Part shown: one piece after another, positions 1-64,000 of the stretch
Layout: each line of letters starts with the position of its first letter
Position numbering within the stretch: position 1 is the first letter of the stretch
Assembly (NCBI GenBank): GCA_016213735.1
Contig: JACQZU010000026.1
Coordinates: 1-64,000 of the forward strand
From: Acidobacteriota bacterium
Lineage (GTDB): Bacteria; Acidobacteriota; Holophagae; Holophagales; Holophagaceae
DNA length: 64,000 bases
Direction of reading: 5' to 3'
Notes under the pieces: generated by a model
Told to the model about the DNA's origin: nothing
Seen by the model: the letters and a program-made list of their open reading frames with translations, nothing else
Databases searched by the model: none
Position numbers and translations under genes: made by a program

Positions 1-2591
1 ATCGTTCTCTTCTTTCCCTGCTCACGGTGTGTTTGGCGGGAGGGTCGCTGATGGCGGCGGCTCCGGATCGCGAGGACGTGGAGCGGAGGGTGAAGCCGTC
101 GGCGGCGTCGTTCCGCCGGGAGATGACGAAGGAGTTGTCCAGGTCCGCGTCGTTGAAGAAGGCGCAGGCGAGGGCGAACGCGTGGAGGTCGGCGCGGCTG
201 CAGGGGAGCGGGCCGCGGGCGTTGTCCTACCGCGGGGAGGCGTCGAGCCAGAGGATCCAGCTGGCCTCGGAGCGTCTCGGGATGCTGCGGGGGGACCTGA
301 ACCTGGGTTCCGAGAGCGGTTTCGAGGCGATTTCGAGCCACGTGGACGAGCTGGGGATGTCGCACGTGCGTTTCCAGCAGTTCTACAAGGGCCTGCCGGT
401 GTGGCTGGGCGAAGCGGTGATGCACCTCGGGGCGGACGGGGAGTTCCAGGAGCCGACGCTTTCGACCTACGGTCTGGTGAGCGTGGACGTGCGGCCGGGG
501 CTGTCCTCGTCGGAGGCGCTGGCGGCGGTGTCGTCGGACCTGCGGGCGAAGGGTGACTTCGCCCATGAGCCGAAGGTTGAGCTGGTGGTGTACCCGATCA
601 CCCAGGACGTGGTGAAGGGGTCGGGCGTGGCGGTGCCGAAGCACGATCCGGGCGCGGCCGCGGTGGCGGGCTACGGCGGCTGGAGCACCTGGATGACGCA
701 CTGGAAGTACATGTACGGCGGCTACGGTGGACCGCAGAAGGCGGACCTGAAGCAGCTGGGGAAGACGGATCTGGATTTCTTCCCGCACGACCTGAAGGCG
801 TCGGACATCGAGTCGCGGGTGGAGCGCTACGCGCTGGCGTACCACGTGCATGTGGAGCTGGACAACCCGGGCGAGGTGGCCCAGGTGGACTACATGGTGG
901 ACGCGCACACGGGCGTGCTGCTGAAGAAGTGGAACGCGATGAAGTCCGTGGGAGCGCAGGGCTGGGGCCGTTCCCAGTACACGGGGTGGGTGCCGGTGCC
1001 GACGAACCTGACGCGGAACGCGTACGAGGTGAGGGACCTGGACCGCGGCCACGGGGGTTTGTTCCAGAACAACGTGGTGACGAACATGGACCTGAAGAGC
1101 CGGGGTCCGGGGTCGGTGTACGCGGATTACCACAGCGATTTCAACAACATGTGGGGTGACACCTTCCCCTTCGTGCCGGGTCTGTTCTCGCCGCCGAAGA
1201 GCTGGCCGGTGGGAGATCCCGCGATCAGCCGGACGGAGAACGCGCGGACGGCGGCGATGGACGCGGCCTTCGGGCAGGCCTTCGGGTGGGACTATTTCGG
1301 GCAGGTTTTCGGACGGAACGGGATCGACGGGAAGGGGAAGGGGACCTACGCCAAGGTGCACTTCAACGACCGTGACGTGTATCCGGCCCCCACGCCGCCC
1401 TTCCCGTGGAACTGGAGCATGACGAACCATCCGAACCCGAATTTCCCGGATTTGGCGACGGTGAACGGGATCTGGGGGTTCTTCGGTCCGGCCTTCCCGG
1501 ACGTGGAAGCCTACTGGAGCGACAGTTGTTTCTGCGTGACCTACTCGGAGGGGCCCTTCTACGGCGAGTACTACTCCAATCTTCCCGGGGGTCCGATCGG
1601 GATGACGCCCCTGAGCCCTGACATCGTGACGCACGAGATGACGCACGGTGTGCTGGGCCGGACGGCGCGGCTGACGGAGACCGGCGAGGCGGCGGGCCTG
1701 GGCGAGGCGGTGGCGGACATCCACGGAGCGGTGATGAGCTTCTGGCTGTACCTTGCGCCGACGGGAGAGGGCCAGGACAAGATCGCGGACGTGAAGGACA
1801 CGATCCTGTGCTGGAACGGGAGCGAACTGACCCTGGGGGACGGTTTCGCGATTCCGGACTTCTACGGGAACCCGGTGATGTACAACGGGTACAACTGGTA
1901 CCCCTACACCATCGGCGGGCAGACGAACAGCTGGTACCCGTCGGAGATCGATCCCAACGAGCCCAGCGTGCCCTACGCGTGGTGGGACAATTTCAGCTAC
2001 TACCCCGGGACCTACGGCCCCTTCAACGCGAAGTGGGCGCCGGGCTATTCGGCGCCGTACCGAGACCTGGCGAACCCGCTGAACGACTACGACGGATTCG
2101 GGAACTACCTGTTCTCGTTCTGGGGCTACGTCCAGACCTTCGAGCCGAACCCGCCGCCCTTCCCGGACGCGCCGGCGTGGTTCCCCAACATCGGATCCTA
2201 CGACCCGCACTTCGCCTGCGGTCCGATGAACTACTGCTTCTACCTGATCGCCAACGGGGACTACTGGACCCCGGCGGGATTCGGTGGCATGGCCCTGGGC
2301 TACGGCATGCCGAACCCCATGTTCACGTTCCCGTACCCGAACTCGGGTCCCTGCCCGCCGATGGGGTACTGGTGGGGCGGTTGGAACGGCTTCAGCCGGA
2401 TGCCCGAAGGCATGGGCAACGACAAGGCCGTGAAGATCCTGTGGAGGGCCGTGAACAGCTACATGACGCCGCGCTCCACCTACCTGGACGCGAAGAACGC
2501 GATGCTCCGGGCCACCAAGGACCTCTACGGGGCCTGGTCCGCGGAATACCAGCACGTCTTCGAGTGCTTCGACGCCATCAACGTCAAATAG
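1..2591 (+). CDS. Secreted M4 (thermolysin-family) zinc metalloprotease, 5' partial
   Basis: Extracellular endopeptidase of the thermolysin family. The frame is open to the left edge, and its first residues (RSLLSLLTVCLAGGSLMAA) are the hydrophobic part of a signal peptide, so the true start lies outside the window; the GTG at 27 is probably internal to that signal peptide. An FTP-like propeptide segment (HVRFQQFYKGLPVWLGEAV) near 360-420 is followed by a PepSY-like segment ending near 930. The zinc motif HEMTH is encoded at 1632-1646, and the third ligand is the Glu of GLGEAVADIHG near 1704, matching the NEAxSD motif of thermolysin. The region after the active site is unusually rich in Tyr, Trp, Pro and Gly. 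A perfect hairpin follows the stop codon. Family assignment is firm; the substrate is unknown. Confidence 0.93.
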   Translation, partial: RSLLSLLTVCLAGGSLMAAAPDREDVERRVKPSAASFRREMTKELSRSASLKKAQARANAWRSARLQGSGPRALSYRGEASSQRIQLASERLGMLRGDLNLGSESGFEAISSHVDELGMSHVRFQQFYKGLPVWLGEAVMHLGADGEFQEPTLSTYGLVSVDVRPGLSSSEALAAVSSDLRAKGDFAHEPKVELVVYPITQDVVKGSGVAVPKHDPGAAAVAGYGGWSTWMTHWKYMYGGYGGPQKADLKQLGKTDLDFFPHDLKASDIESRVERYALAYHVHVELDNPGEVAQVDYMVDAHTGVLLKKWNAMKSVGAQGWGRSQYTGWVPVPTNLTRNAYEVRDLDRGHGGLFQNNVVTNMDLKSRGPGSVYADYHSDFNNMWGDTFPFVPGLFSPPKSWPVGDPAISRTENARTAAMDAAFGQAFGWDYFGQVFGRNGIDGKGKGTYAKVHFNDRDVYPAPTPPFPWNWSMTNHPNPNFPDLATVNGIWGFFGPAFPDVEAYWSDSCFCVTYSEGPFYGEYYSNLPGGPIGMTPLSPDIVTHEMTHGVLGRTARLTETGEAAGLGEAVADIHGAVMSFWLYLAPTGEGQDKIADVKDTILCWNGSELTLGDGFAIPDFYGNPVMYNGYNWYPYTIGGQTNSWYPSEIDPNEPSVPYAWWDNFSYYPGTYGPFNAKWAPGYSAPYRDLANPLNDYDGFGNYLFSFWGYVQTFEPNPPPFPDAPAWFPNIGSYDPHFACGPMNYCFYLIANGDYWTPAGFGGMALGYGMPNPMFTFPYPNSGPCPPMGYWWGGWNGFSRMPEGMGNDKAVKILWRAVNSYMTPRSTYLDAKNAMLRATKDLYGAWSAEYQHVFECFDAINVK

Positions 2592-2605
2592 GTCGCCCCA
2601 CACCC

Positions 2606-2634
2606 CAGGAGCCCCGGGTTACCCGGGGCTCCTG
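2606..2634 (+). terminator. Perfect 13-bp stem hairpin after the protease
   Basis: CAGGAGCCCCGGG, a TTA loop, then the exact complement. It starts 15 bases after the protease stop codon. No T-run follows, so it may act as a Rho-independent-like or mRNA 3'-end-stabilising stem. It lies between convergent genes. Confidence 0.6.
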
Positions 2635-2670
2635 GCCGTTCGGACCCCGGGGCGGGCCCCCTTCATTCAG

Positions 2671-4056
2671 CTAGGCCACCAGCAGGCGCATGAAGAGGAA
2701 GATCCCGCCATTCCATAGGGCGTGGAACAGTAGGGGCGAAAGGAGACCGCCTCCCCGGCGGGCCGCCGACCCCAGGAGGACCCCCAAGGCCATGAGGGCC
2801 GGCAGCCCGCCTGGCTGGAGATGGATGGATCCGAAGAGCGCACCCGAGGCGAGCAACCCGGGCAGCCAGCCCCAACGGTCGGCCATCCAGGGAAGGAGCA
2901 TGCCCCTGAACAGGAATTCCTCGAAGGCCGGGGCGGCGACCGCCACGGTCAGGAAGGTGAAGAAGAGGGGCAGGGGGGTCCGCAGGCCGGCGATGTGGTC
3001 CAGCAACTCCCGCTGAGGAGGGCCCAAGCCGCGGGTGAGGGGGGCCAGGAGGATGGCGAGGAAGAGCAGGAGGGGAATGGCCAGGGCGAGGTAGGCCAGT
3101 CCCCAGGCGGCCGCGCGTCCAGTGTCGGGAGCCCGAGTTCGGGCAAGAAAGGCGCGAAGCCCAAGGCCTTCCACCCTGAGCAGGAGAAGGATCCCGACGG
3201 AGGCGTGAAAGCCGTAGGCGAGGGTGAGGGCGTAGGGGGAGAGGCTGGGAAGCCGGTGGATCACCGCGCCGGCGAAAGAGGAAGACAGCAAGAGGGCGAG
3301 GTACCAGACCAGGAGCGCCAAGAGCAGGGCCCGCCCGTGAAGGGCCGGGGGCGAGGGTGGGGGCGGGACCTTCTTCCTGTGCAGCAGCAGAAGCACTCCG
3401 ACTCCCAGGCCCCCCAGGCCGCCCAGAACAAGGACCGATCCGCCCGCCCCCAGGGCGAGGAGTCGGACGCGTGCGCTTCGTGTGGCTTCCGCGAGCACCG
3501 GAGCATCGTCCATGCCCAAGCGCCGGAGCACCCTGGCTTCCAGGAGGGCCGCACCCCAACCGCGGCCCAGGGCCTTGCCTGCTTGGAATCTGTCCTCGGG
3601 AAGGGGGGGCCGGCCCCCGCCGTAGGCGTAGTCCCAGACGATGCGGAGGGAGTCCGCGGTTGGGCCCTCCGGGAGGTCGCCGAAGGCCAGGCGCCTCCCC
3701 TGGACGACCTCGCCGCGCTCCGCCTCGAGAATCCCCAGAAGGGCCCGATCCCATGGATCGATCAGGTCTCCCGCGCCTGTGGAAGGCGCCCCGAGGGGAG
3801 GCAATAGGGATCCGCGGGAGCCCAGGATGTGTTCCGCCGCCGTCGGAAGTTCGAGCAGGCGGCCCTGGAGGGTCACCCCGGTGCCCGGGCGGGGAGCGAC
3901 GCGCCGGGCCAGGGTGAGGCCGCTGAGCAGCAGGGCCAGCAGGGCCAGCAGGGCGATCGCAGGGTCGGCCCAGGCCCGGTCCGGGGCCCAGGGACGGCGG
4001 GCGTGCGGGGGTCCATCCATGCTCTCAGGATGGATGGGGTAGGCTGAAGGCACCAT
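2671..4056 (-). CDS. CPBP/CAAX-type intramembrane metalloprotease
   Basis: Integral membrane protein of the CPBP (Rce1-like, ABI) family. An N-terminal membrane segment near residues 35-52 is followed by a soluble region of about 150 residues and then several hydrophobic helices. The family motifs are in the C-terminal third: EEFLFRG around residue 375 (the EExxxR motif), FGSIHL, and HALWNGGIF near the end, supplying the conserved Glu, Arg and His residues. Bacterial members process or protect membrane peptides, and several serve bacteriocin maturation or immunity, but nothing nearby assigns a role here. The start at 4056 has a GGGAGG upstream at loose spacing; a second ATG 36 bases downstream is also possible. 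It is convergent with the M4 protease. Confidence 0.85.
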   Translation of the reverse strand: MVPSAYPIHPESMDGPPHARRPWAPDRAWADPAIALLALLALLLSGLTLARRVAPRPGTGVTLQGRLLELPTAAEHILGSRGSLLPPLGAPSTGAGDLIDPWDRALLGILEAERGEVVQGRRLAFGDLPEGPTADSLRIVWDYAYGGGRPPLPEDRFQAGKALGRGWGAALLEARVLRRLGMDDAPVLAEATRSARVRLLALGAGGSVLVLGGLGGLGVGVLLLLHRKKVPPPPSPPALHGRALLLALLVWYLALLLSSSFAGAVIHRLPSLSPYALTLAYGFHASVGILLLLRVEGLGLRAFLARTRAPDTGRAAAWGLAYLALAIPLLLFLAILLAPLTRGLGPPQRELLDHIAGLRTPLPLFFTFLTVAVAAPAFEEFLFRGMLLPWMADRWGWLPGLLASGALFGSIHLQPGGLPALMALGVLLGSAARRGGGLLSPLLFHALWNGGIFLFMRLLVA

Positions 4057-4188
4057 GCCCTATTCCCCTCCCGAGGATGTCCGAGGCCCCGGCTCGTGCA
4101 CCCACCGTCGCACCCATGACCCCGTGGATGTGAATGGCCCGGAGGCGGGAAGGTCCTTCAGGGGGAGCCCCGAACAGGATGGCCGGCC

Positions 4189-4953
4189 ATGAGGCTGGGG
4201 ACCGCGACCAGGGGAGGCGAGGGCGCCCGCCGCTTCCTGGCGGCCCCACTGCCCTCCGATCCGGACCGAATCGTGGACCTCACCGCCGTGGAGGCGGAGC
4301 GCCTCCGGAAGCTGGGGGAGGGGGATCCTCCCCGCCTGGCTCAGGCCCTTGTCCCCAGCAGCCTGCGGGAAATCCTGGAAGGAGGACCCCGGGCCTGGCA
4401 CCGGGCTGAACAGACTCTGGCCTACGCAGAAAAATGGGCCCAGCGGGGCCCCCTGACAGAGACCCTGGCCCCAGGACTTCACCAGGTGCGGTTGATGCCC
4501 TGCCTTCCCCGCCCCCTGTCCCTCCGGCTCCCCGACGGAAGTTTCGGAGACCGGTTCGCCATCGGGGGGCCGGACTGTCGCCTGCCATGGACCCCTGGCC
4601 TGGAACTGAGACCCACCTTGGCGGTCGCGGGACAGGCCGGGGGCCTGCCCGGGGGCTTCCTCCTGGCCGTGATGGCCGGCGGGGCCACCCTTCTGGGACC
4701 TTGGCTTCACCGCTCCATCGACCTCCGGGGGACCCTGTTTTTCGATGGCCCCCGAAGCTCCAGGCAGACACCCCTGGATCCCTGGTCCGACCTCATCCTC
4801 CCCAGGCTCCGGCCCGGGGAAGTGCTGCTCCTGCCGCCCCCCATCTGGGAGGCGCCGGAGTTCCTCCCCGGGGACCGCATCCACCTTCGCGCGCCCTTCG
4901 GAGGTCTCAGCTTCACCCTGGCCCGGGCGGGGACCCACCCCACCCTCCAGTAG
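4189..4953 (+). CDS. Hypothetical protein, possibly degenerate FAH-fold
   Basis: A 254-residue soluble protein with no signal peptide. The C-terminal half shows a pattern reminiscent of fumarylacetoacetate hydrolase-fold proteins: RPTLAVAGQAGGLPGG, then VLLLPPPIWEAPEFLPGDRI where that family has a GTPxG...LxPGD segment. The metal-binding acidic residues of active FAH enzymes are not obvious, so it may be non-catalytic, or the resemblance may be coincidental. It ends four bases before the convergent DAHP synthase stop. The reading frame has the strong third-position G/C expected of real genes here, and the antisense frame is less plausible. Coding status is fairly likely; the function is not established. 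Confidence 0.55.
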   Translation: MRLGTATRGGEGARRFLAAPLPSDPDRIVDLTAVEAERLRKLGEGDPPRLAQALVPSSLREILEGGPRAWHRAEQTLAYAEKWAQRGPLTETLAPGLHQVRLMPCLPRPLSLRLPDGSFGDRFAIGGPDCRLPWTPGLELRPTLAVAGQAGGLPGGFLLAVMAGGATLLGPWLHRSIDLRGTLFFDGPRSSRQTPLDPWSDLILPRLRPGEVLLLPPPIWEAPEFLPGDRIHLRAPFGGLSFTLARAGTHPTLQ

Positions 4954-4957
4954 GGGT

Positions 4958-6328
4958 CTACCTGGACGCCGGTGCCAGGAGGCCTCCGGGCCGTCCCTCG
5001 TCCCGCAGGACCTGGGCGATGAGGAAGGCCATTTCCAGGCTTTGGGTGCCGTTGAGCCTGGGGTCGCAGCCGGTTTCGTAGGCCCTGGGGAGGTCCGCCT
5101 CGGAGAGGCCCTCGATGCCGCCCGTGCACTCCGTGACATCCTCCCCGGTGAGCTCGAAGTGAACCCCTCCCAAGCGGCTGCCTTCCTCCCGGTGGAGTTC
5201 GAAGCATTGGCGGAGCTCGGAGAGGATGTCATCGAAACGGCGCGTCTTCAGACCTCGCCCGCTCGTGACGCCATTCCCGTGCATGGGGTCGCAGCACCAG
5301 AGCACCACCCGTCCCGCCCGGCGGACCGCGCGGACAAGGGGGGGAAGCAGTTCCCGAATGCGCCCGGCCCCGAAGCGGGTGACCACGGTGATGCGGCCCG
5401 GGACCTGGTGGGGGTCGAGGAATTCCAGGATCCGCACCAGATCCTCCGGCGCGGCCCCGGGTCCGGCCTTCACTCCGATGGGGTTCGCCAGGCCGCGAAG
5501 GAACTCGAGATGGGCCCCCCCCGGCACCCGGGTCCGGTCCCCCACCCAGAGCATGTGGGCGCCCAGGTTGTAGTGGGACTGCTGCTCGGGAACCCACCGG
5601 GTGAGGGCCTCCTCGAAGGGCAGGAGGAGGGCTTCATGGCTGGTGAAGAAGTCGATGCGCTCCAGGGCTCCCCGTTCCAGATTGCCCAGGGTGGCCAGGA
5701 ATTCCAGGGACTCCCGGACCTGATCGAGGACGGCGCGGTAGGCCCGGTGGCTTTGCCGCGGGAGTTCCCACCGTTCCGGGTGATGAAGGTCGGCGAAACC
5801 CCCGTCGATGAGCCCGCGGATGAAGTTGAGGGTGGCCGCGGCGTGGAAATAGGCCTGGCTCATGCGCTCGGGATCCGGTCGCCTGGATTCGGGAGTCGCC
5901 TCCAGACCGTTCACCAGGTCTCCCCGGTAACTGGGGATCTCCTGTCCCCGGACCTGCTCCGTCGGGTTGCTGCGGGGCTTGGCATACTGCCCGGCGATTC
6001 GCCCCACCCGGATCACCGGCCGCCGCCCGATGTGGGTCAGGACCACGGACATCTGGAGCAGCACCCTCAGCTTGTCGGCGATGGTCTCGGGCTGGCAGTC
6101 GCGAAACTGTTCCGCGCAATCCCCTCCCTGGAGCAGGAAGCGCTTCCCCAGGGCCGCCTCGGCGAGGAGCTGGCGAAGGCGGTCCACCTCGTCGGGCACC
6201 ACCAGAGGAGGAAGGCGCCGCAGCCTGGCGAGGACGGCCTCGAGCGCGGACGGATCGGGGTACTCCGGCTGCTGAAGGGCCGGAAAGGCTTGCCAACTGT
6301 GGGGATTCCAGACACCCATGGGCCCCAT
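4958..6328 (-). CDS. aroF: 3-deoxy-7-phosphoheptulonate synthase, class II (plant-type)
   Basis: DAHP synthase joins phosphoenolpyruvate and erythrose 4-phosphate in the first step of the shikimate pathway to aromatic amino acids, in the cytosol. The 456-residue length is typical of class II enzymes, which are unrelated in sequence to the E. coli AroF/G/H type. Recognised segments are the N-terminal WNPHSW, FLLQGGDCAEQF near residue 80, RVGRIAGQYAKPRS, SYRGDLVNG, and the C-terminal GGVHFELTGEDVTECTGG. These hold the conserved metal and substrate residues (Cys in GGDCAE, His and Glu in the C-terminal motif). It lies 36 bases downstream of the response regulator on the same strand, so it may be cotranscribed. 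The gene symbol is a generic family label. Confidence 0.95.
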   Translation of the reverse strand: MGPMGVWNPHSWQAFPALQQPEYPDPSALEAVLARLRRLPPLVVPDEVDRLRQLLAEAALGKRFLLQGGDCAEQFRDCQPETIADKLRVLLQMSVVLTHIGRRPVIRVGRIAGQYAKPRSNPTEQVRGQEIPSYRGDLVNGLEATPESRRPDPERMSQAYFHAAATLNFIRGLIDGGFADLHHPERWELPRQSHRAYRAVLDQVRESLEFLATLGNLERGALERIDFFTSHEALLLPFEEALTRWVPEQQSHYNLGAHMLWVGDRTRVPGGAHLEFLRGLANPIGVKAGPGAAPEDLVRILEFLDPHQVPGRITVVTRFGAGRIRELLPPLVRAVRRAGRVVLWCCDPMHGNGVTSGRGLKTRRFDDILSELRQCFELHREEGSRLGGVHFELTGEDVTECTGGIEGLSEADLPRAYETGCDPRLNGTQSLEMAFLIAQVLRDEGRPGGLLAPASR

Positions 6329-6364
6329 TTAAACCCAATCGGGGTCGCCCCGGCCTCGAATTCC

Positions 6365-7072
6365 TCAAGGCTCCAGGGGCCGTTCGGCCTCCACGCCCAA
6401 GGTCCAGCGGTAACCCTCCCCTCCGACCGTGGCAATGTAGGGACGGCCCAGGTCGTCCTCGCCCAGCTTCTTCCGGAGGTTGGCCACGTGGACGTCCACG
6501 GTCCGGGGCGTGGGACGGGCATCGGGCTCCCAGGCCAGGGAGAGGAGTTCGTTGCGGCTGTGGGTCCGGCCAGCGTGGGTGATGAGGATCTCCAGCAGCC
6601 GGAACTCCCTTGGGGTCATGTCCACCAGGCTTCCGTCCCGGAAGGCCTCCAGGGCGGGGAGGTCGAAGCGGAAGGGGCCTGAGCGGAGGACCTGGGCTGG
6701 GGCCTGGGGCTGGGTTCTCCGCAGGATGGCCTTGATCCGGGCCGACAGTTCCAGGACGGAGAAGGGCTTCACCAGGTAATCGTCCGCTCCGATGCTGAGT
6801 CCCTTCACGCGGTCCGCTTCTTCGCCCCGGGCGGTGAGCATGAGCACCGGGACGGGGTCCTTCCGCTGGCGGAGGGCTGCCAGCACCTGGAAGCCGTCCA
6901 TGGCGGGCAGCATCAGGTCGAGGATGATGAGGTCCGCCCGCCGGCTTTGGTGGGCGGCGAGGGCGGGGATCCCGTCCTCAACCGCGTCCACGGAATACCC
7001 CTCGAACCCGAGGTTGTTCACCAGGAGCTGGCGAAGGCTTGGCTCGTCCTCCACGACCAGGATGTGGACCAT
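6365..7072 (-). CDS. OmpR/PhoB-family response regulator
   Basis: Two-component DNA-binding regulator of 235 residues. The receiver domain occupies residues 1-115, with the acidic pair in VVEDEP, the phosphoacceptor Asp52 in IILDLMLPAMDGF, and the switch Lys in DDYLVKPFS. A winged-helix output domain follows from about residue 130 (MTPREFRLLEILITHAGRTH, then RTVDVHVANLRKKLG). The start at 7072 was chosen because the receiver fold begins there (MVHILVVEDE); an in-frame ATG further upstream would add 22 residues that do not fit. It is preceded by its histidine kinase partner on the same strand with an 82-base gap. Target genes are unknown. Confidence 0.95.
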   Translation of the reverse strand: MVHILVVEDEPSLRQLLVNNLGFEGYSVDAVEDGIPALAAHQSRRADLIILDLMLPAMDGFQVLAALRQRKDPVPVLMLTARGEEADRVKGLSIGADDYLVKPFSVLELSARIKAILRRTQPQAPAQVLRSGPFRFDLPALEAFRDGSLVDMTPREFRLLEILITHAGRTHSRNELLSLAWEPDARPTPRTVDVHVANLRKKLGEDDLGRPYIATVGGEGYRWTLGVEAERPLEP

Positions 7073-7154
7073 GAATGGCTCGCTCGCTTTCCGATCGGGT
7101 TCGGAATCAAGCATTCGGCCGACCCAGGAATAATGCAAATGGGTCCCGATTTTT

Positions 7155-8729
7155 TCAAATCGCCCGGATCTCCAGGGTGGCTTCCAGGCCTTGCCCGGGG
7201 GAGGAACCGAACTCCAGACCCCAGCCTTCCCGCTCGGCCACCTGGAACAGCAGCGAAAGTCCGAGGCCCTGCCCCTCCCGGTGGAAGCCTTCCCCCCCGC
7301 CGGCCCGGATCCGCATGAAGGGCTTGCCCAGGGCCTCGAGCTGGGCCGCGTTCAGGCCAGGGCCCTCGTCCGCAACCCGGATGAAGAACCGTTTCCTGGC
7401 CTTCCAGCTTTCCACGGAAACGGTTCCCCGGCCGTGGAAGATCGCGTTTTCGATGAGCGTCTGGAGCGCGGAGCGCAGGGAGGTCAGGGCCGCCAGCCCG
7501 CTGTCCGGGGAGAGCCGAAGGTCCAGGCGCCTTCCTTCCGCCTCGAAAACAGGGCGCAGGTCGTCCACCACCTCCGCGATCCAGCCCGAACTCACCTCTC
7601 CTTCGGGGCTGTCGGTGCTGATTCCCCTGATCGCTCTGAGGCCGTTCTCGATGAGGAGCGTCAGTTCGTCCACCTCGGACCCCAGCTTGATCAATTCGGC
7701 GTCGGCCTCGGCCGGGCCCAGCCGGCCCAGACGGAGGGAGTCGCAGCGGAACTTGAGGATGGCCAGCGGAGTCTTCAGGCTGTGGGTGAGGCTGGCCATG
7801 CGATCCGCGTCCAGGATGGCCCGCTGGCGGACCCGGTAGCGGAGCCAGAGGCCCCCAAGCATGGCCAGCCCCACGAAGAGGGCGGCCCCTCGCGCGATCC
7901 ACAGTTGCGTATGGACGCGGAAGCGCATGGCCTTTCGTTCCTTCTCGAATGGGATGCCGACGGGGTCCCAACCGTCGCCGAAGGCCGTGCTCTTCGTGGC
8001 GAGGCAGTAGTACTGGCCCGCAAGGCTCCCGGGATCCGCCTGGATCGCGGGCTCGGCGCCCCAGGGCTGGCGGGGAAGGTCCTCCCGGTCCACCTCGTCG
8101 CTCCGGACCAGGCCCATCCTCATGGAGGGAGCCGGGCCGAGGACCACGCGAAGGGCCCGCTCCACCTCAGGGCTTCCGGGCACCCAGGATTTGATGATCA
8201 CCCGGTCCTCGCCCAGGAGGACCACCGAGGCGACCTTCCCGAAATCGGGATCCTCCTCCCTGGGCGGGTTCCAGTGCTGGAGACTGGCCCGGATGGCCTG
8301 ATCCACCCATCGCCGGTACCTTTCCGCCCTGGAGCCGGAGGAGGCCACATGGAAATGGTCGCCGTCCCGGACCCAAAGCCGGTCGGGCCGGCTCCGGTCC
8401 AGGAGGGCCACCACCAGGGGCTGGGAGCTGAGGTAGGCCGCCACCTCCGGGGTGTCCCCCCGCTCGAATTTCGGCAGGGGCGGCATGCTCTGCCAGTGGC
8501 GCTCGATGTTGAGCATGTCGCCCCAGTGCGCGTTGCTGAAGGCGGCCACTTCCCGTTCGGCAAAACTGACAGACCAGAAGTAGGGCGCCCGGTAGAGCAC
8601 GTACACCAGGGCCAGGCCCGCCACGATCATCAGGCCTGCGCCAATCGGCATCATCAGGCGGCGCCACAGGGAGGCCCGGTCCTCCTTGAGGCGATGGGGC
8701 CGGAAGCGGGTGACCCGCCGCGAGGGCAT
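7155..8729 (-). CDS. Membrane sensor histidine kinase
   Basis: A 524-residue sensor kinase that should phosphorylate the adjacent OmpR-type regulator. A first membrane helix lies near residues 26-46 and a second just before residue 290 (LFVGLAMLGGLWLRYRV), enclosing a periplasmic sensor region of about 230 residues with no recognised domain. The H-box LTHSLKTPLAIL has the phosphoacceptor His316. The ATPase domain shows LIENAIFHG (N-box), ADEGPGL (G1) and GQGLGLSLLFQVAE (G2). The start codon overlaps the nadA stop by one base (TGATG), so the two are translationally coupled. The signal sensed is unknown; the nadA link may be only transcriptional. Confidence 0.94.
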   Translation of the reverse strand: MPSRRVTRFRPHRLKEDRASLWRRLMMPIGAGLMIVAGLALVYVLYRAPYFWSVSFAEREVAAFSNAHWGDMLNIERHWQSMPPLPKFERGDTPEVAAYLSSQPLVVALLDRSRPDRLWVRDGDHFHVASSGSRAERYRRWVDQAIRASLQHWNPPREEDPDFGKVASVVLLGEDRVIIKSWVPGSPEVERALRVVLGPAPSMRMGLVRSDEVDREDLPRQPWGAEPAIQADPGSLAGQYYCLATKSTAFGDGWDPVGIPFEKERKAMRFRVHTQLWIARGAALFVGLAMLGGLWLRYRVRQRAILDADRMASLTHSLKTPLAILKFRCDSLRLGRLGPAEADAELIKLGSEVDELTLLIENGLRAIRGISTDSPEGEVSSGWIAEVVDDLRPVFEAEGRRLDLRLSPDSGLAALTSLRSALQTLIENAIFHGRGTVSVESWKARKRFFIRVADEGPGLNAAQLEALGKPFMRIRAGGGEGFHREGQGLGLSLLFQVAEREGWGLEFGSSPGQGLEATLEIRAI

Positions 8730-9697
8730 CAGCCCAGGTCCAGCATGGCTTGGACCGCCCGGCGGGCCCGGATGCGAAGTCCCTCCTCCAGCGTGATCTC
8801 AGGCTGGAGGTCCCGCAGGGCCAGGTACAGCTTTTCGAGGCTGTTCAATTTCATGTAGGGGCACAGCGAGCAGTTGCAGCCGCTGTCGGCCGGGATGGGG
8901 ATCAGCTCGACCTCGGGCCGGACCTTGCGCATCTGGTGGAGAATGCCCGCCTCCGTGCCGACGATGAAACTCAGGGCGGGTTGCTCCTTCACGAACCGGA
9001 TGAGGGCGGCCGTGCTGCCCACGAAATCCGCCATCCTGCTGACGGTGGCGTCGCACTCGGGGTGGACGATGACCTTGGCGCCGGGATGCTGGGCCATGAG
9101 GGCCGCCAGGCGCTTGGCCGTGAACTGCTCGTGCACGATGCAGAAACCGGGGAAAAGGACCATGTCGCGGCCGGTCTGGCCCATCACCCACTTGCCCAGG
9201 TGGCGGTCCGGGGCGAACACGATCTTCCGGTCCCGGGGGAGGCTCTCCACCACTCGCACCGCGTTGGAGCTGGTGCAGATGATGTCGCTGAGGGCCTTCA
9301 CCCCGGCCGAGCAGTTGATGTAGGACACCACGGCATGGTCCGGGTAGTCCTTCAGCCAGGCCTGGAACTGGTCCGCAGGGCATCGGTCCGCGAGGGAGCA
9401 GCCGGCGTCCAGGTCGGGCAGGACCACGCGCCGGTCCGGGCTCAGAATCTTGGCCGTCTCGGCCATGAAGTGGACCCCGCAGAAGGCGATGACCTCGGCA
9501 CCGGTCCGGGCCGCCTGCTGGCTGAGCTGCAGGCTGTCCCCCACGAAATCCGCCAGGTCCTGGATCTCGGGTTCCTGGTAGTAGTGGGCCAGGATGACCG
9601 CCCCGCGCTCCTTCCGGAGCCGCTGGATCTCGGCCACGAGGTCGAGGGAGGGATCGATGCTTCCGAGATCCGGGACGTAGGGGAGGGGAGCGGGCAT
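8729..9697 (-). CDS. nadA: Quinolinate synthase A
   Basis: [4Fe-4S] enzyme of de novo NAD synthesis that condenses iminoaspartate with dihydroxyacetone phosphate to quinolinate. The 322-residue length fits the NadA family. Diagnostic segments are ILAHYYQEPEIQDLADFVGD near the N terminus, FCGVHFMAETAKILSP, LPDLDAGCSLADRCP, SYINCSAGVKALSD, VHPECD and SGCNCSLCPYMKLN; the Cys residues of the GCSLAD, NCSAG/HPEC and CNCSLC regions include the cluster ligands. It is followed without gap by the histidine kinase and preceded by a short ORF nine bases upstream. No nadB or nadC is present in the window, so the pathway is completed elsewhere. Confidence 0.97.
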   Translation of the reverse strand: MPAPLPYVPDLGSIDPSLDLVAEIQRLRKERGAVILAHYYQEPEIQDLADFVGDSLQLSQQAARTGAEVIAFCGVHFMAETAKILSPDRRVVLPDLDAGCSLADRCPADQFQAWLKDYPDHAVVSYINCSAGVKALSDIICTSSNAVRVVESLPRDRKIVFAPDRHLGKWVMGQTGRDMVLFPGFCIVHEQFTAKRLAALMAQHPGAKVIVHPECDATVSRMADFVGSTAALIRFVKEQPALSFIVGTEAGILHQMRKVRPEVELIPIPADSGCNCSLCPYMKLNSLEKLYLALRDLQPEITLEEGLRIRARRAVQAMLDLG

Positions 9698-9706
9698 GCT
9701 CCGAGT

Positions 9707-9916
9707 CTAATCCTGCGGACCGCGCCCCTCCAGGACGGCCTGGATGCGGTCCCTGGGACCCGGGACCAGAAAGGCTTCTCGAAAGATGGCGCGTTCCCAG
9801 GCCAGGGCCGGGATCCGGGAGAGGCCCTCGGCCTGTTCCTGGAGGGCGCCGAGCAACCCCAAGGCCCGGGCTTCCGGGTTCAGGGAAGATGGGCCGTGGG
9901 GTGGCTCCGGGATCAT
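9707..9916 (-). CDS. Small hypothetical protein upstream of nadA
   Basis: A 69-residue reading frame ending nine bases before the nadA start, in the arrangement of a translationally linked first gene. The sequence is Pro-rich at the start and then forms a predicted helix (LNPEARALGLLGALQEQ). No known domain is recognised. The start ATG at 9916 was preferred over the upstream ATG at 10039 because the extra 41 residues are low-complexity Arg/Gly/Pro and would run into the divergent glnA promoter. A GAGAGG lies about ten bases upstream. Coding status is uncertain. Confidence 0.4.
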   Translation of the reverse strand: MIPEPPHGPSSLNPEARALGLLGALQEQAEGLSRIPALAWERAIFREAFLVPGPRDRIQAVLEGRGPQD

Positions 9917-10014
9917 CGGCAAGGGACCTCTCCCGGCCAGGATGGTGGGGTCCGGGGGGTGGTGTCCAGGGTCACATCTGGATCTCCGCCCGGGTCGTCC
10001 CTCCCCGGGGCCTC

Positions 10015-10020
10015 TAGAAT
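10015..10020 (+). promoter_or_regulatory. Candidate -10 box for glnA
   Basis: TAGAAT, 21 bases before the glnA start codon, would give a leader of roughly 14 bases with a GGAGG Shine-Dalgarno at 10030-10034. No convincing -35 box is seen at 16-18 bases upstream, so another sigma factor or an activator is possible. The call rests on sequence alone. Confidence 0.3.
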
Positions 10021-10041
10021 GGCCGGCGCGGAGGCCCACCG

Positions 10042-11460
10042 ATGTTCGATTCCCTCGAAGCCGTCGAGGTCCTGATCCGGGAGCAGGGCGTCCGGATGGT
10101 GGACCTCAAATTCAGCGACCTGTGGGGACGCTGGCACCACGTCAGCGTGCCCGCCTCTCAGTTCGGCGAAGCCCTGATGCGGGACGGGGTGGGCTTCGAC
10201 GGGTCCAGCGTGGGGCTGAAATCGGTGAAGTCGGGGGACATGGTGCTCATCCCGGACCTCCCCACGGGCTTCCGGGATCCCTTTTGGGACGAGCCGACCC
10301 TGAGCTTCATCTGCTCGGCCTTCGAGGCGGACACCCGCCTTCCCTTCACCCAGGACCCCCGGAACATCGCCATCCGTGCCGAGGAACACCTCCGGGCGAG
10401 CGGGGTCGCAGACCAGAGCATCTGGGGCCCGGAGTACGAATTCTATGTCTTCGACGAGGTGGCCTTCGAGAACGGCGTCAACACGGCCTCTTACCGCGTC
10501 GACAGCCGGGAGGCCGCCTGGCACAGCCACGAGGACGGCCACGGGCACCTGATCCCCCTGCACGGGGGGTACCACGCCATTCCGCCCCGGGACCAGCTCT
10601 TCAACCTGAGATCGGAGATGTGCCTCGAACTGGAACGCATGGGTGTGGACGTGAAGTACCACCACCACGAGGTGGGGGGGCCCGGTCAGTGCGAGATCGA
10701 AACCCCCCTGTTCCCGATCCTGAAGGCCGGGGATGCCACCCAGATGGTCAAGTACGTGGTGAAAATGGTGGCCCACCGTCACAGGCAGACCGCCACGTTC
10801 ATGCCCAAGCCCCTCTTCGGAGAGGCCGGGAGCGGCATGCATTTCCATCAGATGCTGCACCAGGGCGGCCGCAACCTGTTCTACGACCCGGAAGGGTACG
10901 GAATGCTGAGCGAAACCGCCCTGTTCTACATCGGCGGAATCCTGCGCCACGGACCCGCCCTCCTGGCGCTGACCAATCCGAGCACCAACAGCTACCGCCG
11001 CCTGGTGCCGGGCTACGAGGCTCCGGTCAGCGCCTTCTTCTCCCTGGGCAACCGCTCCGCGGCCATCCGCGTGCCCAAATACGCCGATCGGCCGGAAACC
11101 GCCCGCTTCGAGTTCCGGCCCCCGGACGCCACCTGCAACGTCTACCTGGCCCTGGCGGCCCAGCTCCTGGCAGGGCTGGACGGGATCCAGCGCCGCATCG
11201 ACCCCGGGAAGGAGGGCTTCGGGCCCATCGACCAGGACGTCTTCCTCTGGGACGAGGCCCGGCGCCGGGGGATCCGGAACCTTCCCACGAGCCTCTCCGA
11301 GGCGTGCGACGCGCTCGAGGCGGACATGGACTTCCTGCTGGCCGGGGGGGTGTTCGAGCGCCTCCAGCTCGAGGAATACCTTGTCCATCTGCGGGCCCGG
11401 GACAACGAGGTGCGCATCCGCCCCCACCCCCACGAGATGGCCCTCTACTTCGACGTGTGA
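10042..11460 (+). CDS. glnA: Glutamine synthetase, type I
   Basis: Cytosolic dodecameric enzyme making glutamine from glutamate, ammonia and ATP. It has 472 residues. Recognised segments are DGVGFDGSSV near residue 50, GPEYEFYVFD, HHHEVGGPGQCEIE, GSGMHFHQML, TNPSTNSYRRLVPGYEAP, NRSAAIRVP and RFEFRPPDATCNVYLALAAQ. Near residue 395 the usual NLYDLP-type adenylylation segment reads IDQDVFLW, with Phe where beta-type enzymes have the modified Tyr; the following stretch (GIRNLPTSLSEA) resembles alpha-type enzymes. Regulation by adenylylation is therefore doubtful. A GGAGG seven bases before the ATG supports this start. The end overlaps the convergent MFS gene by 16 bases. Confidence 0.96.
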   Translation: MFDSLEAVEVLIREQGVRMVDLKFSDLWGRWHHVSVPASQFGEALMRDGVGFDGSSVGLKSVKSGDMVLIPDLPTGFRDPFWDEPTLSFICSAFEADTRLPFTQDPRNIAIRAEEHLRASGVADQSIWGPEYEFYVFDEVAFENGVNTASYRVDSREAAWHSHEDGHGHLIPLHGGYHAIPPRDQLFNLRSEMCLELERMGVDVKYHHHEVGGPGQCEIETPLFPILKAGDATQMVKYVVKMVAHRHRQTATFMPKPLFGEAGSGMHFHQMLHQGGRNLFYDPEGYGMLSETALFYIGGILRHGPALLALTNPSTNSYRRLVPGYEAPVSAFFSLGNRSAAIRVPKYADRPETARFEFRPPDATCNVYLALAAQLLAGLDGIQRRIDPGKEGFGPIDQDVFLWDEARRRGIRNLPTSLSEACDALEADMDFLLAGGVFERLQLEEYLVHLRARDNEVRIRPHPHEMALYFDV

Positions 11461-12635
11461 CGCCGCCGGAGGGCCCAGCCCAGGAGGAGCAGCATGGCCA
11501 GGAACGCCAGACCCGCCGTGGCGGCGAAGGCGACCCTGGATCCCCAGGCGGCGGCCATGGCCCCCATGAGGGGGCTCGCCAGGAGAGCCCCGAGGCCCTG
11601 GGTGGCCTGGAAGGCTCCGAAGCCCGCCCCCCGCTCCGCGGGGGGGAGGAGGTCGGCCAGCAGGGCCTTCTCCACCCCTTCCGTCAGACCATAGAAGGCA
11701 CCGTAGCCCAGGAGCGCGGCGGCGAACGGGGCGCGCCCATCGCTGAAGCCCATGGCGGCGTAGGCCAGGGCGTACACCCCCCAGCCCAGCAGCAGGAATC
11801 GGGTCCGGCCCAGGCGGTCCGACAGGCGTCCGGCAGGAATCGCCAGGGCCGCAGCCAACCCGTTGAAGAGCAGGAACAGGCCCAGGGTTTCACGGAAACC
11901 GAATCCCGCCTCTCTGGCCTTCAGGACGAGGAACGCGTCGCTGGAGCTGGCCAGGGCGAAGACCAGGACGATGATCAGGTAGCCACGGGCCGTGGGCGGG
12001 ACCCGCCACCCCAGGCGCCGGCCGGCTTGAATCGCGCGGGGCACCGACGGGACGCAGACCAGGAGAAAGGTCAGGGCCGACAAGCCCAAGGGCAGGGCCA
12101 CCCAGGCACAGGCGCGGAAAGTCGCGGGATCCATGGGGCCGGGACCCAGTCCGAATCCGAGGACCAGGGCGATCCCGGTCATGGCGCCCAGGGTGTCCAG
12201 GAACCGCGTGATCCCGAAGGCCCGTCCTGCCCCGCCCGTGGCGGCGGCATCGGCCACCATGGCGTCCCGGGGCCCCCCCCGGAGGCCCTTCCCGATCCGA
12301 TCCAGGATCCGGGCGCTCCCGAGGAGAAGGGGTAGGCTTCCGAGGAGGTAAAGACTCCTGGCCAGGACGGAGAGGGTGTAGCCCGCAAGGACCAGGGGCT
12401 TCCGGCTGCGCATGGTATCCGAGACCCACCCGCTGAGCCCCTTCAACAGAATGGCCGCGCTCTCCGCCAGGCCCTCCACCCAGCCCAGGAAGAAGGGGGA
12501 CAGCCCCAAGGAATGGACCAGAAGGAGAGGCAGGGCGCGGGCCACCACCTCGCTGGACGCATCGTTCAGGAAGGACACCCAGCCCAGCCGGGCGCTGATG
12601 GACGGCGAGCCTTTCCCTGGAAGACCCCCGGGCAT
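11445..12635 (-). CDS. MFS transporter
   Basis: A 396-residue major facilitator with about twelve hydrophobic segments. The N-terminal SARLGWVSFLNDASSEVVAR and the loop ILDRIGKGLRGGPRDAMVAD are characteristic of the YfcJ/Bcr-like MFS group with a modified loop 2-3 motif (RxGKGxRxxPRDA). The second half repeats the pattern with PAGRLSDRLGRTRFLLLG. The start at 12635 was chosen because the hydrophobic fold begins shortly after it and a longer frame upstream is Pro-rich and overlaps the divergent porin promoter region. The substrate cannot be read from sequence. It is convergent with glnA and divergent from the FadL-like gene. Confidence 0.88.
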   Translation of the reverse strand: MPGGLPGKGSPSISARLGWVSFLNDASSEVVARALPLLLVHSLGLSPFFLGWVEGLAESAAILLKGLSGWVSDTMRSRKPLVLAGYTLSVLARSLYLLGSLPLLLGSARILDRIGKGLRGGPRDAMVADAAATGGAGRAFGITRFLDTLGAMTGIALVLGFGLGPGPMDPATFRACAWVALPLGLSALTFLLVCVPSVPRAIQAGRRLGWRVPPTARGYLIIVLVFALASSSDAFLVLKAREAGFGFRETLGLFLLFNGLAAALAIPAGRLSDRLGRTRFLLLGWGVYALAYAAMGFSDGRAPFAAALLGYGAFYGLTEGVEKALLADLLPPAERGAGFGAFQATQGLGALLASPLMGAMAAAWGSRVAFAATAGLAFLAMLLLLGWALRRRHTSK

Positions 12636-12753
12636 GCCTTCACCATATCCCCTTGGTCCCGGAAGGGCTTCCGGCCATCCTGGGAGTTCGGTTTGAACTT
12701 CGGGCGGGGTGCCGCCACAGGTTAAGGACGGACCCCATACGGGAGGCAGGATC

Positions 12754-14121
12754 ATGAGGCGAGGCTGTGCTCGGAGGGTGTGGTCGGGGTTCCTGGGCCT
12801 TGCGGCCACGGGCCTGGCCGCTCAGACCCTGGCCCTCCCGGCCTCCGATCCCACCGGCATCGCCCGGGGAGGGGCCGGGGTGGCCTTTGGCCGCAGCCTG
12901 GAGGCGGCCTCCCTGAACCCGGCGCTCCTCCCGACCCTCGAAGGCCGCTTCGCCTTCTACCTCGCGGGAGGCCTGGAATTGCAGGACGTCCAGGTGACGC
13001 TGCAGTCCAATCAGCGGACCCTCTTCGGGGCAGACCGGAACCGCGCCCTCCCCGCCTTCGGGGCGGCCCTCAAGGTGTCCGACCGCCTCTCCCTGGGCCT
13101 GAAGGCCGACATGCCCTTCAGCAGGCACGTCCGGCTCCCGCTGGAATCCACAGCCCGTTTTTTCGGGGACCGGGTTGAACTTTCCGCCCACCGCCTTGAA
13201 CTCCAGGCCGGAATCAAGGTGACGGAACGGTTTTCCATCGGGGTGGGTGGGGGGCTGGCCCGGGTGAGCTACACGGCCGGCACCACCCTCAGGGTCCAGG
13301 TCCCCGTGGACCCGGCCCAGCCGATCAGTGCCTCCAATCCCTCCCAGGGCCTCGCGGAATTCGGGGTTCTGGAGTCGGGGGACAAGCTCGCCCCATCCTT
13401 CTCCGCGGGGTTCCGCTTCGCCGTGAACCCACGCTGGACCTTCGGGGGCGCCTTCCAGGGGCCCCTTCGAGTCGAGCAGAACTGGAAGGCCAGGCTGGAC
13501 GACCGGCCCCTGGTCACCCTCGCCAACGACGGCTACGGAACCCCGCCCCCCCAGGCCACCGCCTCCGCGGCGGTTCTCGCCGGACGGGTGACCCCCCGAC
13601 CCGGGACCGGGGAAGTGCTCCTCCCCTGGCGTGCCTCCCTGGGCCTGCGGCAGCGCGTCAACCAACTCCTGACCTGGGAACTGGATGTGCGCTACACCGG
13701 ATCCGACCAGCTCAAGGTCCCGGCCCAGGCCTCTCTGGGCACTCCCAGCGGAACGGTCTACGCCCCGGAGCTGGCCGGAAGACGGAAGGGCTCGGCCGGG
13801 CTCTCCCTCATGGCCGAGTTCAGTTTCGGAAAGAACTGGACCGTGCGCACCGCGGGGACCCTGGATCAGCCCTGGGTGGAGGAGAACGCGATCTCCCCCA
13901 TGCTCAGTGGCGGGCGGACCGCGGGGTTCTCGGCCGGCTTCGGCTACCGGGCCCTGGGCGGCGAATTCCTCATGGGGTACCAGTTCAGGCAGACCCAGGA
14001 TGCAGACAGCGCCTACCTGGACGGGGCCTGGAGTCGCACCGGTTTCCGCACCACGGGGGCCACCACGCGCTACGAGAACATGGGCCACCTGGTCAGCGTG
14101 GGCTTCAAGAAGAGCTTCTGA
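12754..14121 (+). CDS. FadL/OmpP1-family outer membrane transporter
   Basis: A 455-residue protein with a cleavable signal peptide (FLGLAATGLAAQTLALPA). The mature N terminus DPTGIARGGAGVAFGRSLEAASLNPALLPTLE, shown here across its parts IARGGAGVAFG and AASLNPALL, is typical of FadL-family 14-stranded barrels that pass hydrophobic compounds such as fatty acids. The rest alternates in amphipathic beta strands and ends in an aromatic residue (VGFKKSF), as outer-membrane barrels do. The start at 12754 follows a GGGAGG eight bases upstream. The next gene begins three bases after the stop, so the two are probably cotranscribed. Confidence 0.88.
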   Translation: MRRGCARRVWSGFLGLAATGLAAQTLALPASDPTGIARGGAGVAFGRSLEAASLNPALLPTLEGRFAFYLAGGLELQDVQVTLQSNQRTLFGADRNRALPAFGAALKVSDRLSLGLKADMPFSRHVRLPLESTARFFGDRVELSAHRLELQAGIKVTERFSIGVGGGLARVSYTAGTTLRVQVPVDPAQPISASNPSQGLAEFGVLESGDKLAPSFSAGFRFAVNPRWTFGGAFQGPLRVEQNWKARLDDRPLVTLANDGYGTPPPQATASAAVLAGRVTPRPGTGEVLLPWRASLGLRQRVNQLLTWELDVRYTGSDQLKVPAQASLGTPSGTVYAPELAGRRKGSAGLSLMAEFSFGKNWTVRTAGTLDQPWVEENAISPMLSGGRTAGFSAGFGYRALGGEFLMGYQFRQTQDADSAYLDGAWSRTGFRTTGATTRYENMGHLVSVGFKKSF

Positions 14122-14124
14122 CCC

Positions 14125-14841
14125 GTGCGCTTCCTGGGCCCCAACGCCTGCCGGGAGGCCCTGGAGCGCGGTCAGGTCCAGACCCTCCGCATCGCGCCCC
14201 AGGCCTGGGGGCGAACCGCGGAATTGCGGGCTGCGGCGCGGGAGCGTGGCGTGACGGTCCACCAGGAACCCATGGAGAGCCTGGACCGAAGGGCCGCGGG
14301 ACAGCGCCACCAGGGCGTGCTGGGCGAGGGTGAGGAGGTCCGCCTCCTCCCCTTCGAAGCGTTCGAACAGAGAACCTTCAGTCCCCGCTTCCTGGGCCTC
14401 GCCCTCGACGGCATCACGGACCCCCACAACTTCGGCGCCATCCTGCGCTCCGCGGCCGCCGCGGGGGTGGACGGCGTGATTTTTCCGGAGCGGCGCTCCG
14501 CCCAGGTCAACGAAACCGTGATGCGGGCGAGCGCCGGCACCGCGGGGCGGGTCCCCCTGGTTCGGGTGGTCAACCTTGGCCGGGCCCTGGACGAGATGAA
14601 GGACCTCGGCGTCCGGCTCCTGGGCCTGGACGCGGGTCCCGAGGCCGCCAATTACCTTGAGGAGGATTTCCAGGGCCCCTGCATGCTCGTGCTGGGTTCG
14701 GAGGGGGAGGGGCTTCACGCGAAGATCAGGGAGCGTTGCGACCGGCTCCTTCGAATCCCCATGCCGGGCGGGACGGAAAGCCTGAACGTCTCCGCCGCCG
14801 CGGCGGTGATCCTCTTCCGGGCCCTGGCCCGGCGGGCCTGA
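14125..14841 (+). CDS. rlmB: TrmH/SpoU-family RNA 2'-O-methyltransferase (RlmB-like)
   Basis: SPOUT-class methyltransferase of 238 residues, probably modifying 23S rRNA G2251 or a related position. The N-terminal substrate-binding domain (about residues 1-75) is followed by the knotted domain with motif 1 LDGITDPHNFGAILRSA, motif 2 LVLGSEGEGL and motif 3 PMPGGTESLNVSAAAAV, which hold the catalytic Arg and the SAM-binding Ser/Asn. The start codon is GTG, three bases after the porin stop. TrmH-group 3 members are close paralogues, so the exact rRNA or tRNA target is an inference. It ends about 100 bases before the tRNA cluster. Confidence 0.9.
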   Translation: MRFLGPNACREALERGQVQTLRIAPQAWGRTAELRAAARERGVTVHQEPMESLDRRAAGQRHQGVLGEGEEVRLLPFEAFEQRTFSPRFLGLALDGITDPHNFGAILRSAAAAGVDGVIFPERRSAQVNETVMRASAGTAGRVPLVRVVNLGRALDEMKDLGVRLLGLDAGPEAANYLEEDFQGPCMLVLGSEGEGLHAKIRERCDRLLRIPMPGGTESLNVSAAAAVILFRALARRA

Positions 14842-14861
14842 GTGCGGCGGGAACATTCCCC

Positions 14862-14890
14862 TTGTCCGCCCCGGGAGGCCGTGATAACTT
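14862..14890 (+). promoter_or_regulatory. Candidate sigma-70 promoter for the tRNA-tuf operon
   Basis: TTGTCC at 14862-14867 and TAACTT at 14885-14890 are separated by 17 bases, and TG one base before the -10 makes it an extended -10 type. The tRNA-Tyr 5' end lies 55 bases downstream. The position before a tRNA/tuf operon favours a real promoter. Confidence 0.5.
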
Positions 14891-14945
14891 TGCCATTCCT
14901 GTCAGGAAAGCCCTGCCCCGCAGGACCCCCCTCAGGAGACCCTAA

Positions 14946-15032
14946 GCCGAGATGGCCGAGTGGTTAATGGCAGCAGACTGTAAATCTGCCGCGCGACGCG
15001 CTTCGGAGGTTCGAATCCTTCTCTCGGCACCA
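14946..15032 (+). tRNA. tRNA-Tyr (GTA)
   Basis: Acceptor GCCGAGA pairs with TCTCGGC. The anticodon stem GCAGA/TCTGC holds the loop CTGTAAA, with GTA at 14980-14982. A long class II variable arm and the T loop GGTTCGAATCC follow. Discriminator A and CCA are encoded (to 15032). First gene of the tRNA-tuf operon. Confidence 0.96.
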
Positions 15033-15061
15033 GTTCTTTCGCGGAAGACCTGGCAGATCCA

Positions 15062-15137
<76 letters not shown>

Positions 15138-15153
15138 GTCCTTGGCGACACAC

Positions 15154-15228
<75 letters not shown>

Positions 15229-15277
15229 CCTTGCAAACACAACTCCGTTCCATTGGTCAACAACCCAGGAGGCACCC

Positions 15278-16477
15278 GTGGCCAAAGAGAAATTCGACCG
15301 TTCGAAACCCCACGTCAACATCGGCACCATCGGCCACGTGGATCATGGGAAAACGACGCTGACCGCCGCCATCACCTTCATCCTGGCGAAGAAGTTCGGC
15401 GGCGAGACCAAGAGCTACGAGCAGATCGACTCCGCGCCCGAAGAGAAGGCCCGCGGGATCACCATCAACACGGCGCACGTGGAGTACCAGACCAAGTCCC
15501 GGCACTACGCCCACGTGGACTGCCCCGGGCACGCCGACTACGTGAAGAACATGATCACGGGCGCGGCCCAGATGGACGGCGCCATCCTGGTGGTGGCCGC
15601 CACCGACGGGCCCATGCCCCAGACCCGCGAACACATCCTCCTGGCCCGCCAGGTGGGCGTGCCGGCCATGGTGGTCTACATGAACAAGACCGACATCGCC
15701 GACCCCGAGCTCACCGAGCTGGTGGAAATGGAGATCCGGGACCTCTTCAAGCAGTACCAGTTCCCCGGCGACGAGATCCCCATCGTCAAGGGGTCGGCCC
15801 GTCAGGCCATGGAAGCCGCGGTGGCCGGCAACATCGACGCCCCCGAGTGCGCCAGCATCTACGAGCTCATGGACGCGGTGGACAGCTACATCCCCACCCC
15901 CAGCCGCGCGGTGGACAAGCCCTTCATCATGCCCATCGAGGACGTGTTCACCATCACCGGCCGCGGCACCGTGGTGACCGGCCGCATCGAGCAGGGCATC
16001 GTCAAGGTCGGCGAGGAAGTCGAAATCGTGGGGATCAAGGAGACCCAGAAAAAGGTCGTCACCGGCGTCGAAATGTTCCGCAAGCAGCTGGACCAGGGCC
16101 AGGCGGGCGACAACGCCGGCATCCTGCTCCGCGGCGTGGACCGCAAGGACGTCGAGCGCGGCCAGGTGCTCGCCAAGGTCGGCAGCATCACCCCCCACAC
16201 CAAGTTCACGGCCGCCGTTTACGTCCTGAACAAGGAAGAGGGCGGCCGCCACACCCCCTTCTTCAACAAGTACCGCCCCCAGTTCTACTTCCGCACCACC
16301 GACGTGACCGGGTCCATCGAGCTCGAAGCCGGCCGCGAAATGGTGATGCCCGGCGACAACGTCACCCTGACGGTGGAGCTCATCCAGCCCATCGCCATGG
16401 ACAAGGGCCTCAAGTTCGCCATCCGCGAAGGTGGCAGGACCGTGGGTTCCGGCAACGTCAGCGACATCATCGCCTGA
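15278..16477 (+). CDS. tuf: Elongation factor Tu
   Basis: GTPase that delivers aminoacyl-tRNA to the ribosome. It has 399 residues. G1 is GHVDHGKTT near residue 18, switch II is [12 protein letters not shown] near residue 80, NKTD near 135 replaces the more common NKxD form exactly, and GSA near 172 completes the nucleotide site; domains II and III follow ([15 protein letters not shown]-type segment, then [11 protein letters not shown]). The start codon is GTG with AGGAGG eight bases upstream. It is cotranscribed with three upstream tRNAs and followed by rpmG after 34 bases. Confidence 0.99.
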
Positions 16478-16511
16478 CCGCACCCGGCCCCCGGGCTGAA
16501 AGGAGCACCCA

Positions 16512-16661
16512 ATGCGCGACATCGTCCACCTCCAGTGCGCCGACTGCAAGCGAAAGAACTACAGCACCACCAAGAACAAGAAGACGACCACCGGCAAGCT
16601 GGAGTTCAAGAAGTTCTGCCGCTTCTGCGGGCACCACACGGCGCATCGCGAAGCCAAGTGA
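16512..16661 (+). CDS. rpmG: Large ribosomal subunit protein bL33
   Basis: A 49-residue protein beginning [17 protein letters not shown] and ending HHTAHREAK. Two CxxC pairs (Cys9/Cys12 and Cys36/Cys39) make it the zinc-binding form of bL33. The usual place between tuf and tRNA-Trp/secE supports the call. AGGAGC lies eight bases upstream of the ATG. Confidence 0.95.
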
Positions 16662-16709
16662 TACCCTTTCCGGGCGCCACCGTCGCGGCGGGGCGTCCGG
16701 AGGGTCACG

Positions 16710-16785
16710 AGGGGAGTAGCTCAGCTGGTAGAGCAGCGGACTCCAAATCCGCAGGTCGCGGGTTCGAACCCTGTCTCCCCTGCCA
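16710..16785 (+). tRNA. tRNA-Trp (CCA)
   Basis: Acceptor AGGGGAG pairs with CTCCCCT. The anticodon stem GCGGA/TCCGC has the loop CTCCAAA with anticodon CCA. Discriminator G and the encoded CCA reach 16785. It is located between rpmG and secE, as in many bacteria. Confidence 0.97.
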
Positions 16786-16794
16786 CTTCTGGAC

Positions 16795-16828
16795 CTGGCC
16801 CCGGCACCAAGGCTGGGGCCAGCTTTTT
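16795..16828 (+). terminator. Intrinsic terminator between tRNA-Trp and secE
   Basis: Stem CTGGCCCC (16795-16802) pairs with GGGGCCAG (16815-16822) and is followed by CTTTTT. It starts ten bases after the tRNA and ends 20 bases before secE, so it may release tRNA transcripts or attenuate read-through into secE-nusG. Confidence 0.7.
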
Positions 16829-16848
16829 CCTTCCATCGAGGTCAGCGC

Positions 16849-17040
16849 GTGATCGGCACCATCAAGCAGCAGGTGAAGGAACTCCTGGCTGAGCTCAGCC
16901 GGGTGGACTGGCCCACCAAGGACAAGGTCTGGAGCTCCACCATCAGCATCGTGGTGGTGTCCGCCTTCGTGGGGTTCTTCCTGTGGGGGGCGGATTGGCT
17001 GATCTCCTACACCATGAAGTTCCTGCTCCCCAACCATTGA
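16849..17040 (+). CDS. secE: Preprotein translocase subunit SecE
   Basis: Small essential clamp of the SecYEG protein channel. It has 63 residues: an amphipathic N-terminal helix (QQVKELLAELSRVDWPTK), with the conserved VxWPTK-type motif, then one membrane segment (ISIVVVSAFVGFFLWGADWL). This is the short single-helix form seen in most bacteria other than enterics. The start codon is GTG. It lies 11 bases before nusG, the usual partner. Confidence 0.95.
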   Translation: MIGTIKQQVKELLAELSRVDWPTKDKVWSSTISIVVVSAFVGFFLWGADWLISYTMKFLLPNH

Positions 17041-17051
17041 CGGAGGCACCC

Positions 17052-17678
17052 GTGAGCGAATCCATGGACGCCACCACCCAGGAAACCCCGGCCTCCGAGC
17101 AGCGGATGGCCTGGTTCATCATCCACACCTACTCCGGCTACGAGGCCAAGGTGATGGAGAGCCTGCGGCAGCGCATCAAGATGGAAGGCCGCCAGGAGCA
17201 CTTCGGGGACATCCAGATTCCCGAGGAGACCTACGAAGAAATGAAGGTGGACGCCAAGTCCGGTAAGAAGGAGCGGGTCCTCAAGAAGCGGAAGTCCTTC
17301 CCCGGCTACCTGCTGGTCCAGATCGCGGTCAACCGGAAGGAAGGCGGCTTCGAGATGGAGGACGCGGACTGGCACCTCGTCCGGAACACCCCCAAGGTCA
17401 CCTCTTTCGTGGGCGCCAACAAGAAGCGGCCCACGCCCCTGACGGACGACGAGGTCCGCCAGATCATGAACCACCAGGAGGAGACGCAGGAGAAGCCCAA
17501 GCCCAAGTACCACTTCGAGAAGGGGGAGAAGGTCCGCATCATCGACGGCCCCTTCGCCAACTTCGAGGGGGACGTGGAGGAGATCCACGAGGAGCGCAGC
17601 ACCATCAAGGTGATGGTCACGGTCTTCGGGCGTTCCACCCCGGTGGAGCTGGACTTCATCCAGGTCGAGAAGCGGTAG
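17052..17678 (+). CDS. nusG: Transcription termination/antitermination factor NusG
   Basis: Transcription elongation factor that binds RNA polymerase and links it to Rho or the ribosome. It has 208 residues from the GTG at 17052, which has GGAGG eight bases upstream; the frame extends further 5' but overlaps secE. The NGN domain starts at WFIIHTYSGYEAKV and includes FPGYLLVQI and VRNTPKVTSFVG. The KOW domain has KGEKVRIIDGPFANFEGDV near residue 158. About 22 charged residues precede the NGN domain, and an insertion rich in Lys/Glu lies between strands (VDAKSGKKERVLKKRKS), making the protein slightly longer than E. coli NusG. Confidence 0.97.
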   Translation: MSESMDATTQETPASEQRMAWFIIHTYSGYEAKVMESLRQRIKMEGRQEHFGDIQIPEETYEEMKVDAKSGKKERVLKKRKSFPGYLLVQIAVNRKEGGFEMEDADWHLVRNTPKVTSFVGANKKRPTPLTDDEVRQIMNHQEETQEKPKPKYHFEKGEKVRIIDGPFANFEGDVEEIHEERSTIKVMVTVFGRSTPVELDFIQVEKR

Positions 17679-17724
17679 GGGGCCACTTTCCCCGGGACAA
17701 TCCCTTGTCCATAGGGTAGTCTTT

Positions 17725-17757
17725 AAGGTCCCGGGCCTCCCGGCCCGGGACCTTTTT
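17725..17757 (+). terminator. Intrinsic terminator between nusG and rplK
   Basis: A perfect 13-bp stem AAGGTCCCGGGCC with a four-base loop and its complement, running into TTTTT (17753-17757). It is the cleanest terminator in the ribosomal region. It separates secE-nusG from rplKAJL unless antiterminated. Confidence 0.85.
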
Positions 17758-17849
17758 CAACCAGGTGCGAGGGGCTCCCTGGCCCCCACCCTTCAAGGCG
17801 GCGGTCGCCGGCATTCGCCGGAATCCCCGCGGGAACAGGAGACCTACGC

Positions 17850-18281
17850 ATGGCCAAGAAGATCACGGGCTACATCAAGCTGCAGCTCCCCGCGGGAGAG
17901 GCCACGCCGGCTCCTCCGGTGGGCCCCGCCCTGGGTCAGCACGGCGTCAACATCATGGAGTTCGTCAAGCAGTTCAATGCCAAGTCCGTCGGCTCCGTCG
18001 AGAAGGGGACCACCCTTCCCGTCGTGATCACCGTCTACGCCGACCGGAGTTTCAGCTTCATCCTGAAGACCCCCCCGGCGGCGGTGCTGATCATGAAGAA
18101 GCTGGGCCTTGAGAAGGGCAGCGCGACTCCCAACAAGATCAAGGTCGGGAAGATCTCCATGAAGCAGATCGAGGAGATCGCCAAGGTGAAGATGCCGGAC
18201 CTCAACGCCGGCAGCCTGGCGGCGGCCATGAAGACGATCGCCGGCTCCGCGCGCTCCATGGGCGTCGAAGTCGTGGATTGA
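17850..18281 (+). CDS. rplK: Large ribosomal subunit protein uL11
   Basis: Component of the GTPase-associated centre of the 50S subunit, binding 23S rRNA at the base of the L7/L12 stalk. It has 143 residues, the usual length. The N-terminal domain shows [21 protein letters not shown] (read in two parts) and [19 protein letters not shown]; the C-terminal RNA-binding domain has [18 protein letters not shown] and ends [26 protein letters not shown] precedes the ATG. First gene of the rplKAJL set, 93 bases after the terminator. Confidence 0.98.
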
Positions 18282-18361
18282 CGATTCAGGCGATCCCGCG
18301 CCGTGCGGGATCCCCGGCCACCGCGGCCGCATCCGCGGGAGATCAACGATAAGGAGCCACA

Positions 18362-19054
18362 ATGGCAACAACCGGGAAGAAGTACCGGGCTGCCGCGGCC
18401 AAGATCGAAGATCGCCCCTACGAGCTGAAGGACGCCCTCGCCGCGATCAAGGACTCGGCTTTCGCCAAGTTCGACGAGACGGTGGAGGTGCACATGAAGC
18501 TCGGCGTGGACCCACGCCATGCGGACCAGATGGTCCGCGGGACCATTGTCCTGCCCCACGGAACGGGCAGGGCCATGCGCGTGGCGGTCATCGCCCAGGG
18601 CGAGCGGATCAAGGACGCGGAGGCCGCAGGTGCGGACATCGTCGGCGGCGACGACCTCGTCGAGAAGATCGCTGGCGGTTTCCTCGATTTCGACGCGCTG
18701 GTCGCGACGCCCGACATGATGAAGGGCGTCGGGCGCCTGGGCAAGGTGCTGGGCCCCCGAGGCCTCATGCCCAACCCCAAGACCGGCACGGTGACCTTCG
18801 AGGTGGCCAAGGCCATCAAGGAGATCAAGGCCGGAAAGGTGGAGTACCGAGTGGACAAGACCGGCATCATCCACGCTCCGGTCGGGAAGCTTTCCTTCGG
18901 CGTCGAAAAGCTATTCGACAACGCCCGCGCGCTGATGGAGGCGGTCCAGAAGGCCAAGCCCTCGGCGGCCAAGGGCAAGTACATCAAGTCCATTTTCATG
19001 GCGTCCACCATGGGGCCGAGCGTCGCGGTCTCTCCCAGCGTGCTTGAGAAGTGA
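18362..19054 (+). CDS. rplA: Large ribosomal subunit protein uL1
   Basis: Forms the L1 stalk next to the ribosomal E site and in many bacteria represses its own operon. It has 230 residues. Typical segments are [54 protein letters not shown], and [20 protein letters not shown], the last being the signature loop. AAGGAGCCACA precedes the ATG. It follows rplK by 80 bases and is followed by rplJ within ten bases. Confidence 0.98.
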
Positions 19055-19062
19055 GGCCGACC

Positions 19063-19554
19063 ATGGATCGCGTGCAGAAGCGAAACGAAGTCGCCCAGCT
19101 CAAGGAGGCCTTCGCCGGCGCCAGTACCGCCGTCGTCCTCCAGTTCAAGGGGCTGAGCGTGGAGAAGGACACCGCCTTCCGGAAGAGCATCCGGGACGGC
19201 AAGGGCCGCTACCGGGTCGCGAAGAACACCCTCCTCCGCCTTGCGGTGCAGGAGACCCCCTTCGCCTCCCTGGCCGGGCAGTTCAAGGGCAACTCCGCCG
19301 TCGCCACCACCCGGGACGACGTGGTGGTCCTGGCCAAGGCCATCCAGACCTTCCTGAAGGACAACCCCGCCGCCAGCTTCAAGGCGGCCATCATGGACGG
19401 CAAGTCGGTCACCCCGGCGGAGTTCCAGGCCATCGCCGAACTTCCCAGCCGGGACGTGCTCATCGGCAAGCTGTTGTATCTCATGCAGTACCCCATCCAG
19501 GGCCTCGCCGTGGCCCTGGAGGCCATCCGAAAGCAGAAGGAGCCGGCCGCCTGA
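19063..19554 (+). CDS. rplJ: Large ribosomal subunit protein uL10
   Basis: Stalk base protein that carries the L7/L12 dimers. It has 163 residues from the ATG at 19063, where the conserved helix ([18 protein letters not shown]) begins; an ATG 12 bases further upstream overlaps rplA and was not used. Other segments are [20 protein letters not shown] (the conserved KNTLxxxA region) and the C-terminal helix [18 protein letters not shown] that binds L7/L12. A GAGG lies six bases before the start. No separate long L10 leader is present, since the gap to rplA is only eight bases. Confidence 0.97.
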
Positions 19555-19607
19555 GCCGCCTTTCATCCATCCGAAACCCAAATCATTGAATTCATGAGGA
19601 GATACAC

Positions 19608-19988
19608 ATGGCTCTCACTGCCGATCAGTTGATCCAGGAGATCGAAACCATGACCGTCCTCGAGCTGGCCGGCCTGGTCAAGGCCCTCGAGGAGCGCGTC
19701 GGCGTGTCCGCCGCCGCCACCGTCGTGGCCGGGGGCCCCGCCGCCGGGGCCCCTGCTGCCGCCGCGGAGGAGCAGACCGAGTTCAACGTCGAACTTACCG
19801 ATGCGGGCGCCAACAAGCTCAATGTCATCAAGGCGGTGCGCGAGATCGTCGCCGGCCTGGGCCTGAAGGAGGCCAAGGACCTGGTGGACGGCGCCCCCAA
19901 GATGGTCAAGGAGGGCGTTTCCAAGGACGAAGCCGCCAAGGTCAAGGAAAAGCTCGAGGCCGCTGGCGCGAAGGTTACCGTCAAGTAG
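19608..19988 (+). CDS. rplL: Large ribosomal subunit protein bL12 (L7/L12)
   Basis: Multi-copy stalk protein that recruits translation factors. It has 126 residues: the N-terminal dimerisation domain ([20 protein letters not shown]), an Ala/Gly/Pro hinge near residues 38-52, and the factor-binding C-terminal domain ([20 protein letters not shown], then [10 protein letters not shown]). GAGGAG lies eight bases before the ATG. It ends rplKAJL and is separated from rpoB by 309 bases. Confidence 0.98.
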
Positions 19989-20006
19989 TCTTTACAACTT
20001 CGAAAT

Positions 20007-20040
20007 CGCAAGGCGTGGGGTGTCCATGCGGCACCTTGCG
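20007..20040 (+). other. Stem-loop in the rplL-rpoB spacer
   Basis: CGCAAGG at 20007-20013 pairs with CCTTGCG at 20034-20040 across a 20-base loop. There is no T-run, so it may be a processing or attenuation site like that between rplL and rpoB in E. coli, rather than a terminator. The remainder of the 309-base spacer (20071-20297) shows no further gene. Confidence 0.4.
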
Positions 20041-20041
20041 C

Positions 20042-20070
20042 TTTGCGCCTTTCGATGAAAGTGGTACACT
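20042..20070 (+). promoter_or_regulatory. Candidate rpoBC promoter
   Basis: TACACT at 20065-20070 is a fair -10 box. TTTGCG at 20042-20047 is a weak -35 with a 17-base spacer. It would give an rpoB leader of more than 200 bases. Low certainty. Confidence 0.3.
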
Positions 20071-20297
20071 AGTTCCTTGCCCCTGGCTTGGCCACCAGGG
20101 GCGAAGTCATCCAGGCCAATCGCAAAGGCTTCGGTTGCGCCCCATTCTCCGCACTCGCCCTTGTAGAAAACCCAGGTCAGTCTTCCAGCCCTAGCCGGGA
20201 GTGGGGACTGGCCCAAGGCCTGTTCCTCGCCGCCACACCAAGTCCTCCCGGGCTCCGTAACCCGTCGCCTCGCCGAATGCCCTCCCCGGAGTGAACC

Positions 20298-23200
20298 ATG
20301 AGCGTCCAGCAGAACATCTACCGCCAGCGCCACTCCTTCTCCAAGATCCGTTCGCTGGTCCCGATCCCGAACCTCATCGACATCCAGAAGCGCAGTTACG
20401 ACGAGTTCCTCCAGATGAACCTGCTCCATTCGGAGCGGGAGAGCCGTGGCCTCAAGACGGTCTTCGAGGGGATGTTCCCCGTCCACAACGGAAAGAATCC
20501 CGATGGCTCGGACGCCACGCTGGAAGTGGAGTTCATGGACTTCACCGTGGGCCACTGGGCCTGCAAGTGTGAGAAGTACGTCGGCCTGGAGCACCTGAGG
20601 ACCGTGTGCAAGAACTGCGGCCACCACGTCGTGTCGGACCACCCCAAGGATCCCACCGTGGACTGCCCCATGTGCGGCACCCGGAACAAGAACGCGGCGA
20701 CCCTCTGCGACGTGTGCCAGGAACCCGTGGCCATGAAGCAGAAGATGAGCATGGAGGAGTGCGTGGAGCGGGGCGCCACCATGGCCGCCCCCCTGAAGAT
20801 CCGCGTGCGTCTCAACCAGTTCGAGCGGGACGACAAGGGCAACCGCAAGTACAAGCAGAGCCAGGAATCGGAAGTCTATTTCGGGGACATCCCGATCATG
20901 ACGGACCGGGGCACCTTCATCATCAACGGCACCGAGCGCGTGATCGTTTCCCAGCTGCACCGCAGCCCGGGCGTGTTCTTCAGCATCACTCCCGACAAGA
21001 GCCTCTACAGCGCCCAGATCATCCCCTACCGGGGAAGCTGGATCGAGTTCGAACTGGACGCCAAGGGCCTGCTCTACGCCCGCATCGACCGGAAGCGGAA
21101 GTTCCTGGGAGGGACCTTCCTGCGCGCCCTGGGCTTGTTCGACGAAGTGCTGGCGGACAACCAGTCGCTCCTCGGCCACTTCTACACCGCCGCCCACTTC
21201 CACCTGAAGGCCGGCAAGCTCTTCATGGTGCCCGGGGACCTCCTGGTGGGCCAGAAGGCGGCCGAGGACGTGAAGGACCCCAAGTCCAAGGAAGTCCTGG
21301 TGGCCGCAGGGAAGAAGATCTCCCGCCGGGTCCTGGACCACATGGTCAAGGCCCACGTGAAACAGGTCCCCGTGGAGCGGGAACTCCTGGACGGCGCGGT
21401 GCTTCTCGAGGACGTCGTGAACATGAACACCGGCGAGGTGCTGCTGGAGGCCAACGACCCCTTCCTGCAGACCCACCTGGAGATGTTCCTGGCCAACAAC
21501 GTGGACGAGTTCAAGGTCTGCTTCCCGGACCAGGACGCCACGGGCAAGGTCTTCAGCGAGACCCTCTCCAAGGACCATACGGAGGACCCGGAGGAGGCCG
21601 CCAAGGAGCTGTTCAAGAAGATCCGTCCCGGCGAACCCGCCACCATGGAGTCGAGCAAGAAGCTGCTCTATTCCATGTTCTTCGACCCCCAGAAGTACGA
21701 CCTTTCCAAGGTGGGCCGGCACAAGCTGAACGCCAAGCTGGGGCTCAACACCGACCTGGAGGCCCGCACGCTGCAGCCCAGCGACTTCCTGCAGACCGTG
21801 CACTACCTGCTCCGGCTCAAGAAATACGACACCACCCGCCAGGACGTCCACGAGGTGGCCCCGGTCCGGGCCGACGACATCGACCACCTGGGCAACCGGC
21901 GCGTGCGAAGCGTGGGGGAACTCCTGGAGAACTGCTTCCGCGTCGGACTTGTCAGGGTCCAGCGGGCCATCAAGGAGAAGTTCAGCCTGGCCCAGGACCC
22001 CAACAACACCCTGCAGGCCCACGACCTGATCAACAGCAAGCCCGTCATCGCCGCCATGAAGGAGTTCTTCGGCTCCAGCCAGCTCTCCCAGTTCATGGAC
22101 CAGACGAACCCCCTATCGGAGATCACGCACAAGCGCCGGCTCTCCGCCCTGGGACCCGGCGGCCTGAGCCGGGACCGCGCCGGGTTCGAGGTGCGCGACG
22201 TGCACACCTCCCACTACGGCCGCATCTGCCCGATCGAGACCCCGGAAGGTCCGAACATCGGCCTCATCAGCAGCCTTTCCTGCTACGCGCGGATCAACGA
22301 ATTCGGGTTCATCGAGTCGCCCTACCTCAAGGTCGAGGACGGTCGGGTGATCCAGTTCGCCAAGATCACCAGCGTGGGCGACCTCAAGCTGGGGGACCTC
22401 ACGGTGGTGGATCCCCGCACGGGCTCCTCGGTGGATCCCAAGACCCTGGCCTCGCTCTACCAGCAGGTGGTGCCCTTCCGCGAGCTGGAGGCCTTGAACA
22501 AGAAGCTCGAGAAGGCCGGCAAGAGGCCCGGAAAGTTCGAGATGCACGCCTTCTACCTGAGCGCCTGGGAAGAGGATGAGCACGTCATCGCCCAGGCCAA
22601 CGTGACGGTGGACGAGAAGGGCCTCATCGAGGAGGAGCTGGTGACCGCCCGCGTGGCGGGGGAGACCAAGACCGTCCCCCGCGACAAGGTCACCCTGATG
22701 GACGTGAGCCCCAAGCAGGTGGTGTCGGTCGCCGCTTCCCTGATCCCCTTCCTGGAGAACGACGACGCCAACCGGGCGCTCATGGGCGCCAACATGCAGC
22801 GCCAGGCCGTTCCCCTCATCCGCACCGAGGCCCCCATCGTGGGGACCGGCATGGAGTACGTGGCCGCCAAGGATTCGGGTGCCTGCGTGGTCTGCCGACG
22901 CTCGGGGATCGTGGAGAGCGTGGATGCCCGGCGCATCGTGGTGCGGGTCGAGGACGATCCCGACACCCCGGGCGAGGAGAGCGGGGTGGACATCTACACC
23001 CTCATCAAGTACGCCCGCTCCAACCAGAACACCTGCCTGAACCAGACCCCCCTGGTGAAGAAGGGCGAGTACGTGAGCGCAGGGCAGATCCTGGCCGACG
23101 GCCCCTGCACGGACCATGGCGAACTCGCCCTCGGCCGCAACCTGATCGTGGCCTACATGCCCTGGCGGGGATACAACTTCGAGGACGCCATCCTCATCTC

Positions 23201-24746
23201 CGAGCGGGTGGTGAAGGAAGACCTCTACACCACGATCCACATCGAGGAATTCGAGGTCCACGCCCGGGACACCAAGCTCGGCGCCGAGGAGATCACCCGG
23301 GACATCCCCCAGATCCGAGAAGAGATGCTCAAGAACCTGGACGAGAGCGGGATCATCCGCATCGGAGCCACGGTCCGGCACGGGGACATCCTGGTGGGGA
23401 AGGTCACGCCCAAGGGCGAGACGATCCTGTCCCCCGAGGAGAAGCTGCTCCGCGCCATCTTCGGCGAGAAGGCCAGCGACGTGAAGGATGCGAGCCTCAC
23501 GGTGCCCCCCGGCATCGAGGGGACCGTGGTGGACGTGAAGGTGTTCACCCGGAAGGGCCAGGAGAAGGACCTCCGCACCCAGCAGATCGAGCGCGACCAG
23601 ATCTCCAAGTGGGAGAAGGACCTCGAGGACGAAGAGCGCATCATCCGGGCCGAGGCCAAGAAGAAGATCGTGGCCCTGCTCAAGGGCAAGGAGCTCGCCG
23701 AGCACCTCACGGACGACAAGAACAAGGAACTGCTCCCCAAGGGCAAGAAGCTCACCCAGAACATGCTGGAAGCCGTCCCCTACCACCGTTTCCGGCAGGT
23801 GACGGTGGCCGCCGGGAAGGCCCGCCTCGAGGCCCAGGTGCTCGACATCATGGACCGCACCGAGAGCCAGCTGAAGGTTCTGCGCGACATCCTCAACGAG
23901 CGGGTGGACCGCCTGGTGAAGGGCGATGAGCTGATGCCCGGCGTCCTGAAGACCGTGAAATGCTACGTCGCGGTCAAGCGCAAGCTGCAGGTGGGCGACA
24001 AGATGGCCGGCCGCCACGGCAACAAGGGCGTGGTGAGCCGCATCGTCCCGGTGGAGGACATTCCCTACCTGGCGGACGGCACCCCTGTGGACATCGTGCT
24101 CAACCCCCTGGGCGTGCCCTCCCGCATGAACATCGGGCAGATCATGGAGACCCACCTGGGCTGGGCCGGCAAGGTGCTGGGGGTGCACTTCGCCACCCCG
24201 GTCTTCGACGGCGCCAAGGTTCCAGGCCTGAAGGGCTTCCTGAAGGACGCGAACCACAAGAAGCCCGCGGGTCCCAACGAGAGCGGCAAGTGCCGGCTCT
24301 ACGACGGGAAGACCGGGGAGCCCTTCGAGCAGCCCGTGGTCGTGGGATGCAGCTACATGATGAAGCTTCACCACCTGGTGGATAACAAGATCCACGCCCG
24401 GAGCATCGGGCCCTACAGCCTCATCACCCAGCAGCCCCTCGGCGGCAAGGCCCAGTTCGGGGGCCAGCGCTTCGGCGAGATGGAAGTCTGGGCGCTGGAG
24501 GCCTACGGGGCCAGCCACGTGCTCCAGGAGCTGCTGACCTACAAGTCGGACGACATGCATGGCCGGACCCAGATCTACCAGGCCATCATCAAGGGCGAAC
24601 CCATCAAGGATCCGGGCCTCCCCGAAAGCTTCAACGTCGTGAAGAAGGAACTCAACGCCCTCTGCATCGACGTCGAAATGCTCACCCGGGAAGAACTCGA
24701 CCCCGCATCCGCGGAAGAGCCGGCTGCCTTCTCCATCGAGGGCTGA
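20298..24746 (+). CDS. rpoB: RNA polymerase beta subunit, with cysteine-rich N-terminal insertion
   Basis: Catalytic beta subunit of RNA polymerase, 1482 residues, longer than the 1342 of E. coli. Conserved parts are clear: [19 protein letters not shown] near residue 220, the rifampicin region around residues 590-640 ([20 protein letters not shown] and [20 protein letters not shown]), and [15 protein letters not shown] near residue 1235. Unusual is a stretch at residues 89-140 with eight Cys (Cys89, 91, 104, 107, 123, 126, 137, 140), placed where other RpoB proteins run directly from the YVxYRLG-like strand into the EECxxRGxTxxAPL motif (here [15 protein letters not shown], residues 152-166). 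It looks like two zinc ribbons inserted in the beta lobe. rpoC follows after 46 bases. Confidence 0.98.
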
Positions 24747-24792
24747 GGCTTCACTCCACCTTCCGCCTGGCGAAACGAACGAAGAGGTTCCC

Positions 24793-29010
<4,218 letters not shown>

Positions 29011-29033
29011 ACTCCCGGCCCCTCCCGACCCGT

Positions 29034-29068
29034 GAAGCAGCCCGGCCCAACCGGGCTGCTTCCTTTTT
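29034..29068 (+). terminator. Intrinsic terminator of rpoBC
   Basis: GAAGCAGCCCGG, a five-base loop and the exact complement CCGGGCTGCTTC, then CTTTTT. It begins 23 bases after the rpoC stop. Confidence 0.92.
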
Positions 29069-29074
29069 CGGGGG

Positions 29075-29100
29075 CCTGCCAGGGCCCGGGACCTGGCAGG
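29075..29100 (+). other. Second hairpin behind the rpoBC terminator
   Basis: CCTGCCAGG (29075-29083) pairs with CCTGGCAGG (29092-29100). It has no T-run and may reinforce termination or mark the 3' end of read-through RNA. From here to 29204 nothing else is evident. Confidence 0.45.
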
Positions 29101-29204
29101 ACGACCGCCAGGCATCCCTCCAAGCAGATCCACGTCTCAGCTTTGGAGCGGTTTTTTCATTGTCTACCCAACGGTAAACGCGACACAATCTCGACTTGTG
29201 CGGC

Positions 29205-29210
29205 TATGAT
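29205..29210 (+). promoter_or_regulatory. Candidate -10 box of the act-cta respiratory operon
   Basis: TATGAT, matching five of six consensus bases, lies 155 bases before actA. At 17 bases upstream the sequence is GACACA, a poor -35. If used, it would give a long leader containing the fold at 29255-29320. Confidence 0.3.
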
Positions 29211-29254
29211 TTTCGGACGGCGGACCTGTCCCACCCTTTCCCTCCCCCTGGAAA

Positions 29255-29320
29255 GGAGGCACCCTCAGGTTCGGCGATTGCCGGGCGTGCCTGGGTAGGC
29301 CACCTGGCAAAGGGCCCTCC
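29255..29320 (+). other. Possible structured leader RNA upstream of actA
   Basis: Complementary segments nest into a closed multi-stem shape. GGAGG (29255-29259) pairs with CCTCC (29316-29320), and CCCT (29262-29265) with AGGG (29311-29314). Inside, CAGG/CCTG (29266-29269 with 29290-29293) encloses CGGC/GCCG. A short GGT/ACC stem lies at 29294-29304. It ends 45 bases before the actA start. It does not match the conserved cores of riboswitches I know (cyclic-di-GMP, cobalamin, FMN, TPP). GC-rich DNA yields such folds by chance, so confidence is low. Confidence 0.3.
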
Positions 29321-29365
29321 GCATCCCCCCCCCACGGAACCAACGCACCCTTCACGAGGTCGTGC

Positions 29366-29929
29366 ATGCACCCCTTTGATCGAGCGATCCGCCTGGTCCT
29401 CCCGATGGGGGCGGTGGCGGTGATGGCGACCGTGCTCTCCGTGGGGTGGTTCACGCAGCCGGACCGTTTCGCCCGGGGCTACGCCCCAGAGCAGCCCCTT
29501 CCTTTCTCGCACCAGCTCCATGCCGGGACCCTCCGGATCCAGTGCCTCTACTGCCACTCCGGCGCCGAGCGCTCCCGCCACGCCGGCGTCCCGAGCACTA
29601 CCACCTGCATGGACTGCCACAAGGTCACGAAGACCGACCGGCCCGCCATCCAGCAGTTGACCAGGCTTCACAACGAAGGGAAGCCCCTGGCCTGGAATCG
29701 GGTCCACACGCTCCCGGACCATGTCTTCTTCGACCATCGGCCCCATGTGAAGGCCGGGGTGGCCTGCCAGACCTGTCATGGGGAGGTCCAGACCATGCAG
29801 GTCCTCACCCGGGAGATGGGCATGCGAATGGCGAACTGCCTGGCCTGCCACCGCGATCCCCACCAGGCCCTTCCCAAGGGCTCCAAGATCACCAAGGCCG
29901 CAGAACACTGCGCGGCCTGTCACCGCTAG
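29366..29929 (+). CDS. actA: Alternative complex III pentaheme cytochrome ActA
   Basis: Electron-transfer subunit of alternative complex III, a quinol oxidoreductase replacing the bc1 complex. It has 187 residues: one N-terminal membrane or signal segment (residues 8-26), then five CxxCH heme c sites: CLYCH, CMDCH, CQTCH, CLACH and CAACH. Extra His residues near FSHQLH, FFDHRPH and HRDPH are likely axial ligands, the pattern of cytochrome c7-like ActA. GAGG lies seven bases before the ATG. First gene of an operon running to ctaB. Confidence 0.93.
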   Translation: MHPFDRAIRLVLPMGAVAVMATVLSVGWFTQPDRFARGYAPEQPLPFSHQLHAGTLRIQCLYCHSGAERSRHAGVPSTTTCMDCHKVTKTDRPAIQQLTRLHNEGKPLAWNRVHTLPDHVFFDHRPHVKAGVACQTCHGEVQTMQVLTREMGMRMANCLACHRDPHQALPKGSKITKAAEHCAACHR

Positions 29930-29948
29930 CCCCCCACGAGGAACCAGG

Positions 29949-30140
29949 ATGGAATCGGAGAATCGGAGAATCGCGCTGGGCGGCCTGGCTGCCCTGCTGT
30001 TGGCCCCCCTCGCCCTCGGGAAACGCTCCCTGGGGCTGCTTCCGGGATGGCCCGCCCCGGGCGCAGGGGAGGATCCCGCACCGCCGGCGGACCTGCCCAG
30101 GATCCTGCCTCCGGACCACTCGGTGATGCGCCGTGGCTGA
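29949..30140 (+). CDS. Small single-pass membrane protein between actA and actB
   Basis: A 63-residue frame too short for most gene finders. It begins MESENRRIALGGLAALLLAPLA, read as a short charged N terminus followed by a hydrophobic helix, and ends in a Pro-rich tail (GAGEDPAPPADLPRILPPD). It starts 19 bases after actA and overlaps the actB start by eight bases, the same kind of overlap as the other genes here, which argues it is translated. No family is recognised. It could be an accessory or assembly subunit of alternative complex III, or simply a signal-anchored linker protein. Confidence 0.55.
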   Translation: MESENRRIALGGLAALLLAPLALGKRSLGLLPGWPAPGAGEDPAPPADLPRILPPDHSVMRRG

Positions 30141-33138
30141 GCACCCGATTCCATCCCCTGATACCCAGGAAGACCTTCCGCGCTTCTGGCGGACCCTGGA
30201 AGAGCGGCACGAAACCCCGGAAGCCCGGCGTCTCGCAGAGGACGAGTTCCTCCCGGCGGCCCTGGATCCCGCGGACCCGCCCCCCAGCGGCATCTCCCGT
30301 CGAAATTTCCTGGGCCTGGTGGGTGCCGCCACCGCGGTGGCGGCCTCCACCGCGTGCGACCGCCCCCAGGGAAAGGTGGTTCCCTACACGAGGCGCCCCT
30401 CCGAGATCATCCCCGGGGTCGCCAACCACTACGCCAGCACCTTCCAGGAGGGAACCCGCCTCTACCCCGTCCTCGTGAAGACCCGGGAAGGCCGGCCCAT
30501 CCACATCACCGGGAACGACGAGCACCCCGGCGTTCGGGGGAAGACCAGCCCCAGGGCCCTGGCGGAGATCATTCGCCTCTACGACCCCGACCGTCTCAAG
30601 GCGCCCCAGGCCGACGGCAAGGCCGTGGATTGGAGCGGCGCCCAGCGGCGGCTGATGGAAGGGGTCCAGGCCGCGGTGAAGGCCGGCCAGCAGACCCTGC
30701 TCCTGAGCGGCGCCGTGCTCTCTCCCACCGCGAAGAACCTGCTCGCAGACCTCAAGAAGGCCCTGCCCGGCTTTCTCCCGATCGCCTGGGAGCCGGCCGA
30801 AAGCGAATCCGCCCGAGAGGGAGGCATGGCGGCCTACGGCACGCAGGTGTCCATCCGCCCCCTCCTCGACAAGGCCCGGGTGATCCTTTCCCTGGGCGCG
30901 GACTTCCTCCAGGGCGCCGACCCCGAGGCCATCCGGGCCTTTGCCGGGCGCCGGAAGCCCGAAGGCCAGGCTCCGCCGAACCGCCTCTGGGTCCTGGAGG
31001 GTCCCATGACCCTCACCGGGAGCAACGCGGATCACCGCTGCCCCGTCAAACCCTCCCGCCTCGGGGCCATCGCCCTGGGCCTGGCCCGGGAACTCGTCGT
31101 CCGGAAAGGCCTTGCGCTTCCTGCGGGGGTTTCCATCGCGGACCTGCCTGAGGGCCGCCCCGCCGAGATTCCGGCTCCCACCTGGGAGGGTCTCTTGGCG
31201 GACCTGGCCTCCGCGAAGAAGGAGGCCCTGGTGCTGTGCGGGCCGGAAATGCCCGCCGCTTCCCACGCCGCGGTCCACCTGCTGAACGCGATGCTCGGCA
31301 GCGAGGCCCTCGAAATCCGGAGGCAGGATCCCCTGGCCGGCCGGAAGGAGATCCGCGCGGCCCTCGAGGCCATGAAGGCGGGCCGGGTGGGCGCCCTGAT
31401 CCTCTGGGGGGTCAATCCCGCCTACGCCCTGGGGGACAGGGACGCATGGTCCGCCGCGGCGGCCAAGGTCCCTTTCAGGGCCTGGATCGGCCAGATCCCC
31501 GACGAGAGTGCGGCGACCTGCCAACTGCTCCTGCCCGAGAACCACTGGCTGGAGTCCTGGAACGATTTCGGCCCCGAGGAGCTCTCGACCCTTCAGCAGC
31601 CTGCGGTGGCGCCCCTCTACGACACCCGCCAGGGAGAGGACATTCTCCTCGGTTTGTTGCGCCCCGGGGGGGGCGGGGACACGGTGCCCGCGGACTACCA
31701 CCAGCTGGTCCGGGACCGCTGGAGGCGCGAGTGCCATCCCGCGGGCAGTCCCGTGCCCTTCGACCGTTTCTTCGAAGCGGCCCTCCACGACGGGGTGCTG
31801 CGAGGGAAGGCGTCCCCGGCGGCCGCCATGCCCCTCCTGGGCTCCGCGGCCGTGCAGGCCGCCAAGGGGGCCCCCGCCGGCGGGGGCGACTTCGAGCTCG
31901 TCCTGGCCCCCGGCTGCCACGTCCACGACGGCCGCTACGCCAACAGCGGCTGGCTCCAGGAGTGCCCGGACCCCGTCACCAAGACCACCTGGGGCAACCC
32001 TCTGTCCCTGGCCGTGTCCGACGCCCGGCGCCTGGGCCTGAAGGACGGAGACGTGGCCACCCTCAGCGTCGCCGGGAGGAGCCTGCGGGTCCCGGTGGTG
32101 CTCCAGCCCGGCCAGGCCAGCGGGGTGCTCAGCCTGGCCCTGGGCTATGGCCGGGAGACGGGTTCCACGGCCCGGGGCGTGGGGGTGAACGCCTTCCCTC
32201 TCCTCGGTCCCGACGCCGCCAGCCCCAACCTCCGGACCGGCGCCAAGCTGGAATCCACGGGGAAGCACGTCGAGCTGGCCCGCACCCAGGCCCACTTCCG
32301 CCTGGACGGACGGGACATCGTCCGCTCCCAGACCTTCGCGGACCTGGCCCACGGCGGGGAGCACAAGGGCCACCACGTGGAGCTGCACACGCTCTATCCG
32401 GACCAGGAGTTCCCCGACCACAAGTGGGGCATGGTCATCGACCTCAATGCCTGCGTGGGCTGCAGCGGGTGCGTCCTGGCCTGCCAGTCGGAGAACAACA
32501 TTCCCGTGGTGGGCCCCGAGCAGGTGGCCAAGGGCCGGGAAATGCACTGGATCCGCATCGACCGCTACTACGAAGGGGACGAGGAGAATCCCAGCGGCAC
32601 GGTTCACCAGCCCATGCTCTGCCAGCACTGCGACCACGCCCCCTGCGAGAACGTCTGCCCGGTCAACGCCACCAACCACAGCCCGGACGGCCTCAACCAG
32701 ATGGCCTACAACCGCTGCGTGGGCACCCGCTACTGCGCCAACAACTGCCCCTACAAGGTGCGCCGCTTCAACTTCCTTGAGTACACGGCGGACAAGACCG
32801 AGCCCGAGAGCCTGGCCTACAACCCCGAGGTCACCGTGCGGCCGCGGGGCGTGATGGAGAAGTGCACCTTCTGCGTGCAGCGCATCCAGGACGGGAAGGT
32901 CCGGGCCAAGGGCGAGGACCGGCCCCTGAGGGACGGTGAGATCGTGCCGGCCTGCGCCGCCGGCTGTCCCGCCGAGGCCATCGTCTTCGGCGACCTCAAG
33001 GACCCCAAGAGCCGGGTGTCCCGTCTGGCCGCGGACCGGCGCGGCTACAAGGTGCTCGAGGAACTGGGCGCCCGCCCCGCCATCACCTACCTCGCCGATC
33101 TCCGCAACCCCGCCCAGGGAGGCCACCATGCAGGTTGA
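30133..33138 (+). CDS. actB: Alternative complex III subunit ActB (molybdopterin-oxidoreductase-like plus Fe-S domain)
   Basis: Large periplasmic iron-sulfur subunit of alternative complex III, 1001 residues. A twin-arginine motif SRRNFLGLVG near residue 56 begins a Tat-type signal. Residues about 90-740 resemble molybdopterin oxidoreductase chains, but ActB proteins do not bind the cofactor. The C-terminal ferredoxin part (residues about 765-980) carries the cysteines of several Fe-S clusters: ACVGCSGCVLAC, CQHCDHAPCENVCP, CVGTRYCANNCP, CTFCVQRI and CAAGCPAEA. The fused B1-B2 arrangement is normal for ActB. The start codon is GTG; its end overlaps actC by 11 bases. Confidence 0.95.
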   Translation: MAEHPIPSPDTQEDLPRFWRTLEERHETPEARRLAEDEFLPAALDPADPPPSGISRRNFLGLVGAATAVAASTACDRPQGKVVPYTRRPSEIIPGVANHYASTFQEGTRLYPVLVKTREGRPIHITGNDEHPGVRGKTSPRALAEIIRLYDPDRLKAPQADGKAVDWSGAQRRLMEGVQAAVKAGQQTLLLSGAVLSPTAKNLLADLKKALPGFLPIAWEPAESESAREGGMAAYGTQVSIRPLLDKARVILSLGADFLQGADPEAIRAFAGRRKPEGQAPPNRLWVLEGPMTLTGSNADHRCPVKPSRLGAIALGLARELVVRKGLALPAGVSIADLPEGRPAEIPAPTWEGLLADLASAKKEALVLCGPEMPAASHAAVHLLNAMLGSEALEIRRQDPLAGRKEIRAALEAMKAGRVGALILWGVNPAYALGDRDAWSAAAAKVPFRAWIGQIPDESAATCQLLLPENHWLESWNDFGPEELSTLQQPAVAPLYDTRQGEDILLGLLRPGGGGDTVPADYHQLVRDRWRRECHPAGSPVPFDRFFEAALHDGVLRGKASPAAAMPLLGSAAVQAAKGAPAGGGDFELVLAPGCHVHDGRYANSGWLQECPDPVTKTTWGNPLSLAVSDARRLGLKDGDVATLSVAGRSLRVPVVLQPGQASGVLSLALGYGRETGSTARGVGVNAFPLLGPDAASPNLRTGAKLESTGKHVELARTQAHFRLDGRDIVRSQTFADLAHGGEHKGHHVELHTLYPDQEFPDHKWGMVIDLNACVGCSGCVLACQSENNIPVVGPEQVAKGREMHWIRIDRYYEGDEENPSGTVHQPMLCQHCDHAPCENVCPVNATNHSPDGLNQMAYNRCVGTRYCANNCPYKVRRFNFLEYTADKTEPESLAYNPEVTVRPRGVMEKCTFCVQRIQDGKVRAKGEDRPLRDGEIVPACAAGCPAEAIVFGDLKDPKSRVSRLAADRRGYKVLEELGARPAITYLADLRNPAQGGHHAG

Positions 33139-34528
33139 TGCCGCCACCCTTCCCGGGGATCTGCCGGAGCGCCTGCGGGAACCCGCCCTCACGGAAGGCC
33201 TGGTCACCGCCGGGGGCCTGGACGACCAGGTCCTGGCCTTCCCCGAGACCCGGCCACCGAAACAGTGGTACATCGCCCTGGCCATCACCCTCTCGGCCCT
33301 GGGCATCGGCCTGGGCTGCATCGGCTACACCTTTTTCAAGGGCATCGGCGCCTGGGGAAACAACAGCCCTGTCTTCTGGGCCTTCGACATCATCAACTTC
33401 GTCTTCTGGATCGGCATCGGCCACGCGGGGACCCTCATCTCGGCCATCCTCTTCCTGTTCCGCAAGCGGTGGCGCAACGCCATCGCCCGCTTCGCCGAGG
33501 CCATGACGATCTTCGCGGTGCTGTGCGCCGTGATCTTCCCCCTCATCCACGTGGGCAGGCCGTGGCTCGCCTTCTGGCTCTTTCCCTATCCCAACCAGCG
33601 GGCGATCTGGACGAACTTCCGGTCCCCCCTGCTCTGGGACGTCTTCGCCGTGAACACCTACTTCTCAGTGTCGGCCATGTTCTGGTACCTGGGCCTCATC
33701 CCAGACATCGCCTCCATGCGCGACCGCACCACCAGCAAGGTCCGGAAGGTGATCTACACCGCCCTCAGCCTGGGCTGGCGGGGAGCGGCCTCCCACTGGC
33801 GGCACTACGAGAAGGCCTACCTCCTCCTGGCGGGCCTGGCCACGGGCCTGGTGCTCTCGGTCCACTCGGTGGTGTCCTTCGACTTCGCCACCTCCGTGGT
33901 GCCCGGCTGGCACATGACCATCTTCCCTCCCTACTTCGTGGCCGGCGCCATCTTCGCCGGCTTCGCCATGGTGGTGATCGTGATGGTGGTCGTGCGCGAA
34001 TCCATGCAGCTCAAGAACCTCATCACCACCCGCCACCTCGAGGTGATGAACAAGGTGATCCTCGGCATGGCCTGTCTCATGGGCTACTCCTACTTCATGG
34101 AGGGCTTCACCGCCTGGTACTCCATGAACGAATACCTCCACCACGGTTTCAAGAACATCATCAGCGGCACCTACGGCTGGGCCGGGTGGCTCACCATCTC
34201 GTGCAACATCCTGATTCCCCAACTGCTCTGGTTCCGCCGCTGCCGCACCAGCTACTTCTGGATGATCCTCGTGGCCATCGCCGTGACCGTGGGGATGTGG
34301 TTCGAGCGCTTCGTCATCATCGTCATCAGCCTCCACCAGGATTTCCTGCCCTCCGCCTGGCGCGTCTACAAGCCCACGGTCTACGACTTCGGCATCCTCC
34401 TGGGGACCTTCGGACTCTTCTTCACCCTGGTGCTGATCTTCGCCCGGGTGCTGCCGGTGATCGCCACCACCGAGGTCAAGGGGATCCTGCCGGGTGCCCA
34501 GCCCGAGCACGGAGGCCACCATGGCTGA
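33128..34528 (+). CDS. actC: Alternative complex III membrane subunit ActC (NrfD-like)
   Basis: Quinol-binding integral membrane subunit of the NrfD/PsrC family, 466 residues with about ten hydrophobic helices. Segments typical of ActC are FWIGIGHAGTLISAILFLFR, FPLIHVGRPWLAFWLFPYPN, SVHSVVSFDFATSVVPGWH, and GYSYFMEGFTAWYS near residue 320. The conserved His and Asp in these stretches are proposed to take part in quinol oxidation and proton transfer. The start at 33128 was chosen because the N terminus then matches the family and overlaps actB by only 11 bases; GGAGG is seven bases upstream. Confidence 0.95.
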   Translation: MQVDAATLPGDLPERLREPALTEGLVTAGGLDDQVLAFPETRPPKQWYIALAITLSALGIGLGCIGYTFFKGIGAWGNNSPVFWAFDIINFVFWIGIGHAGTLISAILFLFRKRWRNAIARFAEAMTIFAVLCAVIFPLIHVGRPWLAFWLFPYPNQRAIWTNFRSPLLWDVFAVNTYFSVSAMFWYLGLIPDIASMRDRTTSKVRKVIYTALSLGWRGAASHWRHYEKAYLLLAGLATGLVLSVHSVVSFDFATSVVPGWHMTIFPPYFVAGAIFAGFAMVVIVMVVVRESMQLKNLITTRHLEVMNKVILGMACLMGYSYFMEGFTAWYSMNEYLHHGFKNIISGTYGWAGWLTISCNILIPQLLWFRRCRTSYFWMILVAIAVTVGMWFERFVIIVISLHQDFLPSAWRVYKPTVYDFGILLGTFGLFFTLVLIFARVLPVIATTEVKGILPGAQPEHGGHHG

Positions 34529-35663
34529 GACCTTCGCCGTCCTGGGGCTCTTCGACAGCGCCGACGCCCTGGCCAAGGCCATTCCGGGCGTGCGGGACCG
34601 GAAACTGGGGCGCCTGGAGGCCTACACGCCCTACCCGATCCACGGCATCGACGAGGCCCTCGGTCTTCGCCGCAGCCCCCTCGGGGGCATGGTCCTGGTC
34701 ATGGGGATCCTGGGGGCCCTCACCGCCTTCGGCTTCCAGTACTGGATCAGCGCGGTGGACTACCCCATCGTCACCGGCGGCAAGGCGCCGTGGTCCTGGG
34801 AGGCCTTCATCCCCATCATGTTCGAGGTGACGGTGCTCTTCGCCACCTTCACCGCGGGCCTGGGGATGCTCTTCCTGCTGAACAAGCTTCCCTTCTTCGG
34901 CCACCCCGTCCTCCAGTCCAAGGCCATCTCCGCCATCACCCGGGACCGCTTCGCCCTGGCCCTGGAGGCCGAGGGCGCGACGCTGGACCCGGCCGCCTGC
35001 GAGGCCGCCCTGCGGGCCGCGGGGGCCCGGGAGATCGAGGTGGTGCCGGCTCCCGAACGGGCCCCCTTCGTCACCAGCGACTTCGTCCTGCGCTCCCTGG
35101 GAGGCATCTTCCTCGCCTGCGCCGGGGCCGGGGTCCTCATGTACTGGGCCGTGAAACTCTTCCCCGTGCTGCCCCCCATGAGCTACATGCAGAACCAGCC
35201 CCGCCTGAACGCCTTCAAGCCCAGCGCCTTCTTCAAGGACGGCTTCGGCATGAGGGCCCCCGCGCCCGGCACCGTGGCCCGGGGCCACCTGCCCCTGGGC
35301 GCAGCCACCCAGGAGGAGGCCGCGGGGCTGGCCAACCCGCTGCCCCGGACCCGCGAGGTCTTCGAGATGGGCAAGGCCGCCTATCACAACCGTTGCGAGG
35401 TCTGCCACGGAGCCCTCGGGAAGGGCCAGGGCAGCCTCACCGCCGCCTACGGGGCCAAGCCGGCCAACCTCCAGGCCCAGCAGTTCCGGGATTATCCGGA
35501 CGGCAAGATCTACTGGGCGGTGACCAAGGGCAAGAACCAGATGCCCGCCCACGACGCGGACCTCTCGGAAACCCAGCGCTGGGCGGTCGTTCACTACGTG
35601 CGGGCCCTGCAGCGGGCCCAGAACGCCACGGACGCGGACCTTCAGCAGGCGGTGCGGCGATGA
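34521..35663 (+). CDS. Fused alternative complex III subunits ActD-ActE
   Basis: A 380-residue protein joining two subunits that are separate genes in many organisms. Residues 1-180 are ActD-like (DUF3341): ETFAVLGLFDSADALAKAI, YTPYPIHGIDEAL, and two membrane helices with FQYWISAVDYPIVTGGK. After a third membrane stretch near residue 205, residues about 230-370 are ActE-like, a monoheme cytochrome c with the heme site CEVCH and the distal Met in KNQMPAHDADLSE. Fusion should tether the cytochrome to the complex. It overlaps actC by eight and actF by four bases. Confidence 0.92.
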   Translation: MAETFAVLGLFDSADALAKAIPGVRDRKLGRLEAYTPYPIHGIDEALGLRRSPLGGMVLVMGILGALTAFGFQYWISAVDYPIVTGGKAPWSWEAFIPIMFEVTVLFATFTAGLGMLFLLNKLPFFGHPVLQSKAISAITRDRFALALEAEGATLDPAACEAALRAAGAREIEVVPAPERAPFVTSDFVLRSLGGIFLACAGAGVLMYWAVKLFPVLPPMSYMQNQPRLNAFKPSAFFKDGFGMRAPAPGTVARGHLPLGAATQEEAAGLANPLPRTREVFEMGKAAYHNRCEVCHGALGKGQGSLTAAYGAKPANLQAQQFRDYPDGKIYWAVTKGKNQMPAHDADLSETQRWAVVHYVRALQRAQNATDADLQQAVRR

Positions 35664-36811
35664 GCGGGAAGCAGACCTCCCCTTCCCCGGCCCTGTGGGG
35701 CGCCTTCCTCCTGGGCGGCGCCGGCGTGCTGGCGGCCTTCGCCCTCGTCCCCCGGGAGCGCTTCTGGGCCAACTGGGTGCTGTGGTTCGTCCTCATGGCG
35801 ACCCTGGGATTCGGCTCCCTCTTCATCGTGGCCCTGGAGCACCTGGTGAACGCCCGCTGGAGCGTCGCCATCCGCAGGATCCCGGAACGGATCGCCACCC
35901 TTCTGATCCCCGTGGTGCCCGTGGGCCTGGTGGCCCTCGGAGCGGTCCCCGTGCTCTACCCCGGGGCCCGGCCCGAGGCCGCGCACCACAAGATCCTGGC
36001 CGGGAAGGCCTTCTGGCTGGGCACCCCCTTCTTCTCGGCCCGCACGGTGATCGCCCTGGCCCTCGGCCTCCTGGGGCTCTACCTGCTGGTCCGGGGTTCC
36101 CTGGCCCAGGACCAGAGCCGGGATCCCGCCTTCAACCTCCGGGCCCGGAAATTCGCCCCCGCCTACATGGCGATCTTCGCCCTGGTCACCACCCTTCTGG
36201 CCTTCGACTGGATCTCCGGCCTGACCCCCGAGTGGTACAGCGACATCTTCGGGGTGTACCTCTTCGCCGGCTCCTTCCTCTGCGCCCTCTCGGTGAGCTC
36301 CCTCTGGATCCTCAGCCTCAAGGGGGAGGGACGCCTGGAAGGGGTGCGGGGCGACCACCTGTACAACCTGGGGGGCTTCATCTTCGCCTTCACGGTTTTC
36401 TGGGCCTACATCGGCTTCGCCCAGTACATGCTCATGTGGTACGCCAACATGCCCGAAGAGGTGATTTGGTACAAGATACGCCTCCAGGGCGCCTGGCACG
36501 TGCTGACCGTCCTCCTCGCCGCGGTCCACTTCGTGATCCCCTTCTTCCTTCTGGTCACCCGGGACGCCAAGGGAGAGCCTAAGAACCTGCGCCGGGCGGC
36601 GGTCCTCATGCTGGGGGCGCACCTGCTGGACATGTACTGGCTGGTCTTCCCCAACCTCGGGGGGCGCCCCCTCTTCTCATGGCCCGAGCTGAGCTTCGCC
36701 CTCTGCTTTGGAGGGGGCAGCCTCCTCTGGATGCGCGCCTCCATGAGCCGGGGCGAGGACATGCCCGTGGGTGATCCCTTCCTGCGGGAAGGGCTGGAGT
36801 TCCGCCTATGA
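35660..36811 (+). CDS. actF: Alternative complex III membrane subunit ActF
   Basis: Second large membrane subunit, structurally related to ActC, 383 residues with about ten hydrophobic helices. Recognised segments are WVLWFVLMATLGFGSLFIVA near the N terminus, FDWISGLTPEWYSDIFGVYL, FTVFWAYIGFAQYMLMWYAN and HLLDMYWLVFPNLG. The ATG overlaps the actD-actE stop (ATGA), and the last four bases overlap the next cytochrome gene. Assignment rests on the family pattern and the position after ActE. Confidence 0.93.
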   Translation: MSGKQTSPSPALWGAFLLGGAGVLAAFALVPRERFWANWVLWFVLMATLGFGSLFIVALEHLVNARWSVAIRRIPERIATLLIPVVPVGLVALGAVPVLYPGARPEAAHHKILAGKAFWLGTPFFSARTVIALALGLLGLYLLVRGSLAQDQSRDPAFNLRARKFAPAYMAIFALVTTLLAFDWISGLTPEWYSDIFGVYLFAGSFLCALSVSSLWILSLKGEGRLEGVRGDHLYNLGGFIFAFTVFWAYIGFAQYMLMWYANMPEEVIWYKIRLQGAWHVLTVLLAAVHFVIPFFLLVTRDAKGEPKNLRRAAVLMLGAHLLDMYWLVFPNLGGRPLFSWPELSFALCFGGGSLLWMRASMSRGEDMPVGDPFLREGLEFRL

Positions 36812-37695
36812 AGCTGGAACAGTACGTCTCCCCCGCCGAGTTCCGCCGCCTCATGTCCGCCCTGGCGGCGGTGGCGGGCTTCATCGCCATCAACGCCTTC
36901 TTCGGCTTCCTCGTGGTGCCGGGCATCCGGAACGCCAACCATCCGGCGCCGGAGGCCCTGGTCGCCGCGCCCCAGGGGGAGACGGGCTGGCTGGACCCCA
37001 CGGACTACCCGGCGGCGGCCAAGGAATTCATCCCCCCCATCGATCCCCAGACCGTCATGACCCCCAATCCCGCCTTGATGGAACGGGGAAGGGCCGTCTA
37101 CGAAAAGACCTGCGCCACCTGCCACGGGCCCCAGGGGAAGGGAGACGGGCCGGGCGCCACGGGGCTCAACCCCAAGCCCCGGAATTTCGCCGTCAAGGAA
37201 GGCTGGAAGGTGGGGACCCGGGTGGAGGACATCTACCGGACCCTCGAGGAAGGGATCAAGGGCAGTTCCATGGTCAGCTACAACGACCTCAGCCGCCGCG
37301 ACCGGATGGCCCTGGTCCACGTGGTCCAGTCCCTGGGGTCCTTCGACCACGGCGCCAGCGATCCCAAGGCCCGGGAGGCCCTGGAGAAGCTCTTCGCCAG
37401 CGCCGGAGAAACCATCCCCAACCGCATCCCCGTGAAGGCGGCCCTGGGCAGGCTCGAGGGGGAATTCCTGGCCCCGCCAGCCTTGCCCCTGGAGCGTCCG
37501 GAGGTGGGCAGGGCCGTGCGGGACGCCCGCCGGGCGGCCCAGACCCTCGCCGCCATCCCCGGATGGAAGGACAGCGACCTGGCCCTGGCCAAGGGGGTGC
37601 TTCCCGACCTCCCCGCCAACGGCTTCGCCCCCGCGGTGGCCACCTACAGTCCCGAGGAGTGGAAGCAGCTCCGTTCGGCCCTGGCGGGCCGCTGA
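36808..37695 (+). CDS. Membrane-anchored monoheme cytochrome c of the act-cta operon
   Basis: A 295-residue protein with an N-terminal membrane helix (residues 19-38), one heme c site CATCH near residue 108, and a likely Met ligand in GSSMVSYNDLS. The cytochrome domain (residues 85-175) resembles ActE-type cytochromes; the 110-residue C-terminal tail has no recognised domain. As ActD-ActE already supplies a cytochrome domain, this second one may relay electrons from alternative complex III to the oxidase. It overlaps actF by four bases and is followed by the Sco gene after seven. Confidence 0.88.
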   Translation: MKLEQYVSPAEFRRLMSALAAVAGFIAINAFFGFLVVPGIRNANHPAPEALVAAPQGETGWLDPTDYPAAAKEFIPPIDPQTVMTPNPALMERGRAVYEKTCATCHGPQGKGDGPGATGLNPKPRNFAVKEGWKVGTRVEDIYRTLEEGIKGSSMVSYNDLSRRDRMALVHVVQSLGSFDHGASDPKAREALEKLFASAGETIPNRIPVKAALGRLEGEFLAPPALPLERPEVGRAVRDARRAAQTLAAIPGWKDSDLALAKGVLPDLPANGFAPAVATYSPEEWKQLRSALAGR

Positions 37696-37702
37696 GGAAC
37701 CC

Positions 37703-38473
37703 ATGAGACGCTTCGCGCGAACCCTCCTCCTCCTGGCCGCGGCCCTCCTGGCGCAGGCCCAGGACGCCGTGGGCGTGGAGGAGCGACTGGGCGCCCAGGT
37801 TCCCCTGGACCTGGTGCTGAAGGCCGAGGACGGCAGCCCGGTCAGGCTCGGGCAGCTGCTGGGCAAGCCCACCATCCTGACCCTCAACTACTTCCGCTGC
37901 GCCGGCATCTGCACCCCCCTCCTCAACGGGGTGGTGGAGGTGGTGGACCGCACCCAGGCCGTGCCGGGCACCGAATTCCAGGTGCTCACCGTCAGCTTCG
38001 ACGGCCGGGACACCCCGGAGATCGCGGCCCAGAAGCGCGCCAACTACCTGGCCGAGATCAAGCGCCCCATGCCCGCGGGGGCCTGGCGCTTCCTCACGGG
38101 ACCCGACGCCGACACCCGGGCCCTGGCCGACGCCGTGGGGTTCAAGTTCAAGCGGGAGGGGGAGGACTTCATCCACGCGGGGGTCATCGTCTTCCTCTCC
38201 CCCAACGGCCGGGTGACCCGCTACATGTACGGCACCACCTTCCTGCCCGCGGACCTCCAGATGGCCGTGGGCGAGGCCGCCCGCGGCGAGGCCAGCCCCA
38301 CCATCACGAAGCTGCTGAAGATCTGCTTCAACCAGGACCCCGCCGGCCGGGGCTACGTGTTCAGCGCGACCAAGGCCGGGGCCATCGTCGTGGTCCTCCT
38401 GGCCCTGGGGTACGTCGTCTACCTGGTCCGGCCCCGGCGGCGGACCCAGCCCCAGAGTGGAGAGAGCCCATGA
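37703..38473 (+). CDS. Sco1/SenC-type copper chaperone
   Basis: Thioredoxin-fold protein that helps place copper in the CuA site of cytochrome oxidase subunit II. It has 256 residues with a signal peptide (FARTLLLLAAALLAQAQ), the copper motif CxxxC in FRCAGICTPLLNG near residue 67, and the distal His in EDFIHAGVIVFLS near residue 157. Unlike many Sco proteins it also ends in a membrane helix (AGAIVVVLLALGYVVYLV), so it is anchored at its C terminus. The position between the act and cta genes fits the role. It overlaps ctaD by four bases. Confidence 0.93.
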   Translation: MRRFARTLLLLAAALLAQAQDAVGVEERLGAQVPLDLVLKAEDGSPVRLGQLLGKPTILTLNYFRCAGICTPLLNGVVEVVDRTQAVPGTEFQVLTVSFDGRDTPEIAAQKRANYLAEIKRPMPAGAWRFLTGPDADTRALADAVGFKFKREGEDFIHAGVIVFLSPNGRVTRYMYGTTFLPADLQMAVGEAARGEASPTITKLLKICFNQDPAGRGYVFSATKAGAIVVVLLALGYVVYLVRPRRRTQPQSGESP

Positions 38474-40089
38474 TCGTCGCGGAAGGCAGGCAGCCCAGCT
38501 ACCTCGAGGACGCCGGAGGGAAAACGGGCCTCATGGCCTGGCTGGGCACCACGGACCACAAGCGCATCGGCCTGATGTACCTCTACGCCATGGTGGCCTT
38601 CTTCTTCGTGGGGGTCGGGATCGGCCTGGTCATGCGGCTGGTGCAGCTCACCACCTTCCAGAAGCTGATCAGCGCCCAGACCTACAACGCGCTCTTCACG
38701 GTCCACGGCGTGATCATGATCTTCCTCTTCGTGATCCCGGGCCTGCCGGCGGTCTTCGGGAACTTCTTCCTGCCCATCCTGGTGGGGGCCAAGGACGTCT
38801 TCTTCCCCCGGTTGAACCTGGCCTCCTGGTACTTCTTCATGGCCGGGGCGATCCTCGCCGTGCTCTCCCTTTTCACGGGAGGCGGGGCCCCGGACACCGG
38901 GTGGAGCTTCTACGCTCCCTTCAGCATCAAGACCGGCACCAACGTGACCCTGGCGGTCTTCGCGGCCTTCGTGCTGGGATTCTCCAGCATGCTCACGGGC
39001 ATCAACTTCATCACCACCATCCACCGCATGCGGGCCCCGGGCATGACCTGGTTCAGGATGCCCCTCTTCTGCTGGGCTGCCTACGCCACCAGCTGGATCC
39101 AGATCCTGGCCACGCCCATCGTGGCCATCACCCTGGTCCTGGTCATGCTCGAGCGCCTGGTGGGGATCGGCATCTTCGACCCCGCCAAGGGCGGGGACCC
39201 CGTGCTCTACCAGCACCTCTTCTGGATCTACTCCCATCCGGCGGTCTACATCATGATCCTGCCGGCCATGGGCGCCATCTCCGAGATCCTGCCCACCTAC
39301 GCCAAGCGGCCCATCTTCGGCTACAAGGCCATCGCCTTCTCCAGCCTCAGCATCGCCGGCGTGGGCTCCCTGGTCTGGGCCCACCACATGTTCACCAGCG
39401 GCATGAGCGAGTTCGCCAACATGATCTTTTCGCTGCTCACCATGCTGGTGGCCATCCCCAGCGCCATCAAGGTCTTCAACTGGGTCAGCACCCTGTACAA
39501 AGGGAGCATCGACGTCCAGCCTGCCCTGGTCTACGCCCTCACCTTCATCTTCCTGTTCTGCATCGGCGGCCTCACCGGGGTGATGAACGGGGCCCTGGCC
39601 ATCGACGTGCACATCCACGACACCTACTTCATCGTGGGGCACTTCCACTACGTCATGTTCGGGGGCACGGGCTTCGCCTTCTTCGCCGCCCTCCTGCACT
39701 GGTTCCCCAAGATGTTCGGGAGGATGTACTCCAGGAAGGCCGTCTACGCGGCCTGGGGGCCCCTCTTCGTGGGTTTCAACATGCTGTACTTCTCCATGCT
39801 GGTGTTGGGAATGATGGGCATGCCCCGGCGCTACTACCTGCACCTGCCCCAGTACCACTTCGGCCACCAGGTGGCCACGGTGGGGTCCTGGCTCCTCGCC
39901 CTGGGCCTCCTGATGTTTTTCGGGGCCCTGCTCTGGGCGATCTTCAAGGGCGAGAAGGCCGAGGACAACCCCTGGGGCGGGGTGACGCTCGAATGGCAGG
40001 TCCCTTCGCCCCCGCCCCTCGAGAACTTCGAGGAGATCCCCACCATCGAGCACGGGCCCTACCACTTCCCCCAGGGAGGGAAAGCATGA
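38470..40089 (+). CDS. ctaD: Cytochrome c oxidase subunit I, A2 type
   Basis: Heme-copper oxidase catalytic subunit, 539 residues, about twelve membrane helices. The low-spin heme ligand is in FTVHGVIMIF, CuB ligands are in SHPAVYIMILP (His256) and AHHMFTSG, and the heme a3 and second heme a ligands are in HDTYFIVGHFHYVMFGG. The motif YSHPAVY has Tyr254-Ser255 in place of the Glu of GHPEVY, which defines the A2 subfamily of caa3-type pumps. The ctaE start overlaps its stop. Electron input should come from the cytochrome domain fused to subunit II. Confidence 0.97.
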   Translation: MIVAEGRQPSYLEDAGGKTGLMAWLGTTDHKRIGLMYLYAMVAFFFVGVGIGLVMRLVQLTTFQKLISAQTYNALFTVHGVIMIFLFVIPGLPAVFGNFFLPILVGAKDVFFPRLNLASWYFFMAGAILAVLSLFTGGGAPDTGWSFYAPFSIKTGTNVTLAVFAAFVLGFSSMLTGINFITTIHRMRAPGMTWFRMPLFCWAAYATSWIQILATPIVAITLVLVMLERLVGIGIFDPAKGGDPVLYQHLFWIYSHPAVYIMILPAMGAISEILPTYAKRPIFGYKAIAFSSLSIAGVGSLVWAHHMFTSGMSEFANMIFSLLTMLVAIPSAIKVFNWVSTLYKGSIDVQPALVYALTFIFLFCIGGLTGVMNGALAIDVHIHDTYFIVGHFHYVMFGGTGFAFFAALLHWFPKMFGRMYSRKAVYAAWGPLFVGFNMLYFSMLVLGMMGMPRRYYLHLPQYHFGHQVATVGSWLLALGLLMFFGALLWAIFKGEKAEDNPWGGVTLEWQVPSPPPLENFEEIPTIEHGPYHFPQGGKA

Positions 40090-40706
40090 GCAGCGGGCAC
40101 GGACACGCCGCCCACGCCCACCGGGACGACCTGGGGGACAAGCTGGGGATGTGGCTCTTCCTGGTCACGGAGATCGTCCTCTTCGGGGGCCTGTTCATCG
40201 CCTACTCCTACATGCGTTCCCTGTACCCCGCCGACTTCCACCACGGCGGGGCGGAGCTGAACGCGACCCTCGGCGTGATCAACACGGTGGTGCTGCTCAC
40301 CAGCAGCCTCACCATGGTGCTGAGCCTGGCCGCCCTGCAACTGGGGGACCTGGTGAAGGCCAAGGCCTTCCTCCTCGGGACCATCCTGCTGGGCGGCTGC
40401 TTCCTGGTGATCAAGAGCTTCGAGTGGGGCGCCAAGTTCCAGCACCACCTCTACCCGGGCTCGGCCCACATGGCCACCCTCCCCCACGGCCAGCAGGTCT
40501 TCTTCGGCCTCTACTTCACGATGACGGGGCTCCACGGCGTTCACGTCCTGGTGGGCATGTCCGTCCTGGGCTGGATGTACACCCATCTCGCCAAGGGAAA
40601 GATCAACCAGGACCGCTTCGTCGTCCTGGAGAACGGGGGTCTCTACTGGCACCTGGTGGATGTGATCTGGATCTTCCTCCTGCCCCTTTTCTACCTTGCG
40701 GCCTGA
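40086..40706 (+). CDS. ctaE: Cytochrome c oxidase subunit III
   Basis: Membrane subunit III, 206 residues, with five hydrophobic helices. Typical segments are GMWLFLVTEIVLFGGLFIAY near the N terminus, FFGLYFTMTGLHGVHVLVGM, and the C-terminal LYWHLVDVIWIFLLPLFYL. The His-rich N terminus (GHGHAAHAHRDD) is common in such proteins. The ATG overlaps the ctaD stop by four bases, and the next gene starts ten bases after its own stop. Confidence 0.95.
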   Translation: MSSGHGHAAHAHRDDLGDKLGMWLFLVTEIVLFGGLFIAYSYMRSLYPADFHHGGAELNATLGVINTVVLLTSSLTMVLSLAALQLGDLVKAKAFLLGTILLGGCFLVIKSFEWGAKFQHHLYPGSAHMATLPHGQQVFFGLYFTMTGLHGVHVLVGMSVLGWMYTHLAKGKINQDRFVVLENGGLYWHLVDVIWIFLLPLFYLAA

Positions 40707-40716
40707 GGCGAGCGAG

Positions 40717-41034
40717 ATGAGCGAAACCATAGCCCGAGCCCACGAATCCCACGAGGCCGAAGCCTCCCACGGCCATCCCACGTACGGCACCTTCATCAAG
40801 GTCTGGGTGGCCCTGCTTCTCCTCACGGGGGCCCTGGTGGGCCTCAGCCACCTGGGCCAGACCGCCGCGGTGTGGGGCCTGCTCACCCTCACCCCCATCA
40901 AGGCGGCCCTGGTCTTCTACTTCTTCATGCACCTCAAGTACGAGGGCATCCTCCTCAAGGGCGTGATCCTGGTGACCCTGGGCACGCTCCTGATCTTCTT
41001 CGTTCTCCTCTTCTCCGACGTCGCGTTCCGGTAG
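40717..41034 (+). CDS. ctaF: Cytochrome c oxidase subunit IV (CtaF/CoxD-like)
   Basis: Small membrane subunit, 105 residues with three hydrophobic helices. The conserved pattern is YGTFIKVWVALLLLTGAL, then TPIKAALVFYFFMHLKYEG with the FFMHLKxE signature, and a last helix LVTLGTLLIFFVLLFSDVA. The start at 40717 was preferred to an upstream in-frame ATG that overlaps ctaE. Confidence 0.92.
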   Translation: MSETIARAHESHEAEASHGHPTYGTFIKVWVALLLLTGALVGLSHLGQTAAVWGLLTLTPIKAALVFYFFMHLKYEGILLKGVILVTLGTLLIFFVLLFSDVAFR

Positions 41035-41042
41035 GGGCAGCC

Positions 41043-41993
41043 ATGGAATGGATGAAACAAGCCTCCACCTCCGCCGCCAAGTCGGACGCGGTCTTCTTCT
41101 ACGTCTTCGGCCTCTCGGTGGTCTTCCTGATCTTCATCACGGCGCTGATGATCTGGTTCGTGGTCCGGTACAACAAGACGCGGCACCCCCAGGCCGAGCA
41201 GATCGAGGGCCACACGGGACTCGAGATCCTCTGGACCGTGGTTCCCCTGGTCCTCTTCATGACGATCTTCTACTACGGTTGGACCAACTTCGATTACATG
41301 CGCCAGGCCCCCCGGGATTCCATGCAGGTCCTGGTCACCGCGCGCCAGTGGAGCTGGACCTTCAAGTACCCCAACGGCAAGCAGTCCGACAAGCTCTTCG
41401 CGCCCCTCAACAAGCCCATGAAGCTGGAGGTCCGCAGCGCCGACGTGGTCCACGGTTTCGCGGTCGCGGCCTTCCGGCTCAAGATCGATGCCGTGCCCTC
41501 CCGGGGCAACACGACCTGGTTCCAGGCGACCCAGCCCGGAATTTATGACATCCAGTGCACGGTCATCTGCGGGGTGAAGCACAGCGAAATGCTCAGCCAC
41601 GTCGTCGTGGTGCCCGAGGAGGAGTTCAAGGCCTGGTACTTCGGGGACGAGCGCGCGCCCGAACCCGGGAAGAACCTCAAGACCGCCGCCCAGGCCGGCC
41701 ACGCCAGCGTCCCTGGCTACTCCAGGCTCCAGGACAAGGGCTGCCTCGCCTGCCACTCCACGGACGGGCGGCCCATGGTGGGACCCACCTTCAAGGGGCT
41801 CTTCGGCAAGGAGGAGGTGGTCCTGGTGGCCGGCGCCCCCCGGACCGTCACCGTGGACGAGGCCTACCTCAGGGACGCGATCCTCCGGCCCCGGGAGGCC
41901 ATCGTCCAGGGCTATCCGCCCGCCATGCCTCCTGTTCCCATGGCCCCGGCCGAGCTCGCCGAAGTGGTGGACTACCTGAAGACCCTCAAATGA
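41043..41993 (+). CDS. ctaC: Cytochrome c oxidase subunit II with fused cytochrome c domain
   Basis: A 316-residue caa3-type subunit II. Two membrane helices (residues 15-40 and 63-82) precede the cupredoxin domain with TARQWSWTFKYPNG, the first CuA His in DVVHGFAV and the CuA cluster QCTVICGVKHSEM. The sequence keeps both Cys, the His and the Met. A cytochrome c domain follows from about residue 215 with CLACH and a distal Met in AMPPVPMAPAELAEVVDYL. No lipobox is seen. In this operon subunit II comes after subunits I, III and IV, the reverse of the common order. It overlaps ctaB by four bases. Confidence 0.96.
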   Translation: MEWMKQASTSAAKSDAVFFYVFGLSVVFLIFITALMIWFVVRYNKTRHPQAEQIEGHTGLEILWTVVPLVLFMTIFYYGWTNFDYMRQAPRDSMQVLVTARQWSWTFKYPNGKQSDKLFAPLNKPMKLEVRSADVVHGFAVAAFRLKIDAVPSRGNTTWFQATQPGIYDIQCTVICGVKHSEMLSHVVVVPEEEFKAWYFGDERAPEPGKNLKTAAQAGHASVPGYSRLQDKGCLACHSTDGRPMVGPTFKGLFGKEEVVLVAGAPRTVTVDEAYLRDAILRPREAIVQGYPPAMPPVPMAPAELAEVVDYLKTLK

Positions 41994-42883
41994 CCGTCGC
42001 CGCGCTCCCGGAACGCCAGCCGGGCCTCTTCGCCGAGTTCCTGGAACTCACCAAATTCCGGATCTCGGTGGCCTCCACCTTCACCGCCACCGCGGGCTAT
42101 GTGGCCTTCCGCCGGGGCGTGGACCTGGGCCTGGCCACCACCCTTGCGGGGATCCTGCTCCTGGCCATGGCTTCCTGCGCCCTCAACGAAGTGCAGGAGC
42201 GGCACCTGGATGCCCAGATGGAGCGCACTAGGAACCGGCCCCTCCCCAGGGGGGTCTTCCAGCCCGGTTCCGCCGTCGTCCTCGCCGTGCTGCTGGCCCT
42301 CGCGGGCTTCATGATCCTCTGGGCGGCCCACAACCTGGGCTCCGCCCTCCTGGGGGCCCTGGCCATGGGCTGGTACAACGCCTTCTACACCCCCCTGAAG
42401 AGGGTGAGCGCCTTCGCGGTGGTGCCCGGGGCCCTCATCGGGGCGCTGCCCCCTGCCATCGGCTGGACCGCCGCGGGGGGATCGCTCGCCTACCCCGCCG
42501 TCCTGGCCCTGGCCTTCGTCTATTTCATCTGGCAGGTGCCCCACTTCTGGCTGCTGGTGGGCCTCCACGGGCGGGGCTATGAGGCCGCGGGCTTCCCCAC
42601 GCTGTTGCGGCTCCTGGGGCCCGAACGCCTTGCGCGACTGACCTTCACCTGGATCTGCGGCACCGCGGCCACCTGCGCCCTCCTTCCCCTCTTCGGCGTC
42701 CTGACGGGACTTCCCGCCCGCCTGCTCCTCCTGGGCGCCGCCGGCTGGCTCGTCCTCTCCGCCGCAGCGCTCCTCAAAGGTCCGGTCCAGGAAGGCCTCC
42801 TGCGCCGGGCCTTCATGAACATCAACATCTTCGCCCTCCTCCTGACCGCGGCGGTGGTGCTGGATCCTTTCCTGCCCTTCTGA
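41990..42883 (+). CDS. ctaB: Protoheme IX farnesyltransferase (heme O synthase)
   Basis: UbiA-family membrane prenyltransferase that attaches farnesyl to heme b to make heme O for the oxidase. It has 297 residues and about eight or nine membrane helices. The first Asp-rich motif is NEVQERHLDAQMERTRNRPL near residue 70, and the second region includes YTPLKRVSAF and YFIWQVPHFWLL. The ATG overlaps the ctaC stop. Last gene of the respiratory operon; no ctaA (heme A synthase) is nearby, so heme A, if used, depends on a gene elsewhere. Confidence 0.95.
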   Translation: MTVAALPERQPGLFAEFLELTKFRISVASTFTATAGYVAFRRGVDLGLATTLAGILLLAMASCALNEVQERHLDAQMERTRNRPLPRGVFQPGSAVVLAVLLALAGFMILWAAHNLGSALLGALAMGWYNAFYTPLKRVSAFAVVPGALIGALPPAIGWTAAGGSLAYPAVLALAFVYFIWQVPHFWLLVGLHGRGYEAAGFPTLLRLLGPERLARLTFTWICGTAATCALLPLFGVLTGLPARLLLLGAAGWLVLSAAALLKGPVQEGLLRRAFMNINIFALLLTAAVVLDPFLPF

Positions 42884-43030
42884 GACCTGGACAGCCCGAA
42901 AGAGTCCCTCCAGGGAGGGGTCGGGAGAAGCCTGATGGAGGCCTGGGTTTGCGGACCGGCAAGAGAGGAATAAGATTCAGCCCAGGGCCCTGCCACCCGA
43001 TAGGTGGAGGAGCAGCCCCCGGGAGACGCC

Positions 43031-43618
43031 ATGAGAGCCCACGCCCTGATCCTCCTTCCCCTGGCCGCCCTGGCCCTCCAGGCGCAGGAACCCACACGCT
43101 ACGGAATCCAGGGATCCCTTCTATTCCCGACCAGTGATTCCACCAAGGAGTTCACCGACAAGTCCATGGGGTTCTCCATCGGCGCCCAGAGCACCTGGGA
43201 CCTCCAGAAGGGCCAAAGGCTCCGGGGCCGTGTGGACTACACCGTCTTCTCCGAGAAGTCCATCAACGGCGGTTTCGGCTTCGACCAGCGCAGCATCTCC
43301 GGATACACCCAGTCCGGCAAGCTCACGGGCATCTCGGGAGGGGTCGACTATTTGTACTTCTTCGAGGGCAAGCCCCTGGGCTGGTACCTGGCGGGAGGCC
43401 TGACCCTGAATGCCTGGAAGGCCGAGGCCACCTACTCCGGCAAGCGCACCGGGTCCGAGTCCCGCTCCAAGACCACCCCGGGCATCGCGGGCGGCGTGGG
43501 CTGGCAGTTCAACAAGAACCTGGGCCTCGAGGCCCGGGGGACCTGGAGCCACTGGGAATACAACCGCAGCGACAACAACGCCACATTCTTCGGCGTGGAG
43601 CTGAACTACCGCTTCTGA
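43031..43618 (+). CDS. Outer-membrane beta-barrel-like protein
   Basis: A 195-residue protein with a signal peptide (HALILLPLAALALQAQEP) followed by alternating amphipathic strands and a C terminus ending in an aromatic residue (GVELNYRF). This is the pattern of an eight-stranded OmpA/OmpW-like barrel. Segments such as YLAGGLTLNAWKAEATYSG fit strands and turns. GGGAG lies eight bases before the ATG. The stop codon directly abuts that of the convergent gene. The function is unknown. Confidence 0.7.
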   Translation: MRAHALILLPLAALALQAQEPTRYGIQGSLLFPTSDSTKEFTDKSMGFSIGAQSTWDLQKGQRLRGRVDYTVFSEKSINGGFGFDQRSISGYTQSGKLTGISGGVDYLYFFEGKPLGWYLAGGLTLNAWKAEATYSGKRTGSESRSKTTPGIAGGVGWQFNKNLGLEARGTWSHWEYNRSDNNATFFGVELNYRF

Positions 43619-45127
43619 TCAGCGCCGCCGTTCCGGCAGTCCGAAGCGCCAGGCCAACCCGGCCTCGGCGACGCTTGTCCTGAGTCGGCCCTTCGGTGCA
43701 GTCTGCTGGCCGCCCATGACCTGCAGGCTCCACCCACGCCCCAGGTCCTGTTCCAGCCCCGCCATGGGCTGAACGAGCAGGCCGCCCCCCGTGTCCACGC
43801 CCCCGCCACCCGCCGCGCCGGTCATGGCGTGGACCCGCAGCCGCGGTCCGGCCCCCAGCAGGGGCCCGCTGCGCCAGCCCAGACCGATGAGGCCCACCGC
43901 GAAGCCCCCGGCGTGCCCCGTCAGGCCGAAATTCCCCTGGCCCACGAAGAACCAGGTGGAGGAGAGCTCATGGGTCACCTGCAGGCTGGCCAGCTGGATG
44001 GGTTCGCCTTCCGCGCCGGATCGGCGCTGGGGGGCCGCCAGTCGCTGGGCGCCCCAGCGGAAGGACCAGCCCGAGAAATCCACGGGGTCGGAGGCTGAGG
44101 CGGGCCCACCCCCGGGGAGCGCCAACTGAAATCGGCGCCCCACCTCGAACTGCACCAGGCTGCCCTTGAAGGTCCCCCCAGGGGTGGCCAGGTAGCCCCC
44201 GGAGAGGTTGAGGAAGAGGCCCCGGGAACTCCGGGCCTCCAGGCCCAGCAATCCCTTCCAGGCCATGCCGCCCCCCACCGACAGATTGCCCCCTCCCGCC
44301 GGGCCTCCTTCCAGGCGTCCCACCAACAGGGCATGCCCCTCGGCGTCCAGGGCGAGCCCGTAGCCCACCCCCAGAAGGGCCTCCATGTAGCCGTCGGCGC
44401 TTCCCTGGGCGGCGGCCCCCAGGTCCAGGATCCAGAAGGCCTCGCCCTTGCCCAGGCCCAGCCGCACCTCCAGCCCCGTGAGGCCGACCCCGGAGGTGTC
44501 CACCTGGCCCGAGAGGTTTTTCACCGTGCGGGCGGGGGCGTAGCGCTGGGCCGTGAAGCCCATGCTCACGTCCTCCCAGCCCAGGGGGCCCAGGCCGGCC
44601 CCGGTGCTGACCCGGTCCAGGTTGAGGTGGAGCCCGGGCGTCCCGAGGGGTGCGCGGAATGGCAGGGCCACCGTGAGGGCCCACTGGCTGCTCTCGATGC
44701 GGCCGTTGGGGAAGCGCACCCGGGACCACTCCGCCCCGAAGCGGGCGGGGCCCGCGTCCCAGCTGAGCCCGGCGTGACCGCGAAGCATCAGGCCCCCCCC
44801 CCCGGCGGCCCGGCCGGCGCCGCCGCCCCCGAACCACGCCCCGGTGTCCAGCGCCAGGCGATCCGTCAGGGGAAAGCGCCAACCGCCGGAGAAGCCCAAA
44901 GTGATGAAGCCCCCCCGCTCGCCCCGCACCGCGCCCCAGCCCCCCAGGCCCGCGTAGCCCCCGGCCCTCCAGGTCCGATGGATCTGCAGGCCCAGCAGGT
45001 CCATGGATTCCTGGGCGAAGGGCATCCGCCACCGCTCCCCGGTGAAGCGCACGTCTCCTCGCAGGTTCTCCACGCCCTGTGCCGCGAGGCCGAGGGAGAC
45101 GGCCAGGGCCATTGTTTCCCGGAACAT
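43619..45127 (-). CDS. Large Gly-rich beta-barrel-like outer-membrane protein
   Basis: A 502-residue protein with a short signal-like N terminus (MALAVSLGLAAQG) and a body of alternating hydrophobic and polar residues in Gly-rich strands, for example RFPLTDRLALDTGAWFGGG and LSVGGGMAWKGLLGLEARS. Its C-terminal strand ends AEAGLAWRFGLPERRR, so the terminal aromatic is not the last residue. No known porin family was identified. Its promoter side faces the ABC exporter gene of the lasso cluster, 47 bases away on the same strand, so it could be transcribed with it. Confidence 0.65.
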   Translation of the reverse strand: MFRETMALAVSLGLAAQGVENLRGDVRFTGERWRMPFAQESMDLLGLQIHRTWRAGGYAGLGGWGAVRGERGGFITLGFSGGWRFPLTDRLALDTGAWFGGGGAGRAAGGGGLMLRGHAGLSWDAGPARFGAEWSRVRFPNGRIESSQWALTVALPFRAPLGTPGLHLNLDRVSTGAGLGPLGWEDVSMGFTAQRYAPARTVKNLSGQVDTSGVGLTGLEVRLGLGKGEAFWILDLGAAAQGSADGYMEALLGVGYGLALDAEGHALLVGRLEGGPAGGGNLSVGGGMAWKGLLGLEARSSRGLFLNLSGGYLATPGGTFKGSLVQFEVGRRFQLALPGGGPASASDPVDFSGWSFRWGAQRLAAPQRRSGAEGEPIQLASLQVTHELSSTWFFVGQGNFGLTGHAGGFAVGLIGLGWRSGPLLGAGPRLRVHAMTGAAGGGGVDTGGGLLVQPMAGLEQDLGRGWSLQVMGGQQTAPKGRLRTSVAEAGLAWRFGLPERRR

Positions 45128-45174
45128 CCGTCCACCCTAGCAGGGCCGCCGGGCTTCGCAGCAGCCGGGGGAGC

Positions 45175-46983
45175 TCAACGCCCCTGGGCCACCTGCCTCT
45201 GCCAGGACTGGGCGTAGGCCCCTCCTTGCGACAGAAGCTCGGCGTGGCTGCCCTCCTCCACGATGCGCCCCCGGGCCATCACGTGGATCCGGTCCGCCTG
45301 CATGGCGGTGGTGAAGCGGTGCGTGATCAGCAGCACGGTGCGGCCCGCCGCCAGGCGGCGGAAGCGGTCCAGCCAGTCGGCCTCGCTCCAGCTGTCCATG
45401 GCGCTCGTGGGCTCGTCCAGGATCAGAAGGGGCGCGGGGCTGAGGAAGGCCCGCGCCAGGGCCAGGCGCTGCCACTCCCCCGCGCTCAGCTCCGCTCCCC
45501 CGAACCAGTGCCCCAGCACCGTGTCGTAGCCCCGGGGCAGGCGTCCCACGGGCTCCTCGGCCCCGGCCTCCCGGGCGGCGGCGCGGATGCGTGCGGGATC
45601 CTCGAGGGCCCGCAGATCACTCTGGGCGATGTTCTCGGAAACCGTGGCGTGGTAGTGCACGGGGTTCTGGAACAGGACGGTGATGCGGCGGCGGAGATCC
45701 TCCTGCGGCAGGGTGCGGAGGTCCTCCCCGGCGAAGAGCACGCGGCCGCCCTCGGGATCATGAAAACGGCAGAGCAGCTTGACGAGGGTGCTCTTGCCGG
45801 CCCCGTTCTCCCCCACGATGGCCGCCACGGAGCCCGGGGGCACCCGGAGTTCGAAGTTGTCCAGGGCCCAGGCCTCGCTGCCCGGGTAGCGGAAGCGGAC
45901 CGCCTCGAAGGCCAGCCCGGGAGCTCCAGCGGGGACACGGCGCGGCGGCGGCGGGGGGTCCAGGAGGGCCGGCCGGAGGTCCAGGAATTCGAAGAGGTTT
46001 TCCAGAAACAGCATGTTGCGGAAGATCTCCCCGGCCTGACCCAGGAGGGTGTGCAGGAGGCGCTGACCCTGGAAGAAGACCTGTGCGAAGAGGGCCAGGT
46101 CCCCCAGTCCCGCCTGGCCGCCCTGGGTCCGGGCCACCATCCAGGCGAGACCGGCCACCGCCCCGGCCACCGCCACCAGCCCGGCGGCCAGGCTGCCGCG
46201 AAGCTCGGTCCCCGCGAGAGCCGACTGCTCGCCCCGGAGCAGGCGGCGGAGATCCTGGAACGCCTCCTGGTAGGGGGCACCGAGGCGGAACAGGCGCAGC
46301 TCCATGGCGGCGTCGCGCTCCGTGAGCAGCCAGTCGAAGTAGTTCGCCCGCCTCAGGTCCGGGGTCCGGCGCCGCCGCCAGGCGTGCTGGCGCAGGGCGT
46401 TGCGCGCCACCACTGCGAGGGCCGGGAGCATGGATCCCGCCAGGAGCAGGGGGAGCCAGGGCGCGAAGCGGAGCAGCAGCACCGCCATCACGGCCAGGGT
46501 CAACCCGTTCTGCAGCAGGGCCCCCAGATTCTCGAGCAGCAGGAGCGGACGGGTCACCGCGTCCACCTTGGCGCGGTGCAGCTGATCGTAATATTCGGGG
46601 GTCTCCAGCAGACCCAGGTCCAGGCGCTGGGCTTGGGCGTGAACCAGGCCCAGCACGTGGTCCTGGATGCGCTCGGACTGGAGCGTCCGGGCCCAGCGGG
46701 CCAGGCCTTCCAGGGCCTGGACCAGGAGCAGCGCCAGACCCAGCAGACCCACCAGGAAGAGCACCGAACCCAGGTCCCCGCCGCCCACCAGGGCGTCCAC
46801 CAGTCTCTTCACGAGCAGCACGGGGACCACCGGCAGGAGGCCCATCAGCAGAAGCAGCCCCAGGGAACCCCACATCCAGCCCCCGGCGGATTCCCGCACC
46901 AGGCCGAAGGCCCGGGGCACGAAGGGAAGTTGCTTCAGGGCACGGCGGATCCAGGAGGAGGCCGCCACCGGAGCGGAGGACAT
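45175..46983 (-). CDS. ABC transporter, fused permease-ATPase; lasso-peptide exporter candidate
   Basis: A 602-residue half-transporter of the type called LasD/McjD in lasso-peptide clusters, which pumps the finished peptide out and can give self-immunity. The N-terminal 320 residues hold about six membrane helices. The ATPase domain has the Walker A GENGAGKSTLV near residue 398, the signature LSAGEWQRLALARAF, and the Walker B LLILDEPTSAMD. It lies next to the nucleotidyltransferase gene but on the opposite strand, 100 bases apart, so the two diverge from a shared control region. The cluster context supports the export role; the substrate is an inference. Confidence 0.85.
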   Translation of the reverse strand: MSSAPVAASSWIRRALKQLPFVPRAFGLVRESAGGWMWGSLGLLLLMGLLPVVPVLLVKRLVDALVGGGDLGSVLFLVGLLGLALLLVQALEGLARWARTLQSERIQDHVLGLVHAQAQRLDLGLLETPEYYDQLHRAKVDAVTRPLLLLENLGALLQNGLTLAVMAVLLLRFAPWLPLLLAGSMLPALAVVARNALRQHAWRRRRTPDLRRANYFDWLLTERDAAMELRLFRLGAPYQEAFQDLRRLLRGEQSALAGTELRGSLAAGLVAVAGAVAGLAWMVARTQGGQAGLGDLALFAQVFFQGQRLLHTLLGQAGEIFRNMLFLENLFEFLDLRPALLDPPPPPRRVPAGAPGLAFEAVRFRYPGSEAWALDNFELRVPPGSVAAIVGENGAGKSTLVKLLCRFHDPEGGRVLFAGEDLRTLPQEDLRRRITVLFQNPVHYHATVSENIAQSDLRALEDPARIRAAAREAGAEEPVGRLPRGYDTVLGHWFGGAELSAGEWQRLALARAFLSPAPLLILDEPTSAMDSWSEADWLDRFRRLAAGRTVLLITHRFTTAMQADRIHVMARGRIVEEGSHAELLSQGGAYAQSWQRQVAQGR

Positions 46984-47083
46984 GGAACCAGGATGTCAGG
47001 AGCCCCCTGCGATTGCCCCCGGCAATTGGGCCGGGGGGACGGGCTGTCATCATTCCCCTGGACTGACTGGAGGCCTGCTCACC

Positions 47084-48181
47084 ATGGTGCTTCGCTCCTG
47101 GCTGGTGGCGCTGATGCGCGGTGAAGGCCCCCCGGCGGGTCCCCCGGGAGACCTTCCACCCCAGGCCTGCCTCCAGGCGGCCCAGGTCGAAGGGGTGGTG
47201 GCCCTCGTCCATTCGCGGCTGCAGGACCGGGCCATCGCGTCTCTGGCGACGCCCGAACTGCAGGATCTCTTCGCCGCCGCGGCCCGGGAGCGGGCGGCGC
47301 GGAGCCTCCTGCTCCAGGCCGAGACCCGGCGGGTCCTGAAATGCTTCGAGGCGGGATCCATCCCCGTGCTGGTGATCAAGGGATCGGCCCTGGCCCACTG
47401 GTTGTACTCCACCCCCCACCTGCGGGAGTGCGAGGACGTGGACCTGCTGTTCCCCAGCCGGGAAGACGTGCAGCGGGCCGCCGAGCTCCTCCGCCCCGAA
47501 GGCTACGACTGGCTGGGGCCCGCCGGCGACCTGGCCCGCTGCGAGGCCACCTGCACCCGGGTGCCGGAGGCGGGGCCGTCCCTGGAACTGGACCTGCACT
47601 GGGACATCGGCGGGAGTCCGGTCTACGAGCGCCGCTTCTCCTTCCAGGAGCTGGCCGAGGAAGCCCTGCTTCTGCCCTCCCTCGCCGAAGGGGCCCGGGG
47701 CCTGGGCCCCGTCCATGCCCTGGTCCACGCCGCCCTGCACCGGGCCCTCCAGCTCTGGATGGGCACGGGTGACCGTCTCAAGTGGCTCTTCGATTTCCAC
47801 GAAATGGCCCGCCGTTTCACGGAAGCGGAATGGGACGAGCTCCTCTCCCTGGCCCGTGAGAAGGGGCTCTGCGGCACCTGCCTGCACGCCCTCCGGGCCT
47901 CGGAACGCACCTTCGGCACGCCGCTCCCCCTGGAGGTCCTGGAGGGATTGCAGCGGCGTGCGCCGGAGGAGGGCCTGGACCTGGCCCGCATGGATCGCTG
48001 GGGCTACCTGCAGCGCATGAACTTCCGGGCCCTGCCCGGGCCGCGGCTGAAGCTGAGGTGGCTGCGCCAGCGCCTCCTGCCGCCGGGGGCCTACCTGCGG
48101 CACCACTTCGGCGGAGCCGGGGGGACCCCCGCCGCCCTCTTGCGCTACCTCGGCACGGGCCTGCGGAACCTGGGGAAGTGA
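47084..48181 (+). CDS. Nucleotidyltransferase-family protein (PF14907-like) of the lasso cluster
   Basis: A 365-residue protein with the fold of NTP_transf_5 nucleotidyltransferases: IKGSALAHWLYSTPHLRECE with EDVDLLF near residue 120 supplies the GS and DxD acidic motifs, and LDLHWDI near residue 165 adds the third acidic patch. Proteins of this family are often found in lasso clusters that also have an HprK-like kinase. In the pseudomycoidin system the kinase phosphorylates the peptide and the nucleotidyltransferase-like enzyme adds hexose to that phosphate. A similar role here is inference. GGAGG lies about ten bases before the ATG. The next gene starts 44 bases downstream. Confidence 0.8.
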   Translation: MVLRSWLVALMRGEGPPAGPPGDLPPQACLQAAQVEGVVALVHSRLQDRAIASLATPELQDLFAAAARERAARSLLLQAETRRVLKCFEAGSIPVLVIKGSALAHWLYSTPHLRECEDVDLLFPSREDVQRAAELLRPEGYDWLGPAGDLARCEATCTRVPEAGPSLELDLHWDIGGSPVYERRFSFQELAEEALLLPSLAEGARGLGPVHALVHAALHRALQLWMGTGDRLKWLFDFHEMARRFTEAEWDELLSLAREKGLCGTCLHALRASERTFGTPLPLEVLEGLQRRAPEEGLDLARMDRWGYLQRMNFRALPGPRLKLRWLRQRLLPPGAYLRHHFGGAGGTPAALLRYLGTGLRNLGK

Positions 48182-48225
48182 GGCCCGGGACCCCTGCTGG
48201 ACAGTCTTCCCGGGGGCGTGGTGTC

Positions 48226-49251
48226 ATGGCCGCCATGGACGAGCCCCGGCTGCTGGCCTCCCTCGAGGATTCGGGCCCCCTGGCGGTCTTCGAGGGCTTT
48301 CCCCGGGAGGACCTGGAGCGCCTTTTCGGCGGCTGGCGCCTCCGGTGGGGGCTGGCTGCCGAGGGCCCCGAGGCCCTCTATCGCATCCAGCGGATCCCCT
48401 GGTCCGGGCCGGAGGAAGGCGCCGCCCTTCCCGGGGCCCGGGAGGGGCACCTCCAGTGGATGCCCGGGGAGGAGGACACCCTTTCCGGGACCGGCGGCCG
48501 ACTCCGCCTCGCCCCCGGACGCCCCCTAGCCCGGGTGGCCGTGGACCCGGCCTGCGCGGAGGGCGGGGCCCTCGGGGACCTGCTCGGCGCCGCCCTGATG
48601 CACGCCTTGGCCCTTCAGGGACGCCTGGCCCTCCACGGCATGGCGGCCCTCCTGGGCGGGACGGGCGTGGTGGCCCTGGGGGATTCCCAGTCCGGGAAGT
48701 CCACCCTGGCCCTGGCCTGCCTCCGGGCGGGGGGGAGGATCCTCACCGACGACCACCTCCTGGTGGACCCCGCCTCCCGCCCTCCAGGGCTGCGGGCCCT
48801 GCGCCGGGACCTCCGCCTGCGCGGGGGCAGCCGCTCCCTGGTTCCCTCCGCCCTGGCCCCCCTGCTCCAGGAGGAGGACCCCCCGGGCCGCTGCTTCCTG
48901 CCTCGCGATGCCGCGCCCCAGGCCTTTCTGGAATCCCTCACCCCCCAGCGACTCCTGATCCTGGCCCCGGACCCCCGTCCTTCCCGCCTGGAAGTGGTCC
49001 CCCTGGAGCAGGCCCGGACCCTGTCTGGTGCGCTGCGGGCTGCCAGCCCCCTCTTCCACAGCGGGCGCTACGCGGCCGAGCGGGCGGGGCTGTGGCCCAG
49101 TCTCCAAGCCTTGGTGGAACACCTCCCCAGTTTCCTGGTGGCCCTGGGTCCCGACCTGCTGGCCGACCCGGAAGGGGTCCTGGCGGAGCTGCTGGAACAG
49201 ACCGCGGGGGGGCCCGGAGGCCCCCCCGCCGGGTCCCAATCCCCTCAATAA
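48226..49251 (+). CDS. HprK-like serine kinase of the lasso cluster
   Basis: A 341-residue protein related to the C-terminal kinase domain of HPr kinase. The P-loop GDSQSGKST lies near residue 150, followed by GGRILTDDHLLVDP, the segment holding the acidic residues that bind magnesium in HprK-type kinases. Relatives in paeninodin-type clusters phosphorylate the C-terminal Ser of the precursor. The core proposed here has no C-terminal Ser, only Ser3, Thr5 and Thr13, so the target residue is unclear. The stop codon overlaps that of the convergent secreted-protein gene by seven bases. The ATG at 48226 was chosen; another in-frame ATG is nine bases downstream. Confidence 0.82.
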   Translation: MAAMDEPRLLASLEDSGPLAVFEGFPREDLERLFGGWRLRWGLAAEGPEALYRIQRIPWSGPEEGAALPGAREGHLQWMPGEEDTLSGTGGRLRLAPGRPLARVAVDPACAEGGALGDLLGAALMHALALQGRLALHGMAALLGGTGVVALGDSQSGKSTLALACLRAGGRILTDDHLLVDPASRPPGLRALRRDLRLRGGSRSLVPSALAPLLQEEDPPGRCFLPRDAAPQAFLESLTPQRLLILAPDPRPSRLEVVPLEQARTLSGALRAASPLFHSGRYAAERAGLWPSLQALVEHLPSFLVALGPDLLADPEGVLAELLEQTAGGPGGPPAGSQSPQ

Positions 49252-49982
49252 CGAATGATCAGGTTGCCGTAGCAGAGTTCGAAATTGGTATGTGCAATGC
49301 CCGTGGCGGCCATCACCCGCACCGTCACCGCGTTCGCCCCGGGCACAATTCCGGTGACCCAGCCGGTGTAGGAGATCAGCGAACTGGAGCCCCGGCCGTC
49401 CGTGGGGCGGGTGGCGAGGAATGGAAGCTGGTCGCTGTTGGCGCAGTAGCCCATGGCAGGGCTTCCGCCTTGCGTCTGTTCCACAATGACGATCAGGGCG
49501 ATTCCGTCCACCGCGCCCCCGATTTCGTCTCCCAGGTTCACCTGCGCGGTGTAGGTCACCTCCAGGTTGGCGGAGGTGGGATTGCTCAAGGTGGCCGTGA
49601 ACAGGGTCGTGAAGTCTCCAGGTATGGGCGGATAGGTGCCCCCCCAGACCCCGACCTGGGTGCACCCATAGGTCGCACTGGGATCCTGGGTGTAGTAGTC
49701 CACCTTGGCGGTCAAGGGGGTCTGACCCGTGAGGGAGAGGGGCGCGACGATGGCGGGTTGGGGGGCGCCCAACCTCCCGGTCGGAATGGCAGGTCCTCCC
49801 GTCTTGAGCGGAATTCCGTGGAGCTTGAAAAAGTCCACCAGGGTCTTGGGCTGGCTTCCGGCCGGGGGGGCGCTGCCCCCGCTTCCGGTTCCCACCCCTG
49901 AAAGGGCCTGGGCATTCATCACTGCGCCCCCCGCGAGCAGGAAGGCGAGTGCTGTTCCGTGGAACTTCCGGGCCATTGACAT
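49245..49982 (-). CDS. Secreted protein of unknown function inside the lasso cluster
   Basis: A 245-residue protein with a signal peptide (GTALAFLLAGGAVMNAQA). The mature part begins with a Gly/Ser/Pro linker (VGTGSGGSAPPAGS), a short stretch FFKLHGIPLKTG, and then beta-rich segments such as VTYTAQVNLGDEIGGAVDG, with Cys in YGCTQVGV, GYCANSD and ELCYGN. No known family was recognised. The start at 49982 was chosen for a GGAGG eight bases upstream; a longer frame begins at 50009. It lies 46 bases downstream of the cyclase on the same strand, so it is probably cotranscribed. A role as immunity, target or carrier protein cannot be judged from sequence. Confidence 0.75.
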   Translation of the reverse strand: MSMARKFHGTALAFLLAGGAVMNAQALSGVGTGSGGSAPPAGSQPKTLVDFFKLHGIPLKTGGPAIPTGRLGAPQPAIVAPLSLTGQTPLTAKVDYYTQDPSATYGCTQVGVWGGTYPPIPGDFTTLFTATLSNPTSANLEVTYTAQVNLGDEIGGAVDGIALIVIVEQTQGGSPAMGYCANSDQLPFLATRPTDGRGSSSLISYTGWVTGIVPGANAVTVRVMAATGIAHTNFELCYGNLIIRY

Positions 49983-50028
49983 GATTCCTCCGCGCTGTTT
50001 CACGAACATCCTGCCGCCGGGGATGGGT

Positions 50029-50199
50029 TCACCCCTTGCGCAGGGTCCTGAGGCCGTCCCTCACGCCCGTGGGACTCCCCCCGGCCACAACCTGCTCCAG
50101 GGGGCTGGCCTCGAGGCGTGGTTTTTCGTAGGGGAGAAGGCCATCACGAATGATGTCGGGATTCCCAGGGAGGGTTGGATTGGGACGGGCTTCGTACAT
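50029..50199 (-). CDS. Candidate lasso-peptide precursor, in frame with the cyclase C terminus
   Basis: A 56-residue unit MYEARPNPTL...RTLRKG. An ATG at 50199 has GGAG five bases upstream (50208-50205), so it may also start by itself inside the cyclase gene. Residues 24-41 read YEKPRLEASPLEQVVAGG and carry the YxxPxL leader motif recognised by PqqD-like B1 proteins, with spacing like that of paeninodin-family leaders (KPxLE...AGxG). The proposed core is GGSPTGVRDGLRTLRKG: Gly1 and Asp9 would form a nine-residue ring, leaving an eight-residue Arg/Lys-rich tail. Cleaving after the first Gly gives Gly1-Asp8 instead. Position -2 is Val where Thr is usual. Similarity is seen by eye only. Confidence 0.55.
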   Translation of the reverse strand: MYEARPNPTLPGNPDIIRDGLLPYEKPRLEASPLEQVVAGGSPTGVRDGLRTLRKG

Positions 50200-52032
50200 G
50201 GCGACTCCGGGCGTGCCAAAGGCCTTATCGGCAAAGCTGTCCATGCAGTATAGATCCCACCCAAGAGAAAAACCACTTACGGGCCCCCAATATTTCTTTG
50301 GGAAATCTTGAACCCAGGTGGGATCCAGGAATCCCGCCCTGGCCAGGACACCTCGGGAAAGATCCCAGCCTCGGGCCAGGATCTCCCGGCAGGGTTCCTT
50401 GAAGCTGCTGTCGAAGGCCGTCTTGTCCGGGCGCAGGCGGACGGCCTCCGGCAGAAGGCCCCGGGCGGCCCGGCGAAGGAGGTGCTTGGTCTGGCCCTCC
50501 GCCAGGTGGAACCGGGGGGGAACCGAGAAGGCAAATTCCGCCAGGTCCACGTCCAGCAGTGGATGGCGCAGTTCCAGGCCCAGGGCGGCGCCGTGCTGCT
50601 CCAGGGCCTCGTAGGTCTCCCCTCCGCAGAGGGTGAGGAAATTCTCGAAGAGCTCTCTGACGCTCCACGGGCAAGAGGGGACCTCATCGGACCGGAAGCT
50701 TCGAGTTCGGACGGCCAGGAGATCGGAGGCCCCCTGACTGAGCCAGGGGCGGCCCTGGCTCAGGCCCAGGCGGCGGCGCAGCGCCAGGCGGGGGCGGAGC
50801 ACGCGGCCCCAGAGGGCCCCGGCCCGGGTACACCCCTCCGGAAGGGGAAGGGTCAGGAAATCCCTCAGGGCCTCGAGGGGATGCCCCGCCAGGAGATGGT
50901 CCAGGACCGCATGAACACTGCCCTGGAACCACTCGTCCCCCCCCAGTCCCACGAGCAGGACGGGGATCCCCAGGTCGTGGGCCCGCGCCCCGAGGAGGTC
51001 CAGGTGGTACAGGGTTCCAGCCGGTGGCCAGTCCCCGGCCTCCAGTTGCCTCGGCAGGAAGGTCAGGGGATCGGTCCCCCGGGCCGCGATCCGTTCTCCG
51101 GCGATCCCGGTGTGGGCCGCCACCGCCTCGATGAAGGGCGACTCGTCGCAGGAGGGATCCGCGGGAAACACCAGGGACAGGGGGACCCCCCGGCCGGCCC
51201 CCCCGGGGTCCACGCCTTCCAGATTCCGGGCCAGGGTCCAGACCGTGGTGGAATCCAGGCCCCCGCTCATGGCCACGCCGTAGGGCCCCTGCGGCAGGGC
51301 CCGGGCCACGGCCCGCTCCAGGAGGGCCCGGAGTTCCTCGGCGAGTTCGTCCAGGCTGCGTTCCGGACTCCCCTGGGGCTCGCGGGGCAGCCAGAAGCGG
51401 GTCAGGCTCTGCCGACCCGTGGGGCCCCAGCGGAGGCAGTGGGCCGGGGGCACGCGGTTCACGCCCTCCCAGACCGTTTCCTCGTGGACAAGCGGCACCC
51501 GCCCAACCAGTTCCACGAGCACGGGCAGGTGGAGGCGCCCCCCCGTCCCCGCCGCCGCGAGGGCCTGGCGGATCTCGGTGGCGAGGATCAAGAGGGGGCC
51601 GGTCGGATGGACGTAGAGGGGCCTCGTGCCCAGGTGGCCGCGGACCGCGTGGAGGGAGCACTCGGAGGTGTCCGCCGCCACCGCGGCGAACTCCCCCCGG
51701 GCCGCCCGGAGGAAGGATTCTCCGTGGCGGGAGTAGAAGCGGGCGAAGCGCTGGGCTCCATTCCATTCAGGAGGGAAGGGGACCCCGAAGCTCCGGGCCA
51801 GGTCCTCCCAGTTCCCGATCCACCCATGGAAGGCCACCCGCCAGGGACCGTCGGCCCCCAGGCCGGCCTCGTCTCCGTGGGCCTGGATCCCCAGGATCCC
51901 CTGGGGCAGTGCCAGGGAAGCCGGTGCGCCGCGGTGGGGCGACCGCGCCACGCCCCGGGCGAAGGCCGCGCGGGCCCCGGCCAGGGCGTCGGGTCCGGCC
52001 CCGCTGGAGAGCACGGCCAGGATCGCTCCCAC
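50029..52032 (-). CDS. Lasso cyclase (asparagine-synthetase-like, LasC) with precursor-like C-terminal extension
   Basis: A 667-residue ATP-dependent macrolactam synthetase. The N-terminal part is asparagine-synthetase glutaminase-like, but it starts MGAILAV without the catalytic Cys2, as in lasso cyclases. The AMP-forming domain has the PP-loop SGGLDSTT (residues 256-263), a LVFPADPSCDESPFIEA-type segment, and GLGGDEWFQG. The normal enzyme probably ends near DLYCMDSFADKAFG (about residue 607). The next 56 residues (612-667) resemble a lasso precursor and are listed separately. The start codon is GTG, four bases after the PqqD stop. Residues 1-607 match the usual length of about 600. Confidence 0.88.
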   Translation of the reverse strand: MGAILAVLSSGAGPDALAGARAAFARGVARSPHRGAPASLALPQGILGIQAHGDEAGLGADGPWRVAFHGWIGNWEDLARSFGVPFPPEWNGAQRFARFYSRHGESFLRAARGEFAAVAADTSECSLHAVRGHLGTRPLYVHPTGPLLILATEIRQALAAAGTGGRLHLPVLVELVGRVPLVHEETVWEGVNRVPPAHCLRWGPTGRQSLTRFWLPREPQGSPERSLDELAEELRALLERAVARALPQGPYGVAMSGGLDSTTVWTLARNLEGVDPGGAGRGVPLSLVFPADPSCDESPFIEAVAAHTGIAGERIAARGTDPLTFLPRQLEAGDWPPAGTLYHLDLLGARAHDLGIPVLLVGLGGDEWFQGSVHAVLDHLLAGHPLEALRDFLTLPLPEGCTRAGALWGRVLRPRLALRRRLGLSQGRPWLSQGASDLLAVRTRSFRSDEVPSCPWSVRELFENFLTLCGGETYEALEQHGAALGLELRHPLLDVDLAEFAFSVPPRFHLAEGQTKHLLRRAARGLLPEAVRLRPDKTAFDSSFKEPCREILARGWDLSRGVLARAGFLDPTWVQDFPKKYWGPVSGFSLGWDLYCMDSFADKAFGTPGVAMYEARPNPTLPGNPDIIRDGLLPYEKPRLEASPLEQVVAGGSPTGVRDGLRTLRKG

Positions 52033-52036
52033 GGGC

Positions 52037-52396
52037 CTAGCCCTTCCCCCGGAGGACCAGCCGGGCTTCCAGGCCGGCCATGAATTCAGCCGCGTCCTCC
52101 CTGGCCTGCCCGGGCTCCACGGCGAAGCGCTGCGTCAGACGCTCGGCCAGGAGCCCCGCCTCCGTCACGCCCTCCAGCAAGGCTCCCACCAGCACTTCGC
52201 CGGTGGCGTTGAGCGCGAGGATCTGCTCGCCGTGGATGTCCAGCAGGACCCCGGTGCCATCCGCCAGGGAGGCGTGGGAGCAGCGCTCGGAGGCAAGGAT
52301 GGCCGCCAGCTTGGCAAGGTCCGTCACGGGGGGCTCCAGCGGGGGAAGGCAGGGAAGGTGGGTCTCCATTCTGGCATTGGGGGTCTTATCCCTCAT
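52037..52396 (-). CDS. PqqD-like leader-binding protein (lasso B1, RRE domain)
   Basis: A 119-residue protein whose central part, GVLLDIHGEQILALNATGEV, has the PqqD pattern of strands and helix, with the xxLNxTGxxV motif of RiPP recognition elements. In lasso systems this B1 protein binds the leader peptide and hands it to the B2 protease and the cyclase. Its first 30 residues (PCLPPLEPPVTDLAKL) are not conserved. The start at 52396 was chosen because the ATG overlaps the B2 stop codon (ATGA); an internal ATG nine residues later is possible. The cyclase starts four bases after its stop. Confidence 0.88.
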   Translation of the reverse strand: MRDKTPNARMETHLPCLPPLEPPVTDLAKLAAILASERCSHASLADGTGVLLDIHGEQILALNATGEVLVGALLEGVTEAGLLAERLTQRFAVEPGQAREDAAEFMAGLEARLVLRGKG

Positions 52397-52845
52397 CCCT
52401 TCCAGGCGCCCGGCTTCTCCTCGAAGGCCAAGTGGTCCAGGGGGCTCGGGTCCAGGGGCACCCCCTCCAATTCAACCCAGGCGTGGGCGTCCAGGCGGCC
52501 CTCCCGGCGCCGGACGCCGATCCTCAGGCAAGGCGCAAGGCCGCGCCGCCGAAGGATGAAATGCACCGCCAGGGCCTGCCGCAGGCAGGTGGCCCGGAGA
52601 AGACCGCGGCGTCCCGCCATCCCCGCCAGGAGGGCCAGGCGTTGCCCCGCCAGGATCTCCACCGCCGTGGCGGCGCGCGGGACCGGGACGGATGAACAGC
52701 GTTCCAGGCACCGGCGGGCCCGGCCCACGCCGGCCAGGCGCACCAGGCCCGCCACGGCCGGCAGAAGGAAGGCGAGGCCCAGCAGAAGGCGCCGCTCCCC
52801 CCAGCTCAGGGCTCGCCAGCGGGTGGACAGGTGGGTCAGGCTCAC
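52393..52845 (-). CDS. Transglutaminase-like leader peptidase (lasso B2)
   Basis: A 150-residue lasso biosynthesis B2 protein (transglut_core3 type) that removes the leader. The catalytic Cys is in RATCLRQALAVHFILRR near residue 92, the His in DAHAWVELEG near residue 125, and an Asp follows in GVPLDPSPLD. A longer frame continues upstream, but the GTG at 52845 fits the family start and sits eight bases after the stop of the upstream dehydratase gene, which suggests cotranscription with it. The order B2, B1, C on one strand is typical of lasso clusters. Confidence 0.9.
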   Translation of the reverse strand: MSLTHLSTRWRALSWGERRLLLGLAFLLPAVAGLVRLAGVGRARRCLERCSSVPVPRAATAVEILAGQRLALLAGMAGRRGLLRATCLRQALAVHFILRRRGLAPCLRIGVRRREGRLDAHAWVELEGVPLDPSPLDHLAFEEKPGAWKG

Positions 52846-52853
52846 GGCTGCCC

Positions 52854-53822
52854 TCAGGGCTCCAGGCCCCGCTCCCCCCGCTCCGCGGCGACCATGCGGG
52901 CCACCACTTCCTCCATGCCTACCGTGGCCGTCCAGCCGAGGCGCTCCCGGGCCCGGCGCGGATCCCCGGCGCCCCCCCGGAGCTCGGTGGGGCGAAGGAG
53001 GCCCGGGTCGGACTCCACATGCTCGCGCCAGTCCAGGCCCACCGCCCCGAAGGCGCAGGCCACGAACTCCTGGAGGGAACGGGATGCTCCCGTGGCGATG
53101 ACGAAGTCCCCCGGTTCCGGCTGCTGCAGCATGCGCCACATGGCCTCCGTGTACTCCGGGGCCCAGCCCCAGTCCCGGCGGATGGCGAGGTTTCCCAGGC
53201 TCAGCTTCCGTGCCTTCCCCGCGGCGATGCGGCAGACGCCCGCCACGATCTTCCGCGTCACGAAGCGTTCCGGACGCAGGGGCGACTCGTGGTTGAACAG
53301 GATCCCCGTGCAGGCGTGGATGCCGTAGGCCTCCCGGTAGTTGGCCACCAGCCAGGTGGCCGTGGCCTTGGCCACGGCGTAGGGGCTGCGGGGCCGGAAG
53401 GGAGTCTCTTCGTCGGCCAGGCCCGCCATGTCGCCGAAGCATTCCCCCGAGCCCGCGTGGTACAGCCGGACCGGGCGCCCCGTGAAGCGGATGGCCTCGA
53501 GGAGGTTCAGGGCCCCGACCGCGATGCTGTCCAGGGTCTCCACCGGCTGGGCGAAGCTCAGCCCCACGGAGCTCTGCCCCGCCAGGAAGTAGACCTCGTC
53601 CGGCTCCGTCCGCTGCAGGGCCTGGAGCACGCTCCTGAAGTCACCCGGGCTGATGGATTCCATCCGCACCTGCTGCAGGATGCCCAGCCGCTCGAGGTTG
53701 GCGAAGGAGGCCAGCTGGGCGTCGCGGCTGGAGCCACTCACCTCGTAGCCCCGGCGGAGCAGCTGGGCCGCCAGGTAGGCCCCGTCCTGTCCGCTGATGC
53801 CGACGATCAGGGCGCGGGTCAT
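52854..53822 (-). CDS. gmd: GDP-mannose 4,6-dehydratase
   Basis: Short-chain dehydrogenase that turns GDP-mannose into GDP-4-keto-6-deoxymannose, a precursor of fucose, rhamnose and perosamine for surface polysaccharides. It has 322 residues. The NADP motif is GISGQDGAYLAAQL at the N terminus, the active-site YxxxK is in SPYAVAKATA, and Gmd signatures are LFNHESPLRPERFVTRKI and LGNLAIRRDWGWAPEYTEAM. It is upstream of the lasso B2 gene by eight bases, but its function belongs with the divergent polysaccharide genes. Confidence 0.93.
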   Translation of the reverse strand: MTRALIVGISGQDGAYLAAQLLRRGYEVSGSSRDAQLASFANLERLGILQQVRMESISPGDFRSVLQALQRTEPDEVYFLAGQSSVGLSFAQPVETLDSIAVGALNLLEAIRFTGRPVRLYHAGSGECFGDMAGLADEETPFRPRSPYAVAKATATWLVANYREAYGIHACTGILFNHESPLRPERFVTRKIVAGVCRIAAGKARKLSLGNLAIRRDWGWAPEYTEAMWRMLQQPEPGDFVIATGASRSLQEFVACAFGAVGLDWREHVESDPGLLRPTELRGGAGDPRRARERLGWTATVGMEEVVARMVAAERGERGLEP

Positions 53823-53949
53823 GGGCAGGCTCCTCGGGGATGGATCCCCTTCAGCTTAGCGAAGGCCCGGGAGCCGGGCGGCGCCGGCCGGTTCCCGGAT
53901 TCAAGCCCGCCCCTGGAGGGGCCGATCGGGTGCTGTCCCGCCGGGCTGG

Positions 53950-53955
53950 TAGAAT
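53950..53955 (+). promoter_or_regulatory. Candidate -10 box before the Wza-type gene
   Basis: TAGAAT, identical to the box proposed for glnA, lies 69 bases before the start codon in the 201-base divergent spacer. A clear -35 is missing. Nothing else is seen in that spacer. Confidence 0.3.
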
Positions 53956-54023
53956 CCCCCAGGTCCACCACCCCACGCCCGCCGGGCGCGCCGGCCACGG
54001 CGCATTCCATCAGGGAGGAAGCC

Positions 54024-55130
54024 TTGTCCGACCTCGCCACCCTCGCCCTTCGGGCCGCGGCCACCCTGGCCCTGCTCCTCTCCGCCGCCTGCGCCCCGGG
54101 CATGAAGCTCAACCTGTCCCCCAGCAAGCCCCAGGAGGACTACCGCATCCAGGGTCAGCACGTCACCCTGCGGCCGCTCTCGCCCCAGGTGGTGCAGGCC
54201 TTCGGGAACCCGGCGCTGAACACCTCCGGGGTGGACGAACTCCTCGCGGTGAAGGCCACGCCCTACCTCATCGGCCCCCAGGACGTGCTCCAGGTGACCG
54301 TGTGGGAGCACCCCGAGCTCACCATCCCCCTGGGCCAGTACCGCACGGACGCCGCCACGGGCCAGCTCGTGGACGAGGAAGGCAACATGTTCTTCCCCTA
54401 CGCCGGCATCCTCAACGTGCAGGGCCAGACCGCCATGCAGGTGCGGGCCAAGCTGGTGGACCGCCTCAGCCGCGTCCTCAAGAGCCCCCAGGTGGACGTG
54501 AAGGTCATCGTCTTCCGCTCCCAGAAGGTCTTCGTGGGGGGCGAGGTCCGGCAGCCCGGCGTGCAGTACATCTCCGACGCCCCCCTGACCCTGGCGGAAT
54601 CCCTGGGCCGGGCGGGAGGCTTCCTCCCCGCGGGGGACGACAGCCGCGTCCAGCTCACGAGGGGCAACCGCTCTTGGGTCATCAACTACTACGGCCTCAT
54701 GCAGAAGGGCAGCCGCTACGGCCAGATCCTCCTCAAGGACGGCGACCACCTCACCGTGCAGGCCCGGGAGGACGAGCCCGTGTACATGCTGGGGGAAGTC
54801 TCCAAGCCCAGCATCGTGCCCCTGCGCCACGGCCGCCTCAGCCTGGCCCAGGCCCTGGCCGAGGCGGGGGGCATGGAGCGCCTCAGTTCCAACGCCCACT
54901 CGGTCTATGTGCTCCGCCGGGGCGCCACCGACGGCAGCGTGGACCTCTTCCACCTCGACGCCAAGAACCCCACGGCCATGGTCCTGGCGGACCGCTTCAA
55001 CCTGAACCCCCGGGACATGGTCTACGTGGACGCCGGGGCCCTGGTGCGGTGGAGCCGCGTGGTCACCATGCTCCTCCCCACCTTCACCAGCCTCAGCCAG
55101 ACCGCGGCGGACGCGAAGTACCTCCGCTAG
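54024..55130 (+). CDS. Polysaccharide export outer-membrane lipoprotein (Wza-type)
   Basis: A 368-residue secretin-like export channel. The signal ends in a lipobox (LLLSAAC, Cys near residue 20), followed by the polysaccharide export (Poly_export) domain from about residue 80: YLIGPQDVLQVTVWEHPELT, with QVDVKVIVFRSQKVFVGGEV, and two SLBB domains (VGGEVRQPGVQYIS and YMLGEVSKPSIVPL). It ends in a likely C-terminal amphipathic helix. The start codon is TTG at 54024, supported by GGGAGG six bases upstream; no ATG or GTG fits as well. The phosphatase and Wzc-like genes that follow are its usual partners. Confidence 0.92.
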   Translation: MSDLATLALRAAATLALLLSAACAPGMKLNLSPSKPQEDYRIQGQHVTLRPLSPQVVQAFGNPALNTSGVDELLAVKATPYLIGPQDVLQVTVWEHPELTIPLGQYRTDAATGQLVDEEGNMFFPYAGILNVQGQTAMQVRAKLVDRLSRVLKSPQVDVKVIVFRSQKVFVGGEVRQPGVQYISDAPLTLAESLGRAGGFLPAGDDSRVQLTRGNRSWVINYYGLMQKGSRYGQILLKDGDHLTVQAREDEPVYMLGEVSKPSIVPLRHGRLSLAQALAEAGGMERLSSNAHSVYVLRRGATDGSVDLFHLDAKNPTAMVLADRFNLNPRDMVYVDAGALVRWSRVVTMLLPTFTSLSQTAADAKYLR

Positions 55131-55140
55131 TGATTTTCCT

Positions 55141-55349
55141 GAACCAGTGATGAACAGTGATGGACGGTGATGCCCACCCGGCCCTGCCCGCCCGCGCAGC
55201 GGGCGCGCGGCCCCAGGGCCGCGCCGGAACGGGGAGCCGGAGCCAGGGCGCGTCGAGGCGCCGGGTCCCCGGCTCCCCGTTCCGGGGCAGGGGCCCCAGC
55301 CCGGAGCGTGCGCCCTCATCACCGTTCATCACCGTTCATCGCCGGTTGA
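55141..55349 (+). repeat. Dispersed palindromic repeat, copy 1
   Basis: About 209 bp with imperfect terminal inverted repeats of some 32 bp, each made of three near-copies of the 10-mer GTGATGAACG. The left end has GAACCAGTGATGAACAGTG and the right end CACCGTTCATCGCCGGTT. The interior is extremely GC-rich with its own inverted segments (for example GGGGAGCCGG and CCGGCTCCCC). No ORF is supported. A second copy, in opposite orientation, is at 58247-58477. It resembles REP/MITE-type elements. Confidence 0.8.
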
Positions 55350-55392
55350 AAATTTTTTTCCCCTCTCCCCGTCCCATGGGCCACCCCCCCGC

Positions 55393-55869
55393 ATGAGCGC
55401 CGCGCCCCTCTTCGCCCTGCGGCGGATCCTGGTGCTCTGCGAGGGGAACCACTGCCGCAGCCCCATCGCGGAGGCCCTGCTCCGGGCCTCCCTGCCGGGT
55501 GTGGCGGTGGAGTCCGCGGGCCTGGGGGCCCTGGAGGGCCACCCCGCCGACGCCGAGGCCCTGCGCCTCCTCGCGGAGAGGGGCCTGGACCACGGCGCCC
55601 ACCGGGGCCGCCAATTCACCCCCGCCATGGCCCTGGAGGCCGACCTGGTCTTCGTCATGGACCGGGACCAGAAGGAGGCCTGCGAGGCCCTCGTGCCCGC
55701 CGCCCGGGGCCGCGTCTTCCTCCTGGGCCACTGGCTCGCGCCGGAGCGCCGGGAGATCCCCGACCCCTTCCGTCGCGGCCCCGAGGCCTTCCGTGCCACG
55801 CTGGAGCACATCGAACAATCCGTGGCGGCCTGGCTGCCCCGGCTCAGCCCCAAGGCCGATCCCGCATGA
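55393..55869 (+). CDS. Low-molecular-weight protein tyrosine phosphatase (Wzb-type)
   Basis: A 158-residue phosphatase of the arsenate-reductase-like LMW family, which dephosphorylates the Wzc kinase and so controls polysaccharide export. The catalytic loop is CEGNHCRS near residue 16 (CX5R form), and the general-acid Asp is in REIPDPFRRG near residue 120. Its last codons overlap the kinase start by four bases (ATGA). No signal peptide, so it acts in the cytosol. It directly follows copy 1 of the palindromic repeat. Confidence 0.93.
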   Translation: MSAAPLFALRRILVLCEGNHCRSPIAEALLRASLPGVAVESAGLGALEGHPADAEALRLLAERGLDHGAHRGRQFTPAMALEADLVFVMDRDQKEACEALVPAARGRVFLLGHWLAPERREIPDPFRRGPEAFRATLEHIEQSVAAWLPRLSPKADPA

Positions 55870-58034
55870 GCCCCAACCGCCCCCCCGATCCCGCCCCCGC
55901 CCCCGAGCACTTCGAGGAGGTCTCCCTCGCCGAATGGCTGGCCAACCTCTGGGACGCGCGCTGGCTCATCCTCGGCGTCACGGCCCTGGTGCTCGCCGCC
56001 ACCGCCTTCTCCCTCTGGACCACCACCCCCATCTACCAGGTGGAGGCCCTGCTCCAGATCGAGGAGAAGAAGAGCAACAACCTGGACCGGGCCCTGGCCG
56101 AGCTGGACGCCTACTACTCCGGCGTCTCCCAGGCCCAGACCGAAATGGAGATCCTCCGCAGCGCCCTGGTGCTGGGCCGGGCCGCCGAGTCCCTGGGCCT
56201 GGACATCCAGGCCCGCCCCGTCCTCAAGCCCGTGGTCGGCGAAGCCCTCATGCGCGGCCGGCCCGATGCCCCGAGGATCGAGGTGGACTCCCTGGTGCTG
56301 CCCGACGCCCTCCGGGGCGTGGGCTTCAGGATCGTCGCCCTGGAGGGCGGCGCCTTCCGCTGGGAGGCCGCCGGGGGCCAGGTGCTGGGCAGCGGCAAGC
56401 CCGGCGAGCAGCTCAGCGCCGCCTACCAGGGGGAGACCCTCCGCCTGCGGGTCCGGAAGCTCCGCGCCGGCCCCGGCCAGGTCTTCACCCTCTCCCGCCA
56501 GGTCCTGCCCGCCGTGGTGGCGGGGCTCCGGGGCGGCTTGGCCGTGGCGGAGCGGGGCCGCCAGACCGGCGTGGTGGGCCTCACCTTCCGCCACCCCGAC
56601 CCCGTGCGGGCCGCGGAGATCCTCAACGAGATCCTGAACCAGTACGTGCGCCAGAACATCGAGCGCAAGTCCGAGGAGGTCTCCAAGACCATCCAGTTCC
56701 TGAACCAGCAGCTGCCCCTGGCCAAGGCCAAGCTGGACGACTCCGAGAACCGCCTCAACAGCTTCCGCATGCGCGCCGGCTCCGTGGACCTGCCCGAGGA
56801 GACTCAGCTCCTGCTCAAGCAGAGCCTGGAGCTGGAGTCCCAGATGCTCACCCTCAAGCAGAAGAAGGACGAGCTGCTGCGCATCTACAAGGAGGACCAC
56901 GACATCGTGGCCACCCTGAACCTCCAGCTGGGCAAGCTGGCCAAGCAGGCCCAGGGCCTGGAGGGCAAGGTGCGGGGCCTGCCCGCCACCCAGCAGGAGG
57001 TGGTGCGCCTCACCCGGGAAGTGCAGGTCAACAACCAGCTCTACACCGCCATGCTCAACAACGTGCAGCAGCTCCAGGTGGTCAACGCGGGCCAGATCGG
57101 CAACGCCCGGGTGGTGGACGTCGCCACCCCGGCCCTGGGCCCCGTGAGCCCCAACGTGCCCCGGGGCATGACCCTCGCCCTGGTGCTGGGCTTGCTGGGA
57201 GGGGTGGGCGTGACCATGCTGCGCAAGCTCCTGCACCAGGCCGTGGACGACCCCCGCCAGATCGAGGCCAAGCTGGGCCTGCCCGTCTTCATCACCATCC
57301 CCCACAGCGCCGCCCAGGAGAGCCTCTACCGGCGGGTGAAGGCCCGGGAGGAGGGCATCCACCTCCTGGCCCACGTGTACCCGGGGGACCTGGCCACCGA
57401 GAGCTTCCGCAGCCTGCGCACCACCCTGAACTTCACCATGGTGGACGCCCCCAACAACGTGATCCTGGTCTCCGGCCCCTCCCCCCACCTGGGAAAGAGC
57501 TTCTTCTGCGCCAACTTCGCCACCATCCTGGCCCAGGGGGAGCGGCGGGTGCTTCTGGTGGACGCCGACATGCGCCGGGGCAACCTCTACCGCTACTTCG
57601 GCCTGCGCCAGCGTCCTACGGGCCTCTCGGAGATCCTCTCCGGCCAGGCGGACTGGAAGAAGGTCGTGCACCACAGCGGCGTGCCCGGCCTGGACGCCAT
57701 CTTCACCGGCGCCCTGCCCCCCAATCCCTCCGAACTGCTCATGACCCCGCGCTTTGCTGACCTTTTTGGGGAGCTGACCCGGGCCTACGACTTCGTGATC
57801 TTCGACGCCCCCCCGGTGCTGGCGGCCACCGACGCCGTGGTCATCGGCGCCAAGGCGGGCACCGTGCTGCTCCTGGCCAAGTCCGGAGAGCATCCCCTGG
57901 ACGAGATCCACACCGCCCTCAAGCGCTTCGGCAATTCCGGCATCCAGGTGAAGGGATGCGTCTTCAACAACGTCCCCGTGGCCGCCGTGGGCTACCGCTA
58001 CTACCGCTACGCCTACCACTACGGCTACAAGTGA
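55866..58034 (+). CDS. Wzc-type chain-length regulator and bacterial tyrosine kinase
   Basis: A 722-residue inner-membrane protein that controls polysaccharide polymerisation and export. The Wzz domain has a first membrane helix near residues 35-55 (LILGVTALVLAATAFSLWTT) and a coiled-coil periplasmic part (about residues 260-400), then a second helix near residue 440. The cytoplasmic kinase has Walker A SGPSPHLGKSFF near residue 540, A' LLVDADMRRG and B FVIFDAPPVLAATDA. The C terminus YRYYRYAYHYGYK is a Tyr cluster for autophosphorylation. Walker A has the degenerate form typical of BY-kinases. Confidence 0.93.
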   Translation: MSPNRPPDPAPAPEHFEEVSLAEWLANLWDARWLILGVTALVLAATAFSLWTTTPIYQVEALLQIEEKKSNNLDRALAELDAYYSGVSQAQTEMEILRSALVLGRAAESLGLDIQARPVLKPVVGEALMRGRPDAPRIEVDSLVLPDALRGVGFRIVALEGGAFRWEAAGGQVLGSGKPGEQLSAAYQGETLRLRVRKLRAGPGQVFTLSRQVLPAVVAGLRGGLAVAERGRQTGVVGLTFRHPDPVRAAEILNEILNQYVRQNIERKSEEVSKTIQFLNQQLPLAKAKLDDSENRLNSFRMRAGSVDLPEETQLLLKQSLELESQMLTLKQKKDELLRIYKEDHDIVATLNLQLGKLAKQAQGLEGKVRGLPATQQEVVRLTREVQVNNQLYTAMLNNVQQLQVVNAGQIGNARVVDVATPALGPVSPNVPRGMTLALVLGLLGGVGVTMLRKLLHQAVDDPRQIEAKLGLPVFITIPHSAAQESLYRRVKAREEGIHLLAHVYPGDLATESFRSLRTTLNFTMVDAPNNVILVSGPSPHLGKSFFCANFATILAQGERRVLLVDADMRRGNLYRYFGLRQRPTGLSEILSGQADWKKVVHHSGVPGLDAIFTGALPPNPSELLMTPRFADLFGELTRAYDFVIFDAPPVLAATDAVVIGAKAGTVLLLAKSGEHPLDEIHTALKRFGNSGIQVKGCVFNNVPVAAVGYRYYRYAYHYGYK

Positions 58035-58073
58035 GGCCCCGGGCCTTCCATGGAAGGACGGATTTCACCGCCA

Positions 58074-58138
58074 AGACGCCAAGCGCGCCAAGAACCCCAT
58101 GGGTATTGGGTTTCCTTCCCTTGGCGCCCTTGGCGTCT
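58074..58138 (+). repeat. Long hairpin repeat with GCCAAG units
   Basis: AGACGCCAAGCGCGCCAAG (58074-58092) pairs with CTTGGCGCCCTTGGCGTCT (58120-58138) with one mismatch. The left arm is preceded by GGATTTCACCGCCA. Repeats of the form CGCCAAGACGCCAAG are scattered through many bacterial genomes. It starts 40 bases after the kinase stop and could also end that transcript. Confidence 0.65.
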
Positions 58139-58246
58139 ACCCTGTAAACCCAACCGGCGAAAGGATCCCCAACCCGCCAACCGTGGATCCCGCCGATCCA
58201 CGGGGCGCCTTCCCAAGTTCCGCAGCCCGGGTTTATGGGACGGAAA

Positions 58247-58477
58247 TTGAACCGGTGATGAACTGTGATGTCCGGGATGAAAGACGGCCCCTGCGGGGGT
58301 CGGGCCTCCGGCCCAGGCAGGGGAAGCCGGGGCGGGGGCGCTTCAGGGCGCCGTCGCCCCGGCCTCCCCTGCCCGCGTGGCCCTGCGGGCCGCGCGCCCG
58401 CGCAGCGGGTGGGCGGGAGGAGCGGGGGCTGTTGCGGGACGGCCATCACCGTTCATCACCGTTTATCACTGGTTCAT
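58247..58477 (-). repeat. Dispersed palindromic repeat, copy 2 (inverted)
   Basis: About 231 bp. Read on the minus strand it begins GAACCAGTGATAAACGGTG and ends with CACAGTTCATCACCGGTT, matching the termini of copy 1 at 55141-55349. Both copies share the interior GCGGGCGCGCGGCCC followed by CAGGGCC. With copy 1 it brackets the phosphatase and kinase genes in inverted orientation. No ORF is supported. Confidence 0.8.
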
Positions 58478-58527
58478 TGCAGGAAAAGCTCCCTCCCGGA
58501 AGGCGATGAGGTGTACCCGCGCCCCAA

Positions 58528-58555
58528 GGACAGGGACAGGGACAGGGACAGGGAC
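58528..58555 (+). repeat. Hexanucleotide tandem repeat, four GGACAG units
   Basis: Four exact copies of GGACAG followed by GGAC. It is in the non-coding stretch between the kinase and the zinc-ribbon gene. The rest of 58035-58725, apart from the two repeats listed, shows no convincing gene. Confidence 0.7.
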
Positions 58556-58725
58556 CGAGGCCAGCTGGTATCCCACGGGATCCAGGGAGAGCCTGGGAAG
58601 GCCCCTCCGCGACTGCGCAATCCGCGCGGTCTGCGGTTCACGGGCAGGGTTTTCATCGCCTCCCCTGCGGCCGCGTTGCTTGGCGGTAGGTGTTGCCTTT
58701 TCGTGATGTCGGACGACCGCCGGAA

Positions 58726-59313
58726 TCAGTCCCCCAGGTTCGCCAGCACCATGGCCGCCCCCGCCACCGCCACGGCCAGCAGGATGACCGCCCGCAGGAT
58801 CCAGCGGCGCAGCTCCGCGTCCTTGCGCCGCTTCTCCCGCCGCGCGTGGTAGCAGGTGTAGCAGAGGTAGGCCCCCGTGGCGGGGTTCTTCCGGCGCACC
58901 TTGTGGGAGACGTCCTTCCCGCAACGGCGGCAGATCTTGGGCGGCGCCAAGGGGATCGCGGGTCCCGCTGCCGGAGGGACGCCCCCGGGCGGGGGCGGCG
59001 CCCCCGCGTCCAGGTCCCACTCCAGCGCCAGGTCCCCGGCCGTGAACTCCGCCTGGGCCGCCTCCTCCAGGGCCGTGGCCCGGGCCACGCTGTCCGCGCA
59101 GCCCTCCCAGTCCTCCAGGGCCGCCTGGGCGTCCGCCATCAGGGTGTAGACCACCTTCAGCACCGCCGCGGGCAGGGGCGGCCTCTGGGCCGCCCGGTCC
59201 TTCAGGTAGGCCAGCCCCCCCGCGGGCCCCGGCAGGCTCGCGAGGTGGAAGCCCATCTGGATCTCCTCGAGGAGGTCCTGGGTGGAGGGGGGCAAGCGGA
59301 GGGGCTCGGGCAT
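58726..59313 (-). CDS. Hypothetical protein with zinc ribbon and C-terminal membrane helix
   Basis: A 195-residue protein. The N-terminal half is helical (STQDLLEEIQMGFHLA, and DAQAALEDWEGCADSVARA, resembling a TPR-like pair). A Pro/Gly linker near residue 105 precedes a zinc ribbon with CRRCG and CYTC near residues 130-157, then a basic segment (ARREKRRKDAELRR) and a terminal helix (AVILLAVAVAGAAMVLANLG). It would be tail-anchored with the ribbon in the cytosol. No family is recognised. It is divergent from the polymerase gene 155 bases away. Confidence 0.7.
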   Translation of the reverse strand: MPEPLRLPPSTQDLLEEIQMGFHLASLPGPAGGLAYLKDRAAQRPPLPAAVLKVVYTLMADAQAALEDWEGCADSVARATALEEAAQAEFTAGDLALEWDLDAGAPPPPGGVPPAAGPAIPLAPPKICRRCGKDVSHKVRRKNPATGAYLCYTCYHARREKRRKDAELRRWILRAVILLAVAVAGAAMVLANLGD

Positions 59314-59468
59314 GGGAGAGGCCCCGTCGAGGGGCGCCGGAGGTCGGGGGCGGCGTGGAGGACCGGCCCCCCAGGAGCTTAACGCATGCGCCCCACTGAT
59401 AAGATGCCCAGGATGCCCGCCCCCGCGCCCTTCCGATCCGGCCGGCCCCTTCCCCTGGGGCCCTCCCG

Positions 59469-60761
59469 GTGACCGCCCGCGGACTCTTCCTCCTCTACTT
59501 CGTCTACCTCGTCCTCGAGGGAGCCCTGCGCAAGTGGCTCCTGCCCGCCTTCTCCAACGCCCTGTTCCTGGTGAAGGACGTCATCGTCCTGGCCCTGGTC
59601 TTCGTGCTGGGGTTCCGCAGTTGGCGCCCCCACGCCCCAAGGCCTCCGGCCTGGAGCCGGGGGGAGGCCTTGCTCCTGGCCTTCTGGCCCCTGCTTTTTG
59701 GAGGCTTCGCCCTGGGCGGTGAGGAGCCCCTCACCACCCTCCTCGGCCTGCGCTACTACTTGGTCATGGTGCCCCTGGCGGTGGCCTTGCCCCTGGTGGT
59801 AGAGGATCTGGGAGATCTGAATCGAATGGCTTGGCGCTACCTATTGATGTCGCTGCCCGTTCTAACCCTAGGTCTGATTCAATTCGCCAGTCCCCAGGAC
59901 GCCTTTATCAACCGCTATGCTTGGCGCAACGCCATGACCGAGGATGTGGCGCTCTTTTTCTCCGACCGAGTACGGATCACGGGTACCTTCAGCTACATCA
60001 GCCCCTTTGCGGCTTACCTACAGGCCCTGTTTCCTGTAGCCCTGGCCCTTTTCGCCTTCGGGGCCCACGGCAGTCGGCGTCTTTTCCTGGGGCTCCTCGC
60101 GGCCCTGTTCCTCCTGGAAGTGGCAATGACGGGTTCAAGGGCGACCTTTCTGATCTGCCTTCTAACCGGGGGCGGGTTTCTTCTCTTCATCCTGCCCCAG
60201 GCTCTTCGGGCCCGCGGCCGGGGGCTCAGCCTTGCTGTCGGCTTTGTTTTGGCTAGCACCTTCTTGTATCAGCAACAGGATGTGTTCCTCTTGCTCAAGG
60301 AACGCAACGAAATTGCCGAGGATGCCGAGGGCCGCGTCAAGGGGGTCTTGTATTCTCCTTTCCGAACCCTTGAGGAAATGCCTTTCTCGGGGGAGGGGAT
60401 CGGAAGCACCTTTCAAGGTGTGCGAGAACTTTCCAGTAGAACCGAACGAGTGGTTTTTGCCGAAGTCGTCCACGATCGCATCGGTGTTGAGACGGGCTTT
60501 CTAGGTCTCGTATTTGTACTTCTCTTTAAGGGCGTTTTCCTCTTTCGGACTACAGGGTTGCTTTGGCGCATGGGCCAGGGTCCTGCGCGGGCCTGGGCGT
60601 TTGCGAGCTTAGCTGTCCAAGTTTCGAGTCTTTGGTCTATTCCGGTGTATAACAGCGTTGCTGCCACCTTTTTCTTCGGCGCGATTGGGGTTTATGGCCT
60701 CCTTCGCCGCCTTGAGAAACAAGGGGTTCTTCGGGGGAGTGGGTGGGCGCCCGCATCCTAA
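59469..60761 (+). CDS. O-antigen polymerase/ligase-like membrane protein (Wzy-like)
   Basis: A 430-residue membrane protein with about ten or eleven hydrophobic helices (LFLLYFVYLVLEGALRKWLL at the start). It has the periplasmic loop and a TGSRATFLICLLTGGGFLLF segment as in Wzy polymerases and O-antigen ligases, where a short Arg-containing loop marks the family. These proteins join or transfer polysaccharide units outside the inner membrane. The start codon is GTG. Base composition falls within this gene: the first 330 bases are like the rest of the window and the remainder uses far more A/T. It overlaps the next gene by 19 bases. Confidence 0.78.
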   Translation: MTARGLFLLYFVYLVLEGALRKWLLPAFSNALFLVKDVIVLALVFVLGFRSWRPHAPRPPAWSRGEALLLAFWPLLFGGFALGGEEPLTTLLGLRYYLVMVPLAVALPLVVEDLGDLNRMAWRYLLMSLPVLTLGLIQFASPQDAFINRYAWRNAMTEDVALFFSDRVRITGTFSYISPFAAYLQALFPVALALFAFGAHGSRRLFLGLLAALFLLEVAMTGSRATFLICLLTGGGFLLFILPQALRARGRGLSLAVGFVLASTFLYQQQDVFLLLKERNEIAEDAEGRVKGVLYSPFRTLEEMPFSGEGIGSTFQGVRELSSRTERVVFAEVVHDRIGVETGFLGLVFVLLFKGVFLFRTTGLLWRMGQGPARAWAFASLAVQVSSLWSIPVYNSVAATFFFGAIGVYGLLRRLEKQGVLRGSGWAPAS

Positions 60762-61930
60762 TAGCGCACCCCGGGCTTCAGCACGCTCACCAGGCCGCAC
60801 TAGCGCTGGCTGGGGTGGGCAGGTTGGCCGGCTTCGTGGTCGGCGTACCTTGCTTGCCGCGGCACTCCCGATGGATCCCGAAGCATTGGGAATCGGCATT
60901 TTTTCTTAAGGGCACCTTTCCATTACCCGAAGAAATGGTTCGCTTTTTCCCGGTGGCGCCCCTTCTGCGGCGGATGGGAAGAGCGTTATTGCCGTCGCCC
61001 CGTGCATTTGAACTGGAGTACTTAGGATATTGGATTTTTGATGCTTTGATAGCCCGCAGTCTTTCACAATGGGAGGCCAACACCGTAATTGCATACGAAA
61101 ACGGAGCTAGGGATATTTTTAGGGCAGCCAAACGTTTAGGATGGAAGACCATCCTTGATGCTCCATCATTTCATCATCAGGCCCAGAAACGCCTTTGTGA
61201 ACCCGCAGAGAAAGCCTCCCTTTTCCAAAAAATTTGCCGCCGAAAGGATGAGGAAATCCAATTGGCCGACCTCGTCTTAACTTGTTCCGAGGTGGCGCGA
61301 GAAACTTATCTGGAAGCTGGGGTACCTAAAGAAAAGGTACAATCAGTGCCCTTAGGGGCGGATTTGAAAGTGTTTTACCCCGATGAAACCAGCCATTCAC
61401 TTGATGCCCCCTTCAACTTTCTGTATGTGGGGACTCTCAGCAGACACAAAGGGGTGGACTTGCTCCTCCAGGCGTTTCAAGAAGTCCGGAACAATCTCCC
61501 AAATTGCAAACTCCGATTAGTGGGGGGGGCGGGAACTTGGCTTGATCCAAAGGGACATGCCCTTCCCAAGGGGGTAGAATGGCAGCCCCCGCTTGCCCAA
61601 GCCCAACTCGCTGAGGAATACCGCAAAGCTGACTGCCTGGTCCTGCCATCAAGATTCGACTCTTTTGGGATGGTGGTGGCTGAAGCCCTGGCATGTGGGT
61701 TGCCGGTCCTAGTTTCCAGCATGACGGGGGCCAAGGACTTAATTCAAGAAGGGGAAAATGGATGGGAATTTCCCTCCGGAGATGAAAAGGCACTGCGTAC
61801 ACGGATGCTGTGGTGTGTACTGAACCGCACGGCCCTTCGGGCTATGAGGCCCAAGGCCCGAGCTAGCGCCCTACGGGCCAGCTGGGAGGGTTATCACGGG
61901 CGCTTCTTGGAGGCGCTTGGTGAGTGTTGA
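60743..61930 (+). CDS. Glycosyltransferase family 4 protein
   Basis: A 395-residue GT-B fold glycosyltransferase, probably adding a sugar to a surface polysaccharide at the inner face of the membrane. The C-terminal domain has FLYVGTLSRHKGVDLLLQAF near residue 226 and the E-x7-E-type motif in SRFDSFGMVVAEALACGLPV near residue 300, both typical of GT4. The N-terminal domain starts with ILIAHPGLQHAHQAALAL. The start codon is GTG, overlapping the polymerase gene by 19 bases. A/T content is clearly higher than in the genes left of 59.8 kb. Confidence 0.88.
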   Translation: MGARILIAHPGLQHAHQAALALAGVGRLAGFVVGVPCLPRHSRWIPKHWESAFFLKGTFPLPEEMVRFFPVAPLLRRMGRALLPSPRAFELEYLGYWIFDALIARSLSQWEANTVIAYENGARDIFRAAKRLGWKTILDAPSFHHQAQKRLCEPAEKASLFQKICRRKDEEIQLADLVLTCSEVARETYLEAGVPKEKVQSVPLGADLKVFYPDETSHSLDAPFNFLYVGTLSRHKGVDLLLQAFQEVRNNLPNCKLRLVGGAGTWLDPKGHALPKGVEWQPPLAQAQLAEEYRKADCLVLPSRFDSFGMVVAEALACGLPVLVSSMTGAKDLIQEGENGWEFPSGDEKALRTRMLWCVLNRTALRAMRPKARASALRASWEGYHGRFLEALGEC

Positions 61931-62006
61931 CAAAATTTTGTGAGTGAAAACTCAAGAAAATGCCTGACAGATGGGTAATGGGTGCAGGTTTTTCTATTGA
62001 AAAAAA

Positions 62007-62642
62007 TCACTGCTCGGGGTCCTCTTTTTCGATATTTATCCTATTCTTTGAATGGCCAAGCCAAGCCTCAAATGGGGCAGTTCGGAAAACGGGAAAATAA
62101 TCTAGTACCTCTGTTCTCTTGTTTGGGATCACATGTCCAGGATTGCCGATCACAAGTGCAAAATCCGGAACATCCGAACTCACTACAGCCCCTGCCCCCA
62201 CTACAGCACCTCGCCCTATAGTGACCCCCGGTAGGAGGATGGCATTAGTGGCAATCCAGGCATGGTCCATTATTGAAATCGGTCCGGTTTTCAGAGACCA
62301 CCCAGAGTCTTGGAGGTCGTGGGACCCAGTAAGAAGTTGAGCGCCATCATTAATTACTACGCATCTTCCGATGGAAACAATATTGTGGAGGGTGACGATG
62401 CACCTGCCTAAGCTCGTACCATCCTGAATTCGCAGATTTTGCCAGGAGCCCTCGATTTTCGATTGCCCCAAATGAACAAATTCCCCTAAGTAAGCGCCTT
62501 GTTTTCGTGCGAAAGCGTTCCGTTTCAGGATTCGTAAGACCGGTACAAAAAAATAAAGGCGCTTTAACCAGACCCAAAGAATGCGTCTGAATGATGTTGG
62601 CCTTTCCCGATGGTGAATCAAGAATCGAATTTCAACGAACAT
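62007..62642 (-). CDS. Hexapeptide-repeat acyltransferase (WcaF/LbH family)
   Basis: A 211-residue left-handed beta-helix acetyltransferase, probably modifying a sugar. Hexapeptide-type repeats run from about residue 68 to 170 (LRIQDGTSLGRCIVTLHNIV, IGRCVVINDGAQLLTGSHDL), with the catalytic His in GSHDLQD and the terminal coil ILLPGVTIGRGAVVGAGAVV. The C-terminal FALVIGNPGHVI is a common ending of the family. Overlaps the next gene of the same strand by 11 bases. It is convergent with the GT4 gene across 76 A/T-rich bases. Confidence 0.88.
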   Translation of the reverse strand: MFVEIRFLIHHRERPTSFRRILWVWLKRLYFFVPVLRILKRNAFARKQGAYLGEFVHLGQSKIEGSWQNLRIQDGTSLGRCIVTLHNIVSIGRCVVINDGAQLLTGSHDLQDSGWSLKTGPISIMDHAWIATNAILLPGVTIGRGAVVGAGAVVSSDVPDFALVIGNPGHVIPNKRTEVLDYFPVFRTAPFEAWLGHSKNRINIEKEDPEQ

Positions 62643-63615
62643 AAAGGTCCTTGTGGGCTGACTGGAGGGATTTTATAGCCTTTACATGAACCTCTAGTGA
62701 GTGCCCTTGGTACCAAGATCTTGCGCTCTCCCCGACAATCCTGGAATCCGGGATAGTGGGTATGTGGATGTTCGCCCAAGCGAGATATTCTCTGCCGAGA
62801 ACCAAACCGTCCACAGTAGGGTAATTGTCCGAGATCAAGATTGGGCAGACACCGTGGGCTGCATATGCGGCAAATATACTGCTTTTTGCAACATAGTGGG
62901 TGAGGTAGTCCAGCAACCCAAATTCCGCAAGGGCCAATAGTTCACATGTTGCACTTGCCGGGAGGCACCCATGGATAGTGACCCCATGGTTTAGGAGGCA
63001 CTGTTGGATCCTCTTGTCCTCCATCGGTGGTCCAATATCGTGAATCTCAATGTGGTGTTGCTGGGTCCAAATGAACAAATTCTCCCCAGCCGCCTGGTAG
63101 GTCCTAGAGCGGACTTCTCGCCCCCCAAAAACCACCAGCCATGGTTTCCGAGGAGTGTCGAGATTCTCCGCGACCCCGATGGTTGAAAATACTGGCAATG
63201 TCGTGTTGGGACGATGTGCTACCCGCCTCTCAAGCCATCGTTCAGACAACCCACGATTGGTCATCCATCCATCGGAGAGTCCGGCCAATTGGGTTGAAAT
63301 CCACTGTTGGACCGGGCACATCCAAAAGGAGGAAGTCCATGGGGGGCCAAAGGCGAACAATTCGTGGAAAAAAACCCCCAACCAACCTATCCGATTTCGA
63401 TGATTCTTGACAGCATCCAGTAACCAGAGAGGGGCCCCCCGTCTTGAATATCCGTACCCAACGAACTGCAACAACACCTCATCTGCATCAAGGGCTTCGC
63501 TCGATGATTCGGGGGTTAGAGGAATAAGTTGACAATTCTCACCCAGCTCCTTCGCAAGCAATCGACTGAAGTCAAAAATACCGCCTTCAGCGGGGGGGGT
63601 AAGTAGGTGCAGCAT
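62632..63615 (-). CDS. Probable glycosyltransferase-like protein of the polysaccharide locus
   Basis: A 327-residue soluble protein beginning MLHLLTPPAEGGIFDFSRLL, where the PPxxGGI-type start resembles the nucleotide or acceptor loop of GT-B glycosyltransferases. Other stretches are NRIGWLGVFFHELFAFGPPW, WLVVFGGREVRS and the C-terminal FAAYAAHGVCPILISDN, again like GT-B C-terminal domains. It lacks a clear E-x7-E motif, so the family is not certain. It overlaps the acyltransferase gene, and the two are likely transcribed together. Confidence 0.6.
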   Translation of the reverse strand: MLHLLTPPAEGGIFDFSRLLAKELGENCQLIPLTPESSSEALDADEVLLQFVGYGYSRRGAPLWLLDAVKNHRNRIGWLGVFFHELFAFGPPWTSSFWMCPVQQWISTQLAGLSDGWMTNRGLSERWLERRVAHRPNTTLPVFSTIGVAENLDTPRKPWLVVFGGREVRSRTYQAAGENLFIWTQQHHIEIHDIGPPMEDKRIQQCLLNHGVTIHGCLPASATCELLALAEFGLLDYLTHYVAKSSIFAAYAAHGVCPILISDNYPTVDGLVLGREYLAWANIHIPTIPDSRIVGESARSWYQGHSLEVHVKAIKSLQSAHKDLYVR

Positions 63616-63860
63616 GCGCCCAAGGTAGCAGGTCTGTTAGCAAAATATCCCATTTCGGGTAAGAGCCCGTGAGCTTTGCCCGATCGGAGTTTTCTGAAAC
63701 CCCAGAACCTGCCACTGCAGCCCTAATCTGTCCTCTAACATTGTAAGCATTGTCGAATAAAATAATTCAATCAAATCCATGACCTGGGGCACTTAGATAG
63801 GTAACCTGATCCTTCCACCCTTTGGGAATATCATTGGCCCTCGGCCATTTCAAGGGGCGA
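63616..63860. other. Intergenic stretch without a recognised gene
   Basis: A/T-rich 245 bases between the glycosyltransferase-like gene start and the partial gene at the right edge. It presumably holds the promoter of the leftward pair. No ORF, hairpin or repeat could be supported. Confidence 0.5.
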
Positions 63861-64000
63861 TCAATGGGCCGTGAATCGGTACTTGAGACGGAGAAAGCGT
63901 TTTTCAAGTATGTGCCAACTTAAAATTGCGAGTCCGAAAGAAATTCCAATGCCTACGACCTTTGAACCTGCCCACAACAGGATATGAATTTCGGTAGGAA
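63861..64000 (-). CDS. C-terminal fragment, probably an acyltransferase-3 family membrane protein
   Basis: The last 46 codons of a gene entering from the right edge. The stop codon is TGA at 63863-63861. The translated end has a hydrophobic helix (VVGIGISFGLAILSWHILE) followed by a basic tail EKRFLRLKYRF. The pattern SWHxLEKRFLRL closely resembles the SxxLIExPFLRL ending of OafA/YrhL-type O-acyltransferases, which would fit this polysaccharide locus. As only the end is visible, the call is tentative. Confidence 0.45.
   Translation of the reverse strand, partial: PTEIHILLWAGSKVVGIGISFGLAILSWHILEKRFLRLKYRFTAH

Follow-up and report, generated by a model that had tools for sequence, protein, structure and literature searches.

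The stretch of DNA analysed here, referred to as the window, comprises positions 1-64,000 of contig JACQZU010000026.1 in assembly GCA_016213735.1 of an Acidobacteriota bacterium (Holophagaceae). On its minus strand lies an open reading frame of 667 residues (50029-52032), which begins with a GTG start and encodes in residues 1-606 (50215-52032) a lasso cyclase domain, C, of the Asn-synthase/beta-lactam-synthetase fold. There is no stop codon where the enzyme fold ends, and the frame remains open through a C-terminal tail. Pfam Asn_synthase matches residues 233-581 (1.8e-37), and in NCBIfam the protein is nearest to asparagine synthases and to NF033535, the lasso cyclase model (1.8e-42, below the model cut-off). 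In the AlphaFold model, which was built with 16 homologs and has a pTM of 0.85, the last helix covers residues 585-606 with a pLDDT of about 90, and residues 607-667 are disordered (pLDDT < 50); the closest PDB folds are TsnB9, beta-lactam synthetase and AsnB. Pfam match and fold together identify C as the Asn-synthase type macrolactam synthetase expected of a lasso cluster. Homologous cyclases stop near residues 596-617, compared with residue 667 here, i.e. there are about 60 surplus residues, in agreement with the preliminary description, which had placed the end of this frame some 60 codons beyond that expected for a cyclase.

The surrounding genes supply the rest of a lasso pathway. Upstream of C on the same strand are B1, a PqqD/RRE leader-binding protein (52037-52396, minus strand; PqqD 3.2e-9, over the Pfam cut-off), and B2, a transglutaminase-like leader peptidase (52393-52845, minus strand; NF033537 3.6e-18, 66.2 bits against a cut-off of 33; Transglut_core3 2.1e-17), which is the only B2 in its own genome. 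B1 scores below the cut-offs of all of the lasso PqqD models (9e-10 for NF033530). Nevertheless, both the B2 peptidase and the PqqD-like RRE protein that mark a lasso cluster are present. Beyond the tail lie a secreted protein of unknown function (49245-50009, minus strand, starting at 50009 or at 49982, where the ribosome site is better), an HPr-kinase-like precursor kinase, K (48211-49251, plus strand, start unsettled, at ~48227 or 48236), a PF14907 nucleotidyltransferase, N (47084-48181, plus strand; 1.3e-40), and an ABC exporter, D (45175-46983, minus strand; ABC_tran 1.5e-30). N is 48% identical to its counterpart in the related locus L110, and D is ~51-74% identical to the exporters of L110 and of two further related loci, L211 and L212. 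The match of K to Hpr_kinase_C is weak (3.1e-4, below the cut-off), but K is 42-43% identical to the kinases of L212 and of another related locus, L216, and carries the H..G..GKS..DD residues of BsfK (PMC10368454), the kinase of the bsf cluster of Bradymonas sediminis, which has the gene set BsfA/B1/B2/C/D/K/N (PMC10368454). The presence of K and N beside A-B1-B2-C-D, where K is assigned only through weak family matches and its identity to the ortholog kinases, is what distinguishes a kinase-type (bsf-like) cluster. On the strength of B1, B2, C and the precursor features described below, the cluster in the window is a lasso cluster of the kinase-containing kind; a threaded product and its phosphorylation on Ser3 are inferred. 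The secreted protein has no Pfam family and gives only a low-confidence, beta-rich model (pLDDT 49). Alignment places members of the same family after the precursor gene in three of the four orthologous clusters (L201, L210 and L216), so that in these loci and in the window the family is associated with lasso clusters. On its other side (52854-58034) the cluster adjoins polysaccharide genes (GDP-mannose dehydratase-like and Wza/Wzb/Wzc-like).

Residues 612-667 of the cyclase frame match the precursors of the orthologous clusters and constitute a 56-residue lasso precursor region, A (YEKPRLEASPLEQVVAGGSPTGVRDGLRTLRKG). The leader runs from M612 to A650 (50083-50199, minus strand) and has the YxxPxL motif as YEKPRL at residues 635-640 (50130-50113); the predicted 17-residue core, GGSPTGVRDGLRTLRKG (50032-50082, minus strand), was assigned by alignment to the ortholog cores, of which that of L216 is closest, and closure of its ring is inferred. 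The core places Gly1 at residue 651 (50082-50080) and Asp9 at residue 659 (50058-50056), and it also contains Ser3 provided that Gly651 is Gly1. The leader-like motif and the possible core with Gly1 and Asp9 that had been proposed for the tail can thus be located residue by residue, and the tail has what defines a lasso precursor, i.e. a YxxPxL leader, Gly1 and an Asp or Glu at position 7-9. One further residue separates leader from Asp in comparison with the orthologs, and so an 8-residue ring starting at the second Gly cannot be excluded. Classical lasso peptides (the microcin J25 and paeninodin types) have Thr at position -2 and a separate precursor gene. The tail has Val at -2 (residue 649), which the preliminary description had counted as a weak point; this objection falls away, since Val or Ile occupies -2 in all four orthologs, Ile/Val(-2) precursors have been reported in Bradymonadales, Acidobacteriaceae and Sphingomonadales, and the experimentally examined BsfA of the kinase-type family has Ile(-2) (PMC10368454). 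Thr(-2) is therefore not class-defining. No other open reading frame fitting the precursor pattern was found in the 64-kb window, the first inspection having noted none in the cluster, and the tail has a single match in its own genome.

Orthologous clusters were identified in four Acidobacteriota genomes: G384 (L194/L201), G448 (L209/L211), G462 (L210/L212) and G540 (L215/L216). The closest cyclase in the phylum sample was that of G384 (E 9e-61), and the other three clusters were found by searching the order and class of that genome; a contig scan for cyclases gave, among the matches listed, only distant ones (at most 34% identity). The orthologs share C, B1 and K with the window, and in 4/4 of them a separate precursor gene lies directly 3' of C. 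The spacing between C and A ranges from a gap of 13 nt in L201 (MAKDESKQRRVYAAPTLVVRRLEEVVRGEEGSEPDVYGAATEP), through one of 74 nt in L211 (MTPSANPDPQQGPQTRRVYAPPTIAVSRAHAAIAGGTGPTKEPVVEPGAPDMMA; ~14 nt if an upstream in-frame ATG is used), to an overlap of 20 nt in L212 (precursor ending RRPYEQPLVSGHALDQAVRGNTGSFTDGDPAGFHVG) and of 1 nt, TGATG, in L216 (ending RRGYEPPRFLVVPLIAAVNGAPGSIRDGVTSGRRP). The tail and the four precursors have in common Y(-16), P(-13) and an aliphatic residue or Phe at -11, i.e. Y(-16)xxPx[LIVF] with the same leader spacing, together with Val/Ile(-2), Gly1 and an acidic ring residue, although this last (Asp/Glu) is at position 8 in the relatives and at 9 in the window. 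The precursors are 43-65 residues long, a range that includes the 56 residues of the tail counted from an internal ATG. None of the three outcomes named in advance as fatal to the precursor assignment occurred: the ortholog cyclases do not share the tail, each being tail-less with a separate precursor, the motif and acidic residue are conserved in the relatives, and the window yielded no other precursor open reading frame. What sets the window apart is that in the orthologs C and A are either separate or overlap out of frame. At L201 two tandem B1/PqqD genes lie on the strand opposite C (5606-6406), sugar-transferase and aminotransferase genes stand next to the lasso cluster (7700-9600), and B2 was not detected in the region fetched; the B2 of that genome is on another contig, C37.

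Random open reading frames also give loose matches to the motif, and the tail could in principle be an unrelated C-terminal extension that carries it by chance. Local alignments of the tail to the four ortholog precursors gave a summed score of 169, compared with a maximum of 142 for a background of 2817 C-terminal tails of open reading frames from the window and other loci, none of which (0/2817) reached the tail. Taken singly, the similarity was strong for L216 and L212 and weak for L211. The motif was absent from the last 90 residues of all 137 other Asn-synthase-type open reading frames (124 loci), 29 of which had a separate precursor open reading frame within 400 nt downstream. Searching the phylum with the 56-residue tail returned only chance-level matches (E 0.003-0.1), and tblastn of the tail against plasmids returned none. 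Given the position of the tail, the gene order and the similarity to four ortholog precursors, a chance motif is largely refuted and we attach almost no weight to it.

A more serious concern is that the open frame itself could be an artefact of sequencing or assembly, in which a one-base indel masks the true stop of C and the two genes are in reality separate, as in the relatives. A TAA in another frame lies shortly before the internal ATG and its GGAG, and one changed base in the GGGGG run close to residue 582 would yield the arrangement of the relatives. The homolog HMM, whose scores are unusable past about residue 580, neither confirms the frame there nor rejects the error. However, codon usage supports the frame as it stands both before and after the GGGGG run, with log-odds for the C frame (from the genes of the window) of +17 nats for 541-581, +4.6 for 582-611 and +26 for 612-667. 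The final helix, which is modeled with a pLDDT of about 90, has in this frame an acidic residue 28 positions past LD (or its equivalent) and a hydrophobic pattern, both in common with L201, L209, L210 and L216 (the L216 spacing was counted from the printed sequence), and this pattern is absent in the alternative frame. The junction itself, from the end of the fold to the ATG, contains no run of four or more identical bases; the GGGGG and a TTTTT lie further upstream. Because of the codon usage, the spacing of the final helix and the lack of such a run at the junction, an indel error is unlikely but not excluded. Across the final 60 codons of the cyclase domain, third-position G+C drops from ~0.9 to 0.55 before rising in the tail (50200-50420).

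The tail could be translated separately from an internal ATG (50197-50199, minus strand), where a free 56-residue precursor could begin and which coincides with the start position of A in the orthologs. The preliminary description supported this start by a GGAG five bases upstream (50205-50208, minus strand). Both elements are present at this distance, but as evidence for initiation the GGAG is weak, since comparable ribosome sites precede 78 of the 337 internal in-frame ATGs of the window genes (23%), and we have dropped the argument from the ribosome site. The C frame was found to contain only three in-frame ATGs, and by local folding the region around the internal one ranks in the least structured 10% of the gene. 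A free precursor is probably still made from this ATG, beside a cyclase with a tethered copy, because the ATG sits where A should start; its translation and chemistry are inferred. If instead the ATG were unused, the precursor would exist solely as the tail of the cyclase, in the manner of a borosin, and B2 would clip one core from each enzyme molecule. The continuous coding frame and the unexceptional ribosome site are compatible with this, as are the 44 residues between the end of the fold and Gly1, which are enough to reach a neighbouring or the enzyme's own active site. We nevertheless consider it fairly unlikely, given that the ATG is at the ancestral start of A, that 56 residues is a normal precursor length and that one-to-one stoichiometry would be costly.

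It could also be argued that the fusion is an early step in the loss of the cluster, which would then make no product. Such loss has occurred in a related cluster of the same family, L110 (6300-11200; G010:C158), where B2, B1, D and N remain, most of K and nearly all of C are gone, what is left of K, a fragment, is joined to the N-terminal 31 residues of C (MGAILAILGDS...), and a Phd/VapC-like toxin-antitoxin pair has been inserted in place of C. No separate precursor was found in L110, which fits the loss of A together with C. The B1 gene of L110 is frameshifted at a run of C nucleotides. Although orthologous, this decayed locus could not serve as an ortholog with an intact cyclase gene. In the window, by contrast, all of the partner genes are open with their catalytic motifs kept, and the leader and core motifs are intact, so that decay appears improbable.

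The bsf cluster resembles the window in having A, B1, B2, C, D, K and N, a YxxPxL leader, Ser3 and a ring from Gly1 to Asp, and its Ile(-2) is comparable to Val(-2) here; its kinase phosphorylates Ser3, and B1 and B2 together take off the leader (PMC10368454). It differs in that BsfA is a separate gene with a leader of the form Y(-17)xxP(-14)xL(-12) and Asp8 (PMC10368454), compared with the fused A, Y(-16) and Asp9 of the window, and in that no secreted protein has been described for it. Classical lasso peptides share the B1/B2/C logic and the macrolactam from Gly1, but not Val(-2) or the fused precursor. The fusion, in which the frame of the modifying enzyme continues into its precursor, has its counterpart in the fungal borosins (types I-III): there the methyltransferase itself ends in the core peptide, as in OphMA (PMC8429565; PMC7878506). 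However, the borosin enzyme, an N-methyltransferase, and its chemistry are unrelated, and the borosin fusion is conserved and autocatalytic, whereas the fusion in the window stands alone in a class whose precursors are separate. No fused C-A was seen in any relative, and the fusion is found in one genome only. No description of a lasso cyclase-precursor fusion came to light among the titles and abstracts of open-licence papers, which cover the literature incompletely.

We therefore favour the explanation that the tail is a genuine lasso precursor, that the stop of C was lost so that C reads into A, and that both a tethered cyclase and a free 56-residue precursor are made, and we give this a probability of about two in three. 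That the tail is a precursor follows from the four orthologous clusters, in which a separate precursor gene carrying the shared motifs stands at the corresponding position after the cyclase. The homology and position of the precursor, the continuity of the frame and the intact partner genes are observed, and from these the following course can be proposed. In the ancestor, A would have lain directly after C or overlapped its 3' end, as it does in the orthologs; the stop of C would then have been lost in this lineage, e.g. by one indel, fusing C in frame to A while A kept its own start. Ribosomes would produce a cyclase with the precursor tethered to it and, by inferred initiation at the internal ATG, additional free 56-residue precursor. 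B1 would bind Y635xxP638xL640, K may phosphorylate Ser3 (the kinase site being inferred), B2 would cut after Val-Ala (residues 649-650, an inferred cleavage site), C would join Gly1 to Asp9 in an inferred ring and trap the tail, and D would export the 17-mer. Any role of tethering is likewise an inference, and whether the tether is helpful, harmful or neutral cannot be told from sequence. The stronger proposal, that the C-terminal tail functions as a substrate attached to its own cyclase while a nested start supplies a free copy, and that this represents the first enzyme-substrate fusion in lasso biosynthesis, is possible, but we hold it only tentatively and think it somewhat doubtful.

The relatives show a clear path to this arrangement, from adjacent through overlapping to fused genes. 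Precursor finders seek short, separate open reading frames, and a fused or nested precursor would therefore escape them. If the fused protein works, the core would be released beside its own cyclase, and the protein would provide a simple single-chain tool for studying how the cyclase folds and threads its substrate.
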